64,000 nucleotides of DNA from an uncultured Isoptericola sp. (GTDB lineage: Bacteria; Actinomycetota; Actinomycetes; Actinomycetales; Cellulomonadaceae), in the NCBI GenBank assembly GCA_947497265.1, contig CANMFP010000001.1, positions 248,001-312,000 of the forward strand, given 5' to 3'. Under the pieces are notes generated by a model. It worked only from the letters and a program-made list of their open reading frames with translations, was not told where the DNA came from and did not search any database. Below are positions 1-64,000 of this stretch, piece by piece. Numbering within the stretch: the first letter of the stretch is position 1; each line of letters opens with the position of its first letter. The position numbers were made by a program, and so were the translations under genes.

Positions 1-326
1 CAGAACAGCCGGCGCAACCCCATCGCCCGCGCCCGGTCGACGAGCTCGGTGACCAGCGCGTGCCCGACGCCGCGCCCGGTCCAGGACCGGTCGACCGCGA
101 GCGTCCGGATCTCGGCGACGTCCTCCCACATGACGTGCAGCGCGCCGCAGCCGATCACCCCGTGGTCGGGTCCGCCGTCGGCCACGACGAACTCCTGGAC
201 GGCCTCGTAGTAGCCGACCATCTCCTTGGCCAGCAGGATCCGCTCGTTGGCGTACGGCTCGACCAGCCGGCGCACGACGCGGACGTCGGCGGGCAGGGCG
301 GGACGGACGGTGAAGCGCTCGGGCAC
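1..326 (-). CDS. GNAT N-acetyltransferase, ArgA-like (C-terminus outside window)
   Basis: The visible N-terminal 108 residues read as a single GNAT domain. A strand-helix start of the type FTVRPALPADVRVVRRLV is followed by the acetyl-CoA loop region TLAVDRSWTGRGVGHALV, with the R/Q-x-x-G-x-G/A pattern met as WTGRGVG. The segment ANERILLAKEMVGYYEAVQEFVV resembles the single-domain amino-acid N-acetyltransferases used for arginine synthesis in actinobacteria, so acetyl-CoA:glutamate acetyltransferase is the best guess. The GTG start is preceded by AAGGTGG, which also fits a TAAGGT -10 box six bases upstream. The stop codon lies left of the window, so length cannot be judged. Confidence 0.7.
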   Translation of the reverse strand, partial: MPERFTVRPALPADVRVVRRLVEPYANERILLAKEMVGYYEAVQEFVVADGGPDHGVIGCGALHVMWEDVAEIRTLAVDRSWTGRGVGHALVTELVDRARAMGLRRLF

Positions 327-332
327 CCGCCC

Positions 333-338
333 ACCTTA
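333..338 (-). promoter_or_regulatory. Possible leaderless -10 hexamer TAAGGT
   Basis: TAAGGT lies exactly six bases before the GTG start of the acetyltransferase. The same bases could be read as a Shine-Dalgarno (AAGGTGG), so this case is ambiguous. Confidence 0.4.
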
Positions 339-358
339 TGGCCGCCACGCACGAATGT

Positions 359-1336
359 TCAGGGCATACCCTCGGCGTCGGCGAGCAGCACTGCCGTCAT
401 CTCGTCGATCACCAGGTCGGTCACGACGCCCGCCGCGAGCGCCGCGCGCAGCGGCACCACCTTGTTGTCGCCGGCGACGACGCAGAGCCGGCGCGGGATG
501 CGGCGCAGCTGGTCCGGCGTCGGCCCGGTCGCTCGCGCGTTGATCGCGATGTCGCGGTAGGTGCCGTCGGGCCGCAGGAACACGGTGCAGACGTCCCCGG
601 CCACCCCGGCGCGGTCGAGCGTGGCGACGTCCTCGGGGTCCAGGTAGCCGGCCGAGTACACGTGGGAGGGCACTCCCGTGAGCGCCCCGACGGAGAAGAC
701 CGCCAGGTCGGTGCGGGACTGGTAGTCCAGGACGCGGCGCACCGACCGTTCGCGCCACATCGCGGCGCGGGTCTCGGCGTAGTCGAAGAAGGCCGGCACC
801 GGGAAGTGGTGCACGCTGGCCTCGAAGGCCGAGCCGATCTGGTCGATCAGGCCGCCCGCATAGCTCACGCCGGAGGTCCGGGTGTTGGCCGCCCCGTTGA
901 GCTGGACCACGGACGAACCACGGGTCGCCTTGTGCGTCAGGTGCTCGGCCACGGCTCCCAGCGTCGTCCCCCACGCCACGCCGAGCACCATGTCGGAGTC
1001 GAACCAGCGCGAGACGAGGCGGGCCGCGGTGCGCGCCACCTGACCGAGGCGCTCGGCGTCGTCGGCCGAGTCGGCCACGGGCACCACGTAGACCTCGATG
1101 CCGTACCGCGAGACCAGCTCGCGGCCCAGCCCGGGCGCGCGGGAGTGGGCCGGGCGCAGCGTGATCTCCACGACACCGGTGTCCCGCGCGCGCTTGAGGA
1201 GCCGCGAGACGGTGGACCGCGACGTGCGCAGGTGACGCGCGATCGACTCCATCTTCATGTCCTGCAGGTAGTACATGGTCGCGGCCATGACCATGTCGCG
1301 CTCCCGGGTGATCGTCACGACGCCAGCGTGCCGCAT
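359..1336 (-). CDS. SorC-family sugar-binding transcriptional regulator
   Basis: A 325-residue regulator of the SorC/DeoR-like class. An N-terminal helix-turn-helix (MKMESIARHLRTSRSTVSRL, about residues 25-45) is followed by a sugar-phosphate-binding domain with typical motifs: LGVAWGTTLGAVAEHL, VVQLNGAANT, and a C-terminal VAGDNKVVPLRAALAAGVVTDLVID. Members bind phosphorylated sugars and act as activators or repressors. It diverges from glpD-glpF-glpK, which suggests glycerol-3-phosphate or a related triose as inducer (inference). The ATG at 1336 was chosen because a GTG at 1363 would lie inside the palindrome 1349-1362; AGAAG just upstream is a weak ribosome site. Confidence 0.8.
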   Translation of the reverse strand: MRHAGVVTITRERDMVMAATMYYLQDMKMESIARHLRTSRSTVSRLLKRARDTGVVEITLRPAHSRAPGLGRELVSRYGIEVYVVPVADSADDAERLGQVARTAARLVSRWFDSDMVLGVAWGTTLGAVAEHLTHKATRGSSVVQLNGAANTRTSGVSYAGGLIDQIGSAFEASVHHFPVPAFFDYAETRAAMWRERSVRRVLDYQSRTDLAVFSVGALTGVPSHVYSAGYLDPEDVATLDRAGVAGDVCTVFLRPDGTYRDIAINARATGPTPDQLRRIPRRLCVVAGDNKVVPLRAALAAGVVTDLVIDEMTAVLLADAEGMP

Positions 1337-1348
1337 GACACCGCTTCT

Positions 1349-1362
1349 TGCACGTTCGTGCA
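1349..1362. promoter_or_regulatory. Palindromic operator candidate TGCACGTTCGTGCA
   Basis: A perfect 6-bp inverted repeat (TGCACG/CGTGCA, 2-bp spacer) in the divergent space between the SorC regulator and glpD. It sits just upstream of a TAGGTT -10-like hexamer at 1365-1370 facing glpD. A second small palindrome, GAACGTTC, follows at 1375-1382. Confidence 0.5.
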
Positions 1363-1428
1363 CCTAGGTTGCGAGAACGTTCCCGCAGTGTTGCCCTGGT
1401 GTCGTCCCCACCGAGAGGAGCACCACCG

Positions 1429-3174
1429 ATGGCCTCCCGCCTCACCGCAGAGTCCCGCACCCGGGCCCTGACCGCCCTGGAGAGCTCCCAGGAGCCCGCC
1501 ACCGAGCTCGACGTCCTCGTCATCGGCGGTGGGGTCACCGGTGCCGGCATCGCGCTCGACGCCGTCACCCGCGGGCTGTCCACCGCGATCGTCGAGGCCC
1601 AGGACTGGTCGGCAGGAACCTCGAGCTGGTCCAGCAAGCTCGTCCACGGCGGCCTGCGCTACCTGCAGATGCTCGACTTCTCGCTGGTGCACGAGGCGCT
1701 GACCGAGCGCGACCTGCTCCTGAAGGAGATCGCGCCGCACCTGGTCAAGCCCGTGCCGTTCCTCTACCCGCTCGAGCACCGCGTGTGGGAGCGGGCCTAC
1801 GTCGGCGCGGGCATCGCCCTGTACGACACCCTGGCCGCGATCGCGCCGGGCCGGCGCGCGATGCCCATCCACCGGCACGTCAGCCGCCGCCAGATCGCGC
1901 AGAAGTTCCCCGACCTGGCGCACGAGGCCGCCATCGGCGCCATCCAGTACTGGGACGCCTCCGTCGACGACTCGCGCCTCGTCAGCACGTTGGTGCGTAC
2001 CGCCGTCGACTACGGCGCGCACGCCGCGTCGCGCACGCAGGTGGTGAGCCTCACGAAGAGCGCGACCGGCGCGGTCAACGGCGCCGTCGTCGTCGACCTC
2101 GAGACGGGGCGCGAGATCCCCGTCCGTGCGCGCCACGTCATCAACGCGACCGGCGTGTGGACCGAGGACACCGAGGCGCTCGCCGGCGACGAGGGCGGCC
2201 TGCGGGTCCTCGCCTCCAAAGGCATCCACATCGTCGTGCCCCGCGAGCGCGTCAAGGGCAAGGTCGGCCTGATCCTGCAGACCGAGAAGTCGGTGCTGTT
2301 CATCATCCCGTGGTCGCGCTACTGGATCATCGGCACCACGGACACACCGTGGGAGCAGGACCCAGTGCACCCGGTGGCCACCGCCGCCGACATCGACTAC
2401 GTGCTGGACCACGCCAACGCCGTGCTGGCCCACCCGCTGACGCGCGAGGACATCATCGGCACCTATGCCGGCCTGCGCCCCCTGCTGCAGCCCGGCACCA
2501 AGGAGGGCACCGGCTCCTCCAAGGTCTCCCGCGAGCACACCGTCGCCTCCCCCGCTCCCGGCCTGACCGTCATCGCGGGCGGCAAGCTGACCACCTACCG
2601 GGTGATGGCCAAGGACGCCGTCGACTTCGCGATCGGCCAGCGCGCGCACGCCCTGCCGTCGGTGACGCACCAGATCCCGCTCGTCGGCGCCGTCGGCCTC
2701 TCCGCCGTCCGTCGCCAGGCGCGCGCCTGGTCGCAGCGGTACCGCTGGAGCCCCGCCATGCTCGACCACCTGCTGCACCGCTACGGCTCGGCGCTGCGCG
2801 AGCTCGTCACCCTCTGCGAGGAGGACCTGTCGCTCGCCAGGCCGCTGGAGCACGCGCCGGCCTACCTGCGCGCGGAGATCCACTACGCCGTCAGCCACGA
2901 GGGCGCCCTCCACCTGGAGGACCTGCTCCTGCGCCGCACCCGCCTCGTCTACGAGGTGGCGGACAAGGGCCGGGCGGCGCTCGACGAGATCGCCGAGATC
3001 GTGGCGCCGCTGCTCGGCTGGGACGAGGAGGCGACGCAGGCCGAGATCGAGGCCTATCGCGCCCGCGCCGACGCCGAGGACGCCGCAGCCCGGCAGCCGG
3101 ATGACGCCTCGGCCGGGGAGGCCCGCTCCCAGGCCCCCGACGTGGCGCCGATGCAGCCGCTGCGGACCGCCTGA
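1429..3174 (+). CDS. glpD: Aerobic glycerol-3-phosphate dehydrogenase
   Basis: FAD-dependent enzyme of 581 residues that oxidises sn-glycerol-3-phosphate to dihydroxyacetone phosphate and passes electrons to the quinone pool at the membrane. The dinucleotide-binding motif VIGGGVTGAGIALDAVTRGL lies at about residues 30-50. It is followed by the family signatures SAGTSSWSSKLVHGGLRYL, VINATGVWTEDTEAL and the substrate-site stretch YAGLRPLLQPG; GGKLTTYRVMAKDAVD marks the end of the FAD domain. The C-terminal 150 residues are the usual helical cap, with a low-complexity acidic/Ala tail. ATG 1429 has GAGAGGAG upstream. It is first in the glpD-glpF-glpK series. Confidence 0.95.
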   Translation: MASRLTAESRTRALTALESSQEPATELDVLVIGGGVTGAGIALDAVTRGLSTAIVEAQDWSAGTSSWSSKLVHGGLRYLQMLDFSLVHEALTERDLLLKEIAPHLVKPVPFLYPLEHRVWERAYVGAGIALYDTLAAIAPGRRAMPIHRHVSRRQIAQKFPDLAHEAAIGAIQYWDASVDDSRLVSTLVRTAVDYGAHAASRTQVVSLTKSATGAVNGAVVVDLETGREIPVRARHVINATGVWTEDTEALAGDEGGLRVLASKGIHIVVPRERVKGKVGLILQTEKSVLFIIPWSRYWIIGTTDTPWEQDPVHPVATAADIDYVLDHANAVLAHPLTREDIIGTYAGLRPLLQPGTKEGTGSSKVSREHTVASPAPGLTVIAGGKLTTYRVMAKDAVDFAIGQRAHALPSVTHQIPLVGAVGLSAVRRQARAWSQRYRWSPAMLDHLLHRYGSALRELVTLCEEDLSLARPLEHAPAYLRAEIHYAVSHEGALHLEDLLLRRTRLVYEVADKGRAALDEIAEIVAPLLGWDEEATQAEIEAYRARADAEDAAARQPDDASAGEARSQAPDVAPMQPLRTA

Positions 3175-3270
3175 CCCGAACCACCACAGACCCCAGCGCC
3201 CCGGCGCCGGACCGTCCCGACACCGATGTCCGGGACGGACCTCCAAGTCAGACCAGAGAGCGAGACGACG

Positions 3271-4002
3271 ATGTCAACAGGCCAGATCTTCGTCACCGAG
3301 ATGATGGGCACCATGGTGCTGCTCCTCCTCGGTGGCGGCGTGGTGGCGAACGCCATCCTGCCGAAGACCAAGGGTTTCAACGGCGGATGGCTGCTCATCA
3401 ACTTCGGTTGGGGCCTCGGCGTGTTCACCGGTGTGTTCGTGGCCTTCTCCACCGGCGCGCACATCAACCCGGCGGTCACGGTCGGGCTGATGGCCAACGG
3501 TGCCGAAGAGTTCGGCCCCGGCATCCCCGCGACCTTCGCCAACGCGATGATCTACATCAGCGCCCAGATGGTCGGCGCCTTCCTCGGTGCCGTCCTGACG
3601 TACCTCGCCTACAAGAAGCACTTCGACCAGGACGCGGACCCAGCGGTCAAGCTCGGCGTCTTCTCCACCGGGCCGGAGATCCGGTCCTATGGCTGGAACC
3701 TGGTCACCGAGATCCTCGCGACCTTCGTGCTCGTCTTCGGTGTGCTGTCCTTCGCCAACTGGCCCGGCGACATGGGGCCCCTGGCCGTCGCCCTGCTCGT
3801 GGTCGGTATCGGCGCGAGCCTCGGTGGCCCGACCGGGTACGCCATCAACCCGGCGCGTGACCTCGGACCGCGCATCGCCCACGCACTGCTGCCCATCCGG
3901 GGCAAGGGTCCCAGCGACTGGTCCTACGCGTGGGTGCCGGTCGTCGGCCCGCTCCTGGGTGGTGCGCTCGCCGGCCTGCTCGCCACCGTCGTCATCTTCT
4001 GA
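3271..4002 (+). CDS. glpF: Glycerol uptake facilitator (aquaglyceroporin, MIP family)
   Basis: A 243-residue membrane channel for glycerol. Both MIP half-helix signatures are present: HINPAVT at about residues 67-73 and AINPARD at about 190-196. The second NPA is followed by Arg, the selectivity-filter residue, and the Asp after it (NPARD) is typical of glycerol facilitators rather than strict water channels. Six hydrophobic segments alternate with the two re-entrant loops. ATG 3271 gives the normal N-terminus (MSTGQIFVTEMMGT); a weak GAG-type ribosome site precedes it. The gene lies 96 bases after glpD and 54 before glpK, consistent with one transcription unit. Confidence 0.93.
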   Translation: MSTGQIFVTEMMGTMVLLLLGGGVVANAILPKTKGFNGGWLLINFGWGLGVFTGVFVAFSTGAHINPAVTVGLMANGAEEFGPGIPATFANAMIYISAQMVGAFLGAVLTYLAYKKHFDQDADPAVKLGVFSTGPEIRSYGWNLVTEILATFVLVFGVLSFANWPGDMGPLAVALLVVGIGASLGGPTGYAINPARDLGPRIAHALLPIRGKGPSDWSYAWVPVVGPLLGGALAGLLATVVIF

Positions 4003-4056
4003 CGACCCCTCGTCCCTGCGACCACCACCGAACCCCACGACGCAAAGGAGCACACC

Positions 4057-5574
4057 ATGGCGGACTACGTCCTCGCCATCGACCAGGGCACGACGAGCTC
4101 GCGTGCCATCGTCTTCGACCACTCGGGACGCAGCGTCTCGACCGGCCAGATCGAGCACGACCAGATCTTTCCCCGGGCCGGCTGGGTCGAGCACAACGCC
4201 GAGCAGATCTGGAACAACGTCCGCGAGGTGGTCGGACTGGCGCTGACCCGCGGCAACATCTCGCACGAGGATCTCGCTGCGGTCGGTATCACCAACCAGC
4301 GTGAGACCGCCGTGGTGTGGGACAAGAACACCGGCAAGCCGGTCTACAACGCGATCGTCTGGCAGGACACCCGTACCCAGGCGATCGCCGAGGAGCTCGG
4401 CGGCGACGAGGGCCCCGACAAGTACAAGTCGATCGTCGGCCTGCCGCTGGCGACGTACTTCTCCGGCCCGAAGATCAAGTGGATCCTCGACAACGTCGAC
4501 GGCGCCCGTGAGGCCGCGGAGAAGGGCGACCTGCTGTTCGGCAACACCGACACGTGGGTCGTGTGGAACATGACCGGCGGCCCCGAGGGCGGCGTCCACG
4601 TCACCGACGTCACCAACGCCTCGCGCACCATGCTCATGGACCTCGACACCCTGAGCTGGCGCGAGGACATCGCGGCCGACATGGGCATCCCGATGTCGAT
4701 GCTGCCCGAGATCCGCTCCTCGTCCGAGGTGTACGGCCGCGGCCGTCCGCGCGGCATGATCCCCGGCGTGCCGATCGCCGGCATCCTCGGCGACCAGCAG
4801 GCCGCGACCTTCGGCCAGGCGTGCTTCGAGGTCGGCACCGCCAAGAACACCTACGGCACCGGCAACTTCATGCTGCTCAACACCGGTACCGAGAAGGTGC
4901 CCTCGGAGAACGGCCTGCTCACCACGGTCTGCTACAAGATCGGTGACGCCGACCCCGTCTACGCCCTCGAGGGGTCCATCGCCGTCACCGGGTCCCTGGT
5001 CCAGTGGCTGCGCGACAACCTCGGCCTGTTCGCGGACGCCCCGGACATCGAGTACCTGGCCGGCAAGGTCGAGAACAACGGTGGCGCGTACTTCGTCCCG
5101 GCCTTCTCCGGCCTCTTCGCTCCGTACTGGCGTCCCGACGCCCGCGGTGCGCTCGTCGGCCTGACCCGGTTCGTCGACCGCAACCACATCGCACGCGCCG
5201 CCCTCGAGGCGACCGCGTTCCAGACCCGTGAGGTCATGGACGCGATGAAGGCGGACTCCGGCGTGGAGCTCACCGAGCTGAAGGTCGACGGCGGCATGGT
5301 GGCGAACGAGCTGCTCATGCAGTTCCAGGCCGACCAGCTCGGGGTCGACGTCGTCCGCCCGGAGGTCGCCGAGACGACGGCGCTCGGTGCCGCGTACGCG
5401 GCGGGCATCGCCGTCGGCTTCTGGCAGGGCGAGTCCGACGTCACCGAGAACTGGGTGGAGGGCAAGCGCTGGACGCCGTCGATGGCGGAGGACGAGCGCG
5501 AGCGTCTCTACCGGCAGTGGAAGAAGGCCGTCACCAAGACCTTCGACTGGGTGGACGAGGACTCCGGCGAGTAG
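4057..5574 (+). CDS. glpK: Glycerol kinase
   Basis: ATP-dependent kinase of 505 residues that phosphorylates glycerol to sn-glycerol-3-phosphate, trapping what GlpF admits. The FGGY/ribokinase-like two-lobed fold is complete. The phosphate-1 motif DQGTTSSR is at residues 9-16 and the glycerol-binding NQRET at 80-84. YFSGPKIKW and the catalytic-Asp region [10 protein letters not shown] follow. The second-lobe adenosine motif [14 protein letters not shown] lies near residue 410. AAAGGAG precedes the ATG. A strong hairpin follows the stop at 5594-5633. A paralogous but N-terminally replaced copy lies at 8208-9698. Confidence 0.96.
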
Positions 5575-5593
5575 TCCCGCTCGCCCCGCCGAT

Positions 5594-5633
5594 CGACGAA
5601 GGCCGCCGCCCAGGACGACGGCGGCCTTCGTCG
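5594..5633 (+). terminator. Rho-independent-type hairpin after glpK
   Basis: A perfect 15-bp stem (5594-5608 with 5619-5633) and a 10-nt loop, starting 20 bases past the glpK stop. There is no clear U-run, as is usual in high-GC actinobacteria. Confidence 0.75.
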
Positions 5634-5683
5634 TGAGCGCTCGCCGCTGTCGGCCGTGACCGTCCGTGCGCCATCATCGGAGC

Positions 5684-6841
5684 ATGACAACGACGAGGAA
5701 CGCCGTGGTGGTCGGTGCCGGCATCGGCGGTCTCACCACTGCCGTCGCCCTGCGACGACGCGGCTGGGACGTGACCGTGCTCGAACGCGCCCCGTCGCTC
5801 GAGCCCGTCGGTGCCGGGATCGCGCTGGCTCCCAACGCCGTGCGCGCCCTGGCGACGACGGGCGTCGGCGACCGGGTGCACGAGCTGGCTGCCCTGCAGG
5901 GCCCCGTCGGTATCCGGCGGCCCGACGGCGACTGGCTGGTCCGCGGTGACGCTGCCATGGCCGGCGAGGCTGCCACCGTGCTCCTGCACCGCGCCCGGCT
6001 CGTGTCGTTGCTCACCGACGAGCTTCCCGACGCGTCGCTCCGGCTCGGCGTCGAGGTCGTCGGCGTGGACCCCGGCGGGCCGGACAAGCCGGCGACCGTG
6101 ACGACCGGTGCCGAGACCTGGTCGGCGGACCTGGTCGTCGCCGCCGACGGGATCGACTCCCCTGCACGGGCCGCGCTGTTCCCGGACCACCCTGGACCGG
6201 TGTATTCGGGCGCCACCGCCTGGAGGTTCGTCACTGACCGACCGGTCATCGTCCAGCCGGCGGAGACCTGGGGGCGCGGCGCCGTCGTCGGCCTCACGCC
6301 GCTCGCCGACGGCCGGGTCTACGGCTACCTCACCGCGACGCTGCCCGAACGGACACGCTTCGACGACGAGCTCGGCGAGCTGCGACGGCGGTTCGCCGAC
6401 TGGCACGACCCGCTGCCCGCGCTGCTCGCGGCCCTCCGGCCCGACCAGGTCCTGCATCACGACCTGCGATGGTTGCGCACCCCGCTGGCCCGCTACCACG
6501 TCGAGCGGGTGGCGCTCGTCGGGGACGCGGCCCACGCCATGCCGCCGAACCTGGGGCAGGGCGGCGCCCAGGCGATCGAAGATGCCGTGGTGCTGGCCTC
6601 CGTGGTGGCCGATGCCGGGACCGAGCAGCTCCCGGCGGCTCTGGCCTCCTACACGGACCGTCGGCGCGACCGCACCCGACGGATCGCGCGGACCTCGGCG
6701 CGCATCGGCAGGATGACGACCTGGCGCTCCCCGACGGCGGTCCGCCTCCGGGAGGTGGGCATGCGCGCGGCCGGTCGCTGGGCACTGCCCCGCGCCGCTC
6801 GGCGGCTCGACGGCATCCTGGGCTGGCAACCGCCGGCGTGA
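5684..6841 (+). CDS. FAD-dependent monooxygenase (PHBH-type)
   Basis: A 385-residue flavoprotein of the class A aromatic hydroxylase family. The N-terminal Rossmann motif is VVGAGIGGLTTAVALRRRGW. The mid-protein DG motif appears as VVAADGIDSPARAAL at about residue 155. The GD/FAD-ribityl motif is VALVGDAAHAMPPNLGQGGAQAIED at about 280-304. The substrate is not evident; relatives hydroxylate phenols, salicylates or polyketide rings with NAD(P)H and O2. ATG 5684 follows CATCAT at a six-base distance and has little ribosome-site character. The gene stands alone, convergent with the TetR regulator. Confidence 0.85.
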   Translation: MTTTRNAVVVGAGIGGLTTAVALRRRGWDVTVLERAPSLEPVGAGIALAPNAVRALATTGVGDRVHELAALQGPVGIRRPDGDWLVRGDAAMAGEAATVLLHRARLVSLLTDELPDASLRLGVEVVGVDPGGPDKPATVTTGAETWSADLVVAADGIDSPARAALFPDHPGPVYSGATAWRFVTDRPVIVQPAETWGRGAVVGLTPLADGRVYGYLTATLPERTRFDDELGELRRRFADWHDPLPALLAALRPDQVLHHDLRWLRTPLARYHVERVALVGDAAHAMPPNLGQGGAQAIEDAVVLASVVADAGTEQLPAALASYTDRRRDRTRRIARTSARIGRMTTWRSPTAVRLREVGMRAAGRWALPRAARRLDGILGWQPPA

Positions 6842-6859
6842 CCTCCTGCGGATGGCCTG

Positions 6860-7462
6860 TCAGCCGCCGCGCAGGAAGCTGCGGGCGGTGGCGACCAGGA
6901 GCTCTCGCTCGCCCTCGGCGGTGAACCCCTCGTCGACTGCCACCCGTTCCAGGAACCCGTCGGTGAGCAGCGCCAGCCAGGACACGATCCGGGCGGCGGG
7001 CAGGTCGGTGCGGACCTCGCCGTTCGCCTGACCTCGCTCGACCCACCTCCGCAGCACGTCGCGCTGCGCCGCGTCGTCGGCGGCGAGCGCCTCGGCGACG
7101 GCCGGCTCGTGCATGACGCCGGCGACCGCCCGGACGAACCCGGGGACGCGCGCGTCGGCGGCGTCGTCCGCTGTCGAGGCAACGAGCTCGAGGAGGACAC
7201 CGAGCGGGTCGGTCCGCCCTTCGAGGCCCGCCGCCCGCTCCGTCGTCTCCTCCGTGCCGAGCTCGAGGATGGCCAGCAGGAGGTCGGCCTTCGTGGCGAA
7301 GTAGTGGAAGAACGTGCCCGACCCGATGCCGGCCTGGCGGCAGATCCGCGCGGTGGTGGCGCCGTCGTACCCGCGTTCCGCGAAGACCGTCAGGCCTGCG
7401 TCGATGATCTGCAGCCGGCGGGCCGCGCGGCGCTCGGGGTCAACGGGACGAGCCACGGCCAT
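6860..7462 (-). CDS. TetR-family transcriptional regulator
   Basis: A 200-residue repressor-type protein. The N-terminal DNA-binding domain is canonical: RRLQIIDAGLTVFAERGYDGATTARICRQAGIGSGTFFHYFATKADLL, with the FFHYFATKADLL end of helices 3-4 clearly readable. The C-terminal two-thirds is a helical ligand-binding domain of unknown effector. Its ATG overlaps the end of the YqeB-like gene by 23 bases, so the two are probably translationally coupled. A TetR-style operator candidate lies upstream of that operon at 8165-8180, suggesting autoregulation and control of the divergent chimeric glpK (inference). Confidence 0.88.
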   Translation of the reverse strand: MAVARPVDPERRAARRLQIIDAGLTVFAERGYDGATTARICRQAGIGSGTFFHYFATKADLLLAILELGTEETTERAAGLEGRTDPLGVLLELVASTADDAADARVPGFVRAVAGVMHEPAVAEALAADDAAQRDVLRRWVERGQANGEVRTDLPAARIVSWLALLTDGFLERVAVDEGFTAEGERELLVATARSFLRGG

Positions 7463-8153
7463 CGCCCTCGGCACCGGCCGTCGTGCGGCGCACCTGCAGA
7501 CGGTCGTCGCGCACCCGGACCGCGAGGTCGTGCGCACCGAGCTCGGTGTCGAGCTCCGCGACGGCCGCGGCGTCCTTGCGCTCGCGGAGTCGACGGCGCA
7601 GCAGCGCCCGCTCCGGCTCCGTGAACCCGGGCCGGCCGTCGACCCAGCCGACATAGTCGCCCTCGTACGGGTCCTCGTCACGCCACGGCCAGCCGTGGCC
7701 GACGAGCACGTCGCGCAGCTCGGCCGACCGCAGGTCGTCGGCGTCGAGGCGGGCGCGCACCCGGCCCTCCGCGGTGACGAGGACGAGGTGCCGGCCGTCG
7801 CGGAAGACGGCGGAGACGTCGCTCCGCTCGATCCAGCCCTCGTGCTCGTCGGTGCGGTGCTCGAGATGGTCGTCGGCGACGGTCAGCCGCAGCGCCTCGG
7901 CGACGGCGACGAGCGCGAGCCAGGCACCGGCGACCAGGCCGAGACCCGTCAGGATCGGCACCGACCAGCCGAGCGGCAGGCCGGCGACGAGGTTGATCGC
8001 GCCGTGGACCGGCAGCGGCGTGCCGTCGAGCGCGTCCTGGAGCCAGCGGGCGAACGGTGGCAGCGCGACGCCCAGCCCGACGGCCAGCACCAGGACGCTC
8101 AAGGCGATGAGAATGGGCGCGACGCGCGGCATGCGCACCTCGGTGGGGGTCAT
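7440..8153 (-). CDS. YqeB-like membrane protein
   Basis: A 237-residue protein with two hydrophobic segments in its first 90 residues (PILIALSVLVLAVGLGVALP and VPILTGLGLVAGAWLALVAV). A basic/acidic cytoplasmic part follows, containing EGWIERSDVSAVFRDGRHLVLV, GWPWRDEDPYEGDYVGWVDG and a closing charged helix. That pattern recalls the YqeB family of small actinobacterial and bacillary membrane proteins, function unknown. It is first in a two-gene operon with the TetR regulator. The ATG is preceded six bases upstream by AATAAT, a -10-like hexamer, so the message may be leaderless. Homology is from memory of motifs only. Confidence 0.65.
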   Translation of the reverse strand: MTPTEVRMPRVAPILIALSVLVLAVGLGVALPPFARWLQDALDGTPLPVHGAINLVAGLPLGWSVPILTGLGLVAGAWLALVAVAEALRLTVADDHLEHRTDEHEGWIERSDVSAVFRDGRHLVLVTAEGRVRARLDADDLRSAELRDVLVGHGWPWRDEDPYEGDYVGWVDGRPGFTEPERALLRRRLRERKDAAAVAELDTELGAHDLAVRVRDDRLQVRRTTAGAEGDGRGSSR

Positions 8154-8164
8154 GCCGCAATTAT

Positions 8165-8180
8165 TGGAGCAAGCACTCCA
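8165..8180. promoter_or_regulatory. TetR-type operator candidate between divergent promoters
   Basis: TGGAGCAAGCACTCCA has 5-bp inverted arms (TGGAG/CTCCA) with a GAGCA-like half-site. It lies beside the AATAAT hexamer of the YqeB-TetR operon (8160-8165, minus) and over the expected -35 position of the TAGGGT promoter at 8196-8201 (plus). One bound dimer could block both. Confidence 0.5.
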
Positions 8181-8195
8181 CGAACGCAACCGGCC

Positions 8196-8201
8196 TAGGG
8201 T
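8196..8201 (+). promoter_or_regulatory. Leaderless -10 hexamer TAGGGT
   Basis: TAGGGT, then six bases, then the GTG start at 8208. No Shine-Dalgarno stands out otherwise. Confidence 0.6.
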
Positions 8202-8207
8202 GGCGAG

Positions 8208-9698
8208 GTGAGCATCACCTCGACCTCCGAGTACACGATCCCCGGCGCCCACGTCACCGACCGCACCCTCACGGTCCCTCTCGACTGGTCCGCCCTCGAC
8301 GACGCCCGCACGCTCTCGCTGTTCGCGCGCGAGGTCGTCGCGCCACAGCGCCGGCACGACGACCTGGCGCTGAGCCGCGGCAACATCTCCCACGAGGACC
8401 TCGCCGCCGTCGGCATCACCAACCAGCGCGAGACCGCCGTCGTGTGGGACAAGAACACCGGCAAGCCCGTCTACAACGCGATCGTGTGGCAGGACACCCG
8501 CACCCAGGCGATCGTCGACGAGCTCGGCGGCGACGACGGGCCCGAGAAGTACAAGTCGGTCGTCGGGCTGCCCCTGGCCACGTACTTCTCCGGGCCGAAG
8601 ATCAAGTGGATCCTCGACAACGTCGAGGGCGCCCGCGCCGCCGCCGAGAACGGCGACCTGCTGTTCGGCAACACCGACACCTGGGTGCTGTGGAACATGA
8701 CCGGTGGCCCCGACGGCGGTGTGCACGTCACCGACGTCACCAACGCCTCGCGGACCATGCTCATGGACCTCGACACGCTGAGCTGGCGCGAGGACATCGC
8801 CGCGGACATGGGCATCCCGATGTCCATGCTGCCCGAGATCCGCTCCTCCTCCGAGGTGTACGGCCGGGGCCGCCCGCGCGGCATGGTGCCGGGCGTGCCG
8901 ATCGCCGGCATCCTCGGCGACCAGCAGGCCGCCACGTTCGGCCAGGCGTGCTTCGAGGTCGGTACCGCGAAGAACACCTACGGCACCGGCAACTTCATGC
9001 TGCTCAACACCGGCACCGAGAAGGTGCCCAGCGAGAACGGCCTGCTCACCACGGTCTGCTACAAGATCGGCGACGAGGCTCCGGTGTACGCACTGGAAGG
9101 GTCCATCGCGGTCACGGGCTCGCTGGTGCAGTGGCTGCGGGACAACCTGGGCTTCTTCGCGGACGCCCCGGACGTCGAGTACTACGCGGCCAAGGTCGAC
9201 GACAACGGTGGGGCGTACTTCGTGCCCGCGTTCTCCGGGCTGTTCGCCCCCTACTGGCGTCCGGACGCCCGCGGCGCCCTGGTGGGGCTGACGCGGTACG
9301 TCAACCGGAACCACATCGCCCGCGCCGCGCTGGAGGCGACGGCCTTCCAGACGCGCGAGGTCATGGACGCGATGAACGCCGACTCCGGCGTCGACCTCAC
9401 CGAGCTGAAGGTCGACGGCGGCATGATCGCCAACGAGCTGCTCATGCAGTTCCAGGCGGACCAGCTCGGGGTCGACGTCGTGCGTCCCAAGGTCGCCGAG
9501 ACGACTGCGCTGGGTGCGGCGTACGCCGCGGGCCTCGCCGTCGGCTTCTGGGAGAGCACGCAGGACGTGGTCGACAACTGGGTGGAGGGCCAGCGCTGGA
9601 CGCCGCAGATGGACGACGACGAGCGCGAGCGGCTCTACCGGTCCTGGAAGAAGGCCGTCACCAAGACGTTCGACTGGGTGGACGAGGACGCGCAGTAG
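8208..9698 (+). CDS. Chimeric protein: hydrolase N-terminus fused to glycerol kinase lacking its phosphate-1 motif
   Basis: A 496-residue open frame built from two genes. Residues about 6-53 match the start of the alpha/beta hydrolase encoded at 22086 (SEYT-PG-HVTDR...VPLDWSA-DD-RTLS-F-RE), roughly 70% identical by eye. From residue 53 it is GlpK, aligning with GlpK residue 61 to its end, with only scattered changes. Glycerol-binding [14 protein letters not shown] and the catalytic GDQQAA are kept. DQGTTSSR, the ATP phosphate-1 loop, is gone. Many synonymous differences from the 4057 copy argue against a recent assembly duplicate. It is therefore likely inactive as a kinase; it could be a relic, a glycerol sensor, or a partner of intact GlpK. 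A hairpin follows at 9720-9753. Confidence 0.85.
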
Positions 9699-9719
9699 GC
9701 GGCGACGGTATCCACCGCG

Positions 9720-9753
9720 GCTGAGGGGGCGGTATTGACGGCGCCCCCTCAGC
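9720..9753 (+). terminator. Hairpin terminator after chimeric glpK
   Basis: A perfect 12-bp stem (GCTGAGGGGGCG at 9720-9731 with its complement at 9742-9753) and a 10-nt loop, 22 bases past the stop. Confidence 0.75.
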
Positions 9754-9811
9754 TCTGACCACGGGTTGGGACAGTCCCCCGTCCGGCAATCACGACGACC
9801 ATGCTCGAAAC

Positions 9812-10516
9812 ATGGTTGAGAGCGCGGTGGTGCCGAGCGATGCCGGCCCCGTACCGGTCCAGATCATCGTGGTCCACGTCGATACTCTGACAACCCCGCT
9901 CGCAGCGAGCCGATTGAGCGTGGTCGAGCGCGCTCGAGTGCAGAGGTTCCGTCACTCGCAGGACCGTCAGGTGCACGCAACGGCAGCACTCCTGGTCCGA
10001 GCGATCGCCGGACGGGCACTCGGGGTCGCCCCGGGGTTGGCGACCATCACCCGACGATGCCCAGGTTGCGGGGGCCCGCACGGGGCGCCATACGTCGACG
10101 GCGCTCCCCTGTTGTCGGTCAGCCACTGCGACGGGCTGGCCGTCGTGGCCTCCTGCGCGCTGCCGGTCGGCGTCGACGCCGAGCCGGCCGACCGCGACGG
10201 CCTGCTGGCGATCACCGGGATGCTGCTCCATCCAGACGAGGAGGTGCACGACCCCGCGGATCTCCTCCGCACGTGGGTCCGCAAGGAGGCGGTGTCCAAG
10301 GCGACCGGGGTCGGGCTGACCGTGCCGCTCACCGAGATCCGGGTCACGGCTCCCCACGAGCCCCCCGCCGTCCTGCGGTACGGTCCGCGACCTGAGCTCG
10401 CGATCGCGCTCGCCGACGTTCCCGTCAGCGGCGCGATCGTGAGTGTCGCCGTCCAGACCGACCGCCCGCTCGACGTGCAGGTAATGGACGGCGCCGACCT
10501 CGTGACGGAGCGCTGA
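9812..10516 (+). CDS. 4'-phosphopantetheinyl transferase, Sfp type
   Basis: A 234-residue enzyme that transfers phosphopantetheine from CoA to the conserved Ser of carrier proteins. The two family signatures are clear: VGVDAEP at about residues 115-121 (the Mg-binding V-G-I/V-D) and WVRKEAVSKATGVGL at about 154-168 (W-x-x-KE-x-x-x-K). An upstream SVSHCDG gives the S-x-S-H motif. It stands convergent to the minus-strand NRPS/PKS operon and presumably activates the PCP (near Ser 989) and ACP (Ser 494) there. The ATG has CATGCT six bases upstream and no ribosome site. Confidence 0.92.
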   Translation: MVESAVVPSDAGPVPVQIIVVHVDTLTTPLAASRLSVVERARVQRFRHSQDRQVHATAALLVRAIAGRALGVAPGLATITRRCPGCGGPHGAPYVDGAPLLSVSHCDGLAVVASCALPVGVDAEPADRDGLLAITGMLLHPDEEVHDPADLLRTWVRKEAVSKATGVGLTVPLTEIRVTAPHEPPAVLRYGPRPELAIALADVPVSGAIVSVAVQTDRPLDVQVMDGADLVTER

Positions 10517-10556
10517 ACCCCGGTGGAGCCGCGTCCCGGCGCACCCGCACCGGACG

Positions 10557-11480
10557 TCACACCGTCGCCGCCGCGAGGCGCGATGCCGCCATCGCAGCGT
10601 TGCGCACGAGGATGCCGAGCATGAGTGGCCCGACGCCGCCGGGGATGGGAAGCAACGTCCCGGCGACCCGCGCCACGGACGGTGTGTCGACACCGCCGCG
10701 CAACACGGGCACCGGTGGTGCGCCGTCCGTCCGCTCCTGGAAGCCGACGAGTACCGGGTTGAAGTCGATGACCGTCGCACCGGGTTTCACCCAGTCTCCG
10801 GTCACGAGCTCTGGCTCTTCCAGGCTCACGATCAGGACATCGGCACGTCGAGCCAGCTCCCGCGCGTCGGGATGCTCGAACGGCACGATCGCGGCCGGAG
10901 AGCTCAGGGGGAGAACTGCTGGCGCTGCGGCGCGGATGACCGTATGCGCCACGGCGTTGGACGCCATGAGCCGTTCCTGCGTGAGGATCACGATGTTCTG
11001 TCGGTCGAGCGTGATGCCGAGCTCTGCGAGCGCCAGCACGATGGCCTCGCCGACGAGCGGGAGGCGAGCGTCTGGTCGAGGCCCGTTCGAGGCGAGCAGT
11101 GCCGCCGTGTGCTCAGGGTGCAGCCCTTCGAGCTCCTTGACGCTGTCGATCAGCGGGAGGACGGCGGTCAGGGACAGGTGCTCGGGGAGCGGCATCAGCA
11201 CCATCACACCGTGAACGTCCGGGTCGTCGCTCTGCTCGGTCACGACGGCTGCGAGCTGCTCAGCGCTCGCGTCCTCGGGAAGCCGGACGTCAACGGTTAG
11301 TACGCCATAGCTGGCGAACGTACGCAGGTGCAGGCGGCGGTTGATCTCGACCATTGGGTCGCGGCCCGTGACTGTCACGAGGGCGACGGTCGGCCGGGTT
11401 CCGGCGGCAGCGGCAGCGGCCAACGCCGCGCTGGCCAGTTGGGGTTGCAGGGCCTTGCCCTCGATGATGGTGGCGGTCAT
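10557..11480 (-). CDS. FolD-like protein with a rewritten active site
   Basis: A 307-residue protein with the overall FolD (methylene-tetrahydrofolate dehydrogenase/cyclohydrolase) shape. The folate-side KELEGLHPEHTAALL, the Rossmann-side ADVLIVSLEEPELVTGDWVKPGATVIDF and the C-terminal LLPIPGGVGPLMLGILVRN are all recognisable. The catalytic set is not. Against E. coli FolD, the Tyr/Lys of YVxxK become Asn47 and His51, the Gln of VQLPLP becomes Leu95, the Asp of KDVDG becomes Glu118, and GxSxxxGxP is replaced by TQERLMASN. It is thus unlikely to be ordinary FolD and is probably a specialised pathway enzyme. Last gene of the NRPS/PKS operon; GAGGAA precedes ATG 11480. Confidence 0.75.
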   Translation of the reverse strand: MTATIIEGKALQPQLASAALAAAAAAGTRPTVALVTVTGRDPMVEINRRLHLRTFASYGVLTVDVRLPEDASAEQLAAVVTEQSDDPDVHGVMVLMPLPEHLSLTAVLPLIDSVKELEGLHPEHTAALLASNGPRPDARLPLVGEAIVLALAELGITLDRQNIVILTQERLMASNAVAHTVIRAAAPAVLPLSSPAAIVPFEHPDARELARRADVLIVSLEEPELVTGDWVKPGATVIDFNPVLVGFQERTDGAPPVPVLRGGVDTPSVARVAGTLLPIPGGVGPLMLGILVRNAAMAASRLAAATV

Positions 11481-11534
11481 GGGGTTCCTCACTCTTCATC
11501 TGGTTGAGTCGAGCGGACGGACAGTGCTGGCGGT

Positions 11535-12047
11535 TCAGGGCACGAGCGCGCGGGCGGTTCCCAGCGAGAGTGCGATCGCGGGCAGGGAGCAGAACGCTCC
11601 GACCGCTCCGGCGACGACGGCCGAGCCACGCCGGAGACCCGACGCGCGGCAGACGGCGACGATCGTGAGCGCGGCGGCGGCGGTCATGGCGGGGGACGAG
11701 TACACGCCGGGGTTGGACGAGCACGTCGCGAGTGCGCGTCCCAGGTGCATGGCACCGTTGAGACCGAGCGCCGACGCCGCAGCAACGATGACCGCGGCTC
11801 GACGAGCCGAGATCCGCCGGCGCCGGGCGGGCACCACCGCGACGGCGACGGCGACCGTCAGAAGCATGGTCGCCACCGCGAATCGGTCTCCGCGGTACAG
11901 CTCGGAGTCAAGGCCGAGCCGGGCCGCAAGTGCCGGGTCGATCGGTGCCTGCGTGCTCGCGCTCAGGATCTCCTCGAGATTGTGGGCGATGAACACACCG
12001 ATCAGCGCCCAGCGCATCGCCCGCTCCGGAACGGGACCAGTGCTCAT
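11535..12047 (-). CDS. HXXEE-domain membrane protein
   Basis: A small integral membrane protein of 170 residues with about five hydrophobic segments. The motif H-N-L-E-E (His22, Glu25, Glu26) lies in the first helix and a second conserved-type His occurs in LNGAMHLGR, the pattern of the HXXEE family, thought to hold a metal or hydrolytic site in the membrane. The ATG follows the KS-ACP-TE stop after one base (TGA-G-ATG), so it is tightly coupled to the assembly line. As I recall, the mutanocyclin pathway uses a small membrane acylase (MucF) to remove the N-acyl chain; a similar role here would fit but is inference. Confidence 0.75.
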   Translation of the reverse strand: MSTGPVPERAMRWALIGVFIAHNLEEILSASTQAPIDPALAARLGLDSELYRGDRFAVATMLLTVAVAVAVVPARRRRISARRAAVIVAAASALGLNGAMHLGRALATCSSNPGVYSSPAMTAAAALTIVAVCRASGLRRGSAVVAGAVGAFCSLPAIALSLGTARALVP

Positions 12048-12048
12048 C

Positions 12049-14505
12049 TCACGCGAGGGCGTCACGGACAGCCCTGCCGATGGTGGACACCGCGATCGGG
12101 TCGCGCACGATCCCGTAGTGATCTCCGCGCACGGAGACGTAGACGACTGGGCCGCCGACGTAGCGCTCCCACTCGTGGACTGACGTCATCGCGATACCCA
12201 ACCGGTCGAGGATCTCCTGCGGCTCCGGGTCGGAGGCCTCGAGGACGAGCACCGGGCAGTCGATGGTCGTGTCTGGCGTCCACCTCTTGAGCGCCCCATG
12301 GTTCTCCCTCCAGACGGTGAAGAACCGGCCGAGCTCGGCGCGCATCCCCGCTGACCACGCGGGCTCGGCGACGAGGTCGAGGATCTCGCGACCCGTCCGC
12401 GCCGCGTGAGGGTCCGCGGAGAAGCGCAGGCCTGGGAAGAGCGTCCGGAGCAACGTCGGGAATGCTGCCAGGTAGTCTGCGTCGGTGCAGTCGCCCGAGG
12501 TGTAGGCGTGCGGGGGGTGCGAGTCGATGAGGACGAGGTGCTCGACCTTCTCGCCCTCCGCCGCGAGCTGCAGGGCCATCTCCGCCGCCAGATTCCCCCC
12601 GAACGAGTACCCGCCTAGCAGGTAGGGCCCCTCGGGACGGTGCTCGCGGATCGCCGCCAGGTACCGTGCCGCGAGTTGGCGCAGGCTGAGCTCGGACCCG
12701 ACCAGGTCTTCGGGGAAGTACAGCCCGATGACACCGAGGTGTGGGTCGAGACGGCGCGCGATGTCGAGGTAGCACGTCGTGGTGCCGCCGGCCGGGTGGA
12801 CGAGGAAGATCTCGCGGTCAGGATGCTCGCTCACGGTGACCAGGTTGCGCGCGCTCGGGACGTTGGGCAGGACGATCGGAACCAGTTGAGCCGCCGACGC
12901 GCAGTCCTGCATCGGCGTGAGCAGATCGGCGAGCGCCACGGTGGTCCTTGCCCGCTCCACCTCGGCGAACCCGACGGTGAGGCCAAGGTCACGCAGCTCG
13001 GCGACGAGGTCGATAACAGCCAGGGAGTCGGCACCTGCATCGAAGAGATCGTCAGCGATGTCGAGGGCGGGTTCCTGGAGCACGTCCCGGGCGACCCGCA
13101 GGATGGTGTCGACAAGCGGACGTGACGCCGTCACGGGCGCCACGTTCGGCACTACCGCGGCTGCCGTGGCGAGGACGGACTCTCTGGGCACGCTCGCCAC
13201 CCAGTGCCGGGTCCGCGCGTATGCGGGGGCTGCAGTGTGCTCACGCGGCGGCAGGCCCGCCTCCCGGTGCAAGACCACGTGTACGTTGGTGCCCCCCATT
13301 CCGAACGAGCTCACCGACGCAGTACGGTCGCCGTCCGGCAGCGGGACGGGCACTGTCGGGATCGTCAGCGCACCGAGCTCGAGGAGCGGGTTCGCCGTGG
13401 CGAAACCGGGCATCGGTGGCACGGTACCGTGGTTCAGAACCAGGGCAGCCTTGACCAGACCGGTCACTCCTGCGGCGGCGTCGGCGTGGCCCAGGGTCGC
13501 CTTGATGCTCCCCAAGTAAGCGCCACCGGGAATTGCTGCACCCAGGGCGCGCAGCTCGATCGGATCACCGAGCGCCGTCCCGGTCCCGTGCGTCTCCACG
13601 TAGTCGACCCCGTCGATCCCGGCGTCGGCGAGCGCCGCCGCGATGACCGCGCGCTGACCTGCGACCCCGGGTGAAGGGAACCCGGGCTTGCCGTTGCCGT
13701 CGTTGTTCGCGGCCGACCCCGCAAGCAGCGCGTAGACCCGCCGGGGGTCAGCGTCCTGCACCCGGGTCAGCACGACCGCGGCCGCCCCGTTGGCCTTGAC
13801 CGTGCCGTCGGCAGCGGCGTCGAAGGGGCGGCACACGCCTGTCGAGCTGAAGATGCCCCCCGCACGCTGGAGGTACCCCCCGAGGAACGGCAGCGAGATC
13901 GACACGCCGGCGACGACGGCGACGTCGCACTCGCCGCGCTCGATCGAGGCGCGTGCGAGATGGACGGCGAGGAGCGAGCTGGAACAGGCCGACTGGACCA
14001 CCACGGACGGACCGCGCAGGCCGAGCGTGTAGCTCGTCCGTGTGCACAGGAAGTCCTTGTCGTTGGCGAGCATGGCGCTGAAGTTGAGGTCCGTCTGCGA
14101 CCACAGACCAGCCTCGGTCACCGGCCCGGGCAGATACGTGCTCGTGCTCGAGGAGCCGAACACCCCCACCTGCACGTCGTCCGCCGGGTCGATCCCGGCG
14201 TCGTGCAGCGCGGCGTGCACCGTCTCGAGGAACACACGGTGCTGCGGGTCCATCAGAGCGGCATCGCGCGCCGTGATACCGAACCGTTCGGCGTCGAACG
14301 CGTCGTGGTCACGCAACGCGGACCGCACCGCGACGAAGGCGGGGTCGTCGATCTGCTCCGGCGTGTACCCCGCGCGCAGCGAGTCCTCGCGTGGGACGGG
14401 CTCGAAAGTGGTGGCGCCGGATCGGACGAGCTCCCACAGCTCGCGCGGATCGTCGGCCCCGGGGAGCCTGCAACCAATGCCAACCACGGCGAGGTCCGCG
14501 TTCAT
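12049..14505 (-). CDS. Polyketide synthase module KS-ACP-TE without acyltransferase
   Basis: An 818-residue synthase. The ketosynthase (residues 1-415) has Cys174 in QSACSSS, His306 in VETHGTGT and His340 in KATLGHADAAAG, a complete triad. The carrier domain (about 460-530) holds Ser494 in DAGADSLAV. The thioesterase (about 560-818) has Ser634 in GGYSFGG and a C-terminal His796 in RGDHYG. No acyltransferase or ketoreductase is present, so malonyl must be loaded in trans. The start overlaps the NRPS stop as ATGA. The order KS-ACP-TE after a C-A-PCP protein matches the reutericyclin and mutanocyclin synthetases, in which one malonate extends an N-acyl aminoacyl chain that cyclises to a tetramic acid. 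Confidence 0.93.
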   Translation of the reverse strand: MNADLAVVGIGCRLPGADDPRELWELVRSGATTFEPVPREDSLRAGYTPEQIDDPAFVAVRSALRDHDAFDAERFGITARDAALMDPQHRVFLETVHAALHDAGIDPADDVQVGVFGSSSTSTYLPGPVTEAGLWSQTDLNFSAMLANDKDFLCTRTSYTLGLRGPSVVVQSACSSSLLAVHLARASIERGECDVAVVAGVSISLPFLGGYLQRAGGIFSSTGVCRPFDAAADGTVKANGAAAVVLTRVQDADPRRVYALLAGSAANNDGNGKPGFPSPGVAGQRAVIAAALADAGIDGVDYVETHGTGTALGDPIELRALGAAIPGGAYLGSIKATLGHADAAAGVTGLVKAALVLNHGTVPPMPGFATANPLLELGALTIPTVPVPLPDGDRTASVSSFGMGGTNVHVVLHREAGLPPREHTAAPAYARTRHWVASVPRESVLATAAAVVPNVAPVTASRPLVDTILRVARDVLQEPALDIADDLFDAGADSLAVIDLVAELRDLGLTVGFAEVERARTTVALADLLTPMQDCASAAQLVPIVLPNVPSARNLVTVSEHPDREIFLVHPAGGTTTCYLDIARRLDPHLGVIGLYFPEDLVGSELSLRQLAARYLAAIREHRPEGPYLLGGYSFGGNLAAEMALQLAAEGEKVEHLVLIDSHPPHAYTSGDCTDADYLAAFPTLLRTLFPGLRFSADPHAARTGREILDLVAEPAWSAGMRAELGRFFTVWRENHGALKRWTPDTTIDCPVLVLEASDPEPQEILDRLGIAMTSVHEWERYVGGPVVYVSVRGDHYGIVRDPIAVSTIGRAVRDALA

Positions 14506-17500
14506 CGCCCGCTCCTCTCCGCGACGGCGCCGGCCGCGACATGCGCAGCAAGCTCCGCCGGGGTCGCGTGCTCGAAGAGGTCCACGAGCGAGAGTCCGGT
14601 CAGCCCGAGATCACCGCGCAACCGCTCGTGCACGGCCATGACGTGCATCGATGTACCCCCCACGTCCATGAACCGGTCGTGGATGCCCACCGCGCCGGCA
14701 CCGATCACGTCCCCCCACACCCCGGCGATCCGGGCGGCGAGCCCGCCCGCCGGGCGTGGGACGTCGTCGTGCATCGTGGCCCGGGGAGACGGCAGCGCCG
14801 CGAGGTCAGGCTTGCCGTTGTGGTTCGTGGGGACGACCGGGACGATCCTGATCGCGGCCGGCACCATGTACCCGGGGATGCGCTCAGCGACGGCCTCCCG
14901 CAGCGAGGGCACGGTCAGGTGCGCGCCAGGTGCGGGGGCGACCCACGCGGCGAGGAAGGGCTCGGCTCCCGTCGCCTCGACGAGCCGGACCACGACCGCC
15001 GAGACGTCGGGATCAGCCCCGAACGCGGCCTCGACCTCACCGAGCTCAATGCGGTAGCCGCGAAGCTGCACCTGGTCGTCCACGCGGCCCACGAACACGA
15101 GCTCGCCGTCCGAGGCGCGCAGCACCTTGTCGCCCGTCACGTAGGCGCGACGGGCGCCCTCGTCGCCACGTACCCAGCGAAAACGGTCGGCGGTGAGATC
15201 CGGCCGCCCGAGGTACCCCTCGGCGAGGCCGGTGCCGGTGACCAGGAGCTCACCGGCGATCCCGTCGGGCACGGGTCGTCCGAACGGGTCGACCACGAGA
15301 ACGTCAAGGTGGCGCAACGGAGCACCGATCAGGCTGCGGTGCTCGAAGGTGACCTCGTCGTCGGTGAGCTCGCGGGCAGTCACGTGCACGGTGGTCTCCG
15401 TGATGCCGTACATGTTAACGAGCCTGGCGCCCCAGCCCTGAGTCGAGACCCAGGGCCGCAGGTCGGCGGGATAGAGCGCCTCGCCACCGAACACGACCAG
15501 CCGGACGTGGGGCAGCGCGCGGGCATCGTGGCTCAGGACGGACGTCAGTCGGCGGAATGCGGACGGAGTCTGATTGAGCACGGTGACGCGCTCGCGCCGC
15601 AGGAGGGCGACGAACGACTCCGGGTTGGCGACCTCCGTCGCGGACGGCACGACGAGGGTGGCCCCGACGGTCAGCGCCCCGAAGACTTCCCATACCGAGA
15701 AGTCGAACGCGAGCGAGTGGAACACGCACCACACGTCGTCGGCGCCGACGTTGAGCTCGTCGGTGGAGTCGAGCAGGTCGACGACGTTCGAGTGCGGGAC
15801 GACGACACCCTTGGGCTCACCCGTGGAGCCCGACGTGAAGATGACGTAGGCGGTGTCCGTCCCGGCGGGTCGGCGCCGAGGATCCGGTCGACGATCCCTC
15901 TGTGGGGCGTCGGGATCGAGGACGAGCCGGGCCCCGGACAGTGCCGTGGCGCCGTGGAGCAGCCCGGTCCCGTCCTCGGTGACCACCACCGGATCGGCGC
16001 CGTAGGCGGCGGCGACCCGGTCGACAATGAGACGCGCACGCGCAGCGGGAGCAGACGGGTCCACCGGGACGTGCACCCGACCGGACGCCATCACGCCCAG
16101 CAGCACGGTCACGGCGTCGACGGACTTGGGCATCGCGACCACGACCGCCTCTCCCGCGCCGGCCCGGTCGAGCGCCACGCCGACCCCGTCCATGCGCGCG
16201 ACCAGCTCGGCGTACGTGAGGTCGCCGTGCTCCCCGCGCAGCGCGACCCTGTCAGGGTTGGCCCGGGCGGCGGCGAAGATGCGCGACACCACGGTGTCCG
16301 AGGCATCGGTCTGGGCCGATTCCTGCTCGTCGGCGACCACGGGGGACGCCACGAACACCGAGCCGGTGACGACGGGCGCGTCCGGCGTCGATACGATCGC
16401 GTCCAGCGCCGTGACGACCAGGCTGCCCGGTGAGGCGGCGAGCAGATGCTCGGCCGCGCTCACCTCGACGAGGTAGCCCTTGGGCTCGTCGGCCGCCGTC
16501 ATGACGAACGGGTAGGAGATTGCCGCGCGCTCGATCGGGACCGACGTCACCCGGGCGCCGTCGATGTCCAGCACGAGGCCCTTCTTGTAGAACGTCACGG
16601 CGTTGTCGAGCCCGGGGTAGGCGCGGCCACGCAGGAGGGTCGATTGCGCACCCGTCAGGTCCACGCCCTGGTTGGCCTGCAGGAGTCGTATGCCTGCCTT
16701 GACCTGCGTGCACAGCTCCCACCACGTCTGACCTGCCGTGATGGTGACCGGCAGGGGAAGAGTGTTGACGTAGAACCCGACCGCCGACCGAGCGCGGTAT
16801 CCGGAACGGTTACCGAGCGGCACCCCGAGCACCACCGTCTCGGTACCCGAGAGTCGCTGGAGCGTCGCCGCGTACGCCGCGAAGAACACCGTCGCCGCAC
16901 CGAACTCCGCCACGGCCCGGCTGCCACGGATGCGTTCGGCGTCTGTCCCCTCGTAGCGGACGACCTCACGTCGGCCGTTGATCCGGCCGTCGATGCGCGG
17001 CGCCGCCAGCGAGGCGTGCGTGAACGCGTCGACCGGGGCGAGGAGCGCATCGTACGACTCCAGCGCGCGAGGTAGCACCGGAGTGGGCACCGTGGTGCCC
17101 GGGTGCTCCGCCACGGTCGACAGCAGCTCGAGCCAGTTCTCGTTCTGGCTGCGGTAGAGATCGCCGACGGCCCCCATCACCCGGAAGAACGAGTAGGCGT
17201 CACCGATGATGTGTGCCCCGATCAGGCGCATCCACAACGAGTCGCGCGACCGGAAGAACCGGACGTGGAGCTGGTGCGGGTCGCTCGGGTCGATCGGGCC
17301 CCGAGCCAGCTCCTCTGCTGCCTGGGCGGCGATGAGCCGATCCGTGTCGTTGCCGACCGGCGCCGGCTCGACCTGCACGTCGGGCTCGACAGCGCCGACG
17401 ACCGCCTCGACCGCACCGTCCCGGGAGACGAAATGTGTCGCGATGCCCGGGCTCGCACCCAGGACGGCCCGCATCGCCCGGACCAGTCGATCGACATCGA

Positions 17501-17618
17501 GGTCACCGTCGAACCGGTACACGAAGCCGAGGTCGAACGACGGGTCGGCAGGGTGAGCTGCATGGTGCATGTACAGGTTGCGCTGCTGGAACGTTGCAAG
17601 GTACCTGCGATCGGTCAT
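14502..17618 (-). CDS. Nonribosomal peptide synthetase module C-A-PCP, predicted threonine-activating
   Basis: A 1038-residue synthetase. The condensation domain (about 1-430) has AHIIGDA at 134-140, the HHxxxDG motif with its second, catalytic His135 and Asp139 kept, plus VGFYVNTLPLPV near 280. The adenylation domain (about 445-945) has TSGSTGEPKG and NHNGK. Its ten specificity residues read D638 F639 W642 N681 V708 G710 M735 V743 H744 K935, a known threonine code. The PCP (about 955-1035) carries the Ser in DVGGTSMHV. An N-terminal C domain suggests N-acylation of threonine by a fatty acyl donor. ATG 17618 has GAAAGGA upstream and overlaps the MFS stop (ATGA). Confidence 0.93.
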   Translation of the reverse strand: MTDRRYLATFQQRNLYMHHAAHPADPSFDLGFVYRFDGDLDVDRLVRAMRAVLGASPGIATHFVSRDGAVEAVVGAVEPDVQVEPAPVGNDTDRLIAAQAAEELARGPIDPSDPHQLHVRFFRSRDSLWMRLIGAHIIGDAYSFFRVMGAVGDLYRSQNENWLELLSTVAEHPGTTVPTPVLPRALESYDALLAPVDAFTHASLAAPRIDGRINGRREVVRYEGTDAERIRGSRAVAEFGAATVFFAAYAATLQRLSGTETVVLGVPLGNRSGYRARSAVGFYVNTLPLPVTITAGQTWWELCTQVKAGIRLLQANQGVDLTGAQSTLLRGRAYPGLDNAVTFYKKGLVLDIDGARVTSVPIERAAISYPFVMTAADEPKGYLVEVSAAEHLLAASPGSLVVTALDAIVSTPDAPVVTGSVFVASPVVADEQESAQTDASDTVVSRIFAAARANPDRVALRGEHGDLTYAELVARMDGVGVALDRAGAGEAVVVAMPKSVDAVTVLLGVMASGRVHVPVDPSAPAARARLIVDRVAAAYGADPVVVTEDGTGLLHGATALSGARLVLDPDAPQRDRRPDPRRRPAGTDTAYVIFTSGSTGEPKGVVVPHSNVVDLLDSTDELNVGADDVWCVFHSLAFDFSVWEVFGALTVGATLVVPSATEVANPESFVALLRRERVTVLNQTPSAFRRLTSVLSHDARALPHVRLVVFGGEALYPADLRPWVSTQGWGARLVNMYGITETTVHVTARELTDDEVTFEHRSLIGAPLRHLDVLVVDPFGRPVPDGIAGELLVTGTGLAEGYLGRPDLTADRFRWVRGDEGARRAYVTGDKVLRASDGELVFVGRVDDQVQLRGYRIELGEVEAAFGADPDVSAVVVRLVEATGAEPFLAAWVAPAPGAHLTVPSLREAVAERIPGYMVPAAIRIVPVVPTNHNGKPDLAALPSPRATMHDDVPRPAGGLAARIAGVWGDVIGAGAVGIHDRFMDVGGTSMHVMAVHERLRGDLGLTGLSLVDLFEHATPAELAAHVAAGAVAERSGR

Positions 17619-19225
17619 GAGTACGTCCTTTCGTTGTCGATCGACGATGTGCTCTCGGGGACGGGCCGAGTCGCCGTCCCCCGCGCCAGGATGACGGCGG
17701 TCGCGACGGCGACGAGCACCGCGAAGGCTGCGGTCGCGAGGAATCCTTGGCCGTAGGCGACGACCTGCGCCTCGAACCGGAAGTCCGCCACAAGCTGCGC
17801 GACGATCGCCAGGCCGTCGGCCGAGCTCGGATCCGCACCCGCGGCGGCGAGCCCACGCCCGGTCGCCGCGGCGAGGTCCGCGCGCGACCCCTCGAACGAG
17901 TCCGCCGCGACTCGCGAGGCGAACGAGCTGAGGAACGCGACTCCGAGCGACGCGCCGACCTGCTGGCTGGTGTTCGCCACCGCGGAAGCGAGGCCGCTGC
18001 GGTCGGGACCGATGCCGTGGGTCGCCGACGACATGCCCGGCGCCATGACGATCCCGAGCCCCAGCCCCACCACGACCATCGGCCCGAGGAGGGTGCCCAC
18101 GAAGTCGTCGTCCGTCGTCAAGCCGGAGAGCCAGACGAACCCCGCCGCCTGCACGAGCGCACCCAGCGGATACGTGACGCGCAGCCCGAACCGCGGGACG
18201 AGCAGCCGGGTGCTGAGCGCGGCGGCGACGACGAGCCCTCCGACCATCGGGAGGAACGACAACCCGGTGCGCAGGGGGCTGTGCCCGAGCCCGTACTGCA
18301 GGTAGAAGGTGAGATATATGGAAGAGCCCATCTGGGCGAACCCGACGAGCAGGATGACGAGGTAGGACGAGCCGCGTGTCGCATCGCGAATGATCCACAG
18401 CGGCAGGAGCGGGTCGGTCGCGGTGCGTTCCCACGCGACGAAGAGGACCAGCAGGACTATGCCCGCTCCCAGGCACCCCAGAGTGGACGGGTGAGACCAG
18501 CCGAGCTCCTCGGCCCGGGACAGCCCCAGGACGAGGGCACAGATCCCGGCGGAGCCGAGGACGAGACCCGCCACGTCGGTGAACGCGCGATCGCGAACCG
18601 GCCCGGGTGCACCTCGCAAGGTGACCAGCGCGACGATCACGGTCCCCAGGACGAGCGGCACGTTCACCAGGAAGCACGCCCGCCAGGACGACAGCTCCGT
18701 CAGCACCCCGCCGAGCACAAGCCCGAGCGCGGCCCCCGCGCCCGCAACGGATCCGAAGACGGCGAACGCGCCGGCTCGCCCCCGCTGATCGGGGAACGCC
18801 GAGTTCATCAGCGACAGGTTGGTCGGGGCGAGCAGTGCGGCGGCGACTCCCTGCGCGACCCGCGCGGCGAGAAGCATCTCGAGTGAGGTCGCGCAGCCGG
18901 CGGCAAGGCTTGCGACACCGAACCCGGCGAGTCCGATCATGAACGACCGACGAATGCCGACGCGCTGCGAGAGGAGTCCTCCGACCAGCAGGAGCGACCC
19001 GAACGCCAGGGTGTATGCAGTGATGGTCCACTGCCGCCCCGTATCCGCGAAGCCGAGTCCCTCCTGTGCGTCCGGCAGCGCGACGGCGACGATGGTCGTG
19101 TCGAGGACAATGATCACCTGGGCCAGACACGCGCACAGGATCAGTGCGCGTCGGGTTCCCGACCCCCGGCCGGACACCCGTGCGCTCGTCACCCCGATGT
19201 CGACCGGTCTCGATCGTGCTGACAT
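17615..19225 (-). CDS. MFS multidrug exporter, DHA2 (EmrB/QacA) family
   Basis: A 536-residue transporter with about 14 hydrophobic segments. Motif A appears as GGLLSQRVGIRRSF in loop 2-3. The opening LDTTIVAVALPDAQ is the D1 signature of the 14-TM drug:H+ antiporters, and motif C is present as AGAGAALGLVLGG in helix 5. It is the first gene of the NRPS/PKS operon and overlaps the NRPS start by four bases, so it most likely exports the product and gives self-protection. AGCAGGA precedes ATG 19225, and TAGGTT at 19256-19261 (minus) is a plausible -10 for the whole operon. Confidence 0.9.
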   Translation of the reverse strand: MSARSRPVDIGVTSARVSGRGSGTRRALILCACLAQVIIVLDTTIVAVALPDAQEGLGFADTGRQWTITAYTLAFGSLLLVGGLLSQRVGIRRSFMIGLAGFGVASLAAGCATSLEMLLAARVAQGVAAALLAPTNLSLMNSAFPDQRGRAGAFAVFGSVAGAGAALGLVLGGVLTELSSWRACFLVNVPLVLGTVIVALVTLRGAPGPVRDRAFTDVAGLVLGSAGICALVLGLSRAEELGWSHPSTLGCLGAGIVLLVLFVAWERTATDPLLPLWIIRDATRGSSYLVILLVGFAQMGSSIYLTFYLQYGLGHSPLRTGLSFLPMVGGLVVAAALSTRLLVPRFGLRVTYPLGALVQAAGFVWLSGLTTDDDFVGTLLGPMVVVGLGLGIVMAPGMSSATHGIGPDRSGLASAVANTSQQVGASLGVAFLSSFASRVAADSFEGSRADLAAATGRGLAAAGADPSSADGLAIVAQLVADFRFEAQVVAYGQGFLATAAFAVLVAVATAVILARGTATRPVPESTSSIDNERTYS

Positions 19226-19255
19226 TCCTGCTCCCCTCTCCCGTGGTCTTTCACG

Positions 19256-19261
19256 AACCTA
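19256..19261 (-). promoter_or_regulatory. -10-like hexamer TAGGTT of the NRPS/PKS operon
   Basis: TAGGTT sits 31 bases upstream of the exporter ATG in the 184-bp divergent space shared with the LuxR gene. A TACGCT hexamer at 19380-19385 faces the other way. Confidence 0.4.
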
Positions 19262-19409
19262 GGAGCGTCGACGCGCCCGTGACGGACCGCGTGGGGAATC
19301 CTGCGGTCGACCTGCGGACCCGAAGCGGAGAACCGCATCGCGACCTCCCCGAACCTGCGACCGCGACGGCCTGCGTGCGTACGCTATGGTGCGTCCGGAG
19401 GGGGTTGCG

Positions 19410-22013
19410 ATGGACTGGGTGCGCGAGGAGTCCTTCACCAAGGTCGCAGCACTGGTCACGGCGGAACCGGAGCAGTGCGTCCTGGTCGTCGGCGACTCGG
19501 GGATGGGCAAGACACGGTTCGCCCGCATCCTGGCCGACGGCGTCGAACTCCCGGGTGCCCTGGTCACCGCGACCTCGGCCGAACGAACGTGGCCCTACGC
19601 TGGGGTCTTCGCTGTGCTCGCCGCGCTGAGCGAGCCGCGGGTCGCGCAGGCCGTGCAGGTCGCGGTCCGCGGTCGTGACGCGACACCCTTCGCCGTCGGA
19701 AAGCTGGTCCTCGCACAGCTCCACCAGTTCCCACAGCCCGCACAGTGCCTGATCGTCGACGACGCCCATCTGCTCGACCCCGAGAGCCGTAAGGTGCTCG
19801 GCTATCTGGCGCGCCGGCTGCGCGGGACGCGGCTACGGCTCGTCCTCGCCCTGAGATCCCTGGGCGACGACGGGGCGTTCGACGGCCTGGAGCATGTCGA
19901 GCTGGCACCTCTCGACTACGCGCGCACGGTGTCCCTGGTGCGGTCCGAGGCCGGCCCTGACACTCGCGCGGCCGTCGTCGAGCTGGTCGCGATGCACGCC
20001 GAGGGCCATCCCCGCCGCGCCGTCGAGATCCTGCGTCGGCTCGGCCACAGCCAGCTCACCGGATCTGACGCGCTGACCTTCCCGCTGCGCATGGGGCCGA
20101 ACACGGAGCGCGCCGTGCGACAGCAGCTCGGCGAGCTCGACGAGGACTCGGCGCGCGCGCTAGCGGCGTTGTCGACCCGTCGTGTGCATCCCGTCGCGGT
20201 GCTCCCCCAGGGCGGCCGAGACTACGCGGGTCTCGTCGCTCGCGGGCTGGCACGGGTCAAGGTGGACCAGATCTGGATCGCCGAACCGGTCGTCCGTTCG
20301 GTGGTCTACTGGTCCATGAGCGCCACCGAGCGGCGCGACCTGCACGCTGAGTTCGCGGCCTGCTGCGCGGCGGACGAGTCGAGCAGGACCTGGCACGCGA
20401 GCTTCGTCGACATCTCCGACGAGTGGGGACGCCAGCTGCAGGTGATGGCAATCGCGCTGACGCGCGAGGGCGACTTCGACACCGCGCTCGAGGTCGCGGA
20501 ACGCTCCGTGCTGCTCGGGGTGCCTGACGACGACGGCCACCAGTACCTCGCCCTCGCGAACGGGTTCTTCTACGAGTGCGCCTTCGGCCTCGCGGAGAGG
20601 TACGCGGACCTGGCCGACGCCTCGAACCTCGGGCCTGCGGCCCGGCTCCGTCTGGTGAGCCTGCGGGTGCGGTTCGAGTACCTGCGCACGCAGAACGTGC
20701 TCTCGGCGCTCGCCGCCGACGCGGTGCGACGGTTCGCGGGTGACGCGCCCGACGACGCCGTACTGCTGCTCGCGCTACTTGCAATCTACTGTGCCGAACG
20801 CTGGGAGCTCGACGCGGCCGTGCGTCACCTCGACGCGCTGCCTCCGTGGCTCGCGCGGGCGTCGGAGGAGAGCATCGCCATCGGGACTGTCGCACGCGCA
20901 CTCACGACGGCGATGACGAGCGGACGCACGGATCTGCCCGCGCCCGAGCTGCGAGGGACTATCGGCGACCACACCGTCGCGACGACGACGCTGCTGTCTC
21001 ACGGCCGGGCACTGACCTACGCCGAGCGGTACGGGCAGGCGCGACATCTGTTCGACATGCTCCTGTCGAACCAGGTCTCGCTCGACCCGCTGTGGCTCGT
21101 CACAACCCGTCTCTACTCGGTCGAGAACGACCGGCTCGCGGCGAACTTCCACGCCGCTCTCGCCACCATGTCCGCCGTCGTCCACGACGATCGGACGAAA
21201 GACCTGCACCGGCCCTTCCGAGCGTTGCACGAGCTGTGGTACTGGACGGAGCTCGGCGATCCGGATCAAGCCGCCGACGTGCTCGAGCGCGTGCACGCGC
21301 ACGGACGGCACAACGTCGCCATCTCGGCCCGCGCCGACGCGTACCTCGGCTCGCGCGCCCTGCACGCCGGGGACCTCGACCAGGCCGTGCGACTGCTGAT
21401 GCGCAGCAAGGTCGAGTGCGCGCACATGCTCAACCCCGCTCTGCACCGCATCGACGGTGACCTCATCGAGGCCCTGGTCCGGTCCGGCGACCTACGGGGG
21501 GCCCGGGCCGTTGCCGACAATCTCGCCGAGCGGGCGGCACGAGTCCCGTCTCGGTGGGCCGCTTCGGTGCTGAAGCGAGCACGAGCACTCACCACGACCG
21601 GTGACGAGTCCATCCGGCTCTTCGACGACGCGGTCGGTTCGTTCAATCCGGTGGACTCCGAGTACGAGCAGGCTCGCACGCTCGCTGCCTATGCGCGCGC
21701 CCTGGAGGGGGGCGGGTCGGAGGAACTTCAGCGCCAGACGGCCGCCTCCGCGGCCGCGCTCTTCAGTCGGATGGGGCTGCCGTGGTGGGCCGAGCAGGTC
21801 GGTGCACCGACCGGTGAACCGCCTGACCCTCAGCTCACAGCCGACGAGAGTCGCGTGGTGGAGCTGGTGGTCGGTGGGATGCGCAACCGGGACGTCGCGC
21901 AAGAACTCTTCGTCTCCGTGCGCTCCGTCGAGGCGCGATTGACGGCGATCTATCGCAAGGTGGGTGTGCGTTCACGCGCGGAGCTCGTCACGTGGACGCA
22001 CGGCAGTAACTGA
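19410..22013 (+). CDS. LuxR-family ATPase regulator (LAL type), cluster-situated
   Basis: An 867-residue regulator. Residues about 25-35 hold a Walker A loop (GDSGMGKT) and about 110-118 a Walker B (CLIVDDAH). The long middle part is alpha-helical and TPR-like. The last 65 residues form a GerE/LuxR helix-turn-helix (LTADESRVVELVVGGMRNRD...VSVRSVEARLTAIYRKVGV). Large ATPase-LuxR proteins of this kind usually activate secondary-metabolite operons. It diverges from the exporter-NRPS-PKS operon, which makes it the likely pathway-specific switch. The start was set at ATG 19410 because GGAGGGGG precedes it; an in-frame ATG at 19386 abuts the TACGCT promoter hexamer. Confidence 0.9.
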   Translation: MDWVREESFTKVAALVTAEPEQCVLVVGDSGMGKTRFARILADGVELPGALVTATSAERTWPYAGVFAVLAALSEPRVAQAVQVAVRGRDATPFAVGKLVLAQLHQFPQPAQCLIVDDAHLLDPESRKVLGYLARRLRGTRLRLVLALRSLGDDGAFDGLEHVELAPLDYARTVSLVRSEAGPDTRAAVVELVAMHAEGHPRRAVEILRRLGHSQLTGSDALTFPLRMGPNTERAVRQQLGELDEDSARALAALSTRRVHPVAVLPQGGRDYAGLVARGLARVKVDQIWIAEPVVRSVVYWSMSATERRDLHAEFAACCAADESSRTWHASFVDISDEWGRQLQVMAIALTREGDFDTALEVAERSVLLGVPDDDGHQYLALANGFFYECAFGLAERYADLADASNLGPAARLRLVSLRVRFEYLRTQNVLSALAADAVRRFAGDAPDDAVLLLALLAIYCAERWELDAAVRHLDALPPWLARASEESIAIGTVARALTTAMTSGRTDLPAPELRGTIGDHTVATTTLLSHGRALTYAERYGQARHLFDMLLSNQVSLDPLWLVTTRLYSVENDRLAANFHAALATMSAVVHDDRTKDLHRPFRALHELWYWTELGDPDQAADVLERVHAHGRHNVAISARADAYLGSRALHAGDLDQAVRLLMRSKVECAHMLNPALHRIDGDLIEALVRSGDLRGARAVADNLAERAARVPSRWAASVLKRARALTTTGDESIRLFDDAVGSFNPVDSEYEQARTLAAYARALEGGGSEELQRQTAASAAALFSRMGLPWWAEQVGAPTGEPPDPQLTADESRVVELVVGGMRNRDVAQELFVSVRSVEARLTAIYRKVGVRSRAELVTWTHGSN

Positions 22014-22073
22014 CGCGCGCCAGCCGGTAGATGGTCGCCGACAGCGAAAGTCGGGCATCGCATGCAACAAGCC

Positions 22074-22079
22074 TACGCT
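22074..22079 (+). promoter_or_regulatory. Leaderless -10 hexamer TACGCT
   Basis: TACGCT, six bases, then GTG 22086 of the alpha/beta hydrolase. Confidence 0.6.
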
Positions 22080-22085
22080 TGCCCG

Positions 22086-23402
22086 GTGAGCGAATACACC
22101 CTGCCCGGAGTCCACGTCACCGACCGCTCCGTGCGCGTCCCGCTCGACTGGTCCGCGCCCGACGACGACCGCACGCTGAGCGTGTTCGTCCGCGAGCTGG
22201 TCGACCCCACGAAGCGCGACGACGACCTGCCCCTGCTGGTGTTCCTCCAGGGTGGACCGGGCGGCAAGGGTCCGCGCCCCACGGGCGCCGAGGGTTGGGT
22301 CGGCGAGGCGCTCAAGCGGTTCCGGGTGGTGCTGCTGGACCAGCGCGGCACGGGACGCTCGACGGCGGTCCGCGCCGGTGCGCTCACCGCGCTCGGCGAC
22401 GGCGAGGCCCAGGCCGAGTACCTGGCGCACTTCCGGGCCGACTCGATCGTGCTCGACGCCGAGCACGTGCGCCGCACGCTCTACGACGGGCGGCGCTGGT
22501 CCACGCTCGGCCAGTCGTACGGCGGGTTCCTCACCCTGACCTACCTGTCCCTCGCTCCCGAGGGTGTGGCGGCGTCGTACGTGACCGGAGGCCTCGCCGG
22601 GCTGACGGCGAGCGCCGACGAGGTCTACCGGCGCACCCAGCCGCGCGTCGCCGCCAAGAACGCGCTCTACCGCGAGCGATATCCCGCCGACGTCGAGCGC
22701 GTCGCCCGGATCGCCGACCGGGTCGCGGCCGGGGACGTCCGCCTGCCCGGCGGCGACCTGCTGAGCGTCGAGCGGTTCCAGTCCCTCGGCATGGCGTTCG
22801 GCATGGGGCCCGGCTTCGAGCGCGTGCACTGGATCGTCGACGAGGCGTTCGACGACCTGTCCGCACCGGTCGGCGTCGACACCCTCACCGACACGTTCCT
22901 CGCCGAGGTCGAGGCCGCCACCGGGTTCGCGACCAACCCGCTGTACGCCGTCCTGCACGAGTCCATCTACGCGCAGCAGGGGACCGGCCCGACGGCGTGG
23001 TCGGCGCAGCGTGTGCGCGACGGCGACCCCGCGTTCGCCACGGAGGCCCGACCGCTGCTGTTCACCGGCGAGATGATCTACCCCTGGATGTTCGATCAGG
23101 TCGCGGCGCTGCGGCCGTTCCGGGCCGCCGCGGAGGCGCTCGCGGCCCGTGACGACTGGCCGGACCTGTACGACCTCGACGTGCTCGCCACCAACCAGGT
23201 GCCGCTGGAGGCGGCGGTCTACCACGACGACATGTTCGTCGACGCCGACCTGTCGCTGGACACCGTGGCCCGCGTGGGCAACGCGCGCGCCTGGGTGACC
23301 AACGAGTTCGAGCACGACGGGCTGCGCGCCGGCGACGTCTTCGCCCGGCTGGTCGAGCGACTCGACGCCCGCGGCGGCCCGCTCCCCGACGCCGCGGGGT
23401 AG
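22086..23402 (+). CDS. Alpha/beta hydrolase, proline iminopeptidase-like (S33)
   Basis: A 438-residue serine hydrolase of the prolyl aminopeptidase type, which removes N-terminal proline from small peptides. QGGPGG at about residue 55 is the oxyanion HGGPG motif. GQSYGG at about 141-146 carries the nucleophile Ser. A C-terminal FEHDG gives the His, and a helical cap domain separates them. Its N-terminus is closely matched by residues 6-53 of the chimeric protein at 8208, which shows where that piece came from. GTG 22086 was chosen by this match and by the TACGCT box six bases upstream; an in-frame ATG at 22062 has no ribosome site. Confidence 0.88.
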   Translation: MSEYTLPGVHVTDRSVRVPLDWSAPDDDRTLSVFVRELVDPTKRDDDLPLLVFLQGGPGGKGPRPTGAEGWVGEALKRFRVVLLDQRGTGRSTAVRAGALTALGDGEAQAEYLAHFRADSIVLDAEHVRRTLYDGRRWSTLGQSYGGFLTLTYLSLAPEGVAASYVTGGLAGLTASADEVYRRTQPRVAAKNALYRERYPADVERVARIADRVAAGDVRLPGGDLLSVERFQSLGMAFGMGPGFERVHWIVDEAFDDLSAPVGVDTLTDTFLAEVEAATGFATNPLYAVLHESIYAQQGTGPTAWSAQRVRDGDPAFATEARPLLFTGEMIYPWMFDQVAALRPFRAAAEALAARDDWPDLYDLDVLATNQVPLEAAVYHDDMFVDADLSLDTVARVGNARAWVTNEFEHDGLRAGDVFARLVERLDARGGPLPDAAG

Positions 23403-23407
23403 CGACC

Positions 23408-23441
23408 CGCGGCGCGGGGTCGTTCGACCCCGCCGCGCCGC
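23408..23441. terminator. Bidirectional GC-rich hairpin between convergent genes
   Basis: The core GCGGGGTCG-TT-CGACCCCGC is a perfect 9-bp inverted repeat, flanked by further GC-rich complementary bases. It fills the 40-bp gap between the hydrolase and the RamB-like gene. Confidence 0.65.
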
Positions 23442-23442
23442 A

Positions 23443-24927
23443 CTACCTCGCGGCGTCCGAGACGTCGGAGGCGTCGGGCGCGTGCCGCTCCAGGAAGCGG
23501 TAGACGTCCGTGTCGTCGACGCCGGGGAACACTCCCCTCGGCAGCGCGGCGAGCACCTGCTGGTGCATGCGCGCGCTCGGCCACGAGTGCGCCTGCCACC
23601 GCTCGGTGAGGTGCGACGGCGGCCGCTGGCAGCAGGCGGGGTCCGGGCAGGTCGAGGTCCGGCGCACCTGGGTGTCGCGACCCCGGAACCACTTGGCGTG
23701 CGCGTACGGCACCCCGACGGTGATCGAGAACTGCCGCCCGTCGGCGGCCGTGCCCGTCTGCACGGAGTCCCAGAAGGTACCGGCCGGTGTGTCCGTGTAC
23801 TGGTACGACTCCGACGCCCGGTCCCGGCGGGTGAAGGCCTCGCGCGCGGGCCACCGGCGGCACACGAGCTGGCCTTCGATGGCGCCCGTGACGTCCTGCG
23901 GCAGCGGCAGACCGTCGTTGGCGTACCCGCGGAACAGCGCGCCGTCGTCGCCGACCCGCAAGAAGTGCAACGGGATGCCGAGGTGCACCGTGGCGAGGTT
24001 CGTGAGCCGCATGGCGGCCGCCTCGTGGGTGACGCCGAAGGCGTCCCGGAAGTCCTCCACCGCGAGGTCCTTCTCGCGCTTGCGCTGCGACAGGAACTCG
24101 ACGGCGGCCGACTCCGGGATGAGGCACGCCGCCGCGAAGTACGTGATCTCGACACGCTGCCGCAGGAACTCGGCGTAGGAGCGGGGCCGCTCGTGACCGA
24201 GCACGCGGTGGGCGATGGCTTGCAGCGCCAGCGAGCGCAGGCCGTGCCCGCCGGGGATCGAGGCCGGCGGCAGGTAGATCCGGCCGTTCTTCCAGTCGGT
24301 GACCGAGCGGGCGGAGCGCGGCAGGTCGTCCACGTGCAGGATCGTCAGCCCGAGGTCCTCGGCGATCCTCGCCACGGTGCGGTGCGTCAGCGCACCGCCG
24401 GTGTACCCGGCGCGGCGCGCCATGTCCTCGCCGATCTCCTCGATGTGCGGCATGTGGTTGCCGCGCTCCTGCCGCTCGTGCCGCAGCACCGTGTTGGCTC
24501 GCCGCGCCTCCTCCGGCGTCGCGATCGCCTCCTCCTCGCGCCGGGAGAGCTCGGCGTGCAGGCCCACGAGCTGTTCAAGGACGGGCACGGGCAGCTTCTG
24601 GCTCGGCTTGATCCCCGGCAGCCCGAGCGTGGCGAACAGCGGGCCGCGCTGCGCGCGCTCGAGGGCGATCTCGAGGGCGGCGCGGCGCGACGGCGGCTCG
24701 TCGGCCAGGAGGTCGGCGAGCCCCACGTCGAGCGCCTCGGCGATGGCGCGCAGCAGGGAGAGCCGGGGCTCGCGGCGGCCGTTCTCGACGAGCGAGAGGA
24801 GGCTCGGTGCGGCGTCGACGGCCCTGCCGAGCGCGTCCAGCGTCAGTCCGCGGGAGGTGCGCGCGTGCCGGATGCGCCGCCCCAGGGTGATGAGGTCCGG
24901 GGTCTCCGACGCCGCCGTGGTGGTCAT
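23443..24927 (-). CDS. ramB: RamB/ScfR-like regulator (XRE HTH plus IrrE-like and short-chain acyl domains)
   Basis: A 494-residue regulator. An XRE helix-turn-helix lies at residues 15-70 ([22 protein letters not shown]...[12 protein letters not shown]). It is followed by an ImmA/IrrE-type region with the HEXXH-like [11 protein letters not shown] at about 235-245. A C-terminal short-chain fatty-acyl-responsive domain ends with a Cys cluster ([12 protein letters not shown]). RamB in corynebacteria and mycobacteria controls acetate and glyoxylate genes. Here the gene diverges from pckG, so control of gluconeogenesis is likely. The start is leaderless-type (TAGCGT, six bases, ATG), and three TTCAC/GTGAA half-sites overlap this promoter. 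Confidence 0.85.
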
Positions 24928-24929
24928 GG

Positions 24930-24962
24930 CTTCACGCTACGTGAAGATCGGCGAATCTTCAC
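24930..24962. promoter_or_regulatory. Triple half-site operator between ramB-like gene and pckG
   Basis: Half-sites CTTCAC (24930-24935), GTGAAGAT (24941-24948) and ATCTTCAC (24955-24962) form two overlapping inverted repeats; the 8-bp pair with 6-bp spacer is perfect. The block covers the TAGCGT hexamer (24934-24939, minus) of the regulator, pointing to autoregulation. Confidence 0.55.
24934..24939 (-). promoter_or_regulatory. Leaderless -10 hexamer TAGCGT
   Basis: TAGCGT-GAAGCC-ATG precedes the RamB-like gene, inside the half-site array 24930-24962. Confidence 0.65.
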
Positions 24963-25057
24963 GGCCGTCCGGATGGAAACCCGCCGCCACCGAGGCGCAG
25001 AGTGGAAGCAGGAAGCCCGTCCGCCGCGACGGGAGAACCATCACGGACGGAGCCGCC

Positions 25058-26983
25058 ATGCACTTCACCGCCAATCCTCGACGGACCCGGCTCGCGGTCG
25101 CGGAGCTCGCGCCGGACACGCTGGGCCGCACCGATGCCGCCGGCTTCCCGGACACGTTCGGTGCGCCGTCGGCCGCCGTGCCCGTCCGCGACCCCTTCGC
25201 CTGGGTGGCCGAGATCGCCGAGCTCACCCAGCCGGACGAGGTCGTGTGGTGCGACGGTTCTGCCGAGGAGAAGCAGCGGCTGATCGACCAGATGGTCGCG
25301 GCGGGCACGCTCCTCAAGCTGAACGAGGAGAAGCGCCCCGGCTCCTACCTCGCGCGCTCCGACCCGTCCGACGTCGCCCGCGTCGAGTCGCGCACGTTCA
25401 TCTGCTCGGAGCGCGAGGTCGACGCCGGCCCGACGAACAACTGGTGCGCACCTGCCGAGATGCGCTCCGAGCTGGACGAGGTCTTCGCCGGCTCCATGAA
25501 GGGCCGCACGATGTACGTGGTGCCCTTCTCGATGGGCCCCGTGGGTGGGCCGCTCTCCCAGGTGGGCATCGAGATCACCGACTCCCCCTACGTCGTCGTC
25601 TCCATGCACGTGATGACGCGGGTCTCGAGCGAAGTCCTCGACCTCATCGAGGGCGGGCAGCAGTGGGTCCCCGCCGTGCACTCGGTAGGCGCACCGCTCG
25701 CCGACGGGGACCAGGACGTCGCGTGGCCGTGCAACGAGACCAAGTACATCGTCCACTACCCCGAGGCGCGAGAGATCTGGTCCTACGGTTCCGGCTACGG
25801 CGGCAACGCGCTGCTCGGCAAGAAGTGCTTCGCGCTGCGCATCGCCTCGGCGATGGCCCGTGACGAGGGCTGGCTGGCCGAGCACATGCTGCTCATCCGC
25901 ATCACCTCGCCCGAGCAGCGCCAGTACCACCTGGCTGCCGCGTTCCCCAGCGCCTGCGGCAAGACGAACCTCGCCATGCTGCAGCCGACGGTCCCCGGGT
26001 GGACCGTCGAGACGATCGGCGACGACATCGTCTGGATGCGCCCCGGCCCCGACGGCACGCTGCGTGCCATCAACCCGGAGGCCGGGTTCTTCGGGGTCGC
26101 ACCGGGCACCGGCGTCGAGACGAACCCGACCGCCATCGAGACGCTCACCCACGACGTCATCTTCACCAACGTCGCACTCACGGACGACGGCGACGTCTGG
26201 TGGGAAGGGCTCACCCCGGAGCCGCCCGAGCACCTGGTGGACTGGCGGGGCGACGACTGGACGCCCACCGACGGGGAGGCCGGCCGGCCCGCCGCGCACC
26301 CGAACTCGCGCTTCACGGTGGCGGCGGCGCAGTGCCCGTCGATCGCGGACGTCTGGGAGGACCCGGCGGGCGTGCCCGTGGACGCGATCGTCTTCGGCGG
26401 GCGGCGGGCGACCAACGTGCCGCTGGTCGCCCAGGCGACGAGCTGGGAGCACGGCGTGTTCATGGGGGCCACGATCAGCTCCGAGCGCACGGCCGCGGCC
26501 GAGGGCGCCGTCGGCGAGCTGCGGCGTGACCCGTTCGCGATGCTGCCGTTCTGCGGCTACAACATGGCCGACCACTGGTCGCACTGGCTCGAGGTGGGCG
26601 CCGGCCTGGACTCCGAGAAGCGACCGAAGATCTTCCAGGTCAACTGGTTCCGCAAGGACGCCGACGGGAAGTTCATCTGGCCCGGGTTCGGCGAGAACTC
26701 GCGAGTGGTCAAGTGGATCGCCGAGCAGATCGACCGATCGCGCGGCGTGCGCACCGACGCCGGAGCCGTCCCGTCCGCCGTCGGGCTGCTCCCCGCGCCC
26801 GGGGCGCTCGACGTCGACGGCCTCGACGTCTCCGACAGCGACCTGGAGGCTCTGTTCGACGTGCCCGCGGAGGCCTGGCTCGCCGAGGCCGAGCTGACGT
26901 CCGAGTTCTTCGACACCTTCGGTGACCGCATGCCGGCTGCGCTGCGGGACCAGCTGGCGCGGCTCGGCGACCGGCTCCGCTGA
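25058..26983 (+). CDS. pckG: Phosphoenolpyruvate carboxykinase (GTP)
   Basis: A 641-residue enzyme converting oxaloacetate and GTP to PEP, CO2 and GDP, the entry step of gluconeogenesis. Family marks are the kinase-1a loop [15 protein letters not shown] (about 302-316), [13 protein letters not shown] with the metal-binding Asp pair, [25 protein letters not shown], and the guanine-binding [11 protein letters not shown] near the end. Length is typical. GGACGGAG lies before ATG 25058. Placement beside a RamB-like regulator suggests acetate- or propionate-linked control. Confidence 0.97.
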
Positions 26984-27007
26984 CCCGTCCCGGCCGGTGG
27001 GCGCCGG

Positions 27008-28159
27008 TCAGGAGTAGACCGTGCCCATGAGCTCGCGGACGTCGGCCAGCGTGCCCTCGGCGAGCACCGTGGCCCGCGCCGCTCCCCGCGCGAGGACCTC
27101 GCCGACGACGGCGCGACCGTCCGCGGCGAGGTCCCGCCGTCGGGCCCGGATCGGCCGCAGACCCTCGACCACCGCCTCGGTGACGACCTCCTTGAGGCGT
27201 CCCGCGCCCGCCGAGCCCACCGACGCGGCGAGAGACTCCGGCGTCGTCCCCGCGAAGTGCGCGCCCAGGCGCAGCAGGCTCGCGACCTCGGGGCGGGCGT
27301 CCGGCTCGAAGGTGATGTGCCGCTGGGAGTCGGTCCGGGCGCGCCGCAGGTAGGCGGCCGTCTCGTCCTCGTCCGCGCGGAGCTCGAGCACGTTGCCCCG
27401 CGACTTCGACATCTTCTCGCCGTCGTTGCCGAGGACGGTCGGCATGTCGGCGAGCAGCGCCTCCGGCTCGGCGAAGTACGGCTGCGCGGCGGTGAAGCGC
27501 TGGTTGAACCGCCGGGCGACCGTGCGCGAGGTCTCCAGGTGCGGCAGCTGGTCCGTGCCGACGGGCACCAGGTTGCCGTGCACCGCCAGGATGTCGGCGG
27601 CCTGGTGGACCGGATACGTCAGCAGGAGGCCCGACATGCCGCGGCCCTGCCGGTTCGCGGCGTCCACGGACTCGGCCTTCACGGTGGGGTTCCGCTCCAG
27701 CTCGGCCACCGTGACCAGGGACAGGAACGGCAGCATCAGCTGGTGCAGGGCCGCCACCGCCGAGTGCGCGAACACCGTGGTGCGGCGGGGATCGATGCCG
27801 GCCGCCAGGTAGTCAAGCACCACCTCGCGGACGACGGCGGGCAGGTCGCCCGTCTCGTCGCGGTCGGTGATGACCTGGTAGTCGGCGACGACGAGGATCA
27901 CGTCCACGCCGGCGTCCTGCAGCCGCACGCGGTTGGCGAGCGTGCCGAGGTAGTGGCCAAGGTGCAGGGCGCCCGTCGGGCGGTCCCCGGTGAGCACGCG
28001 GAACATGCTGGGGTCGCGGGCGATGCGCCGCTCGATCTCGGCGCTGCGGGTGCGGGCGGCGCGCACGGAGGCGGTCTCGCCGTCGGCGGCGGGGTCGGCG
28101 TCGGCGGCGGGGTCGGCGGCGGCGGCGGGGTCGGCGGCGGGGCTGGTCGTGCTGGTCAT
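27008..28159 (-). CDS. trpS: Tryptophanyl-tRNA synthetase
   Basis: A class I synthetase of 383 residues that charges tRNA-Trp. The HIGH motif reads HLGHY (about residue 67) preceded by TGDRPTGAL. The KMSKS motif reads GEKMSKSRGN at about 249-258. The tRNA and dimer regions are of usual length. The first 30 residues are low complexity (runs of PAAD/AADP), encoded by GGCGGGGTCG-type tandem repeats, and may be a length-variable extension. The 155-base leader upstream encodes a Trp-Trp peptide and a strong terminator hairpin, so expression probably responds to charged tRNA-Trp. Confidence 0.96.
   Translation of the reverse strand: MTSTTSPAADPAAAADPAADADPAADGETASVRAARTRSAEIERRIARDPSMFRVLTGDRPTGALHLGHYLGTLANRVRLQDAGVDVILVVADYQVITDRDETGDLPAVVREVVLDYLAAGIDPRRTTVFAHSAVAALHQLMLPFLSLVTVAELERNPTVKAESVDAANRQGRGMSGLLLTYPVHQAADILAVHGNLVPVGTDQLPHLETSRTVARRFNQRFTAAQPYFAEPEALLADMPTVLGNDGEKMSKSRGNVLELRADEDETAAYLRRARTDSQRHITFEPDARPEVASLLRLGAHFAGTTPESLAASVGSAGAGRLKEVVTEAVVEGLRPIRARRRDLAADGRAVVGEVLARGAARATVLAEGTLADVRELMGTVYS
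28076..28142. repeat. GC-rich short tandem repeats at the start of trpS
   Basis: Four imperfect copies of a GCGGCGGGGTCG-like unit encode an Asp-Pro-Ala-Ala low-complexity N-terminus. Confidence 0.6.
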
Positions 28160-28214
28160 CGGTCGGCTCCTTCGGTGGTGCCGCCCACCGGTGCCCGACG
28201 TCGCCGCGTTCGCG

Positions 28215-28251
28215 ACGAGTCCCGGGCTGCGGCGGGCAGCTCGGGACTCGT
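28215..28251 (-). terminator. trpS attenuator terminator hairpin
   Basis: On the minus strand, outer arms ACGAGTCCCG/CGGGACTCGT pair perfectly over 10 bp, and inner arms GCTGC/GCAGC extend the stem with one mismatch. It begins 19 bases after the leader-peptide stop and ends 55 bases before trpS. Confidence 0.75.
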
Positions 28252-28270
28252 AGGCTCGGGGCGCGTCAGG

Positions 28271-28315
28271 TCACGGCTGCTGCTGCAGCCGCCACCAGTC
28301 CGTGCGCCTCGTCAT
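28271..28315 (-). CDS. trpS leader peptide MTRRTDWWRLQQQP (attenuator)
   Basis: A 14-codon frame with two tandem Trp codons (28292-28297) in a genome where Trp is rare, 111 bases upstream of trpS. Directly after the Trp codons the RNA can form CGGCTGC-AGCA-GCAGCCG (28291 to 28274). The GCAGC of this hairpin can instead pair with GCTGC in the 5' arm of the terminator at 28215-28251. This is the layout of classical ribosome-mediated attenuation: stalling at Trp codons under Trp starvation would favour read-through into trpS. The ATG overlaps the stop of the upstream kinase-like gene (ATGA), and TAACCT lies six bases before it, so the peptide may be translated from a leaderless RNA. Confidence 0.75.
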   Translation of the reverse strand: MTRRTDWWRLQQQP

Positions 28316-29451
28316 GAGGTCAGGTTAGCGGAGAACGCCGGGTACCCGGCCAGCCGGGGTGCGTCCCACGCGGCGTCGGCGCGGTCGGCGGACTCGCCGA
28401 AGAGCTCGGCCAGCCGGGGGAACGACCGCTCCAGGTGCGTGGCGCCCCACCGCCACCGGTTCACCAGCAGCTCGCGGTACGGCGGTGCCTGGTCGGTGAA
28501 CCCGACGTGCTGGTCACCTGCCCGGGCACCGCGGTCCATCCAGCCGCTCGCCGCCAGGATCCAGGCCGCGCACGCGGCGTCGATGTCGTCGTCCCACGTG
28601 GGCGACTCCGCGAGCGCCGGTGCCGACTCGCCGAGCCCGACCCGGAACGCGGCGAGCAGGTCGGCGGTGAGCCCTGGCGGCGGGTCGTACACGCACCAGC
28701 AGGTCGCGAACGGCAGGAGCGTGTACGCGGCGTCCAGGGCGACGTGCTGGACCGAGGTGCCCTCGAGGTCGAGGAACCGCCAGCCGCTGGGAGTCAGGAC
28801 CGCGTTGTCGGGGCAGGTGTCGGTCGGCGAGATGACGTCGCAGTCGCCGGGCTGCAGGACCACCTCGAAGCGGGCCAGCTCCGCGGCGAGTCCCGCGTCA
28901 CCCGCGAGGACGTCGTGCGGGTCGCGACCGGTGAGCACACCCAGGCCGTCGACCACGACGTGGCGGGCCGACCAGCGGTCGCCCACGCCCGCGGCGGCGA
29001 ACCGCTCGCGCGCGTCCCCGAGCCGCCCGGCGGACCGGCCGAGCATCGCGCCCAGCGCCCGCGCCCAGTCGTGCGCGCCCTCCCAGGCAGCGGCGCGGTC
29101 GTCACCGAGCAACAGGTCGGCAAGAGTGGGCCCGTCTCCGAGGTCCTCCAGGACGAGGGTCATCGCCTCATCGTCGCGCGCCGCGGGCCGGGGCACGCCG
29201 TCGAGCACGTCGAGGCCCACCGCCTCCCGCACGAAGCGCTCACGGGCTTCCGCGCCGTCGTCGTGCACGCGCTTGACGACGACGGTGCTCCCGTCCGGGC
29301 CGGCGCACCGCACCACGGTGGACCGCAGCGAGCCTCCGAGCGTGCCGGTCAGGGTCAGCGGGACGCCGAGCATCGCGGCGGCGCGGTCGGTCAGGTCGTG
29401 CAGGGCGGCATCGCCGGTCTCCGTGCTGGCCATGCCACCGCATGCTGCCAT
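28312..29451 (-). CDS. Aminoglycoside phosphotransferase-fold (APH) family protein
   Basis: A 379-residue kinase-like protein (373 if the ATG at 29433 is used). An N-lobe Lys is seen in STVVVKRVHDDG, and a hinge-like MTLVLEDLGDGPTLADLL follows. The catalytic-loop region SPTDTCPDNAVL keeps the Asp and Asn of HxDxxxxN but has Ser for His; the metal-binding Asp is in RFLDLEG. The substrate is unknown; APH-fold proteins phosphorylate antibiotics, sugars, choline or homoserine. Its stop codon overlaps the trpS leader-peptide start, so readthrough transcription could feed the attenuator. The exact start is uncertain because neither ATG has a good ribosome site. Confidence 0.72.
   Translation of the reverse strand: MAACGGMASTETGDAALHDLTDRAAAMLGVPLTLTGTLGGSLRSTVVRCAGPDGSTVVVKRVHDDGAEARERFVREAVGLDVLDGVPRPAARDDEAMTLVLEDLGDGPTLADLLLGDDRAAAWEGAHDWARALGAMLGRSAGRLGDARERFAAAGVGDRWSARHVVVDGLGVLTGRDPHDVLAGDAGLAAELARFEVVLQPGDCDVISPTDTCPDNAVLTPSGWRFLDLEGTSVQHVALDAAYTLLPFATCWCVYDPPPGLTADLLAAFRVGLGESAPALAESPTWDDDIDAACAAWILAASGWMDRGARAGDQHVGFTDQAPPYRELLVNRWRWGATHLERSFPRLAELFGESADRADAAWDAPRLAGYPAFSANLTS
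28322..28327 (-). promoter_or_regulatory. Leaderless -10 hexamer TAACCT for the trpS leader
   Basis: TAACCT, six bases, ATG of the leader peptide. The hexamer lies inside the 3' end of the upstream kinase-like gene. Confidence 0.55.
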
Positions 29452-29484
29452 GGAACGCCGACCGGCGAGGGGATCCGTCGACCG

Positions 29485-30546
29485 TCAGGGGGCGGGATGG
29501 GCGGGCTGCACCGCGAGCACGTGCTCCAGGTCGGAGGCGTCCACGAGCGGGTCGTCCAGGTCGACCGTGATCTGCGAGTGCGCCATGAGCCGCGCCGACC
29601 CGGTGATCGTGGAGTGCAGCGCACGGTACGCACCCACGTGAGCCTCGCCCAGCACCGTGCCGACGAACCTGCTGCCGCGCGGTGAGATCGTCTCCAGCGC
29701 GTCGCCCTCCGCGATCTCTCCGCGCTGCACCATGAGGGCCAACCGTGCGGACGTCCCGGTCCCGGTCGGGCTCCGGCAGATCACTCCCGGGTGGACGTAC
29801 GTGGCCGACGGCGACTCGAGACGACCCGGTCCCGCACCGCGGACCTCCCCCATGAAGTGGGCGAACGGCAGCGGGCCGACGTCGCCCAGCTCGGGATGCT
29901 CCTGCAGCAGACCTGGCCTGGCGGCCCGGACGAACGCGTCGCCGAACGCCGTCAGCGCGATCTGTTCCTCCGCGTTGATGCGGAACCCGTACGCGGCCGC
30001 GTCGATCAGCGCGTAGTAGGCACCGCTCCACACCAGGTCGAAGCTCACCTCGCCGTAGTGCGGCACCTCGACGCGCAGCCCTTCCTCGGCCACGTACGCG
30101 GGCTCGCCCTGGGTGGTGATCGAGGCGACGCGGCCGTCGGTGATCCGGGCCGTGATCCGCGCGAGCCCGGCGGGCGACTCCAGCACCACGCTCTGCAGGC
30201 CGTCGTCGGAGCGCATCGGGATCATCCCGCTGGACAGCAGCGCCGTGGCGGTGCAGATGGTGTTGGACCCGGAGTACAGCGGGTAGCCCATCGCCTCCAT
30301 GATGATGTAGCCGGCCTGGGCCTCGGGATGGCTCGGCTCGACGATCAGGTCCACGGACATCGCGGGGTCGCCGTACGGTTCGGAGAGCAGCAGCCGTCGC
30401 AGGCCGTCACCCTCACGCTCCAGGTAGCGTGCCTTCTCGAGCACGCTGGTGCCCGGGATGAGCTCGACGCCCTCGGTGACGATCCGGCTGACGTCACCCC
30501 CGGACTGGGTGTCGATGAGGTGCAGGGAGCGTTCACGAGGCGACAT
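29485..30546 (-). CDS. Proline racemase-family protein with a Ser/Thr catalytic pair
   Basis: A 353-residue member of the proline racemase, hydroxyproline epimerase and trans-3-hydroxyproline dehydratase family. The first catalytic motif, usually MCGH, here reads YSGSNT (Ser92 for Cys, Ser94 for His). The second, usually DRSPCGTG, reads CRSPTGTG (Cys257 for Asp, Thr261 for Cys). Characterised groups use Cys/Cys, Ser/Cys or Cys/Thr; a Ser/Thr pair is unusual, so the reaction cannot be inferred. The start lies inside the end of the upstream MDR gene (14-base overlap), implying co-translation and a shared pathway. Confidence 0.8.
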   Translation of the reverse strand: MSPRERSLHLIDTQSGGDVSRIVTEGVELIPGTSVLEKARYLEREGDGLRRLLLSEPYGDPAMSVDLIVEPSHPEAQAGYIIMEAMGYPLYSGSNTICTATALLSSGMIPMRSDDGLQSVVLESPAGLARITARITDGRVASITTQGEPAYVAEEGLRVEVPHYGEVSFDLVWSGAYYALIDAAAYGFRINAEEQIALTAFGDAFVRAARPGLLQEHPELGDVGPLPFAHFMGEVRGAGPGRLESPSATYVHPGVICRSPTGTGTSARLALMVQRGEIAEGDALETISPRGSRFVGTVLGEAHVGAYRALHSTITGSARLMAHSQITVDLDDPLVDASDLEHVLAVQPAHPAP

Positions 30547-31645
30547 GCGGCGCTCTCACGGTGTCCCAGTGCCGGTCGGGGACCACGACCAGCTTGCCGA
30601 TGTACGTCTTGCTCATGAAGGTGCGTTGCGCCTCGTGGAAGTCGGAGAGCCGGAACGTGCGGTCGAGCAGCGGCTTGATCTCGCCGTCGGAGATGTAGCG
30701 CACCAGGCGGCGGAACGCGGTCCGCGTGCCCTGGGAGGACCCGTGCAGCTCGAGCTGCTTGAGGTACATGGTGCGCAGGTCGAGGTCGACCACCGGCCCG
30801 CCGATGGCGCCCGCCGTGCTGTAGCGGCCCTCGGGGCGCAGGATGCGCAGCAGGTCGTTGAACATCGGCCCGGCCACGAGGTCCGCGACCACGTCCACCG
30901 GCCCGTCGACCACGCGCTCCACCTCGGCAACGAGGTCCTCGACGTCGCGCAGGATCGTGCCCTCGGCGCCGATCTCCCGCAGGGCCTCCTCCTTGCCGGC
31001 GCTGGTCACGGCGTACGGGATCGCGCCCCGGACCCGCGCGAGCTGGACGATCGCCGAGCCCACTCCTCCCGAAGCACCCGTCACCAGGACGCGTTCGCCG
31101 TCGGCCAAGCGCGAACGGTCGAGCATCTGCTCGGCGGTCAAGTAGGCGCAGCAGAACGTCGCCAGCTCGGCGTCGGAGATGTCGGCCGTGATCTCGTAGG
31201 CGTTCTCGGCCGGCACGGCCACGTACTCGGCGTACCCGCCGTCGCGCCCGTGCCCGATGTAGTCGATGTCGGCCAGCGAGTCGTCACCCTCGGGCCGGTT
31301 GTAGATCGAGAAGTCGACCATGACGCGTGTCCCGACCCGCTCGGGCGGGACGCCGTCGCCGACAGCGACGATCTCCCCGACGGTGTCCGTGCCCTGGATG
31401 CGCGGGAACTCGAGGGTGGACCGGCCACGCCGCCACGTGGACACCTCCGCGGCGTCGGTCTCGGAGCCGTAGGCGCCTTCGCGCACCCAGACGTCCGTGT
31501 TGTTCATGCCGCAGGCATGGACGTCGATCAGCACCTCACCCGCGTCGGGCGCGGGGGTGGGCACGTCGTCGCGATACACCAGCTGGTCGAGCCCGCCGTG
31601 ACCGACGAGCTGCACCGCCTTCATCAGGTCCGGTATCGGTTCCAT
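30533..31645 (-). CDS. MDR-family NAD(P)H-dependent oxidoreductase (quinone reductase-like)
   Basis: A 370-residue medium-chain dehydrogenase/reductase. The GroES-like N-terminal part includes EVLIDVHACGMNNTDVWVREG. The Rossmann motif VLVTGASGGVGSAIVQLAR lies at about 188-206 (AxGGVG type). The N-terminal Cys in ACGMNNTD aligns with the catalytic-zinc Cys position, but the usual GHE is absent, and no four-Cys structural-zinc lobe is seen. This favours the zinc-independent quinone oxidoreductase/crotonyl reductase branch. It is coupled to the proline-racemase-like gene by a 14-base overlap. The start is leaderless-type: TAGTGT, six bases, ATG. Confidence 0.82.
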   Translation of the reverse strand: MEPIPDLMKAVQLVGHGGLDQLVYRDDVPTPAPDAGEVLIDVHACGMNNTDVWVREGAYGSETDAAEVSTWRRGRSTLEFPRIQGTDTVGEIVAVGDGVPPERVGTRVMVDFSIYNRPEGDDSLADIDYIGHGRDGGYAEYVAVPAENAYEITADISDAELATFCCAYLTAEQMLDRSRLADGERVLVTGASGGVGSAIVQLARVRGAIPYAVTSAGKEEALREIGAEGTILRDVEDLVAEVERVVDGPVDVVADLVAGPMFNDLLRILRPEGRYSTAGAIGGPVVDLDLRTMYLKQLELHGSSQGTRTAFRRLVRYISDGEIKPLLDRTFRLSDFHEAQRTFMSKTYIGKLVVVPDRHWDTVRAPHVAS

Positions 31646-31651
31646 CTTTCG

Positions 31652-31657
31652 ACACTA
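31652..31657 (-). promoter_or_regulatory. Leaderless -10 hexamer TAGTGT
   Basis: TAGTGT-CGAAAG-ATG precedes the MDR gene. The first nine bases (TAGTGTCGA) are identical to those before the gene at 48443. Confidence 0.6.
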
Positions 31658-31724
31658 GGGGCGCCCCCTGGCGTCCGCTCCGCGAAGCGCCGATCGGATT
31701 CGCGGGGGTGGGAGAATCGGCGTC

Positions 31725-32216
31725 GTGCCCCAGCCAGACCAGCCGTCGTCCCCGTTCGCCCACGTCGTGTACTTCGAGCCGTGCATCCCCGGCAACACCG
31801 GGTCCGCGATCCGGCTCGCCGCCGTGACCGGGGCGCGCCTGCACCTCGTGGAGCCGCTCGGGTTCGACCTCTCCGAGGCGAAGCTGAAGCGCGCCGGGCT
31901 CGACTACCACGACCTGGCGGTCATGGACGTGCACCCGAGCCTCGACGCCGTCCTCGACACGCTCCCCGGTGCGCGCGTCTTCGCGTTCACCACCCAGGCG
32001 ACGACGCCGTTCACCTCCGTCGAGTACGCACCGGGCGACGTGCTGCTCTTCGGTCCCGAGCCCACCGGGCTGCCCGACGACGTGCTGGCCCACCCACGGA
32101 TCACCGACCAGGTGAGGATCCCGATGCTGGCCGGGCGACGCTCGCTCAACCTCACGAACGCCGCCTCGATCGCCGTCTACGAGGCCTGGCGCCAGACAGG
32201 GTTCGTCGGCGCGTGA
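31725..32216 (+). CDS. trmL: tRNA (cytidine/uridine-2'-O-)-methyltransferase
   Basis: A 163-residue SPOUT methyltransferase that 2'-O-methylates the wobble nucleotide (position 34) of tRNA-Leu species. The SpoU motif 1 appears as EPCIPGNTGSAIRLAAVTGA. Motif 2 is DVLLFGPEPTGLPDDV, and motif 3 is IPMLAGRRSLNLTNAASIAVYEA, forming the AdoMet-binding trefoil knot. Length is typical of the minimal TrmL proteins. The GTG start has only weak signals upstream. A small perfect inverted repeat follows the stop at 32238-32254. Confidence 0.92.
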   Translation: MPQPDQPSSPFAHVVYFEPCIPGNTGSAIRLAAVTGARLHLVEPLGFDLSEAKLKRAGLDYHDLAVMDVHPSLDAVLDTLPGARVFAFTTQATTPFTSVEYAPGDVLLFGPEPTGLPDDVLAHPRITDQVRIPMLAGRRSLNLTNAASIAVYEAWRQTGFVGA

Positions 32217-32237
32217 GTCCCGCCGGGACCGGCCCCG

Positions 32238-32254
32238 GCGTCCGGCCCGGACGC
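32238..32254 (+). terminator. Possible hairpin after trmL
   Basis: GCGTCCGG-C-CCGGACGC is a perfect inverted repeat; the one-base centre means the real loop must open part of the stem. Confidence 0.4.
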
Positions 32255-32297
32255 AGGCTCTCGGAATAGACCTGCCCCGGACCGCGCTGACCCGGTC

Positions 32298-33239
32298 ATG
32301 GTCGCCCTGGAGCCCGCACCGCCCGCCGCCCGCGCCGGAGAGCTCCACGCCGTCGTCGACGACGGCGCACCGACCGCCCGCTGGGAGCTCACCGGATCGA
32401 GCGTCCGCACCGTGGAGGCCGGTGCCACGGTCCATCTGCCCGGGCCGTCCGCATGGCTCCTGGTCCTCGACGGTGAGCTCGCGGTCGAGTCGTGGCAGTC
32501 CACCGAGGTGCTCGGCCCGCACGACGCCGCCTTCCTCGGCCGCGCGCACGCCTACCGCGTCGCCGCGACGACCACCGCGCGGCTCGTCCTGGCCTCGGTG
32601 CGCCAGGCGGGCGGCGAACCGCCCCTGCCGGAGCACTACGTCGCCCGCGGGTTCGGCACCGCGAACCGTGGGGTCACGGCCCTGGTCGAGCTCTGCCCCG
32701 TGTCCACGGCGCAGCACCTGAACCACTTCGCCGCGAGCTACGGCGAGCTCATCGCCGCGGCGATGCGCAAGCACCGGCTGGAGCGGGCCGGCCATCCGAC
32801 GGTCCCGGCGGGCCTCGCTCCCGAGGTCGGCCGGGTCGTGGCCGCCGTCCTGCGCGACCCGGCTCACCCGTGGACGCTCGAAGAGCTCGCGCGCCTGGCG
32901 CACCTGAGCCGGTCCAGCCTCGGCGAACGGTTCCGCGAGGCGCTGGCCACCAGCCCTCTGCAGTTCGTCCGTGAGGTCCGCATGCGCCGTGCCCGCGAGC
33001 TCCTCGCCGACGCCGACCACTCGGTCACCCACGTCGCGTTCGCCGTGGGCTACGGGTCCGTCGCCGCGTTCAGCCGGGCCTTCACCGCCGTGCACGGCAT
33101 GACGCCGCGGTGCTGGCGGGCCGGGTCATGCCGGTCGACCGCGTTGGGTGGCGAAGCCGGCGGCGCCGATCACCGCGAGGACGGCGCCGGTCAGGAGCAC
33201 CGGCGTCAGGCCTGCACCGTCGAGCAGCCGGCCGCCTAG
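32298..33239 (+). CDS. AraC-family transcriptional regulator with cupin-type sensor
   Basis: A 313-residue regulator. The first 110 residues look like a cupin sensor of the AraC_binding_2 kind. The last third carries two helix-turn-helices (WTLEELARLAHLSRSSLGERFREALATSPLQFVREVRMRRARELL and HVAFAVGYGSVAAFSRAFTAVHGMTP). The normal AraC end is near GMTPRCWRAG, but the frame continues 35-40 residues, antisense to the last 114 bases of the MFS gene on the other strand. That tail looks unselected (RSTALGGEAGGADHREDG...), so an ancestral stop may have been lost. It may control the convergent exporter; this is inference. Confidence 0.85.
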   Translation: MVALEPAPPAARAGELHAVVDDGAPTARWELTGSSVRTVEAGATVHLPGPSAWLLVLDGELAVESWQSTEVLGPHDAAFLGRAHAYRVAATTTARLVLASVRQAGGEPPLPEHYVARGFGTANRGVTALVELCPVSTAQHLNHFAASYGELIAAAMRKHRLERAGHPTVPAGLAPEVGRVVAAVLRDPAHPWTLEELARLAHLSRSSLGERFREALATSPLQFVREVRMRRARELLADADHSVTHVAFAVGYGSVAAFSRAFTAVHGMTPRCWRAGSCRSTALGGEAGGADHREDGAGQEHRRQACTVEQPAA

Positions 33240-34292
33240 CACGGAGCCCAGCGTGATCGCGGCCTGGAAGGCAGTCACCTGCAGAGCGAGCGCCGACTCG
33301 GTGCGCCGGGGCTCCGCCGTCGTGACCCAGAGCTGGGTCGCCACCGGGACCATGTTCATCCCGAAGCCCCACAGGACCACGGCCGGCACGACGACCCACA
33401 GCGAGGAGGCGCCGGCCAGCGTCGCCAGCGCCACGCCGAACAACGCCGGCCCGAGAGTCGTCGCGAGCCGCAGCCGGCGCGACAACGACCCCGCGGCGAG
33501 GTTGCCGGCGAGCCCGCCCAGCCCCCACAGGAGCAGCAGCAGGGCGACCATCGCGGCGTCGACCCGCTCGATCGCGAGGCGGATGAACGGGTACGCGGCG
33601 AAGTTGCCCAGCACCGCCACGAACAGGAACGTGATGCCGAGCATGAGCCGCCGGTGCGTGAGCGCCTGCCGCAGCATCGCCAGACCGGCGCCCGGCTGCG
33701 CGGGCACGCTCGGCATCGCGAACCAGACGCCGGCGGCGCTGACCGCGGTGAGCGCCGCGGCGAGGCCGAACACCACCCGCCAGCCGAGCTGGTCGCCGAG
33801 CAGCGAGCCCAGCGGCACCCCGGCGATGGTGGCGACGCTGACCCCCAGGGCCAGCGTGGTCGAGACCGTGGCGGCCCGGCCCCGCACCGCGCGGATGCCG
33901 GCGGCGAACGCGAACGCCCAGTAGCCGGCGACCGCCACGCCCAGCAGCAGCCGGCCGACCAGCAGCACGGCGAACACGGGAGCGACGGCGACGATCAGGT
34001 TGGCCACCGCGCCGATCGCCAGCAGCGCGACCAGCACGGCGCGCCGGTCCGTCCGGGGCAGGACGACGGCGATCGTCGGGGCGGTGAGGAAGCCGGCGAC
34101 GGCGGTGGCCGCCACCGCCAGGCCCGCCGTCCCCTCGGTGATGCCGAGGTCCGCGGCCAGGCCGGGCAGCACCCCGGCCGGCAGGAACTCGCTGGAGACC
34201 AGCATCGCGATGCCGAAGGTGAGCGTGAGGACGGGCGTCCAGGTCGCTCGTGCCGTCGTGGTCGGGGTGGGGGTGCGTGTCGAGGTGGTCAC
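33126..34292 (-). CDS. MFS transporter, DHA1 family (12 TM)
   Basis: A 388-residue exporter-like protein with twelve hydrophobic segments. The helix-1 region MLVSSEFLPAGVLPGLAADLGI and GRLLLGVAVAGYWAFAFAAGIRAV in helix 4 are typical of the AraJ/NepI/Cmx group of sugar, purine-nucleoside or chloramphenicol efflux pumps. The substrate is unknown. The GTG start at 34292 follows CAGCAT at six bases, a -10-like hexamer. Its 3' end overlaps the convergent AraC gene by 114 bases. Confidence 0.87.
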   Translation of the reverse strand: MTTSTRTPTPTTTARATWTPVLTLTFGIAMLVSSEFLPAGVLPGLAADLGITEGTAGLAVAATAVAGFLTAPTIAVVLPRTDRRAVLVALLAIGAVANLIVAVAPVFAVLLVGRLLLGVAVAGYWAFAFAAGIRAVRGRAATVSTTLALGVSVATIAGVPLGSLLGDQLGWRVVFGLAAALTAVSAAGVWFAMPSVPAQPGAGLAMLRQALTHRRLMLGITFLFVAVLGNFAAYPFIRLAIERVDAAMVALLLLLWGLGGLAGNLAAGSLSRRLRLATTLGPALFGVALATLAGASSLWVVVPAVVLWGFGMNMVPVATQLWVTTAEPRRTESALALQVTAFQAAITLGSVLGGRLLDGAGLTPVLLTGAVLAVIGAAGFATQRGRPA

Positions 34293-34373
34293 CTGCCCAT
34301 GCTGTGCCGACGCGAGCGGGAGAAGTTGATCGATCGCCGCACGATGTTGACCGGGATGCCGCAGGATGGGTCC

Positions 34374-35045
34374 ATGCGCTCACACCTGTTCCAGCACACC
34401 GAACCCGAGGGCGAGCCCGGCAGCTTCCAGCTCGCGAACAAGCACATGCTCAAGGTCGACCTGACCGGCTCTGGCGGGTTCTTCTACGCCAAGCAGGGCT
34501 CGATGGTGGCCTACCAGGGCGACGTCGGCTTCGACTACGAGGGCAGCGGGTCCGTGACCAAGCTGTTCAAGAAGGCCTTCACCGGCGAGGGCATGTCGCT
34601 GATGAAGGTCTCGGGGCGCGGCGACGTGTTCCTCGCGCAGGACGCCGACGAGGTGTTCGTCCTCTACCTGGAGAACGAGAGCGTCACCGTCAGCGGTGCC
34701 AACATCCTGGCCTTCGAGAGCACGCTGACCTGGGACATCAACCGGGTCCAGGGTGCCTCGATGCTCACCGGCGGGCTCTTCAACACCACGTTCACCGGCA
34801 CCGGGGCGCTCGCCGTCACGGCGTACGGCACCCCGGTGGTGCTGAACGTCGACGAGCCGACCTTCGTGGACATGCAGTCCGTCGTGCTCTGGTCGACCAC
34901 GCTGTCCAGCTCGGTCCGCAAGACGGCCAAGCTCGGCGCCGTCATCGGGCGCGGCTCCGGCGAGGCGTACCAGCTGGGGCTCAGCGGTCAGGGGTTCGTC
35001 GTCGTGCAGGCCTCGGAGGGCCACCCGCCGGTCAAGACCGACTGA
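34374..35045 (+). CDS. AIM24-family protein
   Basis: A 223-residue all-beta protein of the AIM24/TerD-associated family (FQLANKHMLKVDLTGSGGFFYAKQGSMVAYQGDVGF...). It contains repeated short beta motifs such as GMSLMKVSGRGDVFLA and LTGTGALAVTAYGTPVVLNVDEPTFVDMQSVV. The function of bacterial members is unknown; the yeast namesake is a mitochondrial inner-membrane organiser. No signal peptide or membrane segment is present. The ATG follows CAGGAT at six bases, so it could be leaderless. Its 3' end overlaps the convergent ThuA-like gene by 14 bases. Confidence 0.85.
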   Translation: MRSHLFQHTEPEGEPGSFQLANKHMLKVDLTGSGGFFYAKQGSMVAYQGDVGFDYEGSGSVTKLFKKAFTGEGMSLMKVSGRGDVFLAQDADEVFVLYLENESVTVSGANILAFESTLTWDINRVQGASMLTGGLFNTTFTGTGALAVTAYGTPVVLNVDEPTFVDMQSVVLWSTTLSSSVRKTAKLGAVIGRGSGEAYQLGLSGQGFVVVQASEGHPPVKTD

Positions 35046-35799
35046 TCGAGGCCCCGGCCAGCAGCCAGGTGGCGGCCCGCAGGAGCAGGTGTCGATAGCC
35101 CGCGGAGTCGTGGGCGCGCACGTCGTGACCCGGTCCGCAGTACACGGTGCGGCCGCCGTGCGCCTCGGTGGCCCACACGACCGGCTGCGGCTCGCCGTCC
35201 TCGTCGGGCACCCAGCCGAGCACCTCCGACGACGGCGCGACGCGCAGGGCGCAGTACCTCTCGTCGAGGAGCTCGACGGTCGCGGCGGCCCCGGCGACGA
35301 TGGCGTGCCCGCCGGTCGCCAGGGTCACGGTGGTCGGGCCGAACGGCGGGTGGTACGACGTCTCCGGCACCCAGCGGCCGCCGAGGATCTCCTCCCAGCC
35401 CGGCGCGTCGCGGAACGTGTTCGCCGACTGGTGCATGGCGAGGATCCGCCCGCCTGCGCGCGCCCAGGCCTCGAGGTCGACGTGGAACGGCGCCCACGCG
35501 TCGTCGTCGGGCCCGATGCCGGCCTCCAGGTAGCCGGGCCAGGACGTCCCGGCGTTCACGACGAGCAGGTCGACGTCCTCCAGGTCGGCCAGGGCGTCGG
35601 GGAAGACCGAGCGGACGACGACGTCGGTCGGGCGGCCGTCGTGCTCCAGCTCGGCGAGCACGAGCGCGAGGCGGTGGCTGGTCGCGGCATGGTCGTGCCA
35701 CGGGTCCTCGTACCGGCCGCGACCGGCCAGCACCAGGACGCGGTGCGGGTTCTCGGACTCTTCGGCGGGCGTCGTCTCTTCGGCGGGCGTCGTCGTCAC
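35032..35799 (-). CDS. ThuA-like domain protein
   Basis: A 255-residue protein with one ThuA (trehalose-utilisation type) class-I-amidotransferase-like fold: HRVLVLAGRGRYEDPWHDH, DVDLLVVNAGTSWPG, LEAWARAGGRILAMHQSANTF and RYCALRVAPSSEVLGW. ThuA relatives occur in sugar catabolism and some are predicted to act on keto-sugars, but the reaction here is not known. The first residues repeat TPAEE twice, encoded by a 17-18-base tandem repeat. The GTG start 52 bases after tdk suggests the pair is transcribed together. Confidence 0.78.
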   Translation of the reverse strand: MTTTPAEETTPAEESENPHRVLVLAGRGRYEDPWHDHAATSHRLALVLAELEHDGRPTDVVVRSVFPDALADLEDVDLLVVNAGTSWPGYLEAGIGPDDDAWAPFHVDLEAWARAGGRILAMHQSANTFRDAPGWEEILGGRWVPETSYHPPFGPTTVTLATGGHAIVAGAAATVELLDERYCALRVAPSSEVLGWVPDEDGEPQPVVWATEAHGGRTVYCGPGHDVRAHDSAGYRHLLLRAATWLLAGASISRS

Positions 35800-35851
35800 G
35801 ACGTGATCGTGCCACGTTCCCGGGATGCCGGCAGGGGTCGCAGGACCGTCC

Positions 35852-36457
35852 CTACGGGTGCGCGGTCGCCCGCGGCACGCCCGGCGACCCGGTGACGATC
35901 GCGGTCTCGGGCAGCACGAAGCAGCGGCGGCACAGCGCCTCGTAGGTGAAGGTGCCGTCGTCCGGGATCGGCTCGGACGCGCCCAGCGGCTCGAGGAACG
36001 GCACTCCGTCGCAGAGCACCTGGGTGAACGCGGCGTGCAGGTCCTGACAGCGGTCGCACACGGCACGGCGGTAGCGGACGTCCGTGGGGCCCAGCTCCAG
36101 CAGGGCACGGATCGTCGCGAACAGCTCGCCGCGGTGGTCCAGGTCGATGCCGCACGCCAGCACCTTGGTGCCGCGCAGCACCAGCTCCTCGACGACCCGG
36201 ACGTCCGCCGGGGTGAACATGTGGACCTCGTCGATCGCGACGACGTCCTCGGTGGTGTGCAGCAGCGGCTCGAGCGTCTCCAGCTTGAGCGTCGGCAGCG
36301 AGGCACCGGTGCGCGAGACGATCCGCGCGTCGCGCACGTGGCGCGCCGACTGCACGACGGCGCAGCTCAGCCGCGAGTAGGCCAGCGGGGCTACCTGCGC
36401 GATGAGGTCGAGCGACTTGCCGGACTTCATCGGGCCGAGCACCAGCGACAGCTCCAC
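35852..36457 (-). CDS. tdk: Thymidine kinase (type II)
   Basis: A 201-residue enzyme that phosphorylates thymidine with ATP in the salvage pathway. The P-loop is LGPMKSGKSLDLI (about residues 7-19). The Walker B-like VVAIDEVHMF is near 88. The zinc site is formed by CDRCQ and CRRCF pairs in the C-terminal half. The lasso-domain end is present but shortened. The GTG start was chosen because GGAGGTG lies directly upstream. A hairpin separating it from the leucine operon lies at 36479-36499. Confidence 0.93.
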   Translation of the reverse strand: MELSLVLGPMKSGKSLDLIAQVAPLAYSRLSCAVVQSARHVRDARIVSRTGASLPTLKLETLEPLLHTTEDVVAIDEVHMFTPADVRVVEELVLRGTKVLACGIDLDHRGELFATIRALLELGPTDVRYRRAVCDRCQDLHAAFTQVLCDGVPFLEPLGASEPIPDDGTFTYEALCRRCFVLPETAIVTGSPGVPRATAHP

Positions 36458-36478
36458 CGGGCACCTCCCTGCGGTCCG

Positions 36479-36499
36479 CGGCGGGCCGGGCGCCCGCCG
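36479..36499 (-). terminator. Hairpin ending the leucine-degradation operon
   Basis: CGGCGGGC/GCCCGCCG, an 8-bp stem with a 5-nt loop, lies in the 50-base gap between the lyase gene and tdk. Confidence 0.6.
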
Positions 36500-36507
36500 G
36501 AAGCACC

Positions 36508-37389
36508 TTAACGCTCGGGGCCGGCTCCTTCGGCGGCGACGGCGGCGGCCCCGGCTGCCCTCGCCGCTCGGGCGAGCACCGTGCGCGCGTGCCGCAGCAC
36601 CGGTTCGTCGACCATGCGCCCCTCCGCCCGCACGGCCCCGCCCGACGGCGGCACCCCGGCGCCCTCGAGCAGCCTGCGGGCGCGCTCGACCTCCTGGTCC
36701 GGCGGCGTGTACGCCTCCCGGACCGCGGCCGCGTGGCGCGGGTGCACGCACATCGTGGCGGTGAACCCGCACGCCGCCGCGTCCCGGGCCTCCGCCGCGA
36801 CGCCGTCGAGGTCGTCCAGGTCGACGTGCACGGCGTCGACCGCGGCCTTGCCGACCGCGCCCGCCGCGAGCAGCACGGTCGACCGGGCATGCCGGGCCAC
36901 GTCGCGGTAGGTGCCGTCGAGGTGCCGGCTGGACGTCCCGCCGAGGGACGCGACGAGGTCTTCCGCGCCCCAGGCGAGGGCCACCACGTCGGGTCGCATC
37001 GCGAGCGCCGGGGCGGCGAGCACGCCGGCTGCCGTCTCGCACAGGGCCACCACCGCGTAGGGGGCGCCGTCCGCGCGCAGCAGGGGTCCGACGAACCTCC
37101 CGTCCGCCTTCGGCAGCATCACGGTGGTGTACGCGGTGCCCGCGAGCGCCGCGAGGTCGGCCTCGTGGTCGGGCGTCCCGACGGCGTTGACGCGGACGAC
37201 GGTGCAGGCCGGGTCGAGCGGGTGCTCGAGCAGCGCCCGGCGTGCGGCCGGGCGTCCGGCCGGGTCGACGCCGTCCTCCAGGTCGAGGATCACGCCGTCG
37301 GCCCGCTGTGCCGCCTTGGCGAACCGGTCGGGCCGGTCCGCCGGGCAGAACAGCAGCGCCGGGCCGAGGGTGAAGGGTTCTGGTGTCAC
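36508..37389 (-). CDS. HpcH/HpaI (CitE-like) lyase, probable (R)-3-hydroxy-3-methylglutaryl-CoA lyase
   Basis: A 293-residue TIM-barrel lyase of the CitE-like group. Metal-site motifs are VILDLEDGVDPAGR (about 33-46), CTVVRVNAVGTPDHEADL, TVMLPKADGRF and VALCETAAGV; ALAWGAEDLVASLGG gives the second acidic ligand. In M. tuberculosis the homologous gene beside maoC and bkd (Rv2498c) encodes an (R)-HMG-CoA and citramalyl-CoA lyase, yielding acetyl-CoA and acetoacetate. The same place in an operon with MaoC, dehydrogenase and carboxylase genes supports that role. GTG 37389 overlaps the MaoC stop by four bases (GTGA). Confidence 0.85.
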   Translation of the reverse strand: MTPEPFTLGPALLFCPADRPDRFAKAAQRADGVILDLEDGVDPAGRPAARRALLEHPLDPACTVVRVNAVGTPDHEADLAALAGTAYTTVMLPKADGRFVGPLLRADGAPYAVVALCETAAGVLAAPALAMRPDVVALAWGAEDLVASLGGTSSRHLDGTYRDVARHARSTVLLAAGAVGKAAVDAVHVDLDDLDGVAAEARDAAACGFTATMCVHPRHAAAVREAYTPPDQEVERARRLLEGAGVPPSGGAVRAEGRMVDEPVLRHARTVLARAARAAGAAAVAAEGAGPER

Positions 37390-37880
37390 GGCTCGTCCTT
37401 CCCGGCCTGCTCGTGCCCGGCCCGGGTCCACATCATCACCGTGCGCACGGCCCGGGCGACCTCGACGTCGTCCTGGTTGGTCCCGACGTGCTCGAGCGTG
37501 ACGATCCCCGTGCCGGGCCGCGAGGCGGAGAGCCGCCTGTCGAGCACCGTCGTCGCCCCGTAGAGGGTGTCGCCGTGGAACATCGGCGCGGGGAAGCGGA
37601 TCTCCGTGAACCCCAGGTTCGCCACGATCGTGCCGCGGGTAAGGTGGGCGACGCTCAGCCCGACGAGCGTGGCGAGCGTGAGCATCGAGTTCATCAGCGG
37701 CCTGCCGAACGGCTGGGTCGCCGCCCAGGCCGCGTCCAGGTGCAGCCCCTGCGGGTTCATCGTCACCGACGTGAACAGCGTGTTGTCCGCCTCGGTGAGG
37801 GTGCGCCCCGGTCGGTGCACGTAGCGCACGCCCTCGTCGAGCTCGTCGTGGTAGAGGCCCCGCTGGATCTCGTCACGCAT
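37386..37880 (-). CDS. MaoC-family (R)-hydratase, probable methylglutaconyl-CoA hydratase
   Basis: A 164-residue hot-dog-fold protein of the MaoC dehydratase type, with the dimer helix and active-site stretch seen in NSMLTLATLVGLSVAHLTRGT, GFTEIRFPAPMFHGDTLYG and GIVTLEHVGTNQDDVEVARAVR. Enzymes of this type add water to trans-2-enoyl-CoA thioesters to give (R)-3-hydroxyacyl-CoA. In this operon it most likely hydrates 3-methylglutaconyl-CoA to (R)-HMG-CoA, which the next gene's product cleaves. It starts 21 bases after the acyl-CoA dehydrogenase stop with GGGAGCGAGGGG upstream. Confidence 0.85.
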   Translation of the reverse strand: MRDEIQRGLYHDELDEGVRYVHRPGRTLTEADNTLFTSVTMNPQGLHLDAAWAATQPFGRPLMNSMLTLATLVGLSVAHLTRGTIVANLGFTEIRFPAPMFHGDTLYGATTVLDRRLSASRPGTGIVTLEHVGTNQDDVEVARAVRTVMMWTRAGHEQAGKDEP

Positions 37881-37901
37881 CGCTGCCCCTCGCTCCCGCG
37901 C

Positions 37902-39095
37902 TCATGCCGTCAGCCCCAGGTCGCGGGCGATGACCATGAGCTGCACCTCGGTGGTGCCCTCGCCGACCTCGAGGATCTTCGAGTCGCGGTAGTGCCGGGC
38001 GACGGGGTTCTCGTTGAGGAACCCGTACCCGCCGAAGATCTGCGACGCGTCACGCGCGTTCGCCATCGCCGCCTCGCCGGCCGTGAGCTTCGCGACCGAC
38101 GCCTCGGCCTTGAACGGCTTGCCGTGCGTGAGCTTCAGCGCGGCGTCCAACCAGCAGAGCCGCGCCGCGTGCACGCGGGCCTGCATCCGCGCCAGGGTGA
38201 ACGCGACGTGCTGGTTGCTCCCGATGGAGTGGCCGAACACCGTGCGCTCATTCGCGTACCGCAGCGCCTCCTCCAGACAGCCCTGGGCGGCGCCGGTGGC
38301 CAGCGCGGCGAACGCGATCCGTCCCTCGTCGAGCACGCGCAGGAAGTTCGCGTACCCGCGGCCGCGCTCGCCGAGGAGGTTCGACGCCGGCACGCGGACG
38401 CCGTCGAGCGTCAGCGGGTGGGTGTCGGAGGTGTGCCAGCCGACCTTGTCGTACGGCTCGCCCACGGTCAGGCCGCGCGTCCCCGCAGGCACCAGGATGG
38501 AGGAGAGCTCGGGGCGCACGACGCCGTCGCTGCCGACCCGCTCCCCCGTCACGGCCGTGACGGTGATGACGCTGGTGATCGGGGTGCCGGAGTTGGTGAT
38601 GAACTGCTTGGTCCCGTCGATCACCCACTCGTCCCCGTCCGGGCCCTCCTCGAGCCGCGCCCGGGTCTGCGTCGCCCCCGCGTCGGACCCCGCGCCGGCC
38701 TCCGTGAGCCCGAACGCCGCGAGCGCCCGGCCGGCCACCAGGTCGGGCAGCCAGCGCTCCTTCTGCTCGGGCGTGCCGTGCCGGAAGATCGGCATGATGC
38801 CGAGCCCGACCCCGGCCTCGAGCGTCACCGCGATGGACTGGTCCACCCGGGCGAGCGCCTCGACGGCGAGGCACAGCGAGACGTAGTCCTCGTCCTGGCC
38901 GCCCACGTCACGCGGGAACGGCAGCCCGAACAGCCCGAGCTCACCCATCTGCGCGATGATCTCCATCGGCAGGCGGCGCTCCGTGTCGTACCGGTAGGCG
39001 GCCGGCGCGACGACCTCGTCGGCGAACTCACGCACCGTCTGGCTGAGCTTGCGCTGCCCGTCGGTCAGGACGGTCGCGGCGGTATCGGCGATCAT
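37902..39095 (-). CDS. Acyl-CoA dehydrogenase, probable isovaleryl-CoA dehydrogenase
   Basis: A 397-residue FAD enzyme. Signatures are AFGLTEAGAGSDAGATQT (ACADS pattern 1) and QIFGGYGFLNENPVARHYRDSKILEVGEGTTEVQ, whose IxEGT-like end is near the C-terminus. In leucine degradation the homologue converts isovaleryl-CoA to 3-methylcrotonyl-CoA, passing electrons to ETF. The gene sits between a biotin carboxylase and MaoC, which fits. The ATG overlaps the stop of the carboxylase alpha gene (ATGA). Confidence 0.92.
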   Translation of the reverse strand: MIADTAATVLTDGQRKLSQTVREFADEVVAPAAYRYDTERRLPMEIIAQMGELGLFGLPFPRDVGGQDEDYVSLCLAVEALARVDQSIAVTLEAGVGLGIMPIFRHGTPEQKERWLPDLVAGRALAAFGLTEAGAGSDAGATQTRARLEEGPDGDEWVIDGTKQFITNSGTPITSVITVTAVTGERVGSDGVVRPELSSILVPAGTRGLTVGEPYDKVGWHTSDTHPLTLDGVRVPASNLLGERGRGYANFLRVLDEGRIAFAALATGAAQGCLEEALRYANERTVFGHSIGSNQHVAFTLARMQARVHAARLCWLDAALKLTHGKPFKAEASVAKLTAGEAAMANARDASQIFGGYGFLNENPVARHYRDSKILEVGEGTTEVQLMVIARDLGLTA

Positions 39096-41179
39096 GACGC
39101 TCCTTCGGGTTCGACGACGGCGACCACCTGGTCGAGGCGGACCTGGTCGCCCGGGTGCACCACGAGACGCAGGGTCCCTGCGGCGGGTGCGGTGAGGGGG
39201 TGTTCCATCTTCATGGCTTCGACGACGACGACGGCGGCGCCGGCATCGACGGGACCTTCGGCATGGGTGGCGGTCACCGTGCCGGGCATCTGCGCCCGGA
39301 TCTCGGTGGGACCCGTGGCGGGCGCGCCCGGCTCGGCGGTGGCGGCCTTCCCGCTCCGGCGCACCGCGGCGCGCTCGGTGCGGTCCAGGACGGTGAGCAC
39401 GCTGGTGCGGCCCTCGACGGCGACCCACACGGCGCCGTCCCGTTCCAGCACGTGCACCAGGACCGTGCGCCCCTCGGCCGTGAGCAGCCGCCGGTGCGGC
39501 GGACCACCGGCCGGCCGCAGGGACGCCCGGACCGGGCTGCCGCCGTCGTCCACGCCGCCACCCGCCACCGTGGCGGCGTCGCGGGAGCCGGTGACCTCGA
39601 GGTCGAGGACGGTGCCGGCCGCGTCGCGCAGGGCGACCGGGCGGGATACGGGCGCGGCGTTGAGCCGCCAGCCGTCCGGCGCCCACGGGTCGCGGGTCCC
39701 GCTGCCGGTGCTGGTGCCGGGCGCGGATGTACCGGCGAGGAGCGCGGCGACCACCAGCGCGGTCCCGTCGGGCTCGGCTGGCTGTGCACCGGCTCCGGGC
39801 TGCTCCGCGGGCTCCACGAACCGGTCCACGAGGCCCGTGTCGAGCTTGCCCGCGCGGACGTCCGGGTCGGCGAGCAGGTCGCGCAGGAACCCGACGTTCG
39901 TCTCGACACCGAGCACCGCCGTCCGGGCGAGCAGCCCGTCGAGGCGCGCCAGGGCCTGGTCGCGGTCCGTGCCGTGCGCGACGGCCTTGGCGAGCATCGG
40001 GTCGTAGTCCCCCGACACCTCGTCGCCGCTCGCGACACCCGCGTCCAGCCGGAGCGGGAACGCGTCGGGACCCGCGCCCACCCCCGCGTCGTCGAACACG
40101 TCCACGCGGCCCACCGACGGCAGGAACCCGCGGGCGGGCGCCTCCGCGTACACCCGGGCCTCGACCGCGTGGCCGGTGAGCCGCACGTCCTGCTGGGCGA
40201 ACCACAACGGCTCGCCGGCGGCGACCCGGAGCTGGGCCGCCACGAGGTCCAGACCGGTGACCATCTCGGTGACCGGGTGCTCCACCTGCAGGCGGGTGTT
40301 CATCTCGATGAACGCGAAGTCGTCGGGAGCGTCCGCCGGCACGAGGAACTCCACCGTGCCGACACCGACGTAGCCGACCGACCGGGCCACCTCGCAGGCC
40401 GCCGCGCCGAGCCGCTCGCGCGTCGCGTCGTCGACGGCGTGCGACGGAGCCTCCTCGACGATCTTCTGGTGGCGGCGCTGCAGCGTGCACTCCCGCTCGC
40501 CGAGGTGCACGACGGCGCCACGGGTGTCCGCGAGCACCTGCACCTCGACGTGCCGCGGACGTTCCACCAACCGCTCGAGCAGCAGCCTGTCGTCGCCGAA
40601 CGCCGACGTCGCCACCCGGCGCGCGGAGGCCAGCGCCGCGGGCAGGCCGTCGGCGTCCCGGACCACCACCATGCCCTTGCCGCCGCCCCCGGCCACCGGC
40701 TTGACCAGCAGGGGGAAACCGACGTCGGCCGCGGCCGCGACGAGCTCCGCGTCGTCGAGCCCTCGGTCGTCGGGCCCCGCGTCCAGCGTGCCGGGCAGCA
40801 CGGGCACGCCCCGGCCGGCGACGAGCCGCTTGCCCGCGACCTTGTCGGCCATCGCCTCGATCGCCGCGGCCGGGGGACCGACGAACACCAGCCCGGCGCG
40901 TTCGCAGGCGCGGGCGAGCTCCGGGTTCTCCGACAGGAAGCCGTAGCCGGGGTGGATCGCCTCGGCACCGGCGCCGACGGCGGCCGCGACCACCGCCTCG
41001 ACGTCCAGGTACGCGCGGGCCGGGCCGAGGGACACCGCGACGTCGGCCTCGCGCACGTGCCGCGACCCGCCGTCGGCGTCCGTGTGGACCGCGACCGAGC
41101 GGACGCCGAGCCGGCGCAACGTGCCGATCACACGGCAGGCGATCTCGCCACGGTTGGCTACCAGCACTGTGCTGAACAT
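39092..41179 (-). CDS. Biotin-dependent acyl-CoA carboxylase alpha subunit (methylcrotonyl-CoA type)
   Basis: A 695-residue biotin carboxylase/carrier protein. The N-terminal VLVANRGEIACRVIGTLRR, ATP-grasp loop VAGGGGKGMVVV (about 167-178), EFLVPADAPDDFAFIEMNTRLQVEHPVTEM and the biotinylation site EAMKMEH near residue 660 are all present. It carboxylates its own biotin with bicarbonate and ATP; the partner is the carboxyltransferase encoded just upstream. The middle region (about 470-600) is rich in Gly/Ala/Pro and less conserved. A GTG at 41200 overlapping the upstream stop is an alternative start; ATG 41179 gives the usual MFSTVLVANRG N-terminus. Confidence 0.93.
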   Translation of the reverse strand: MFSTVLVANRGEIACRVIGTLRRLGVRSVAVHTDADGGSRHVREADVAVSLGPARAYLDVEAVVAAAVGAGAEAIHPGYGFLSENPELARACERAGLVFVGPPAAAIEAMADKVAGKRLVAGRGVPVLPGTLDAGPDDRGLDDAELVAAAADVGFPLLVKPVAGGGGKGMVVVRDADGLPAALASARRVATSAFGDDRLLLERLVERPRHVEVQVLADTRGAVVHLGERECTLQRRHQKIVEEAPSHAVDDATRERLGAAACEVARSVGYVGVGTVEFLVPADAPDDFAFIEMNTRLQVEHPVTEMVTGLDLVAAQLRVAAGEPLWFAQQDVRLTGHAVEARVYAEAPARGFLPSVGRVDVFDDAGVGAGPDAFPLRLDAGVASGDEVSGDYDPMLAKAVAHGTDRDQALARLDGLLARTAVLGVETNVGFLRDLLADPDVRAGKLDTGLVDRFVEPAEQPGAGAQPAEPDGTALVVAALLAGTSAPGTSTGSGTRDPWAPDGWRLNAAPVSRPVALRDAAGTVLDLEVTGSRDAATVAGGGVDDGGSPVRASLRPAGGPPHRRLLTAEGRTVLVHVLERDGAVWVAVEGRTSVLTVLDRTERAAVRRSGKAATAEPGAPATGPTEIRAQMPGTVTATHAEGPVDAGAAVVVVEAMKMEHPLTAPAAGTLRLVVHPGDQVRLDQVVAVVEPEGAS

Positions 41180-41196
41180 CTCCGTCGGCACCGTCC

Positions 41197-42852
41197 TCAC
41201 ATCCGGAAGAGCCCGAAGCGCGGGCCCTCGGTCGTCGGGAGCGGCGTGCGGGCGCACACCGCCAGTGCCATGCCGAGCACGCGGCGAGTGTCGCCCGGCT
41301 CGATGATGCCGTCATCCCACAGCCGGGCGGTCGCGTGGTACGGGTTGCCTGCCACCTCGTAGGAGTCGCGGATCTCGCGCCGGAACTCCGACTCGTCCTG
41401 CGCGTCCCACTCCTGGCCCCGGGCGTCCGCCTGGTCGCGCTTGACGGTGGCCAGCACGGCCGAGGCCTGCTCGCCGCCCATCACCGAGACCCGCGCGCCC
41501 GGCCAGGTCCACAGGAACCGCGGGGAGTAGGCCCGCCCGCACATCGCGTAGTTCCCGGCGCCGAACGACCCGCCCACGATGACGGTCAGCTTCGGCACCC
41601 GGGCCGTGGCCACGGCCGTGACCATCTTGGCGCCGTCCTTCGCGATGCCGCCCGCCTCGGCGTCGGTGCCCACCATGAACCCCGAGATGTTCTGCAGGAA
41701 CAGCAGCGGGATGCCGCGCTGGTCGCACAGCTCGATGAAGTGCGCACCCTTGAGCGCCGACTCGCGCAGGAGCACGCCGTGGTTGGCCAGGACCCCCACC
41801 GGGTGCCCGTGCACGTGCGCGAACCCGCAGACCAGCGTGGTCCCGTACCCGGCCTTGAACTCGTGCAGCCTGCTGCCGTCCACGACGCGCGCGATCACCT
41901 CGCGCGGGTCGTACGGCTGCTGGACGTCCGCGGGCACCACGGCGTCCAGACCCGCGCCACCCGACCCGTCCGGGGCGTCGGGGCCGACGGCGGGCGCCTC
42001 GGCCTCCGCGACGGTCCACGCAGGCTCCGGGTCCGGCGGGAGCGTCGCGACGATGTCGCGCACGATGTCCAGGGCGTGCTCGTCGTCCTCGGCGAGATGG
42101 TCGACGACGCCGGAGCGCCGCGCGTGCAGCTCACCACCGCCGAGCTGCTCGGCCGTGACGACCTCGCCGATCGCGGCCTTCACCAGCGGCGGGCCGCCGA
42201 GGAAGATCGTGCCCTGGCCCCGCACGATCACCGTCTCGTCGCTCATCGCCGGGACGTACGCCCCGCCGGCCGTGCAGGAGCCGAGCACGGCGGAGATCTG
42301 CGGTATCCCCTCCGCGGACAGCCGCGCCTGGTGGTAGAAGATCCGACCGAAGTGGTCGCGGTCCGGGAACACCTCGTCCTGCCGCGGCAGGAACGCCCCG
42401 CCCGAGTCCACCAGGTAGACGCACGGCAGCCGGTTCTCCAGCGCGATCTCCTGCGCCCGCAGGTGCTTCTTGACCGTCAGCGGGTGGTACGTGCCGCCCT
42501 TGACCGTCGGATCGTTGCAGACCACCATCACCTGCCGCCCGCGCACCCGCCCGACGCCCGCGACCACGCCCGCACCGGGCCACGCGCCCACCTCGCCCGG
42601 GCCGGCGTCGACCCCGTACGCGGCCAGCGGGGAGATCTCCAGGAACGGGCTGCCCGGGTCGAGCAGCCGCTCGACCCGGTCCCGCGGCAGCAGCTTGCCG
42701 CGCCCCACGTGGCGCTCGCGGGCAGCGTCCGAGCCGCCCCGTGCCGCCCCGGACGTCCGTTCGCGCAGGGTCGCCGCGAGCGCACCCTGCGCCTCGGCGT
42801 TCGCACGGGCGGCGTCGCTCGCCGGGTCGACGGCGGAGGTGAGGACGGTCAT
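41197..42852 (-). CDS. Acyl-CoA carboxylase beta subunit (carboxyltransferase, methylcrotonyl-CoA type)
   Basis: A 551-residue carboxyltransferase. The two crotonase-fold halves show [20 protein letters not shown] and [16 protein letters not shown] in the first, and [43 protein letters not shown] in the second. [16 protein letters not shown] and [15 protein letters not shown] are typical of methylcrotonyl-CoA carboxylase and its geranyl relatives. It transfers CO2 from carboxybiotin to 3-methylcrotonyl-CoA. ATG 42852 overlaps the E2 stop (ATGA), so amounts of keto acid dehydrogenase and carboxylase are coupled. Confidence 0.93.
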
Positions 42853-44318
42853 GCGCCCCGCCCCTCGCCGTCGTCCGGACCGCCGTCGTCCGGACTGCCG
42901 TCGTCCGGGCCGTCGGAGCCGCCGAGCAGCAGCGCCAGCCCCGGGTCGGCCAGGAGCCCGCCGAGGTCCGCGAGGAACCGGGCGCCCTGCTCGCCGTCGA
43001 CCACCCGGTGGTCGAACGTGAGACTGAGCGTCAGCGTCTCGCGCAGCGCGATCTCGCCGTGGTGCTCCCACGGCTGCCGGGCGAGCCGCCCGATGCCGAG
43101 GATGGCGGACTCGCCAGGGTTGAGCAGCGGCGTGCCCGAGTCGACCCCGAAGACGCCCACGTTCGTGAGCGTCAGCGTGCCCCCGGCGAGCCGCTCCGGG
43201 CGGGTCCGCCCGGCGCGGGCCGTCGTGGCGAGCTCCCCGAGCGCTCGGGCCAGGCCGACCAGGGACAGCTCGTCGGCGTGCGGCACGTGCGGCACCACGA
43301 GCCCGCGGTCGGTCGCCACCGCGATGCCGAGGTTCACGTGCGCGGGGCGCACCAGCTGCGGGCCGTCGTCGGAATCCTCCCAGCGCGTGACGAGCGCCGG
43401 ATGGTCCGGCAGCAGCACCAGCACCGCGCGGGCCACCAGGGCGAGCACCGTCAGCCGGGTGCCCGCGGTGCGCGGGTGCTCCCGCAGCCGGGTCAGCAGC
43501 TCCTTCAGCGCCGTCACGTCGCAGGTCAGGTGCACGGTGGCCTGCGGGATCGCCGCGCTGGCGACCATCGCCGCGGCGGTGTGCTTGCGCACGCCCCGCA
43601 CCGGCTCGCGGGTCTCGGCCCGTACCGGCCGGGTGCCGAGGGTGCTGCCCCCCGTGGCCGCCGTGACGTCGTCGCGCGTGATCCGTCCGTCCGGGCCGCT
43701 GCCCGTCACCCGGGCCAGGTCGACGCCCAGCCGCTTCGCCGTCGCCCGGACCCCCGGGGTGGCGCGCCGGTTCGCGGTGGCACGGGGCGCCACCCCGTCC
43801 GACGGCGGGACACCGGGTGTGGCGACCGGCTTGCGCGGGCGCCGGGTCGGGCGGCCGCGCCGGGCTGCCCGGGCACCGTAGCCGACCAGGTTGGGGCGGG
43901 ACTCCTCCTCGGGGGACGCCGCCGAGGCCGACGAGCTCGCTGAGGCCGACGACGCTGACGAGTCCGCCGATGTCGCGGCCGATCCGGCGGGCTCCTCACG
44001 GGGCGCGGGACTCGCCGGGACCGCCGACGCGCCGCCGGTGCCGGTCCCGTTGCCTGCGGCCGAGCCGCCGCCCGCCACGTCCAGGTCGAAGGTGACCAGC
44101 GGCTCACCGACCTCGACGACCTGCCCCTCCTCGGCGTGCAGCCGGGCCACGACCCCCGCGTACGGCGAGGGGATCTCCACCAGCGCCTTGGCCGTCTCGA
44201 CCTCCGCGATCACCTGGTTCAGGGTGACCGTGTCGCCCGGGCCCACGCGCCACTCGACCACCTCCGACTCGGTCAGACCTTCACCGAGGTCCGGGAGCAG
44301 GAACTCCTGGGTGCTCAT
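42849..44318 (-). CDS. bkdC: Branched-chain 2-oxo acid dehydrogenase E2 (dihydrolipoyl acyltransferase)
   Basis: A 489-residue E2. The lipoyl domain is at 1-80, with the lipoylated Lys in [14 protein letters not shown] (about residue 45). A Ser/Ala/Glu-rich linker of about 70 residues follows. The peripheral-subunit-binding domain is at about 180-220 ([29 protein letters not shown]). The catalytic domain ends with [19 protein letters not shown], the His-Asp DHRxxDG site. The C-terminus ends in DDG repeats encoded by short DNA repeats. It transfers the acyl group from E1 to CoA. No E3 gene is nearby. ATG with GGAGGTG upstream. Confidence 0.92.
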
Positions 44319-44364
44319 GCCATCACCTCCGTGCCTGACCGCTGCGGTGCCCCGCTCCTCGCGC

Positions 44365-45393
44365 TCATGCGGCCACCCCCGTCAGGACGTCCAGCGGCAC
44401 CCGGCCCAGCACCTGGTCGATGCCGTGGCACACCCGGTCCAGGTCCGGCACGTGGTGTCCCTCCAGCTTGGCCGGCGGGTAAGGCACGTCGTGGCCGGTG
44501 ACCCGCACCGGCGGCGCCTCGAGATGCTCGAAGCACCGTTCGGTCACCGTCGCGCAGACCTCCGCGCCGACCCCCACCTGCCGCGGACCCTCGTGGACCA
44601 CGACGAGGCGCCCGGTGCGGCGCACCGACTCCGTGACGGCGTCGGCGTCCCAGGGCGAGAGCGACCGCAGGTCGATCACCTCGACGGACGCGCCGTCGTC
44701 GGCCATGGCCTCGGCCGCGTCGATCGCGGTCGCGACGTGCGAGCCCCAGCTCACCACCGTGACGTCACGGCCCGGGCGCACCACGTGCGCGGAGCTCATG
44801 GGCGGGGCGTCGGCGAGGTCGACGGCGGGGTCGACGTCGCCCTTGACGTGGTAGAGCCGCTTGGGCTCGAAGAAGATCACCGGGTCGTCGCAGGCGATGG
44901 CCTGCCGCAGCACCGTGCTGGCGTCCTGCGGGTTCGACACCGACACGACGCGCAGCCCGGCCGTGTGCACGAAGTACGTCTCCGGCGACTCGCTGTGGTG
45001 CTCTGCCGCGCCGATCCCGCCCGCCACGGGGATGCGGATGGTGATCGGCATGGGCACCTTCCCGCGGGTGCGGGCGTGCATCTTGGCGACCTGGCTGACG
45101 ATCTGGTCGAACGCGACGTACACGAACCCGTCGAACTGGATCTCCACCACCGGCCGGTACCCGCGGTACGACATCCCGATGGCCGTGCCGAGGATCCCCG
45201 ACTCCGCCAGGGGCGTGTCCACCACCCGGCGCGGGCCGAACTCGCGCTGCAGCCCGTCGGTCACGCGGAACACCCCGCCGAGCGCGCCGATGTCCTCGCC
45301 GAGCAGCACCACGTGGTCGTCGTCGCTCAGCGCCTGCCGCAGGCCCGCGTTGAGGCCCTGCGCCAGCGTCATCTGGGTGGTCGAGCCGGTCAT
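44365..45393 (-). CDS. bkdB: Branched-chain 2-oxo acid dehydrogenase E1 beta
   Basis: A 342-residue transketolase-like beta chain: LLGEDIGALGGVFRVTDGL, RVVDTPLAESGILGTAIGMSYRG, VVEIQFDGFVYVAFDQIVSQ and AAEHHSESPETYFVHTAGLRVV, then the C-terminal domain with VSWGSHVATAIDAAE and LVVVHEGPRQVGVGAEV. It forms the alpha2beta2 decarboxylase with the product of the upstream gene and feeds acyl groups to E2. ATG overlaps the E1 alpha stop (ATGA). Confidence 0.94.
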   Translation of the reverse strand: MTGSTTQMTLAQGLNAGLRQALSDDDHVVLLGEDIGALGGVFRVTDGLQREFGPRRVVDTPLAESGILGTAIGMSYRGYRPVVEIQFDGFVYVAFDQIVSQVAKMHARTRGKVPMPITIRIPVAGGIGAAEHHSESPETYFVHTAGLRVVSVSNPQDASTVLRQAIACDDPVIFFEPKRLYHVKGDVDPAVDLADAPPMSSAHVVRPGRDVTVVSWGSHVATAIDAAEAMADDGASVEVIDLRSLSPWDADAVTESVRRTGRLVVVHEGPRQVGVGAEVCATVTERCFEHLEAPPVRVTGHDVPYPPAKLEGHHVPDLDRVCHGIDQVLGRVPLDVLTGVAA

Positions 45394-46679
45394 CGGTCCC
45401 CCTCCTCGAAGCCGTCGAGATAGCGGGCGTAGGCGTCCCGCTCGGCGGCGAGCTCGGCGTGCGGCGCGGCGTACACGTCGGCGAAGACGTCCTGCCACGA
45501 CGGGTCCTCGATCGACGTGACGCCGGCGCGCAGCTCGGCCGCCACGGCGTCGGCGGCCGCCTGGACGCGGGCCTCGCCGTCGTCGTCCAGGGCGTCCTCG
45601 CTGCGCAGGTGTGCCGCGACGCGGGTCAGCGGGTCGCGAGCCTCCCAGTGCTCGCTCTCGGCAGTGGTGCGGTAGCGCGTCGGGTCGTCGGCGGTGGTGT
45701 GCGGACCGCGGCGGTAGGTCACGGCCTCGATGAGGGTGGGTCCGCCGCCCGTGCGGGCGCGGTGCAGCGCCTCGCGTGTGACGGCGAGCACGGCGAGCAC
45801 GTCGTTGCCGTCCACCCGCACGCCCGGCATGGCGAAGCCGCGGGCCCGTTCGACCAGCGGCACCTTGGACTGCAGCGACACCGGCTCGGAGATCGCCCAC
45901 TGGTTGTTCTGGCAGAAGAACACGACCGGCGCCGTCCAGGTCGAGGCGAACGTGAACGCCTCGGCCACGTCGCCCTGGCTCATGGCGCCGTCACCGAAGT
46001 AGGAGATGACGGCCTCGGTCCGGCCCTGCCCGACGGCGGTCCCGGCGTCGGGCGCGGGTCGTGCGTCCCGCTCGGCGTCGGCGCCCTGGTCCGCGAGGAT
46101 GCCGACGGCATAGCCCACGGCGTGCAGCGCCTGCGCGCCGATGATGACCTGCATGGGCGCCATGCGTGCCACGTGCGGGTCCCATCCGGCGCCGGTGACG
46201 CCGCGCCACACGCGCAGCAGGTCCGCCCCGGCGATGCCGCGCACGTGGGCGACACCGTGCTCGCGGTAGCTGGAGAACACGAAGTCGTCGGACTCCAGGG
46301 CGCGGGCGGAACCGATCTGGGCGGCTTCCTGGCCGAGCAGCGGCGGCCACAGCGCGAGCTGTCCCTGCCGTTGCAGGGCGGTGGCCTCCGTGTCGATGCG
46401 GCGCACGACGACCATGTCCTCGTACAGGTCGCGCAGGGCAGCGTGGTCGACGTCCTCGACCCAGCGGTCGTACGTCGCGTCCGGGTGGCGGACCCCGTCG
46501 GCATCGATCAGCCGGACGGTCCCGTGACCGGGGTCGACGCCCTCGGGCGTCGTGCCCAGGGAGGTGGGCGCGGGCACATGGTCCCGCGCGCCGCCGTGGG
46601 CGCTGTCCACCGAGGCCTCGTGCGACGTCCCTGCTCGTGACAGGCGGTCGCGGGTCCTCGGATCCGTGGTGCTGGGCAT
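45390..46679 (-). CDS. bkdA: Branched-chain 2-oxo acid dehydrogenase E1 alpha
   Basis: A 429-residue thiamin-diphosphate enzyme subunit that decarboxylates the 2-oxo acids of Val, Leu and Ile. The ThDP motif is seen as SYFGDGAMSQGDVAEAFTFASTWTAPVVFFCQNN (GDG to NN). Substrate and phosphorylation-loop-like YRRGPHTTADDPTRYR follows at about 330. The first 60 residues are Ser/Thr-rich and probably disordered. ATG 46679 follows GAGGTGAGG. It is the first gene of the eight-gene operon; a -10-like TACGTT lies at 46734-46739 (minus) and a palindrome farther upstream at 46779-46793. Confidence 0.94.
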   Translation of the reverse strand: MPSTTDPRTRDRLSRAGTSHEASVDSAHGGARDHVPAPTSLGTTPEGVDPGHGTVRLIDADGVRHPDATYDRWVEDVDHAALRDLYEDMVVVRRIDTEATALQRQGQLALWPPLLGQEAAQIGSARALESDDFVFSSYREHGVAHVRGIAGADLLRVWRGVTGAGWDPHVARMAPMQVIIGAQALHAVGYAVGILADQGADAERDARPAPDAGTAVGQGRTEAVISYFGDGAMSQGDVAEAFTFASTWTAPVVFFCQNNQWAISEPVSLQSKVPLVERARGFAMPGVRVDGNDVLAVLAVTREALHRARTGGGPTLIEAVTYRRGPHTTADDPTRYRTTAESEHWEARDPLTRVAAHLRSEDALDDDGEARVQAAADAVAAELRAGVTSIEDPSWQDVFADVYAAPHAELAAERDAYARYLDGFEEGDR

Positions 46680-46778
46680 GGGTGGCCTCACCTCGCATCG
46701 GAGCCGGCGCTCCTCGTCGAGCGCCTGTTCCCGAACGTATCTCTGTGATCCAGGTCGCACCACCAGCACCTGTTCTGT

Positions 46779-46793
46779 TGAGCAGGATGCTCA
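46779..46793. promoter_or_regulatory. Possible Lrp-type box upstream of bkd operon
   Basis: TGAGCA-GGA-TGCTCA, a perfect 6-bp inverted repeat of 15 bases in all. It is centred roughly 59 bases before the start expected from the TACGTT hexamer, an activator position. The site is proposed for the Lrp-like protein encoded at 47757. Confidence 0.4.
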
Positions 46794-46854
46794 GCGGGCG
46801 CCGGGTGTTGCCGTGCACAGTGCTCGATGTCGCGAGGCTCGCGTGCAGAACCGT

Positions 46855-47655
46855 TCAGGACTCGCGGTCCGGGCGCACCCAGTCGTGGGTCTCGCGCACG
46901 AGCTCGAACCCGGCCGACCGGTAGAGCGCCACCGCAGCGGTGAGCGAGGACGGCGTCACGACGGCGACGGCGCTCGCTCCTCGGCGGACGAGAGCCGCGC
47001 TCGCTCCCAGCACGGCGTCGCGCCCGTAGCCGCGCCCGCGATGCTCCGGGGCGGTGCCCACCGGCTCCAGCAGCCCGCAACGGCCCGCTCCCGCGAACCA
47101 GCCCGTCGCAGCGGCCGCAGGCTCCCCCTCGGGTGTGCGTACCAGCACGTCGACGGCCGCGCCGCCCGCCGGCGAGGACATCATCGTGCGCCACCTGGCC
47201 GCGGTGAACGTGGATCCCGGGAAGGCCGCCCGTTGGACGTCGACCCTGGCGGCCACGTCGGCCTCTCGGACGGCTTCGGCACGGCTCGACACCGGCCGCG
47301 GCGTCCACGACATGACCGACCAGGCCTCCGCGTCGGGTTCCCACCCGGGCACCGGCAGGCCGTCGGTGGCGTCGTGGCCGGGCACGAGCAGCTCGGTGTC
47401 GGCCGCGAGCGCACCGAGGTCGGCCGCAGGCGCAGCGGTCACCCGCAGGACGGGACCGTCGAAGAACCCGACCGCCGTCGGCGCTCTGCCGTCGGTCCAC
47501 AGCAGGACGGCCGCGTCGTCGGACCGCAGGTACCACCCGACGTCACCGGGGTGCAGGCCACCGCCCGGGACGTCCCGCGGCGTCCAGCCGCACAGCGCGC
47601 GCAGCGCCGGACCGGTCTCGGAGCTGGCCAGTCGGTGCCGCGTCAGCGAGGTCAT
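46855..47655 (-). CDS. GNAT-family acetyltransferase
   Basis: A 266-residue protein whose C-terminal 110 residues form a GNAT domain: AAFPGSTFTAARWRTMM, GLLEPVGTAPEHRGRGYGRDAVLGA (acetyl-CoA R-G-x-G-x-G loop) and ALYRSAGFELVRETHDWVRP. The N-terminal half looks like a degenerate second GNAT or receptor fold (GPVLRVTAAPAADLGALAADTELLVPGHD). The substrate is unknown. It lies between the bkd operon and the divergent Lrp regulator, and may or may not belong with them. Confidence 0.82.
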   Translation of the reverse strand: MTSLTRHRLASSETGPALRALCGWTPRDVPGGGLHPGDVGWYLRSDDAAVLLWTDGRAPTAVGFFDGPVLRVTAAPAADLGALAADTELLVPGHDATDGLPVPGWEPDAEAWSVMSWTPRPVSSRAEAVREADVAARVDVQRAAFPGSTFTAARWRTMMSSPAGGAAVDVLVRTPEGEPAAAATGWFAGAGRCGLLEPVGTAPEHRGRGYGRDAVLGASAALVRRGASAVAVVTPSSLTAAVALYRSAGFELVRETHDWVRPDRES

Positions 47656-47744
47656 GGCCACCCATGATCGGCCGCTGCGTCCGGCACTGCCAGCACTTTT
47701 CGCGCCCGCCCGGATCTGGTCGATCGCCAGCCTCCGCGCCCGGA

Positions 47745-47750
47745 TAGGCT
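47745..47750 (+). promoter_or_regulatory. Leaderless -10 hexamer TAGGCT
   Basis: TAGGCT-GGGCAG-GTG precedes the Lrp-like gene. Confidence 0.65.
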
Positions 47751-47756
47751 GGGCAG

Positions 47757-48230
47757 GTGCACCGCATCGACGCCGTGGACCTCGCACTGCTGAGGGCGCT
47801 CTCGCAGGACCCGCGTGCGACGACGGTCGCCCTGGCCCAGCGGCTGGGCATCTCCCGCAACACCGTGGCCGCCCGCCTCGCCCGCCTGGAGCAGGCAGAC
47901 GCCTTCCGCGAGTTCGACCGCTGCATCGACCCGGCGGTGCTCGGCCACCCGCTGACCGCCTTCATCGAGGTCACCGTGCACCAGCAGGACCTCGCCCGGA
48001 TCGTGTCCGAGCTCGCCGAGATCCCCGAGGTGGTCCAGGCCTACGGGCACAGCGGCGTCGCCGACCTGCGCGTGCACGTCGTCTGCCGCGACACCGACCA
48101 CCTGTTCCGCATCGACGCCGCCATCCTGCGCATCGACGGGGTGCAGCGCACCGAGACCTCGCTGTCGATGGGCGAGCTCGTGCCGTACCGCATCCAGCCG
48201 CTCGTGGAGAAGCTGCGTCGCGAGCTGTGA
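47757..48230 (+). CDS. Lrp/AsnC-family regulator, likely bkd regulator
   Basis: A 157-residue Lrp-type protein. The N-terminal helix-turn-helix reads IDAVDLALLRALSQDPRATTVALAQRLGISRNTVAARLARLEQ. The RAM/AsnC ligand domain follows (AFIEVTVHQQDLARIVSELAEIPEVVQAYGHSGVADLRVHVVCRDTDHL), with the Gly-hinge typical of amino-acid-sensing members. Such proteins (for example BkdR) commonly govern branched-chain amino acid catabolism, and this one lies just beyond the bkd operon. A promoter hexamer six bases before the GTG suggests a leaderless message. Confidence 0.9.
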   Translation: MHRIDAVDLALLRALSQDPRATTVALAQRLGISRNTVAARLARLEQADAFREFDRCIDPAVLGHPLTAFIEVTVHQQDLARIVSELAEIPEVVQAYGHSGVADLRVHVVCRDTDHLFRIDAAILRIDGVQRTETSLSMGELVPYRIQPLVEKLRREL

Positions 48231-48257
48231 GGGCCTCAGGGTCAATCCTGGGGGCCC
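48231..48257 (+). terminator. Imperfect hairpin after the Lrp gene
   Basis: GGGCCTCAGG and CCTGGGGGCCC pair with one bulge around a 6-nt loop, starting directly after the stop codon. Confidence 0.55.
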
Positions 48258-48430
48258 CTCTCCATCGCCAGGTTTGCACCCGGCGCGGCTGGCTCCGGCC
48301 GCCGTTCTCAGCGCCCGGCTGGTCCCCCAGGAACCTGGCCCGTCCGGATCGGCTGCCGTTGCGAGGTCGCAGATTTGCCGTTGCCAGCGTAGGAACCCTG
48401 CCAACACTCGTTCCGGCTTCATGCTGTTGC

Positions 48431-48436
48431 TAGTGT
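48431..48436 (+). promoter_or_regulatory. Leaderless -10 hexamer TAGTGT
   Basis: TAGTGT-CGACTG-GTG precedes the small membrane protein gene. The preceding stretch 48258-48430 holds nothing else recognised. Confidence 0.6.
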
Positions 48437-48442
48437 CGACTG

Positions 48443-48898
48443 GTGGCAGCGACCTCGACCTTTCGACCAACGGTGAGCGGGCCGACGAACAGATACAGCA
48501 AACATTGGACCTTCTGGGGTCGCTGCGCCCCGGCCGTGTGGCTCGTCCCGGCGATGGGACTGATGGCCGCCGCGATTGGTTCTCGGTTCGGCTCGATCAC
48601 CCTCCTGGCGGCCAGCGCCACCAGCGTGCTCCCTGGGCTGGTCTACTACGCCGACAAGTGGTGGGGGCCGGGCGTCCTCGAACGAACACGACCGGAGCCA
48701 CTCGGCCCGTGGTGGTGCTACCTCGGCGCATGCCTCGTCGTCGGCAATGCCGTGATCTGGTCCTTCGGATCATTAGCCTGGCTCATCGTCGCCCCGCCGA
48801 CCTTCTGGCTGGAGCTCAAGATCGCGCGGCGCATCCTCGCCCGTCGGTATGACCGCGAGGGCGCGGCTGAGCGCTTGAGGCTGCGGACGCCCGACTAG
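48443..48898 (+). CDS. Small membrane protein of unknown function
   Basis: A 151-residue protein with four hydrophobic segments: APAVWLVPAMGLMAAAI, ITLLAASATSVLPGLVYY, WWCYLGACLVVGNAVIW and LAWLIVAPPTFWLELKI. It has a Trp-rich middle and a basic C-terminal tail (RRILARRYDREG). I do not recognise the family. The GTG start fits a leaderless promoter exactly, which supports a real gene. The TAG stop is part of the CTAG target into which the IS5-type element inserted, so the protein is intact. Confidence 0.6.
   Translation: MAATSTFRPTVSGPTNRYSKHWTFWGRCAPAVWLVPAMGLMAAAIGSRFGSITLLAASATSVLPGLVYYADKWWGPGVLERTRPEPLGPWWCYLGACLVVGNAVIWSFGSLAWLIVAPPTFWLELKIARRILARRYDREGAAERLRLRTPD
48895..48898. repeat. 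Left CTAG target-site duplication
   Basis: CTAG immediately before the IS left end; its TAG is the stop codon of the gene at 48443. Confidence 0.75.
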
Positions 48899-49887
48899 GG
48901 CGTGTCTCCTCTATGGACGGTGAGGCGCGCGGCAGACTGGCGCGGTGACGTCTTCGCGGTACCGGGTCTTGACCGACGAGCAGTGGGAACGGATCGAGCC
49001 GGTGCTGCCCTCGAACGTGGGGCGCAGGGGTCGCCCGTTCGGGGACAACCGGCGGGTGGTCGAGGGGATCATCTACCGGTACCGGACCGGCATTCCGTGG
49101 CGTGTCCTGCCGCGCGAGGAGTTCGGTCCGTGGAAGACGGTCTGGAAGCGGCACCGCCGCTATGCCGGTGACGGGACCTGGGACCGCGTGCTTTCGCGCC
49201 TACTGGCGCAGGCCGACGCGAACGGGCAGATCGACTGGAACGTCTCGGTGGACGCGACGATCAACCGCGCCCACCAGCACGGCACGAACACGACGCGCCC
49301 GGAGCAGGACACAGGGGGCGACATCGAACTACACGCCGACACCGCCCGGGTTCGTCCACAGCACCCTCGGGGGTGAGCGGGAACCTGTCGGTCATGGCAT
49401 CGGTCGTTCGCGCGGTGGGCTGAGTACGAAGATCCACGCCGCGGTCGACGGGCGCGGGCGCCCGCTCGCGATCGTGGTCACCGGCGGGCAACGCAACGAC
49501 GGCGCGATGCTCGAACAGGTCCTGGCAGACATCCACGTGCCGCGGCTGGGCCCCGGCCGCCCGCGCACCACACCGGACGCCGTCATCGCGGACCGCGCCT
49601 ACACCAGCGGAAAGACCCGCCGCATGCTCGCCGGACGAGGCATCAAGGCCGTGATCCCGCAAAAGAAGGACGAGATCGCCGCCCGGCGCCGCAAGAGGTC
49701 GGCCGGTGGGCGCCCGCCGAAGCTGGACACCGTGACATACAAGGGCCGTAACGTCGTCGAACGCACCTTTGCCCTGGCCAAGCAGTGGCGCGCGCTGGCC
49801 ACCGGTACGACAAGCTCGCCATCACCTACCGCGCCGCGGTCGTGCTCTCAGCCTGCATCACCTGGATGCGCATTTAGGAGACACGCC
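48899..49887 (+). mobile_element. IS5-family insertion sequence, 989 bp
   Basis: The ends are perfect 12-bp inverted repeats (GGCGTGTCTCCT at 48899-48910, complement at 49876-49887) flanked by CTAG on both sides. The transposase spans nearly the whole element in broken frames. Size, end sequence, CTAG duplication and the DDE transposase with HRRYAGDGTWDR place it in the IS427-like part of the IS5 family. Confidence 0.9.
48945..49877 (+). pseudogene. IS5-family transposase, two frames with a downstream frameshift
   Basis: The first frame (48945-49376, GTG start) reads MTSSRYRVLTDEQWERIEPVLP and contains the first catalytic Asp in VSVDATINRAHQH. The second frame, shifted by +1, carries HGIGRSRGGLSTKIHAAVDG, the second Asp in VIADRAYTSGK and the Glu in VVERTFALAKQW. 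Members of this IS group often join two frames by programmed shifting near this point. A further break occurs at about 49800: the expected ATRYDKLAITYRAAVV continues only in the first frame, as if one C were lost from GCCACC-CGG. The element may therefore be unable to move by itself. Confidence 0.8.
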
Positions 49888-49891
49888 CTAG
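49888..49891. repeat. Right CTAG target-site duplication
   Basis: CTAG directly after the IS right end. Read on the minus strand it supplies the TAG stop of the small frame 49888-50169. Confidence 0.75.
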
Positions 49892-50169
49892 TCGCAGTTC
49901 TGGATCTTGTCTCTCCGCGCTCGTGCTTCTCGGTGGCGTTGACGGCGACGGAACTGCGCCCTAAATCGCCGTTGAGCGGCTTCGATGCGGTCGGCGGACG
50001 GGTCTGCTGCCCACTCGTAGTACTCGCTTTCTGCGCCGTCGCGCCCACCGTCCGCTTCGACCAGGCGACCTAGGGAGGTCTTGCTGGGTTCGCCCTTCGG
50101 GAGCGCCGCAACCCATGGCCCCTTCGCTGACTCGCTACCCACGTATCCAGGGTAGAGGGCAGTGAGCAT
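49888..50169 (-). CDS. Hypothetical protein, 93 residues
   Basis: An open frame with ATG at 50169 (or GTG at 50217), starting MLTALYPGYVGSESAKGPW. The second half is strongly charged and Arg-rich (RRFRAQFRRRQRHREARARR). No family was recognised. Amino acid composition is plausible but a ribosome site is weak. The stop lies in the CTAG duplicated by the IS. If it is not a gene, the 360 bases between the IS and 50252 hold nothing else except an IS-end-like sequence at 50210-50219. Confidence 0.35.
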   Translation of the reverse strand: MLTALYPGYVGSESAKGPWVAALPKGEPSKTSLGRLVEADGGRDGAESEYYEWAADPSADRIEAAQRRFRAQFRRRQRHREARARRDKIQNCD

Positions 50170-50209
50170 CCGGGGCGGATGCAAGAGGACCTGCTGGGCG
50201 CGCCACTTG

Positions 50210-50219
50210 GGAGACACGC
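50210..50219 (+). repeat. IS-end-like decamer GGAGACACGC
   Basis: Ten bases identical to the right inverted repeat of the IS at 49876-49887, followed by ACGACTAG. Possible relic of another copy. Confidence 0.35.
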
Positions 50220-50251
50220 ACGACTAGTTCCGGACGACGGCGGACGCAGGG

Positions 50252-50881
50252 TCAGCCCGCGAGCCCGACCAGCAGGTCAGCCGCACCTCGCGTCGCCGCG
50301 ATGAGCTCCGCGTTGACCTGGTCGGAGCCGCGCGCCCAGTGCCGCGCCTCCTCGACGCTCTTGCCGAACGCCCGGTGCCTCGCCTCGAGGCGGGCGAGCC
50401 GGACGCCGTCGGGCACCTCGACATACCAGACCTCGGCCATCCGGGCCCGGGCGGCCGGCCAGGCTCCCGACTGCGCGAGCAGGTAGTTCCCCTCGGTGAC
50501 CACGAGCGGCACCTCGGCGGGCACCTCGACCCCGGCCGCGACCGGCTCCTCGATCTCGCGCCGGAACACGGGCGCGTACACGGGCGGGTCCCCGGGGCGG
50601 GCGTCGGCGAGCCGTGCGACCAGCGCCGCGTACCCGGCGTCGTCGAAGGTGTCGATCGCGCCCTTGCGGTCGGTGCTGCCGTGTGCCGCCAGCACCGTAC
50701 TGGACAGGTGGAAGCCGTCCATGCCGACACAGACGGCGGTCTCCGGCCCGAGCTCCTCGGCGAGCGCGTGCGCCAGCGTCGACTTGCCCGACCCGGGCGC
50801 CCCGACGATGCCGAGGACGACGCGCTCCCCCGACGCGACGAGACCCTGCGCGCGGTCGACGAGCTCCGCCGTCGTGCTCAC
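50252..50881 (-). CDS. P-loop nucleoside/sugar kinase family protein (FrcK/PanK-like)
   Basis: A 209-residue P-loop kinase. Walker A is GIVGAPGSGKSTLAHAL (about 24-40). VGMDGFHLSSTVL is the Asp-containing substrate motif shared by uridine, pantothenate and fructose kinases of this fold. VVTEGNYLL is the second strand, and a lid Arg region is seen in RHRAFGKSVEEARHW. The exact substrate cannot be told; the paired PfkB kinase gene suggests sugar or nucleoside catabolism. GTG 50881 overlaps the stop of that gene (GTGA). Confidence 0.83.
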   Translation of the reverse strand: MSTTAELVDRAQGLVASGERVVLGIVGAPGSGKSTLAHALAEELGPETAVCVGMDGFHLSSTVLAAHGSTDRKGAIDTFDDAGYAALVARLADARPGDPPVYAPVFRREIEEPVAAGVEVPAEVPLVVTEGNYLLAQSGAWPAARARMAEVWYVEVPDGVRLARLEARHRAFGKSVEEARHWARGSDQVNAELIAATRGAADLLVGLAG

Positions 50882-51738
50882 CGGGGCACCTGCGCGAGCC
50901 ACGAGCGCGGGCCCACGTGCTGCACCCGGGTGGTCGCCACCCGGGCGGCCGTGGTGCAGGCCTCCGGCAGCGGCGAGCCGGCGGCGAGCGCCGCGGCCAG
51001 CGCCCCGTGGAACGCGTCGCCCGCGCCGAGGGTGTCGCGCACCTCGACGTCCGGGACGTCGACCGTGCCCGAGCCGGAGTGGTTGAACCACTCGACCGGC
51101 CCGCCGCCGTGGGTGACCACCACGGAAGCCGCACCGAGCTCCCGCGCGCCGGACGCGCCGTCGTCGTACCCGGGCACGGTGAAGTCCGCGGAGAGCGCGG
51201 CGACGTCGGCGGCGGGCAGCAGGTCCGCGAAGACCGGCCGCCACCGCCCGGCGTCGAGGACCACCGGCGGGCGCCGGGTGCTGCCGTCGAAGTGGTCGAC
51301 GACGGCGCGGGCGATCGCCGGGTGGTGCCCGTCGAGCAGGACGAGGTCGGGCGTGGGCAGCTGCGGCAGGTTCGCCGGTGCGGGGGCGTCGGCGAGCGCC
51401 GCGTCCGCCGAGACGACGGACCGCTCCCCCGTGGCGTCGTCGACCAGCACCGCCGAGACCGCGAGCGGGAACGCCTTGCCGCCGACGACGTCGTGCACCT
51501 CGACGCCGTGGGCGGCCAGGTCGCCACGGGCCGCCATCGCGACAGGGCCGTCGCCGAGCGCGGTGACCAGCACGGCACGGACCCCCAGCGCGGCCGCCGT
51601 GACCGCGGCGTTGGCCGCCGGGCCGCCCGCCGCGACGTCCTGGCGGGAGGCAGTGACCTTCTCGTCGCGGCCGGGCCGTCCGTCCGCGCGGTGCACGACG
51701 TCGAGCGTGGTCAGCCCCACGAACCAGCAGGTGCGCAT
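50878..51738 (-). CDS. PfkB-family carbohydrate kinase
   Basis: A 286-residue ribokinase-like enzyme. The first PfkB signature region appears as AAGGPAANAAVTAAALG (about 36-52), and the second carries the anion hole and catalytic Asp in DTLGAGDAFHGAL (about 236-248). The substrate could be ribose, fructose, tagatose-6-phosphate or a nucleoside. The N-terminal FVGLTTLDVVHR is typical. It is coupled by a 4-base overlap to the P-loop kinase gene downstream and preceded by GGAGAG. Confidence 0.87.
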   Translation of the reverse strand: MRTCWFVGLTTLDVVHRADGRPGRDEKVTASRQDVAAGGPAANAAVTAAALGVRAVLVTALGDGPVAMAARGDLAAHGVEVHDVVGGKAFPLAVSAVLVDDATGERSVVSADAALADAPAPANLPQLPTPDLVLLDGHHPAIARAVVDHFDGSTRRPPVVLDAGRWRPVFADLLPAADVAALSADFTVPGYDDGASGARELGAASVVVTHGGGPVEWFNHSGSGTVDVPDVEVRDTLGAGDAFHGALAAALAAGSPLPEACTTAARVATTRVQHVGPRSWLAQVPR

Positions 51739-51752
51739 CGCTCTCCAGGTGC

Positions 51753-52814
51753 TCAGCGGCCGGTGCCGTCGACGGCGTAGGGCTCGATCGCAGTGACCTC
51801 GTCGTCCGTCAGCGGCCCCGCCGCGAGCGCCGCGAGGTTGTCCTCGAGCTGGGCCACGCTCGAGGCGCCGATCAGCGCCGAGGTGACCCGCTGGTCGCGC
51901 AGCACCCAGCTCAGGGCGAGCTGGGCGAGGCTCTGCCCGCGGCCGGCAGCGATCTCGTTCAACGCGCGTGCACGCTCGAGGTACGTCTCGCTCAGGGCGT
52001 CGCTGGACAGGAAAGGCGAGTCGGAGCGGGCCGCCCGCGACCCCGCAGGCGCCTCACCGCTCAGGTAGCGGCCGGTGAGCAGCCCTTGCTGCAGCGGGGA
52101 GAAGACGATGGTGCCCACGCCCAGGTCGCCGACGGCGTCCAGCAGGGACTCGCTCTGGCGGCCGTCGTAGGGGTCCTCGCGCTCCGGGTCTTCGATGTGC
52201 CGGTTGAACATCGAGTAGCTGGGCTGATGGATGAGCATCGGCGTGCCGAGGTCCGCCAGGATGCGTGCCGCCTCGCGGGTGCGCGCCGGGGAGTAGTTCG
52301 ACACCCCGACGTACAGGGCCTTGCCCTGCTGCACCGCCGACGCCAGGGCACCCATGGTCTCCTCCAACGGCGTGGAGGGGTCCGGGCGGTGGTGGTAGAA
52401 GATGTCGACGTAGTCCAGGCCCATGCGGGCCAGCGACTGGTCGAGCGAGGACAGCAGGTACTTGCGCGAGCCGTGGTCCCCGTACGGGCCGGGCCACATG
52501 TCGTAACCCGCCTTGGTGGAGATGACGAGCTCGTCGCGGTACGGGTGCAGGTCGCTGGCGAGGTGCCGCCCGAAGTTCTCCTCGGCCGAGCCGTAGGGCG
52601 GGCCGTAGTTGTTCGCCAGGTCGAAGTGCGTGACGCCGAGGTCGAACGCGCGGCACAGGATGGCGCGCTGCGTCTCCATCGGGTTCACGTGGCCGAAGTT
52701 GTGCCACAGGCCCAGCGACAGCGCTGGCAGGTCGAGCCCGGAGCGGCCGGTACGACGGTAGGTCATCGAGTCGTAGCGGGCGTCGTCGGCCAGGTAGCGA
52801 GGTGCGAGAGGCAT
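51753..52814 (-). CDS. Aldo/keto reductase, YghZ/Gpr-like
   Basis: A 353-residue NADPH-dependent reductase. Catalytic tetrad residues are readable: Asp in HFDLANNYG, Tyr in the same NNYG, Lys in ISTKAGYDMWPGPYG, and His in DIFYHHRPDPSTPLEETM. The insertions YDMWPGPYGDHGSRKYLLSS and a QxxYSMFNR segment are characteristic of L-glyceraldehyde-3-phosphate reductase and voltage-channel beta-subunit relatives. The likely role is reduction of methylglyoxal or small aldehydes. CAGGAT lies six bases before the ATG. Confidence 0.9.
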   Translation of the reverse strand: MPLAPRYLADDARYDSMTYRRTGRSGLDLPALSLGLWHNFGHVNPMETQRAILCRAFDLGVTHFDLANNYGPPYGSAEENFGRHLASDLHPYRDELVISTKAGYDMWPGPYGDHGSRKYLLSSLDQSLARMGLDYVDIFYHHRPDPSTPLEETMGALASAVQQGKALYVGVSNYSPARTREAARILADLGTPMLIHQPSYSMFNRHIEDPEREDPYDGRQSESLLDAVGDLGVGTIVFSPLQQGLLTGRYLSGEAPAGSRAARSDSPFLSSDALSETYLERARALNEIAAGRGQSLAQLALSWVLRDQRVTSALIGASSVAQLEDNLAALAAGPLTDDEVTAIEPYAVDGTGR

Positions 52815-52826
52815 AAGAGCATCCTG

Positions 52827-54293
52827 TCAGAGCAGCGCCATCGCCAGCAGCGGCGCCGGGACGGCCCACACCTCACCGCTCGTGTCCAGGATCGACTTCG
52901 TCGCGAGGATCCCGCGCTGGTACTTGCCCACGATCACGCGGGCCTCGCTCTTCCAGCCGCGCGAGACCCACTTCGACTCGATCGGCACAGTCATGACGGT
53001 CCCTGCGTCGGACGGCAATGAGATCGATGACAGGTCGATCTCCCGGTCGTTGCTCGTCCGTACGTATCCGATGGTGTCACCAGCCAGCCATCGCCCCTCG
53101 GAGTGGGCGTCCACCGCGCGCGCGAGGTGCACGCCGATGGTCTGTTCGGTCAGCGACGTCATGGCGGGCGCCTTCGACCCGGCACGTAGACGTGACGGCA
53201 ACCATGAGAGGACCGGATCGGTGAGGTAGTGCTTGGACTGCGTTCGAGGCACCAGCGCTCCGGAGTCGTCTCGCTGAGGACAGCGCAGCACAGCGTGCGA
53301 CGACACCATCCGCGTCAGCCGTGTCTCCAAGGCCGCCCGAGTCCGACCGATGATGATCGCCGTCGGGTTGACCGCCAGCGGACTCGTCGCGCGCTCCGAC
53401 AGGGCCTCCAACAGCAGAGGCACAGATTCTGGTGTGCTCTCCGGGTCCACGTCCCGATGCAGCCACGCCTGAAGGTCCTGCAGGTATGCATCCGAGACGG
53501 CACCGTTCCGGACGTACTCGGCCACGGCGCGCGGAAACCCACCCACGCTCAGGAACTGCTGCCAAGCCAGATCGAACTCGTCGACGAACAATCCCGTCTC
53601 GGCGAGCTGGGCCCGCGTCTCGTCGCTCTGGAGGTGACCGGGATGAACGCGTGGCAGAGCAGGGAGGTTCTCGCGCGTGGTGCCGATGAACTCGCGGAAG
53701 CTCATCGGCAGGAGAACTCGGCGGCGGCGTGTCTCAGAACCTGCCCGGCCAGCCATGAGGTTGCCCTCGACATCCTCGTCCGGATCCCATCGGGACCCCG
53801 TGGCGATGACCGTGTCGTGTGCGAACGCCGTGTTGTCCCGCGCGTCCTTGAAGACCGACGACCACCCACGCACCGAGGTGATCTCGTCGAAGAGCCACAC
53901 CCGAGGCCGCGCCCCGTCGAGATCGACCGACTCGGTCATGCTGCGCGCCAGTGTGAGTACTCGGCGGACGTCCTGCAGCGTCAACGTGTCACACGGGACG
54001 TGGATGATCTGGCGGGGATCGACATCACCCCGCTCGCAGAGCGCCGCGGCGAGCTGCAGCATCGCGACGGACTTGCCGATGCGCCGCGGCCCCGACAGGA
54101 CGATCACCCGATCGCCGAGCGGATCCGTCGCGACGTCGTCGAGCACTTCCGTCCGATACCCGATGTCGTAACGTGCCAACCCCTGGAGCACCGGGTGCCG
54201 CTCGGTCCAAGCGGTAGCCTCTTCGCCGAGCACCTGCGCCTTCCACCAGGGGTTTCGCTCGCCGAGGTGCTGCCGGATGGAGTCGTCGCGCAT
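52827..54293 (-). CDS. AAA-type ATPase with DUF4143-like C-terminal domain
   Basis: A 488-residue protein. The Walker A loop is VLSGPRRIGKSVAML (about 65-79) and Walker B is RVWLFDEITSVRGW (about 130-143). SFREFI and a central LAWQQFLSVGGFPRAVAEY mark the typical AAA_14/DUF4143 architecture. The C-terminal third (LSWLPSRLRAGSK to PIESKWVSRGWKSEARVIVGKY) resembles a nuclease-like domain, with I-E-S-K near residue 446. Proteins of this class are widespread but without a settled function. The promoter is leaderless-type, and two and a half 33-bp repeats lie directly upstream. Confidence 0.8.
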   Translation of the reverse strand: MRDDSIRQHLGERNPWWKAQVLGEEATAWTERHPVLQGLARYDIGYRTEVLDDVATDPLGDRVIVLSGPRRIGKSVAMLQLAAALCERGDVDPRQIIHVPCDTLTLQDVRRVLTLARSMTESVDLDGARPRVWLFDEITSVRGWSSVFKDARDNTAFAHDTVIATGSRWDPDEDVEGNLMAGRAGSETRRRRVLLPMSFREFIGTTRENLPALPRVHPGHLQSDETRAQLAETGLFVDEFDLAWQQFLSVGGFPRAVAEYVRNGAVSDAYLQDLQAWLHRDVDPESTPESVPLLLEALSERATSPLAVNPTAIIIGRTRAALETRLTRMVSSHAVLRCPQRDDSGALVPRTQSKHYLTDPVLSWLPSRLRAGSKAPAMTSLTEQTIGVHLARAVDAHSEGRWLAGDTIGYVRTSNDREIDLSSISLPSDAGTVMTVPIESKWVSRGWKSEARVIVGKYQRGILATKSILDTSGEVWAVPAPLLAMALL

Positions 54294-54299
54294 GTCAAG

Positions 54300-54305
54300 A
54301 AGGTA
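54300..54305 (-). promoter_or_regulatory. Leaderless -10 hexamer TACCTT
   Basis: TACCTT-CTTGAC-ATG precedes the AAA gene; the repeats at 54311-54393 begin five bases upstream of the hexamer. Confidence 0.6.
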
Positions 54306-54310
54306 GCATC

Positions 54311-54393
54311 GACTTCATTCAAGGGGGAGGGTCGAGTGCACCTGACTTCATTCAAGGGGGAGGGTCGAGTGCACCTGACTTCATTCAAGGGGG
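54311..54393. repeat. 33-bp tandem repeats upstream of the AAA gene
   Basis: Two identical 33-bp units (54311-54343 and 54344-54376) and a 17-bp third copy. Each unit contains GACTTCATTCAAGGGGG and a GTGCAC palindrome. They occupy roughly -25 to -105 of the promoter, as expected of multiple operator sites. Confidence 0.8.
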
Positions 54394-54555
54394 CTCGGGT
54401 CCGCAGAGGGCAACGAAGCGCGTCATCTCACGGGCCGGCGGCACCGTCCGCGACATCCCAGTGCTCGGCCCGGACCAGCTGATCTGCGCGTGGCCTGCCT
54501 GATGCCGGTCACACTTGACCCGAACGAGAGCCGGACCGGCGGAACGGAGCGAGAC

Positions 54556-54840
54556 ATGGACGACGGTGGCACGACGCGCCCGGGCACGCCACGGTCGGCC
54601 GAGTGGTCGGTGGCGCTCGGTGTGGCCGGGCTGGCCTGCGCCGTCGTCCCCGTGGTCGGGGACTGGGTGGCCGCCCCGCTCGCCGTCGCGTCGATCACGC
54701 TCGGTTCGCTCGCTATCCACGTCGCCGAGCGAGACGGTCGGCCCGGCACGGCCCGCGGGCTCGTCGGGGCGATGATCGGCGTGGTCGCGCTGGGCGTGGT
54801 GCTCTTCTCGCTGGCCGCCGGGATCGTCCACACGGGCTGA
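54556..54840 (+). CDS. Small DUF4190-like membrane protein
   Basis: A 94-residue protein with two hydrophobic helices: ALGVAGLACAVVPVVGDWVAAPLAVASITLGSLAI and GLVGAMIGVVALGVVLFSLAAGIV. They are separated by a short polar loop (HVAERDGRPGTAR), after an acidic/Thr-rich N-terminus. The Gly-rich paired-helix pattern resembles the DUF4190 family of unknown function. ATG 54556 follows GGAGCGAG. It is convergent with the LLM-BBE gene, with only nine bases between. Confidence 0.6.
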   Translation: MDDGGTTRPGTPRSAEWSVALGVAGLACAVVPVVGDWVAAPLAVASITLGSLAIHVAERDGRPGTARGLVGAMIGVVALGVVLFSLAAGIVHTG

Positions 54841-54849
54841 CGGCCGGCG

Positions 54850-57117
54850 CTATGCGGCGGGCGGCACCGGGAAGTTGGCGCGGAAGAGGTTCGTCGGGTC
54901 CCAGTCCCGCTTGACCTCCCGCAACCGAGTCAGGGTCGGCTCGGGGAACGCGTCGGCGAGGCGCTCCGGGCGCGTGTCGGTGTCGAAGGAGAGGTACAGC
55001 CCGTCCGCGTGCGGCAACATCTCGGCGTCCCACACCGTGTCGAGCGCCTCCTGAGAGGCCGACATCGCCGAGAGCAGGAAGTTCTGGTGCCGGTGGGCGT
55101 ACGCCGTCGCCGCGTCGGGCAGGTCGTGCGCGGCCCCGCCGGTGGCGCGGACCTGCAGGAAGGTCGCCGAGCCCGACGCCGCCACGCGCTCGAAGCCGCG
55201 GGACGTCGCGGTGTCGAGGTGCGTGACGAGCGCGGATCGCACGGAGGGGTCGCCACCTCCCGTGTGGCGCTTGTCCCCCGCCTGCACGACGCCGGCGTAC
55301 GGCAGCAGGTACGCCTGGTGGTCGAGCAGCGGACCTGCGTCGGCGAGACGTTCCAGCTGGGTGACCGCCGCTGTCGTGTCGTCACCGGCGTAGACGGTCA
55401 TGAGCTGCGCCACCGGCCCCTGGCCCCGCCGGGGCGGCGAGAGGATGAGGAAGCTCGTGAGCTCGCGCGGCGCCGTCTCGACCGCGGCACCCCACCGCTC
55501 GAGCAGCCCCGCGGTGTCGGTGGCGTCGAGGGTCATCTGGGAGAAGACGACGTCGCCCAGATCCATCGCCTCGACCTCCACCCAGGTGACCGCGCCGAGG
55601 TTGCCGCCGGCGCCCCGCAGCCCCCAGAACAGGTCGGGGTTCTCGTCCGCGGAGGCATGCACGACCCGCCCGTCCGCCGTGACGACCTCGGCCGCCACGA
55701 CGTGGTCGATCGTCAGCCCGTACGTGCGCCCGAGGAACCCGACACCACCTGCGGTCGCGAGCCCTCCGACCCCGACGCCCCCGTAGTCGCCCGAGCTGAT
55801 CGCCCAGCCGCGCGGGGCGAGCGCCTCGGCGACCTTCTCCCAGGTCGCCCCGGCTCCGAGACGCACCCGGCGAGTGGCCTCGTCGACCACCTCGATCTGG
55901 TCCAGCGCCCCGAGGTCGACGACGATCCCGCCGTCGTTCGTGGACCGGCCGCTGATGCCGTGCCCGCCCGACCGGACACCCAGGGGAACCTCCTGCGTCC
56001 GCGCGTAGGTGACGGCGTCGGACACCTCGGCGGCACTGCGCGGCCGCAGGACGAGGCCCGGCGCGCCCGAGCGCAGGTAGTTGTGCCGCACGACGTCGTA
56101 GGAGCGGTCGCCAGGTTCGACGGCGGTGGTCGCCAGCGTGGGCGGCACGCCGTCGTAGTCGATCCCGTCGCGCCGCAGCGCGATCGCGGCCCGGCCACGG
56201 CGGGTCGCGGCAGGAGCCGTCCCGGCCGCGGCCCGCTCGCGGGCGACCAGCTCGCGCACGGCCGGGGCGATCTCCTCGCCCAGCACCGAGAACATACCCG
56301 GATCGTCCGAGGCCACGATGAACGAGCCGACGCCGTCGTCCAGCGCCAGCGCGGCGAGCTCCTCGACCCACTGCTCGACGGGCCCCTGCAGGAAGCCCCG
56401 CCGGTCGGCGGTGACCGCGCCCTGCACGTTGAGCAGGCGGCGGATCTCGGCGGGGTGACGCCCCGCCTCCTCGGCCGTCTCGTCGATGATCGCGTTGCCG
56501 CGGGCGAGGTCACCGTCCTTCATGTAGGCGAGGGACGGCAGCCAGCCGTCGGCCTGGCGCGCGACGAGGCGGAGCATGCGCGGCTTGTACGCGCCGAGCC
56601 AGATCGGCACGTCGTGCGCCGGCGCAGGTCCGCGCTTGGCGCCGGTGACGCGGTGGTGCTCGCCGTCGGTGCGCAGCACGCGGCGCTCGCCGGCGTCCCA
56701 GATGCCGCGGATGATGTCGACGGCCTCGGCGAGCGCCGTCACGGACTCTCCCGGGGTGAGGCGGCGGCCACCCATGGACTCGATGGCGTCCCAGAACCCA
56801 CCTGCGCCGAGGCCCAGGTCGATACGTCCGCCGCTGAGCAGGTCCAGGCTCGCCACCGAGCGGGCGAGGACCGCCGGCTGGCGCAGCGGCAGGTTCAGCA
56901 CGTTGCCCGCCAGGTGGATGCGCTCGGTGACCGCCGCGGCGTAGGAGATCAGCGTCCAGGTGTCGAGGAACCCTGGCTGGTACGGGTGGTCCTGGAAGGT
57001 CACGAGGTCCAGGCTGGCTGCCTCGGCTGCCTGCGCCAGCCGGACGGGCTGCTGCGGGTCACGGTTGGACGGGGTGACGAAGGTGCCGAAGACCAGGTCG
57101 TGGCCGTAGTCGGTCAT
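54850..57117 (-). CDS. Fusion of luciferase-like monooxygenase and BBE-type FAD oxidase
   Basis: A 755-residue two-domain flavoenzyme. Residues 1-300 form an F420/FMN-type luciferase-like barrel (FGTFVTPSNRDPQQPVRLAQAAE, LDLLSGGRIDLGLGAGGFWDAIESMGG, PIWLGAYKPRMLRLVARQADGWLPS). Residues about 345-755 are a berberine-bridge-type FAD oxidase. LRSGAPGLVLRPRSAAEVSDAV opens it, VRSGGHGISGRSTNDGG carries the His for covalent FAD, and WDPTNLFRANF closes it. The two active sites may act in sequence on one substrate. A MarR regulator diverges from it, with an inverted repeat between them. GGAG precedes the ATG. Confidence 0.88.
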   Translation of the reverse strand: MTDYGHDLVFGTFVTPSNRDPQQPVRLAQAAEAASLDLVTFQDHPYQPGFLDTWTLISYAAAVTERIHLAGNVLNLPLRQPAVLARSVASLDLLSGGRIDLGLGAGGFWDAIESMGGRRLTPGESVTALAEAVDIIRGIWDAGERRVLRTDGEHHRVTGAKRGPAPAHDVPIWLGAYKPRMLRLVARQADGWLPSLAYMKDGDLARGNAIIDETAEEAGRHPAEIRRLLNVQGAVTADRRGFLQGPVEQWVEELAALALDDGVGSFIVASDDPGMFSVLGEEIAPAVRELVARERAAAGTAPAATRRGRAAIALRRDGIDYDGVPPTLATTAVEPGDRSYDVVRHNYLRSGAPGLVLRPRSAAEVSDAVTYARTQEVPLGVRSGGHGISGRSTNDGGIVVDLGALDQIEVVDEATRRVRLGAGATWEKVAEALAPRGWAISSGDYGGVGVGGLATAGGVGFLGRTYGLTIDHVVAAEVVTADGRVVHASADENPDLFWGLRGAGGNLGAVTWVEVEAMDLGDVVFSQMTLDATDTAGLLERWGAAVETAPRELTSFLILSPPRRGQGPVAQLMTVYAGDDTTAAVTQLERLADAGPLLDHQAYLLPYAGVVQAGDKRHTGGGDPSVRSALVTHLDTATSRGFERVAASGSATFLQVRATGGAAHDLPDAATAYAHRHQNFLLSAMSASQEALDTVWDAEMLPHADGLYLSFDTDTRPERLADAFPEPTLTRLREVKRDWDPTNLFRANFPVPPAA

Positions 57118-57151
57118 GGACGCTCCAGGTGACGAGAGATGATCTGTGCTG

Positions 57152-57178
57152 CAGATGATATACCCGGCAACTCATCTG
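57152..57178. promoter_or_regulatory. MarR-type inverted repeat
   Basis: CAGATGA and TCATCTG, a perfect 7-bp pair with a 13-bp spacer holding TATACC. It overlaps the likely promoter of the LLM-BBE gene. A smaller repeat ATCTG-TGCTG-CAGAT lies at 57142-57156. Confidence 0.5.
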
Positions 57179-57198
57179 GATGACATCGCATTCCGCGG

Positions 57199-57204
57199 TA
57201 CGAT
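57199..57204 (+). promoter_or_regulatory. Leaderless -10 hexamer TACGAT
   Basis: TACGAT-GGCGAC-ATG precedes the MarR gene. Confidence 0.65.
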
Positions 57205-57210
57205 GGCGAC

Positions 57211-57693
57211 ATGCCCACGCCCGCTGCGCCCTCACCCTTCGGCTGGTCGCTCGCTGCCCTCCTGCGCGAGTGGAAGCACCGGGTGGCCGCCACCTGCGAC
57301 GAGCTGCCGCAGGGCTCCCGGGGCTACGAGGTGCTCGCCGCCGTGGTCCACGAGGAGCCTCCGACGCAGGCCGCGCTCGCCGCCCGGCTCGGCATCGACC
57401 GCACGGTGATGACCTACCTGCTCGACGAGCTCGACACCGCCGGGCTGGCACGGCGCCAGGCCGACCCGGCCGACCGGCGCGCGCGACGCATCGTCGCCAC
57501 CGCGCGCGGCCGCGAGGTCGTCGCCGGCCTCGACGCCCGCGTGATCCGCGCGGAGGACGACCTGCTCGCCGCCCTCGAGCCCGCCGAGCGTGCGGCACTG
57601 CGCGGCCTCCTGGTGCGGGCCGCCTCCGGGGCCGCTCCCGCCGACGACCGCTGCGCCGTCGTCGGCGACGTCATCGCGGAGCAGGACGCTTGA
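57211..57693 (+). CDS. MarR-family transcriptional regulator
   Basis: A 160-residue winged-helix regulator: EVLAAVVHEEPPTQAALAARLGIDRTVMTYLLDELDTAGLARRQADPADRRARRIVATARGREVV. The wing sequence R-x-x-D-x-x-D-R-R-A-R is typical. It diverges from the LLM-BBE fusion gene and probably represses it; the ligand is unknown. A leaderless-type promoter stands before the ATG. Confidence 0.88.
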   Translation: MPTPAAPSPFGWSLAALLREWKHRVAATCDELPQGSRGYEVLAAVVHEEPPTQAALAARLGIDRTVMTYLLDELDTAGLARRQADPADRRARRIVATARGREVVAGLDARVIRAEDDLLAALEPAERAALRGLLVRAASGAAPADDRCAVVGDVIAEQDA

Positions 57694-57726
57694 CCCTGAC
57701 ACGGTGAGAGACGGGAGAACGGTGTC

Positions 57727-58533
57727 ATGTTGTCCATCGGGGCGTTCGCGCAGATCGGTCAGGTGACCCACCGCATGCTGCGGCACTGGGACACCGCCGG
57801 CCTGCTCGTTCCCGCCCACGTCGACGCGTTCACCGGGTACCGCTCGTACGACCCGTCCCAGCTCGACCGGCTCCACCGCATCGTGGCCCTGCGCCAGCTC
57901 GGCTTCGGCCTCGACGACATCACGCTGATCCTGGCGGACGGCGCCGACGTCGAGCGGCTCGCCGAGCTGCTGCAGGTCCGGCGGGCGGAGGTCGAGGAGG
58001 AGCACGAGCGGGCCACGGCGCGGCTCGTCGACGTGGAGCGCAGGCTCCGGCTCATCGAGAAGGAGAAGGTCATGACCAGCATCGAGATCGTCCAGAAGTC
58101 CCTGCCCGCCGTCCGGCTCGCGGCGCGCACCGCCGTCGTGGGCGCCCAGCCCGAGATGCCCGGCGTCGTCGGCCCCGCCTTCGACGCCGTCGCCCGGGCG
58201 CTCGAGCCGAACAAGGGTCTGCTTGAGACGCCGATCGCCCAGTACGACATGGGTGAGGACGGCCTGCGGGTCGTCGTGGGGTACGCCTACGACGGCGAGG
58301 CACGGCCCGGGTTCGAGGTCGTCGACCTGCCGGCGGTCGGCACCGCGATGTGCGCGGTGCACCACGGGCCGATGGACCAGATCGCCGGGTCGTGGCAGGC
58401 GCTGCACACCGAGATGACCGAGCGGGGCTACGTGCCCTCGGGGCCGTGCCGGGAGCTCTACGTGCGCGCCGAGCCGGACCACGACCAGAGCGACTGGGTC
58501 ACCGAGCTGCAGCAGCCCGTCACCCGCGCCTGA
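57727..58533 (+). CDS. MerR-family regulator with GyrI-like effector domain
   Basis: A 268-residue protein. The N-terminal MerR winged helix (LSIGAFAQIGQVTHRMLRHWDTAGLLVPAHVDAFTGYRSYDPSQLDRLHRIVALRQLGFGLDDI) is followed by a coiled dimerisation helix. A GyrI/BmrR-like ligand-binding domain follows (GFEVVDLPAVGTAMCAVHHGPMDQIAGSWQALHTEMTERGYVPSGPCRELYV). This is the layout of multidrug-binding activators such as BmrR. No target gene is evident nearby. GGGAGAA precedes the ATG, and the large palindrome 58554-58619 follows the stop. Confidence 0.88.
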   Translation: MLSIGAFAQIGQVTHRMLRHWDTAGLLVPAHVDAFTGYRSYDPSQLDRLHRIVALRQLGFGLDDITLILADGADVERLAELLQVRRAEVEEEHERATARLVDVERRLRLIEKEKVMTSIEIVQKSLPAVRLAARTAVVGAQPEMPGVVGPAFDAVARALEPNKGLLETPIAQYDMGEDGLRVVVGYAYDGEARPGFEVVDLPAVGTAMCAVHHGPMDQIAGSWQALHTEMTERGYVPSGPCRELYVRAEPDHDQSDWVTELQQPVTRA

Positions 58534-58553
58534 GGCTCGCCCGCTACCCCAGT

Positions 58554-58619
58554 TCGTTGTGGGTATGAAATCGACGGCTCTGAATTGATTCAGAGCCGTC
58601 GATTTCATACCCACAACGA
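58554..58619. repeat. 66-bp near-perfect palindrome (32-bp arms), probable bidirectional terminator or repeat element
   Basis: Arms 58554-58585 and 58588-58619 are exact complements, separated by only two bases (TG). The arms are less GC-rich than the surroundings and include TGGGTATGAAATCGACGG. It lies between convergent genes (stops at 58533 and 58627). Function as a terminator on both strands is likely, but the length and perfection exceed the other hairpins in this window. Confidence 0.85.
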
Positions 58620-58626
58620 CGAGGTG

Positions 58627-60231
58627 CTAGGTGACGGCGCCGAGGTGCCAGGGGATGAACTCCTCGGCGCCGATCCCCAGCTCCTCGCTCACCGACTGCT
58701 CGCCGGACGCCACGCTGAGGATCTTCGCCAGGATCTCCTCGCCGACCTCCTCCAGCGTCGCCGTGCCGTCCACGATCCGGCCGGCGTTGACGTCCATGTC
58801 CTCGCTCATCCGGTCGTACATCGGGGTGTTCGTGGCCACCTTGATCGACGGCGTCGGCTGGCAGCCGAACACCGAGCCGCGCCCCGTGGTGAACACGACC
58901 ACGTTCGCGCCGCCTGCGACCATGCCCGTCACGGACACCGGGTCGTAGCCGGGGGTGTCCATGAAGGTGAAGCCGCGGTCGGTGATCTGCTCGGCATACT
59001 CGTACACGGCGGTCAGGTCGGCCGTGCCGCCCTTGGCCACGGCGCCGAGCGACTTCTCGAGGATCGTCGTCAGGCCGCCCGCCTTGTTGCCGGGCGACGG
59101 GTTGTTGTCGAGGGTGCCCTGGCCGGCCGCCACGTAGTCGCGCCACCAGTCGATCCGGTCCAGCAGCTTCTTCGCCACGCCCGGTGAGGTGGCCCGCGCG
59201 GTCAGCAGGTGCTCCGCACCGTAGACCTCGGGCGTCTCGGCGAGCACCGACGTGCCGCCGTAGGCGACGATCCGGTCCGACGCCCAGCCGAGCGCCGGGT
59301 TGGCGGTGATCCCGGAGTAGCCGTCCGACCCGCCGCACTCCAGGCCCAGGACCAGCTCCGAGACGTCGCACTCGGTCCGACGGCGCGCGTCCACCTCGGG
59401 CAGCATCGCTCGCACCGCCTCGACGCCCGCCCGCACCGAGGCCCGCACGCCACCGGTCTCCTGGATGGTCATCGACCGCACCACGGTGTCGTCCGGGATC
59501 GCGGCCAGCAGCCCTCCGGCTCCCGCGTCGGTGCCGGCCGGCGCGCCCATGCCGGGCATGCCCAGATCGGCGACGGAGCCGGAGCGCGCGGACAGCGCAG
59601 CGCCGGGCACCATCTCGCAGCCCAGACCGAGGACGAGCACCCCGGCGACGTTCGGGTTCGCCGCATACCCGCGCAGGGTGCGCAGCAGCATCTGGCCGCC
59701 CTCCGAGTCCGGTACGAGCCCGCACCCGGAGGTGTGCGTCAGCGCGATGACGCCGTCCACGTTCTCGAACTCGTCCAGCGCCGCACCGCGGAACTGCTCC
59801 GCGATCATCTTCGCCGTCGTCGCCGAGCAGTTCACGCTCGTCAGGATCGCCAGGTAGTTGCGGGTCCCGACCCGGCCGTCCGCGCGACGGTAGCCGCGGA
59901 ACGTGGGCCGCGGGACGCCGTCGGGCACCGTCAGCTCGGTGTGGGTGCCGCCGAGCGGCGCCTCGCGCTCGCCCGGGTCGAACCCCAGGTTGTGCGAGTG
60001 CACGTGGTCGCCCGGGACGATGCCCGCCGTGGCGACGCCGATGACCTGCCCGTACTTGTGCACCGGCGCCCCGGCAGCGACCTGCCGCAGCGCGACCTTG
60101 TGCCCGCGGGGTACGGCCTCGCGGACGACGACGGCGGTCCCGTCGGGCGCGACGGCGCGGTCGGCGGCGGTGAGGTCACGCGTGGCGACGGCGACGTCGT
60201 CGCCCTGGCGCAGCACGAGCAGGTCGTTCAT
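58627..60231 (-). CDS. UxaA-family altronate/galactarate-type dehydratase
   Basis: A 534-residue dehydratase. The N-terminal SAF domain (about 1-95) has GTAVVVREAVPRGHKVALR and PGDHVHSHNLGF. The larger domain has YRRADGRVGTRNYLAILTSVNCSATTA, ALTHTSGCGLV, LGLECGGSDGYSGITANPALGWASD and CQPTPSIKVATNTPMYDRM, the family order. Members remove water from D-altronate, D-galactarate or related aldonates using Fe or Mn. It follows a sugar ABC transporter operon on the same strand after 147 bases and two hairpins, suggesting import and catabolism of a hexuronate or aldonate. Confidence 0.9.
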   Translation of the reverse strand: MNDLLVLRQGDDVAVATRDLTAADRAVAPDGTAVVVREAVPRGHKVALRQVAAGAPVHKYGQVIGVATAGIVPGDHVHSHNLGFDPGEREAPLGGTHTELTVPDGVPRPTFRGYRRADGRVGTRNYLAILTSVNCSATTAKMIAEQFRGAALDEFENVDGVIALTHTSGCGLVPDSEGGQMLLRTLRGYAANPNVAGVLVLGLGCEMVPGAALSARSGSVADLGMPGMGAPAGTDAGAGGLLAAIPDDTVVRSMTIQETGGVRASVRAGVEAVRAMLPEVDARRRTECDVSELVLGLECGGSDGYSGITANPALGWASDRIVAYGGTSVLAETPEVYGAEHLLTARATSPGVAKKLLDRIDWWRDYVAAGQGTLDNNPSPGNKAGGLTTILEKSLGAVAKGGTADLTAVYEYAEQITDRGFTFMDTPGYDPVSVTGMVAGGANVVVFTTGRGSVFGCQPTPSIKVATNTPMYDRMSEDMDVNAGRIVDGTATLEEVGEEILAKILSVASGEQSVSEELGIGAEEFIPWHLGAVT

Positions 60232-60258
60232 CAGGTCGTTCCGTCCTCGACATGGCGA

Positions 60259-60282
60259 CAGCCCCGCCGGGCGGCGGGGCTG
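60259..60282 (-). other. Intercistronic hairpin upstream of the dehydratase gene
   Basis: CAGCCCCGCCG/CGGCGGGGCTG, an 11-bp complementary stem with minimal loop, 28 bases before the dehydratase ATG. It may partly terminate or protect the transporter mRNA. Confidence 0.5.
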
Positions 60283-60346
60283 AGACCGTCGGGTACGGGG
60301 CCGCCGGGAGGTTCCGGTCGGCGACCCCGCACCCTTCGGGTCAGGT

Positions 60347-60364
60347 GAGCTGAGGCATCAGCTC
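60347..60364 (-). other. Hairpin after the solute-binding protein gene
   Basis: GAGCTGA-GGCA-TCAGCTC, a perfect 7-bp stem 14 bases past the stop of the binding-protein gene. Confidence 0.5.
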
Positions 60365-60378
60365 GGGACCGAGGTGGC

Positions 60379-61716
60379 TCAGGAGGTGGCTGCCTCGACC
60401 TCGGAGAGGAACGCGTCGGCGGCCTCGTCCGGGGTCATGGAGCCGAAGAGCACCTCGGAGTTGATACGGATCATGATGTCCTGGACGTCGCCCGCACCGT
60501 TCGGCGGCACCGACGGGGCGTCCGGGATCTCGTCCTCGATCTCGGCCATGAAGTCGGCGACCTTGGCGTCCGCGGCCTCGAGGTCCCCGAGGATGGACTC
60601 GCGCACCGACAGGTTCGAGGGCAGACCACGGTCCGTGAGCTGGAGCGCGGCGACCTCGGGGTCGTTGAGCAGGAAGTCGACGAACATGGCCGACTCCTCC
60701 GGGTGCTCGGAGGTCGCGGAGACCGAGTAGAACATGGCCGGCTTGAAGTACATGCCGGTCCGCTCGTGCTCCGTCTCACCCGGCATGCGCAGCAGCTCGA
60801 GGTCGTTGCCCGAGGCCGAGCTCAGCGCGCCGAGCTGGTTCGACCACCACACGCCCAGGCCACCGGCGTTGGTACCCAGCAGCGAGCCCTCCGGGCCGGC
60901 GTTCTGGATCTCCACGGTGCGGCTGCCGTCCGGCGAACCGCCGCTCTCCTGCAGGTCGAGCCCGATCTGGAAGAATTCCTCGACGGTCTCCTTGTCGACA
61001 CCGAGCGAGCCGTCCTCGTTGTAGAGGCTCTGGCCCTTCTGGCGCGCGAGGACGCTCAGGCCGGCCTCGTTGAAGCCGATGTCCTGGGTGCCGTAGACGC
61101 CGTCACCGGCGGCCTCGGACAGCTCGGCCGAGACCTTGACGAAGTCCTCCCACGTCCACGTCGTGTCGTCCGGGACCTCCACGCCGGCGTCGGCGAAGAT
61201 CTGCGGGTCGGCCATCATCGCGTAGGCGTTCACGCCGGTGGCCAGGCCGTAGAGCGTGCCTTCGACCCGACCGCCGTCGATGATCGTCTCGGGGATCTCG
61301 GAGGTGTCGACGTCCAGGGACTCCAGGTCGGCGAGCACGCCACGGTTGGCGTAGTCGGCGATGAAGCGCTCCTCGTGGGTGATGACGTCCGGGGTGTCCC
61401 CACCGGCCGTCGACGTGGCCAGCTTGTCCCAGTAGCCGCCCCAGTCGGTGTAGTCCGGGACCACCGTGATGCCCGGGTTCTTCTCCTCGAAGAGGTCGAT
61501 GATCTCCTGCGTGGTCTGGTGGCGGTCGTCCGACCCCCACCAGGAGAAGCGGATCTCGACACCGTCGCCGTCGCCGCCCTCCTCGGCCTGCGTGCTGTCG
61601 GAACCGGGACCGCCGCTCGATCCCCCTGCGCAGGCGCCCAGGGCCATCGCACCGGCTGCCGTCATGGCGATGAATGCGGCGCGGGTCCGTCCACGTCGAG
61701 TGGTCGTTGCTCGCAT
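60379..61716 (-). CDS. Sugar ABC transporter solute-binding lipoprotein (family 1)
   Basis: A 445-residue lipoprotein. A basic start (RRGRTR) and hydrophobic stretch end in the lipobox MALGACAGG, with the lipidated Cys at about residue 25. A Gly/Asp-rich linker precedes the mature fold: VEIRFSWWGSDDRHQTTQEIIDLFEEKNPGITVV and YGLATGVNAYAMM. FYSVSATSEHPEESAMFVDFLLNDPEVAALQ is typical of cluster B sugar-binding proteins. It captures an oligo- or monosaccharide outside the membrane for the two permeases. AAGGAGA lies before ATG 61716. No ATPase gene is nearby; a shared MsiK-type ATPase is probable. Confidence 0.92.
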   Translation of the reverse strand: MRATTTRRGRTRAAFIAMTAAGAMALGACAGGSSGGPGSDSTQAEEGGDGDGVEIRFSWWGSDDRHQTTQEIIDLFEEKNPGITVVPDYTDWGGYWDKLATSTAGGDTPDVITHEERFIADYANRGVLADLESLDVDTSEIPETIIDGGRVEGTLYGLATGVNAYAMMADPQIFADAGVEVPDDTTWTWEDFVKVSAELSEAAGDGVYGTQDIGFNEAGLSVLARQKGQSLYNEDGSLGVDKETVEEFFQIGLDLQESGGSPDGSRTVEIQNAGPEGSLLGTNAGGLGVWWSNQLGALSSASGNDLELLRMPGETEHERTGMYFKPAMFYSVSATSEHPEESAMFVDFLLNDPEVAALQLTDRGLPSNLSVRESILGDLEAADAKVADFMAEIEDEIPDAPSVPPNGAGDVQDIMIRINSEVLFGSMTPDEAADAFLSEVEAATS

Positions 61717-61797
61717 GATTCTCCTTGTGTGTGCGTGACGAAACGTCGTCGTTGTCATCTAGCAGGAGGTCCCACCGTCGGGACCTCGTGGGAGCGG

Positions 61798-62754
61798 TTA
61801 CTTGATACCTGTCGTGGCGATCCCCTTGACCAGGTACTTCTGGCCGAAGAGGAAGACGATGAAGACCGGGACCAGGGACACGATCGACATCGCGAACAGC
61901 GGGCCCCACGAGCTGTTGCTCGTGGCGTCGATGAAGGTCCGCAGCGCGATGGGCACCGTGTACATGTCGGGCCTGGTCAGGAAGATCAGCTGGCTGAAGA
62001 AGTCGTTCCACGTCCAGATGAAGGTGAAGATCGCCGTGGTGGCCAGCGCCGGCAACGACAGCGGCAGCATGATCTGCAGGAAGATCCGGCCGTGCCCGCA
62101 GCCGTCCAGGCGGGCGGCCTCGTCCAGCTCCTTCGGCAGCCCACGGAAGAACTGGACCATCAGGAAGATGAAGAACGCGTCCGTGGCCAGCAGCTTGGGG
62201 ACGATGAGCGGCAGGAACGTGTTGATCCACTGCAGCTCGGAGAACAGGATGTACTGCGGCACGATGATCACGTGGATCGGCAGCATGATCGTCATGAGCA
62301 TGATGGCGAACCAGATGGGGCGGCCGCGGAACTTCAGCCGGGCGAAGGCGTAGGCCGCCATGGAGCACGAGATCAGGTTCCCCACCACGGAGCCCAGCAC
62401 GATGATCGCCGAGTTGAGCAGGTAGTGGTGGAACGGGTGCAGGAGCGCGTTCCAGCCCTCGCCGTAGTTCGAGAGGTCGATCGCGCTGGGGATCAGGCCC
62501 GGTTCGCGGAAGATGATCTCGTTCGGCTTGAACGAGCTCGAGAGCATCCACAGCAACGGGTAGAGCATGATCAGCCCGAAGCCGATCAGCATGACGTGCT
62601 TGAGCACTCGACGGACCCGGGGGCCGGCCTTGCGGCGGTGGGGGGCGTCGGGCACCTGGGCGGCGACCTCGGACAGCGACCGGCGTTCCCGGACAGGGGT
62701 CCGCGTCGCCGTCGGCTCGGTGTGTGCGTCGGGGCGCACCGGGGTGTCAGTCAT
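61798..62754 (-). CDS. Carbohydrate ABC transporter permease (MalG/CUT1 type)
   Basis: A 318-residue permease with six hydrophobic segments. The EAA loop reads ELDEAARLDGCGHGRIFLQIMLPLSLPAL. The long polar N-terminus (about 50 residues) and ending LVKGIATTGIK are usual for this family. The ATG lies eight bases inside the end of the upstream permease gene, so the pair is translationally coupled. With the binding protein it forms a CUT1 sugar importer. Confidence 0.93.
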   Translation of the reverse strand: MTDTPVRPDAHTEPTATRTPVRERRSLSEVAAQVPDAPHRRKAGPRVRRVLKHVMLIGFGLIMLYPLLWMLSSSFKPNEIIFREPGLIPSAIDLSNYGEGWNALLHPFHHYLLNSAIIVLGSVVGNLISCSMAAYAFARLKFRGRPIWFAIMLMTIMLPIHVIIVPQYILFSELQWINTFLPLIVPKLLATDAFFIFLMVQFFRGLPKELDEAARLDGCGHGRIFLQIMLPLSLPALATTAIFTFIWTWNDFFSQLIFLTRPDMYTVPIALRTFIDATSNSSWGPLFAMSIVSLVPVFIVFLFGQKYLVKGIATTGIK

Positions 62755-63670
62755 CGTAGAAGACCCAGAACTTGGAGGCGAGGAAGTTGACGGCGGTCAT
62801 GCCGGCGACGATGAGGAGCAGGAACCAGGCCATCGCCGAGGCGTACCCCATGTCGAACGACTTGAAGCCGTTCTGGTACAGGTACAGCGTGTAGAAGAGC
62901 GTCGAGTCGACGGGCCCTCCCGTGCCCCCGGAGACGATGAACGCCTGGGTGAACGACTGGAACGCCCCGATGAGCTGGAGCACCAGGTTGAAGAAGATGA
63001 TCGGGCTCAGCAGCGGGATCGTGATGTTGAAGAACTGCCGGAGCTTCGAGGCGCCGTCGATGGACGCGGCCTCGTAGTACATGGCCGGGATCTGCCGCAG
63101 ACCGGCCAGGAAGATGATCATCGGTGCGCCGAACGTCCACACGTTGAGGACCATCAGCGTGCCCAGCGCGTAGTCGGGGTGCGACACCCAGCCGTACCCC
63201 TCGATGCCGAAGTACGCGAGGACCTGGTTCACCAGGCCGTCCGCGCCGAACACCTGGCGCCACAGCAGCGCGATGGCCACCGAGCTGCCGAGCAGCGAGG
63301 GAAGGTAGTAGACCGACCGGTAGATCGCGAGGCCGCGCAGGCCGCGGTCGAGGACCATCGCCAGGCCGAGCGCCGCCATGAGCTGCAGCGGCACCGAGAT
63401 GAGGACGTAGCGCAGCGTGACGCTCAGGGACTGCATCCACCGCGGGTCGTCGAACATCCGCTGGTAGTTCTCGATCCCGATCCAGCTCGGCGACTCGAGC
63501 AGGCTGTAGTCGGTGAACGACAGGTACAGCGAGGCGAGCAGAGGGAATGCAGTGATCAGCCCGAGCCCCACGAACCAGGGGGCAAGGAAGATCGCGGCAG
63601 CCTTGCCGTCACCCTTGCGCGTCTCGCGGCTCGCACCGCGGGTCTTGGCGACCTCTTGCATCACGGACAC
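62747..63670 (-). CDS. Carbohydrate ABC transporter permease (MalF/CUT1 type)
   Basis: A 307-residue permease with six hydrophobic segments. FLAPWFVGLGLITAFPLLASLYLSFTDY is the first, and the EAA loop is YEAASIDGASKLRQFFNITIPLLSPII. It partners the next permease. GTG 63670 was chosen because GAGGT precedes it at normal distance; an ATG nine bases on has none. As the first gene of the operon it follows paired LacI-type operators at 63768-63817. Confidence 0.93.
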   Translation of the reverse strand: MSVMQEVAKTRGASRETRKGDGKAAAIFLAPWFVGLGLITAFPLLASLYLSFTDYSLLESPSWIGIENYQRMFDDPRWMQSLSVTLRYVLISVPLQLMAALGLAMVLDRGLRGLAIYRSVYYLPSLLGSSVAIALLWRQVFGADGLVNQVLAYFGIEGYGWVSHPDYALGTLMVLNVWTFGAPMIIFLAGLRQIPAMYYEAASIDGASKLRQFFNITIPLLSPIIFFNLVLQLIGAFQSFTQAFIVSGGTGGPVDSTLFYTLYLYQNGFKSFDMGYASAMAWFLLLIVAGMTAVNFLASKFWVFYDD

Positions 63671-63767
63671 GGTCGCACCTCCCCGTGCTCTGCCGTGGTG
63701 GACACCATCGTCGTCCTCCTGATCGTCGTCGATCGCGGTGACCGGTCAGGAGCGAGCGCTCCAGGCC

Positions 63768-63779
63768 GGGAAACCGGTT
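63768..63779. promoter_or_regulatory. LacI-type operator 1
   Basis: GGGAAACCGGTT contains the core AACCGGTT typical of LacI-family sites (central CG). It is mirrored exactly at 63806-63817. Confidence 0.6.
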
Positions 63780-63805
63780 GCTGCTGAGGAAGTTACCACA
63801 GGAGG

Positions 63806-63817
63806 AACCGGTTTCCC
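63806..63817. promoter_or_regulatory. LacI-type operator 2
   Basis: AACCGGTTTCCC, the exact inverse of operator 1; centres are 34 bp apart, close to three helical turns. Confidence 0.6.
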
Positions 63818-63921
63818 ATGGTGTACCGTCATCTCCTGGACCGACCCCGTGTCAGGGCGTCGGCGGTGATCAGAACGTGATCCACGCGTGATCTACGCGT
63901 GATGCGAGGACGGAGGCAAAG

Positions 63922-64000
63922 ATGCCCGGCGCGAAGACACACCGTCCTGCGGTGACCATCGCCGATGTCGCGAGAGCGGCCGGCGTCTCCCGAGCGACGG
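63922..64000 (+). CDS. LacI-family transcriptional regulator (N-terminus only)
   Basis: The first 26 residues read MPGAKTHRPAVTIADVARAAGVSRAT, the invariant start of the LacI helix-turn-helix (T-I-x-D-V-A-x-x-A-G-V-S). GGAGGCAAAG precedes the ATG. It diverges from the sugar transporter operon and very likely represses it through the two operators at 63768-63817. Most of the gene lies outside the window. Confidence 0.88.
   Translation, partial: MPGAKTHRPAVTIADVARAAGVSRAT

Follow-up and report, generated by a model that had tools for sequence, protein, structure and literature searches.

The reutericyclin cluster (rtc) of Limosilactobacillus reuteri encodes a two-protein synthetase, RtcN/RtcK. 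The cluster is homologous to the muc cluster for mutanocyclin in Streptococcus mutans (PMC9112991), and muc-like biosynthetic gene clusters have been searched for as the core genes mucA to mucE (PMC10161427). The mutanocyclin cluster also encodes MucF, a member of the HXXEE Pfam family described as a reutericyclin N-deacylase (PMC9112991, PMC10161427). MucF limits self-toxicity in S. mutans (PMC9112991), and MucF and 16 tested homologues are reported to deacylate reutericyclin (PMC10161427). Another NRPS-PKS route to a tetramic acid is that of the fungal tenuazonic acid synthetase TAS1 (PMC6694145, PMC10161427). TAS1 is a single hybrid protein in which the KS carries out a Dieckmann closure.

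Organisation of the locus

The window, a stretch of 64,000 nucleotides from an uncultured Isoptericola sp., contains a compact cluster that compares with these systems, made up of the following features.

8208-9698, plus strand: hydrolase::glpK chimera, the ORF just before the PPTase, in which codons 1-55 of a hydrolase gene are fused to the 3' part of a foreign glpK
9812-10516, plus strand: Sfp/HetI-type phosphopantetheinyl transferase (PPTase); Pfam ACPS 35.6 bits, cut-off 25
10557-11480, minus strand: FolD-like protein, 307 aa; both Pfam FolD domains above cut-off
11535-12065, minus strand: HXXEE membrane-type protein, GTG start; Pfam HXXEE 34.3 bits, cut-off 25
12049-14505, minus strand: KS-ACP-TE polyketide synthase without AT; Pfam ketoacyl-synt N and C, PP-binding, Thioesterase
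14502-17618, minus strand: C-A-PCP synthetase, 1038 aa from ATG; Pfam Condensation, AMP-binding (254 bits), AMP-binding_C, PP-binding, and NCBIfam
17615-19225, minus strand: DHA2-like MFS exporter, the operon's first gene; Pfam MFS_1 158.8 bits
19386-22013, plus strand: large LuxR-type regulator that contains an AAA ATPase domain and is transcribed divergently from the operon; Pfam AAA_16, GerE
22062-23402, plus strand: alpha/beta-hydrolase-like gene (named by eye from sequence), the island's right border

According to the ORF calls, the exporter, C-A-PCP, KS-ACP-TE, HXXEE and FolD-like genes form a single minus-strand operon, with junctions of 4, 4 and 17 overlapping bases (the last assuming the GTG start of the HXXEE gene) and then a 54-base gap. 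A preliminary description of this DNA had proposed such an operon, with the first three junctions overlapping or nearly touching and the FolD-like gene following after 54 bases, between a PPTase and a LuxR-type regulator; the gene coordinates bear out the operon, and the Pfam matches (ACPS; AAA_16 and GerE) its neighbours. With NCBIfam models, the PPTase scores 33.9 bits against 4PPT_HetI, far under the cut-off of 370, and the exporter 219.8 bits against efflux_EmrB, slightly below the cut-off of 230.2. A 1544-aa ORF at the C-A-PCP gene extends upstream, in a different frame, through the exporter gene.

The grouping of these genes is not due to chance, because the exporter, C-A-PCP, KS-ACP-TE, HXXEE, FolD-like and LuxR genes recur together (tblastn) in Cellulomonas uda and in two Leucobacter loci. 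The sister cluster of Klugiella has four of these six, including the HXXEE gene; neither the exporter nor the FolD-like protein has a match in the stretch fetched, and the FolD-like protein has none genome-wide. The regulator has a homologue at 33-41% identity in all four sister loci, in which the PPTase has no tblastn match. Further relatives were sought with two peptide patterns, and loci without those patterns escape the scan; in all, 35 related loci were compared. A plasmid search returned distant synthetases among the 15 of 1182 records listed. PhlABC-like (MucABC) genes were already noted as missing in the preliminary description; in agreement, phmmer queries with S. macacae MucA, B and C (E 1e-4) match nothing in the window's first 40 kb, and the same search finds such genes in 4 of the 35 loci.

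The island seems to derive from a congener, leaving the glpK chimera as an insertion scar. The glpK part of the chimera has 89.1% DNA identity to the resident glpK (4057-5574) over 1326 bp, and the N part is 85% identical to the hydrolase of congener G008 over 55 aa; a glpK comparison across loci omitted two of 16 with short matches. In 14 of 16 congeners, the alpha/beta-hydrolase-like gene that forms the right border follows shortly after glpK.

The synthetases and their amino acid

The locus shares with muc a C-A-PCP and KS-ACP-TE pair without AT, an HXXEE protein and a DHA2-type MFS exporter, and with rtc the two-protein synthetase architecture. The synthetase layout had been compared with MucD/MucE from the outset, and it agrees with the Pfam domains, among which there is no AT, and with the account of those proteins in PMC10161427. 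In contrast with muc, the window has no MucABC, adds a FolD-like gene, has a LuxR/AAA regulator rather than two TetR genes, and shows low sequence identity. Most rtc clusters are described in PMC10161427 as having no mucF-like gene, whereas the window has an HXXEE gene, and no RtcABC/MucABC-like genes occur in its first 40 kb. Unlike TAS1, the window has a separate KS-ACP-TE protein, with a TE. Set against the mucA to mucE definition, the synthetase pair without AT is present, and mucABC (first 40 kb) and a leucine-type A code are absent.

The C domain has H136 and D140, aligned with H135 and D139 of the S. macacae protein; mutation of the aligned positions in S. mutans MucD is reported to block mutanocyclin (PMC10161427). 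In the KS-ACP-TE protein, the alignment columns place the catalytic residues at C174, H306 and H340 (KS), S494 (ACP) and S634, D661 and H796 (TE). These are retained in 32 of 33 aligned rows, the exception being L028, whose called ORF stops before the ACP, and the muc-type loci L036 and L037 have the same active-site residues as the window. Since every residue checked for a MucD/MucE-type assembly line (C His/Asp, KS Cys-His-His, ACP Ser, TE Ser-Asp-His) is present, a MucD/MucE-like route is the best reading. The resemblance to the muc genes nevertheless appears to be mainly architectural: the C-A-PCP protein and the KS part share 24% and 39% identity, respectively, with their S. macacae muc-type counterparts, and in the KS-ACP-TE tree (the window and 32 of the 35 loci, omitting L031, L051 and L052) a supported branch (100/97) separates the Streptococcus rows from the window.

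The A-domain code of the window, DFWNVGMVHK, is published as a threonine code, as is DFWNIGMVHK, which supports threonine, the amino acid predicted in the preliminary description. The code is identical in the four sister clusters and occurs in the window and 13 of the 31 relatives whose A domain could be read (31 of 35 loci; L031, L048, L051 and L052 have no strong C-A-PCP match). The window thereby differs from the Streptococcus muc-type loci L036 and L037, which have DYFTFGLIIK. A tie between the FolD-like gene and threonine use was considered and dropped, because the FolD-bearing cluster of Catenulispora carries the non-threonine code DMWTAGQMFK.

The HXXEE and FolD-like proteins

The HXXEE protein of the window has the motif H28-x-x-E31-E32 in alignments, and exceeds the Pfam cut-off together with the proteins of S. 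macacae and S. orisasini. By its family it is probably an N-deacylase. Because the family is that of MucF, later loss of the N-acyl group is probable, and a deacylated end product is likelier than the N-acyl one first proposed, when the HXXEE protein was left anonymous. The profile link between the window group and two Streptococcus muc-locus proteins is weak and built on few sequences (hhalign probability 18.7%, E 0.0013), and a search of the PDB gave no match. The HXXEE profile used on the loci was built from seven proteins that it then recovered; L036, L039 and L043 alone were newly found.

The FolD-like protein resembles FolD in its two Pfam domains, its length and its fold. The two-domain fold is present in the Pfam matches, in an AlphaFold2 model (pLDDT 87.2) and in Foldseek (E 5.2e-25 to FolD; best match 5o2a, with a query-based TM-score of 0.75), and the best NCBIfam FolD model gives 134 bits against a cut-off of 396. 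In FolD, Asp121 is a catalytic residue. Lys54, Tyr50 and Gln98 have described roles, Lys54 being reported as essential for cyclohydrolase activity (PMC5688156). The places of Tyr50, Lys54, Gln98 and Asp121 are taken by N47, H51, L95 and E118, and the NADP-binding loop (G-R/S motif) is missing (alignments). The FolD-like gene also differs in sitting in a synthetase operon. In all six cluster proteins, Lys54, Gln98 and Asp121 are replaced by His, Leu and Glu and the NADP loop is altered; row L030, with a 4-residue insertion, has a gap at Lys54 in one alignment and His in two others. By sequence, the protein is thus neither an ordinary nor an active FolD. It is best read as a protein repurposed for tailoring (or immunity), in the place that MucABC (C3 acetylation) takes in muc.

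A FolD tree, built without the Orenia remnant or L057 (which duplicates L002), sets the six FolD-like rows apart from 28 other FolDs by a 100/100 branch. Members of this clade, with the same three changes, neighbour C-A-PCP/KS-ACP-TE genes in Cellulomonas, Leucobacter, Catenulispora and an alphaproteobacterium. Five of the 35 relatives have an intact FolD-like gene and one more (Orenia) a remnant, and in the KS-ACP-TE tree these bearers fall into three separate parts. The chance of four FolD-bearing lineages in 35 loci of ~20 kb is 1.6e-4, at an assumed rate of 1.5 FolD per 4 Mb, with some loci shorter than 20 kb and the Orenia remnant as one of the four. The five relatives with an intact gene all have HXXEE and none has MucABC; on the tree, the FolD-HXXEE association falls short of significance (three independent pairs, median p 0.5). 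A profile search of 396 phylum genomes, including that of the window, gives the window protein 479 bits and the 17 other listed matches at most 195.6 bits, with all remaining scores under the cut-off, and there is no further cluster-type FolD among the matches listed; a plasmid search gave ordinary FolDs among the 25 of 293 records listed.

Proposed pathway and its alternatives

On balance, the cluster probably represents a muc-like tetramate pathway that uses threonine. This draws on the observed gene order, domains, active-site residues, threonine code, conservation and FolD residue losses, with each chemical step argued by homology. The PPTase would prime the carrier domains, turning PCP and ACP into their holo form. 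The C domain would couple a fatty acyl starter to PCP-held threonine, and the KS would use malonyl-ACP for the extension; as the cluster encodes no AT, the malonyl transferase that loads the ACP would come from elsewhere in the genome. The TE would close the ring via the amide nitrogen (lactam closure, not Dieckmann) to give N-acyl-5-(1-hydroxyethyl)pyrrolidine-2,4-dione, from which the HXXEE protein would cleave the acyl chain. The FolD-like protein, a former folate enzyme, would act on or bind the deacylated tetramate core, the MFS protein would export the product and the LuxR-type regulator would control the operon. Compared with the preliminary description, the muc-like architecture, threonine and the lack of MucABC stand, and the N-acyl end product becomes less likely. 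Points against the pathway are the free hydroxyl of threonine, which could compete in ring closure, the low identity to muc-type proteins, the weak HXXEE profile link, the Catenulispora code, the lack of FolD-like and exporter matches in Klugiella and the FolD-HXXEE association, which falls short of significance on the tree.

The product may instead be exported as the intact N-acyl threonine tetramate, with the HXXEE protein not being its deacylase or serving producer immunity only. The weak profile match to the Streptococcus proteins fits this, as do the self-toxicity role of MucF, which makes an immunity function possible, and a Ser ahead of the N-P-G motif in the window protein where three aligned sisters have Tyr. 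Intact export is nonetheless rather unlikely, given that the HXXEE gene adjoins or overlaps that of the synthase, that all four sister clusters have retained it (tblastn), and that MucF and its homologues deacylated reutericyclin. In terms of chemical reasoning, the threonine hydroxyl is positioned for a six-membered ring, and the TE could use it to form the lactone 5-acylamino-6-methyl-dihydropyran-2,4-dione, or could hydrolyse the chain; the branch that parts the window KS-ACP-TE from the muc rows leaves room for a different TE outcome. MucE is reported to make the lactam (PMC10161427), however, and the HXXEE partner suits an N-acyl lactam substrate, so that the lactone is quite improbable.

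For the FolD-like protein, a tentative reading, to which we give well under an even chance, is that a FolD-fold clade left folate metabolism and now serves tetramate biosynthesis as an enzyme, having His for the catalytic Lys, Glu for Asp and no NADP site. The five-membered ring of the free tetramate would bind at the former place of the five-membered imidazoline of methenyl-folate, the step catalysed after N-deacylation would be a hydrolysis, an aldol-type reaction or an isomerisation, and the gene would have travelled with the synthetase pair among actinobacteria, a proteobacterium and Orenia, where the copy decayed. Self-resistance, in which the product hits FolD and the copy is an insensitive enzyme or a product-binding decoy, has a precedent in carolacton, a natural product that targets FolD and to which resistance changes are described at K54, Q98 and G8 (PMC5688156); K54 and Q98 are among the replaced sites here. 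A substitute enzyme would have to work with the essential K54 and the NADP loop lost, and an ordinary FolD match exists in all seven genomes searched. In each of the five other genomes with a FolD-like gene, a second, separate gene matches ordinary FolD better (judged by identity); the window genome's ordinary FolD, itself unusual, retains Tyr50, Lys54, Gln98 and Asp121 and is 93-96% identical in three congeners without a second FolD match. Self-resistance by a substitute FolD was put low on these grounds, which leave some chance for a decoy, and self-resistance as a whole is more doubtful than the lactone. Least credible, and very improbable, is an active methylene-THF dehydrogenase/cyclohydrolase giving C1 units for the product: fold and Pfam domains are those of FolD, but the residue and loop changes run through all six cluster proteins and no methyl- or formyltransferase gene is recognised in the operon (Pfam).

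Among the papers listed by a limited literature search, none describes a threonine counterpart or a FolD in such a cluster. If the reading holds, the recently described lactam-closing tetramic acid route would be widened from leucine to threonine, whose side chain is a new functional handle on the tetramate ring, and to Cellulomonas- and Leucobacter-type actinobacteria. The cluster would offer a small system for asking whether the thioesterase picks nitrogen or oxygen. It also draws attention to biosynthetic operons that carry a family of FolD-fold proteins whose catalytic positions are consistently changed.

Assembly line and amino acid code

The cluster is real and looks intact: the five minus-strand genes and the two flanking genes, for a PPTase and a LuxR-type ATPase regulator, are present as in the preliminary description, in a genome assembled as 3.77 Mb in 41 contigs. 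Every cluster protein scores above the Pfam gathering score of its stated family.

Genes of the operon
17615-19225, minus strand, MFS exporter, first gene
14502-17618, minus strand, C-A-PCP, second gene
12049-14505, minus strand, KS-ACP-TE, third gene
11535-12065, minus strand, HXXEE protein, fourth gene, GTG start
10557-11480, minus strand, FolD-like protein, last gene

The first three junctions are overlaps of 4, 4 and 17 bases, the 17-base figure assuming the GTG start of the HXXEE gene, and a gap of 54 bases separates the HXXEE and FolD-like genes. A thioesterase profile scan, based on two peptide patterns and run over a collection described as covering 84,980 species, returned 35 related loci.

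In the C domain, H136 and D140 are aligned with H135 and D139 of the Streptococcus macacae protein; mutating residues of these numbers in MucD of Streptococcus mutans blocked mutanocyclin (PMC10161427). The KS (C174, H306, H340), ACP (S494) and TE (S634, D661, H796) residues are all present in the KS-ACP-TE protein and conserved in 32 of 33 rows, the exception being a Streptomyces locus (L028) whose called ORF stops short of the ACP. In the mutanocyclin (muc) pathway, MucE adds malonate to the N-acyl-leucyl unit and itself makes the ring through lactam formation, and the acyl chain is taken off by MucF (PMC10161427), an acylase bearing an HXXEE motif (PMC9112991). Searching the window's first 40 kb by phmmer with the S. 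macacae MucA, MucB and MucC proteins gave no MucABC homologue; the same queries matched in four of the 35 relatives. From the active sites, the muc literature and the phmmer result, the window thus shares the gene kinds MucD, MucE, MucF and MucI with muc but, in those 40 kb, lacks the MucABC that muc has.

By alignment the A-domain code reads DFWNVGMVHK, its positions located through motifs of the GrsA numbering. An A domain could be read in 31 relatives; 13 of them share this code exactly, including Klugiella xanthotipulae, Cellulomonas uda and two Leucobacter clusters, and three more read DFWNIGMVHK, DFWNVGMIHK and DFWNIGMIHK. DFWNVGMVHK is tabulated as Thr (PMC9113097), Thr is predicted for DFWNIGMVHK (PMC3547906), and Thr-type codes vary at positions 278 and 299 according to PMC12283262, where DFWNIGMVHK is also tied to methylated threonine units. 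Because of these published assignments, threonine is the likely substrate, as first proposed, and a modified threonine a possible one.

Putative tailoring proteins

The HXXEE protein scores 34.3 bits against a Pfam cut-off of 25, its motif being H28-N-L-E31-E32, followed by a second His and N-P-G. Seven HXXEE proteins of relatives, scanned singly, all pass the cut-off, and a profile made from seven of the HXXEE proteins matched HXXEE genes in nine of the 35 relatives, three newly found. Profile comparison with two Streptococcus HXXEE proteins was weak (probability 18.7%, E 0.0013), which counts against a close tie. Judged by sequence, N-deacylation is the likely function; if this is right, the N-acyl tetramate previously put forward as the end product would be an intermediate.

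Both FolD domains are found by Pfam in the FolD-like protein, its best PDB sequence match is to the FolD family (4a26, E 2.6e-27), and its AlphaFold2 model (mean pLDDT 87.2, from a six-row alignment) matches FolD structures (5o2a, E 5.2e-25, TM 0.75 on the query). Its highest-scoring NCBIfam FolD model nevertheless reaches 134 bits, where the cut-off is 396. N47, H51, L95 and E118 replace Tyr50, Lys54, Gln98 and Asp121 of the reference FolD, the last presumably a functional site. In FolD, K54 is essential for cyclohydrolase activity, and Y50, positioned by Q98, closes over the ligand (PMC5688156). All six cluster FolD-like proteins have His in place of Lys54 (five and a gap in one alignment), Leu for Gln98, Glu for Asp121 and a replaced NADP loop; the Tyr50 place varies (Asn in four, His in one, Ala in one). 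Among 28 other FolDs aligned, Lys54 is kept in 26, Gln98 in 27 and Asp121 in 27, the exceptions being L055 and L056. A branch with support 100/100 separates the six from the other FolDs; within the group, the placement of L043 and the Catenulispora locus L030, both on long branches, is unsure.

Intact FolD-like genes occur in five of the 35 loci (C. uda, two near-identical Leucobacter loci, a Catenulispora MAG and Brucella pituitosa), with an HXXEE gene alongside in all five, as in the window; the KS-ACP-TE tree needs three changes for FolD and five for HXXEE. The five genomes each have a separate ordinary FolD match, and the Klugiella genome has an ordinary FolD only, with no FolD-like match. 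Since FolD-like genes accompany two kinds of A code, always in HXXEE company, and are absent from Klugiella, the protein likely serves a late, optional step on a shared core, or immunity. A role as substitute target is unlikely from sequence, because the catalytic residues are lost; a binding decoy is a minor possibility. The window genome's only ordinary FolD (L058) is divergent, at 42-46% to most congeners and 93-96% with three, and is apparently unrelated to the cluster.

Relatives of the cluster

Among 396 genomes of the order, window included, one other matches the KS-ACP-TE protein over its full length, at 62% identity: G415, apparently C. uda, of the same family and another genus. In the phylum genomes (n=396), the window's FolD-like protein scores 479 bits, and no other FolD exceeds 195.6 bits among the matches listed. 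The cluster is therefore rare near home.

The Thr code stands in 8/8 Streptomyces rows (L026, L028, L029, L032-L034, L040, L041), and the Kitasatospora code is DVWNVAMVHK. These Streptomyces loci gave neither an HXXEE nor a FolD match. L026 and L033 carry other tailoring-like genes (PLP-enzyme-, aldehyde-dehydrogenase- or aminotransferase-like, named by eye), so their product is probably different. The C-A-PCP/KS-ACP-TE pairs of Bacillus, Peribacillus and Paenibacillus (L023, L024, L035, L038) have the code DPWQxGVIxK, and ahead of the pair L023 and L035 carry a gene that by eye resembles a flavin monooxygenase.

K. xanthotipulae has a second KS-ACP-TE gene upstream of its cluster (L132 13042-15645; L019 8123-10813), 42% identical to the window's, with a LuxR-type gene next and no C-A-PCP match adjoining. 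In Catenulispora, a FabD-like malonyl transferase gene (by eye; L030 11413-12456) adjoins the FolD-like gene and could be the source of the missing AT. Directly after the KS-ACP-TE gene of Orenia metallireducens lies a decayed FolD-like copy, a 67-aa remnant (L031 2191-2394).

Island origin

ORF 8208-9698 is a fusion. Its initial 55 codons correspond to a hydrolase gene, with the best match in the congener G008 (85%); the remainder corresponds to glpK and is 89.1% identical in DNA to the complete copy at 4057-5574. The hydrolase 5' end and the foreign glpK 3' part lie left of the cluster, and the complete hydrolase (22062-23402) lies to its right. The complete glpK is closest to G008 (92.9%); the fused copy is 86.9-89.6% identical to each of 14 congeners compared. 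Of 16 congeners, 14 have the hydrolase match ~0.07-3.3 kb beyond the glpK match on its downstream side, an interval that leaves no room for the cluster; of the remaining two, one carries the matches on different contigs and the other lacks a hydrolase match.

In the simplest account, another species of the genus, with the cluster placed between its glpK and hydrolase genes, would have supplied the DNA, which joined the window genome homologously at the hydrolase end and illegitimately at the other. A donor of the island was not found. The insertion scar and congener layout support the view that the whole island, with the PPTase, was acquired laterally. With its chemistry predicted throughout, the cluster would represent a new version of a MucD/MucE-type tetramate pathway, one that is threonine-based, probably deacylated and equipped with a FolD-derived protein.
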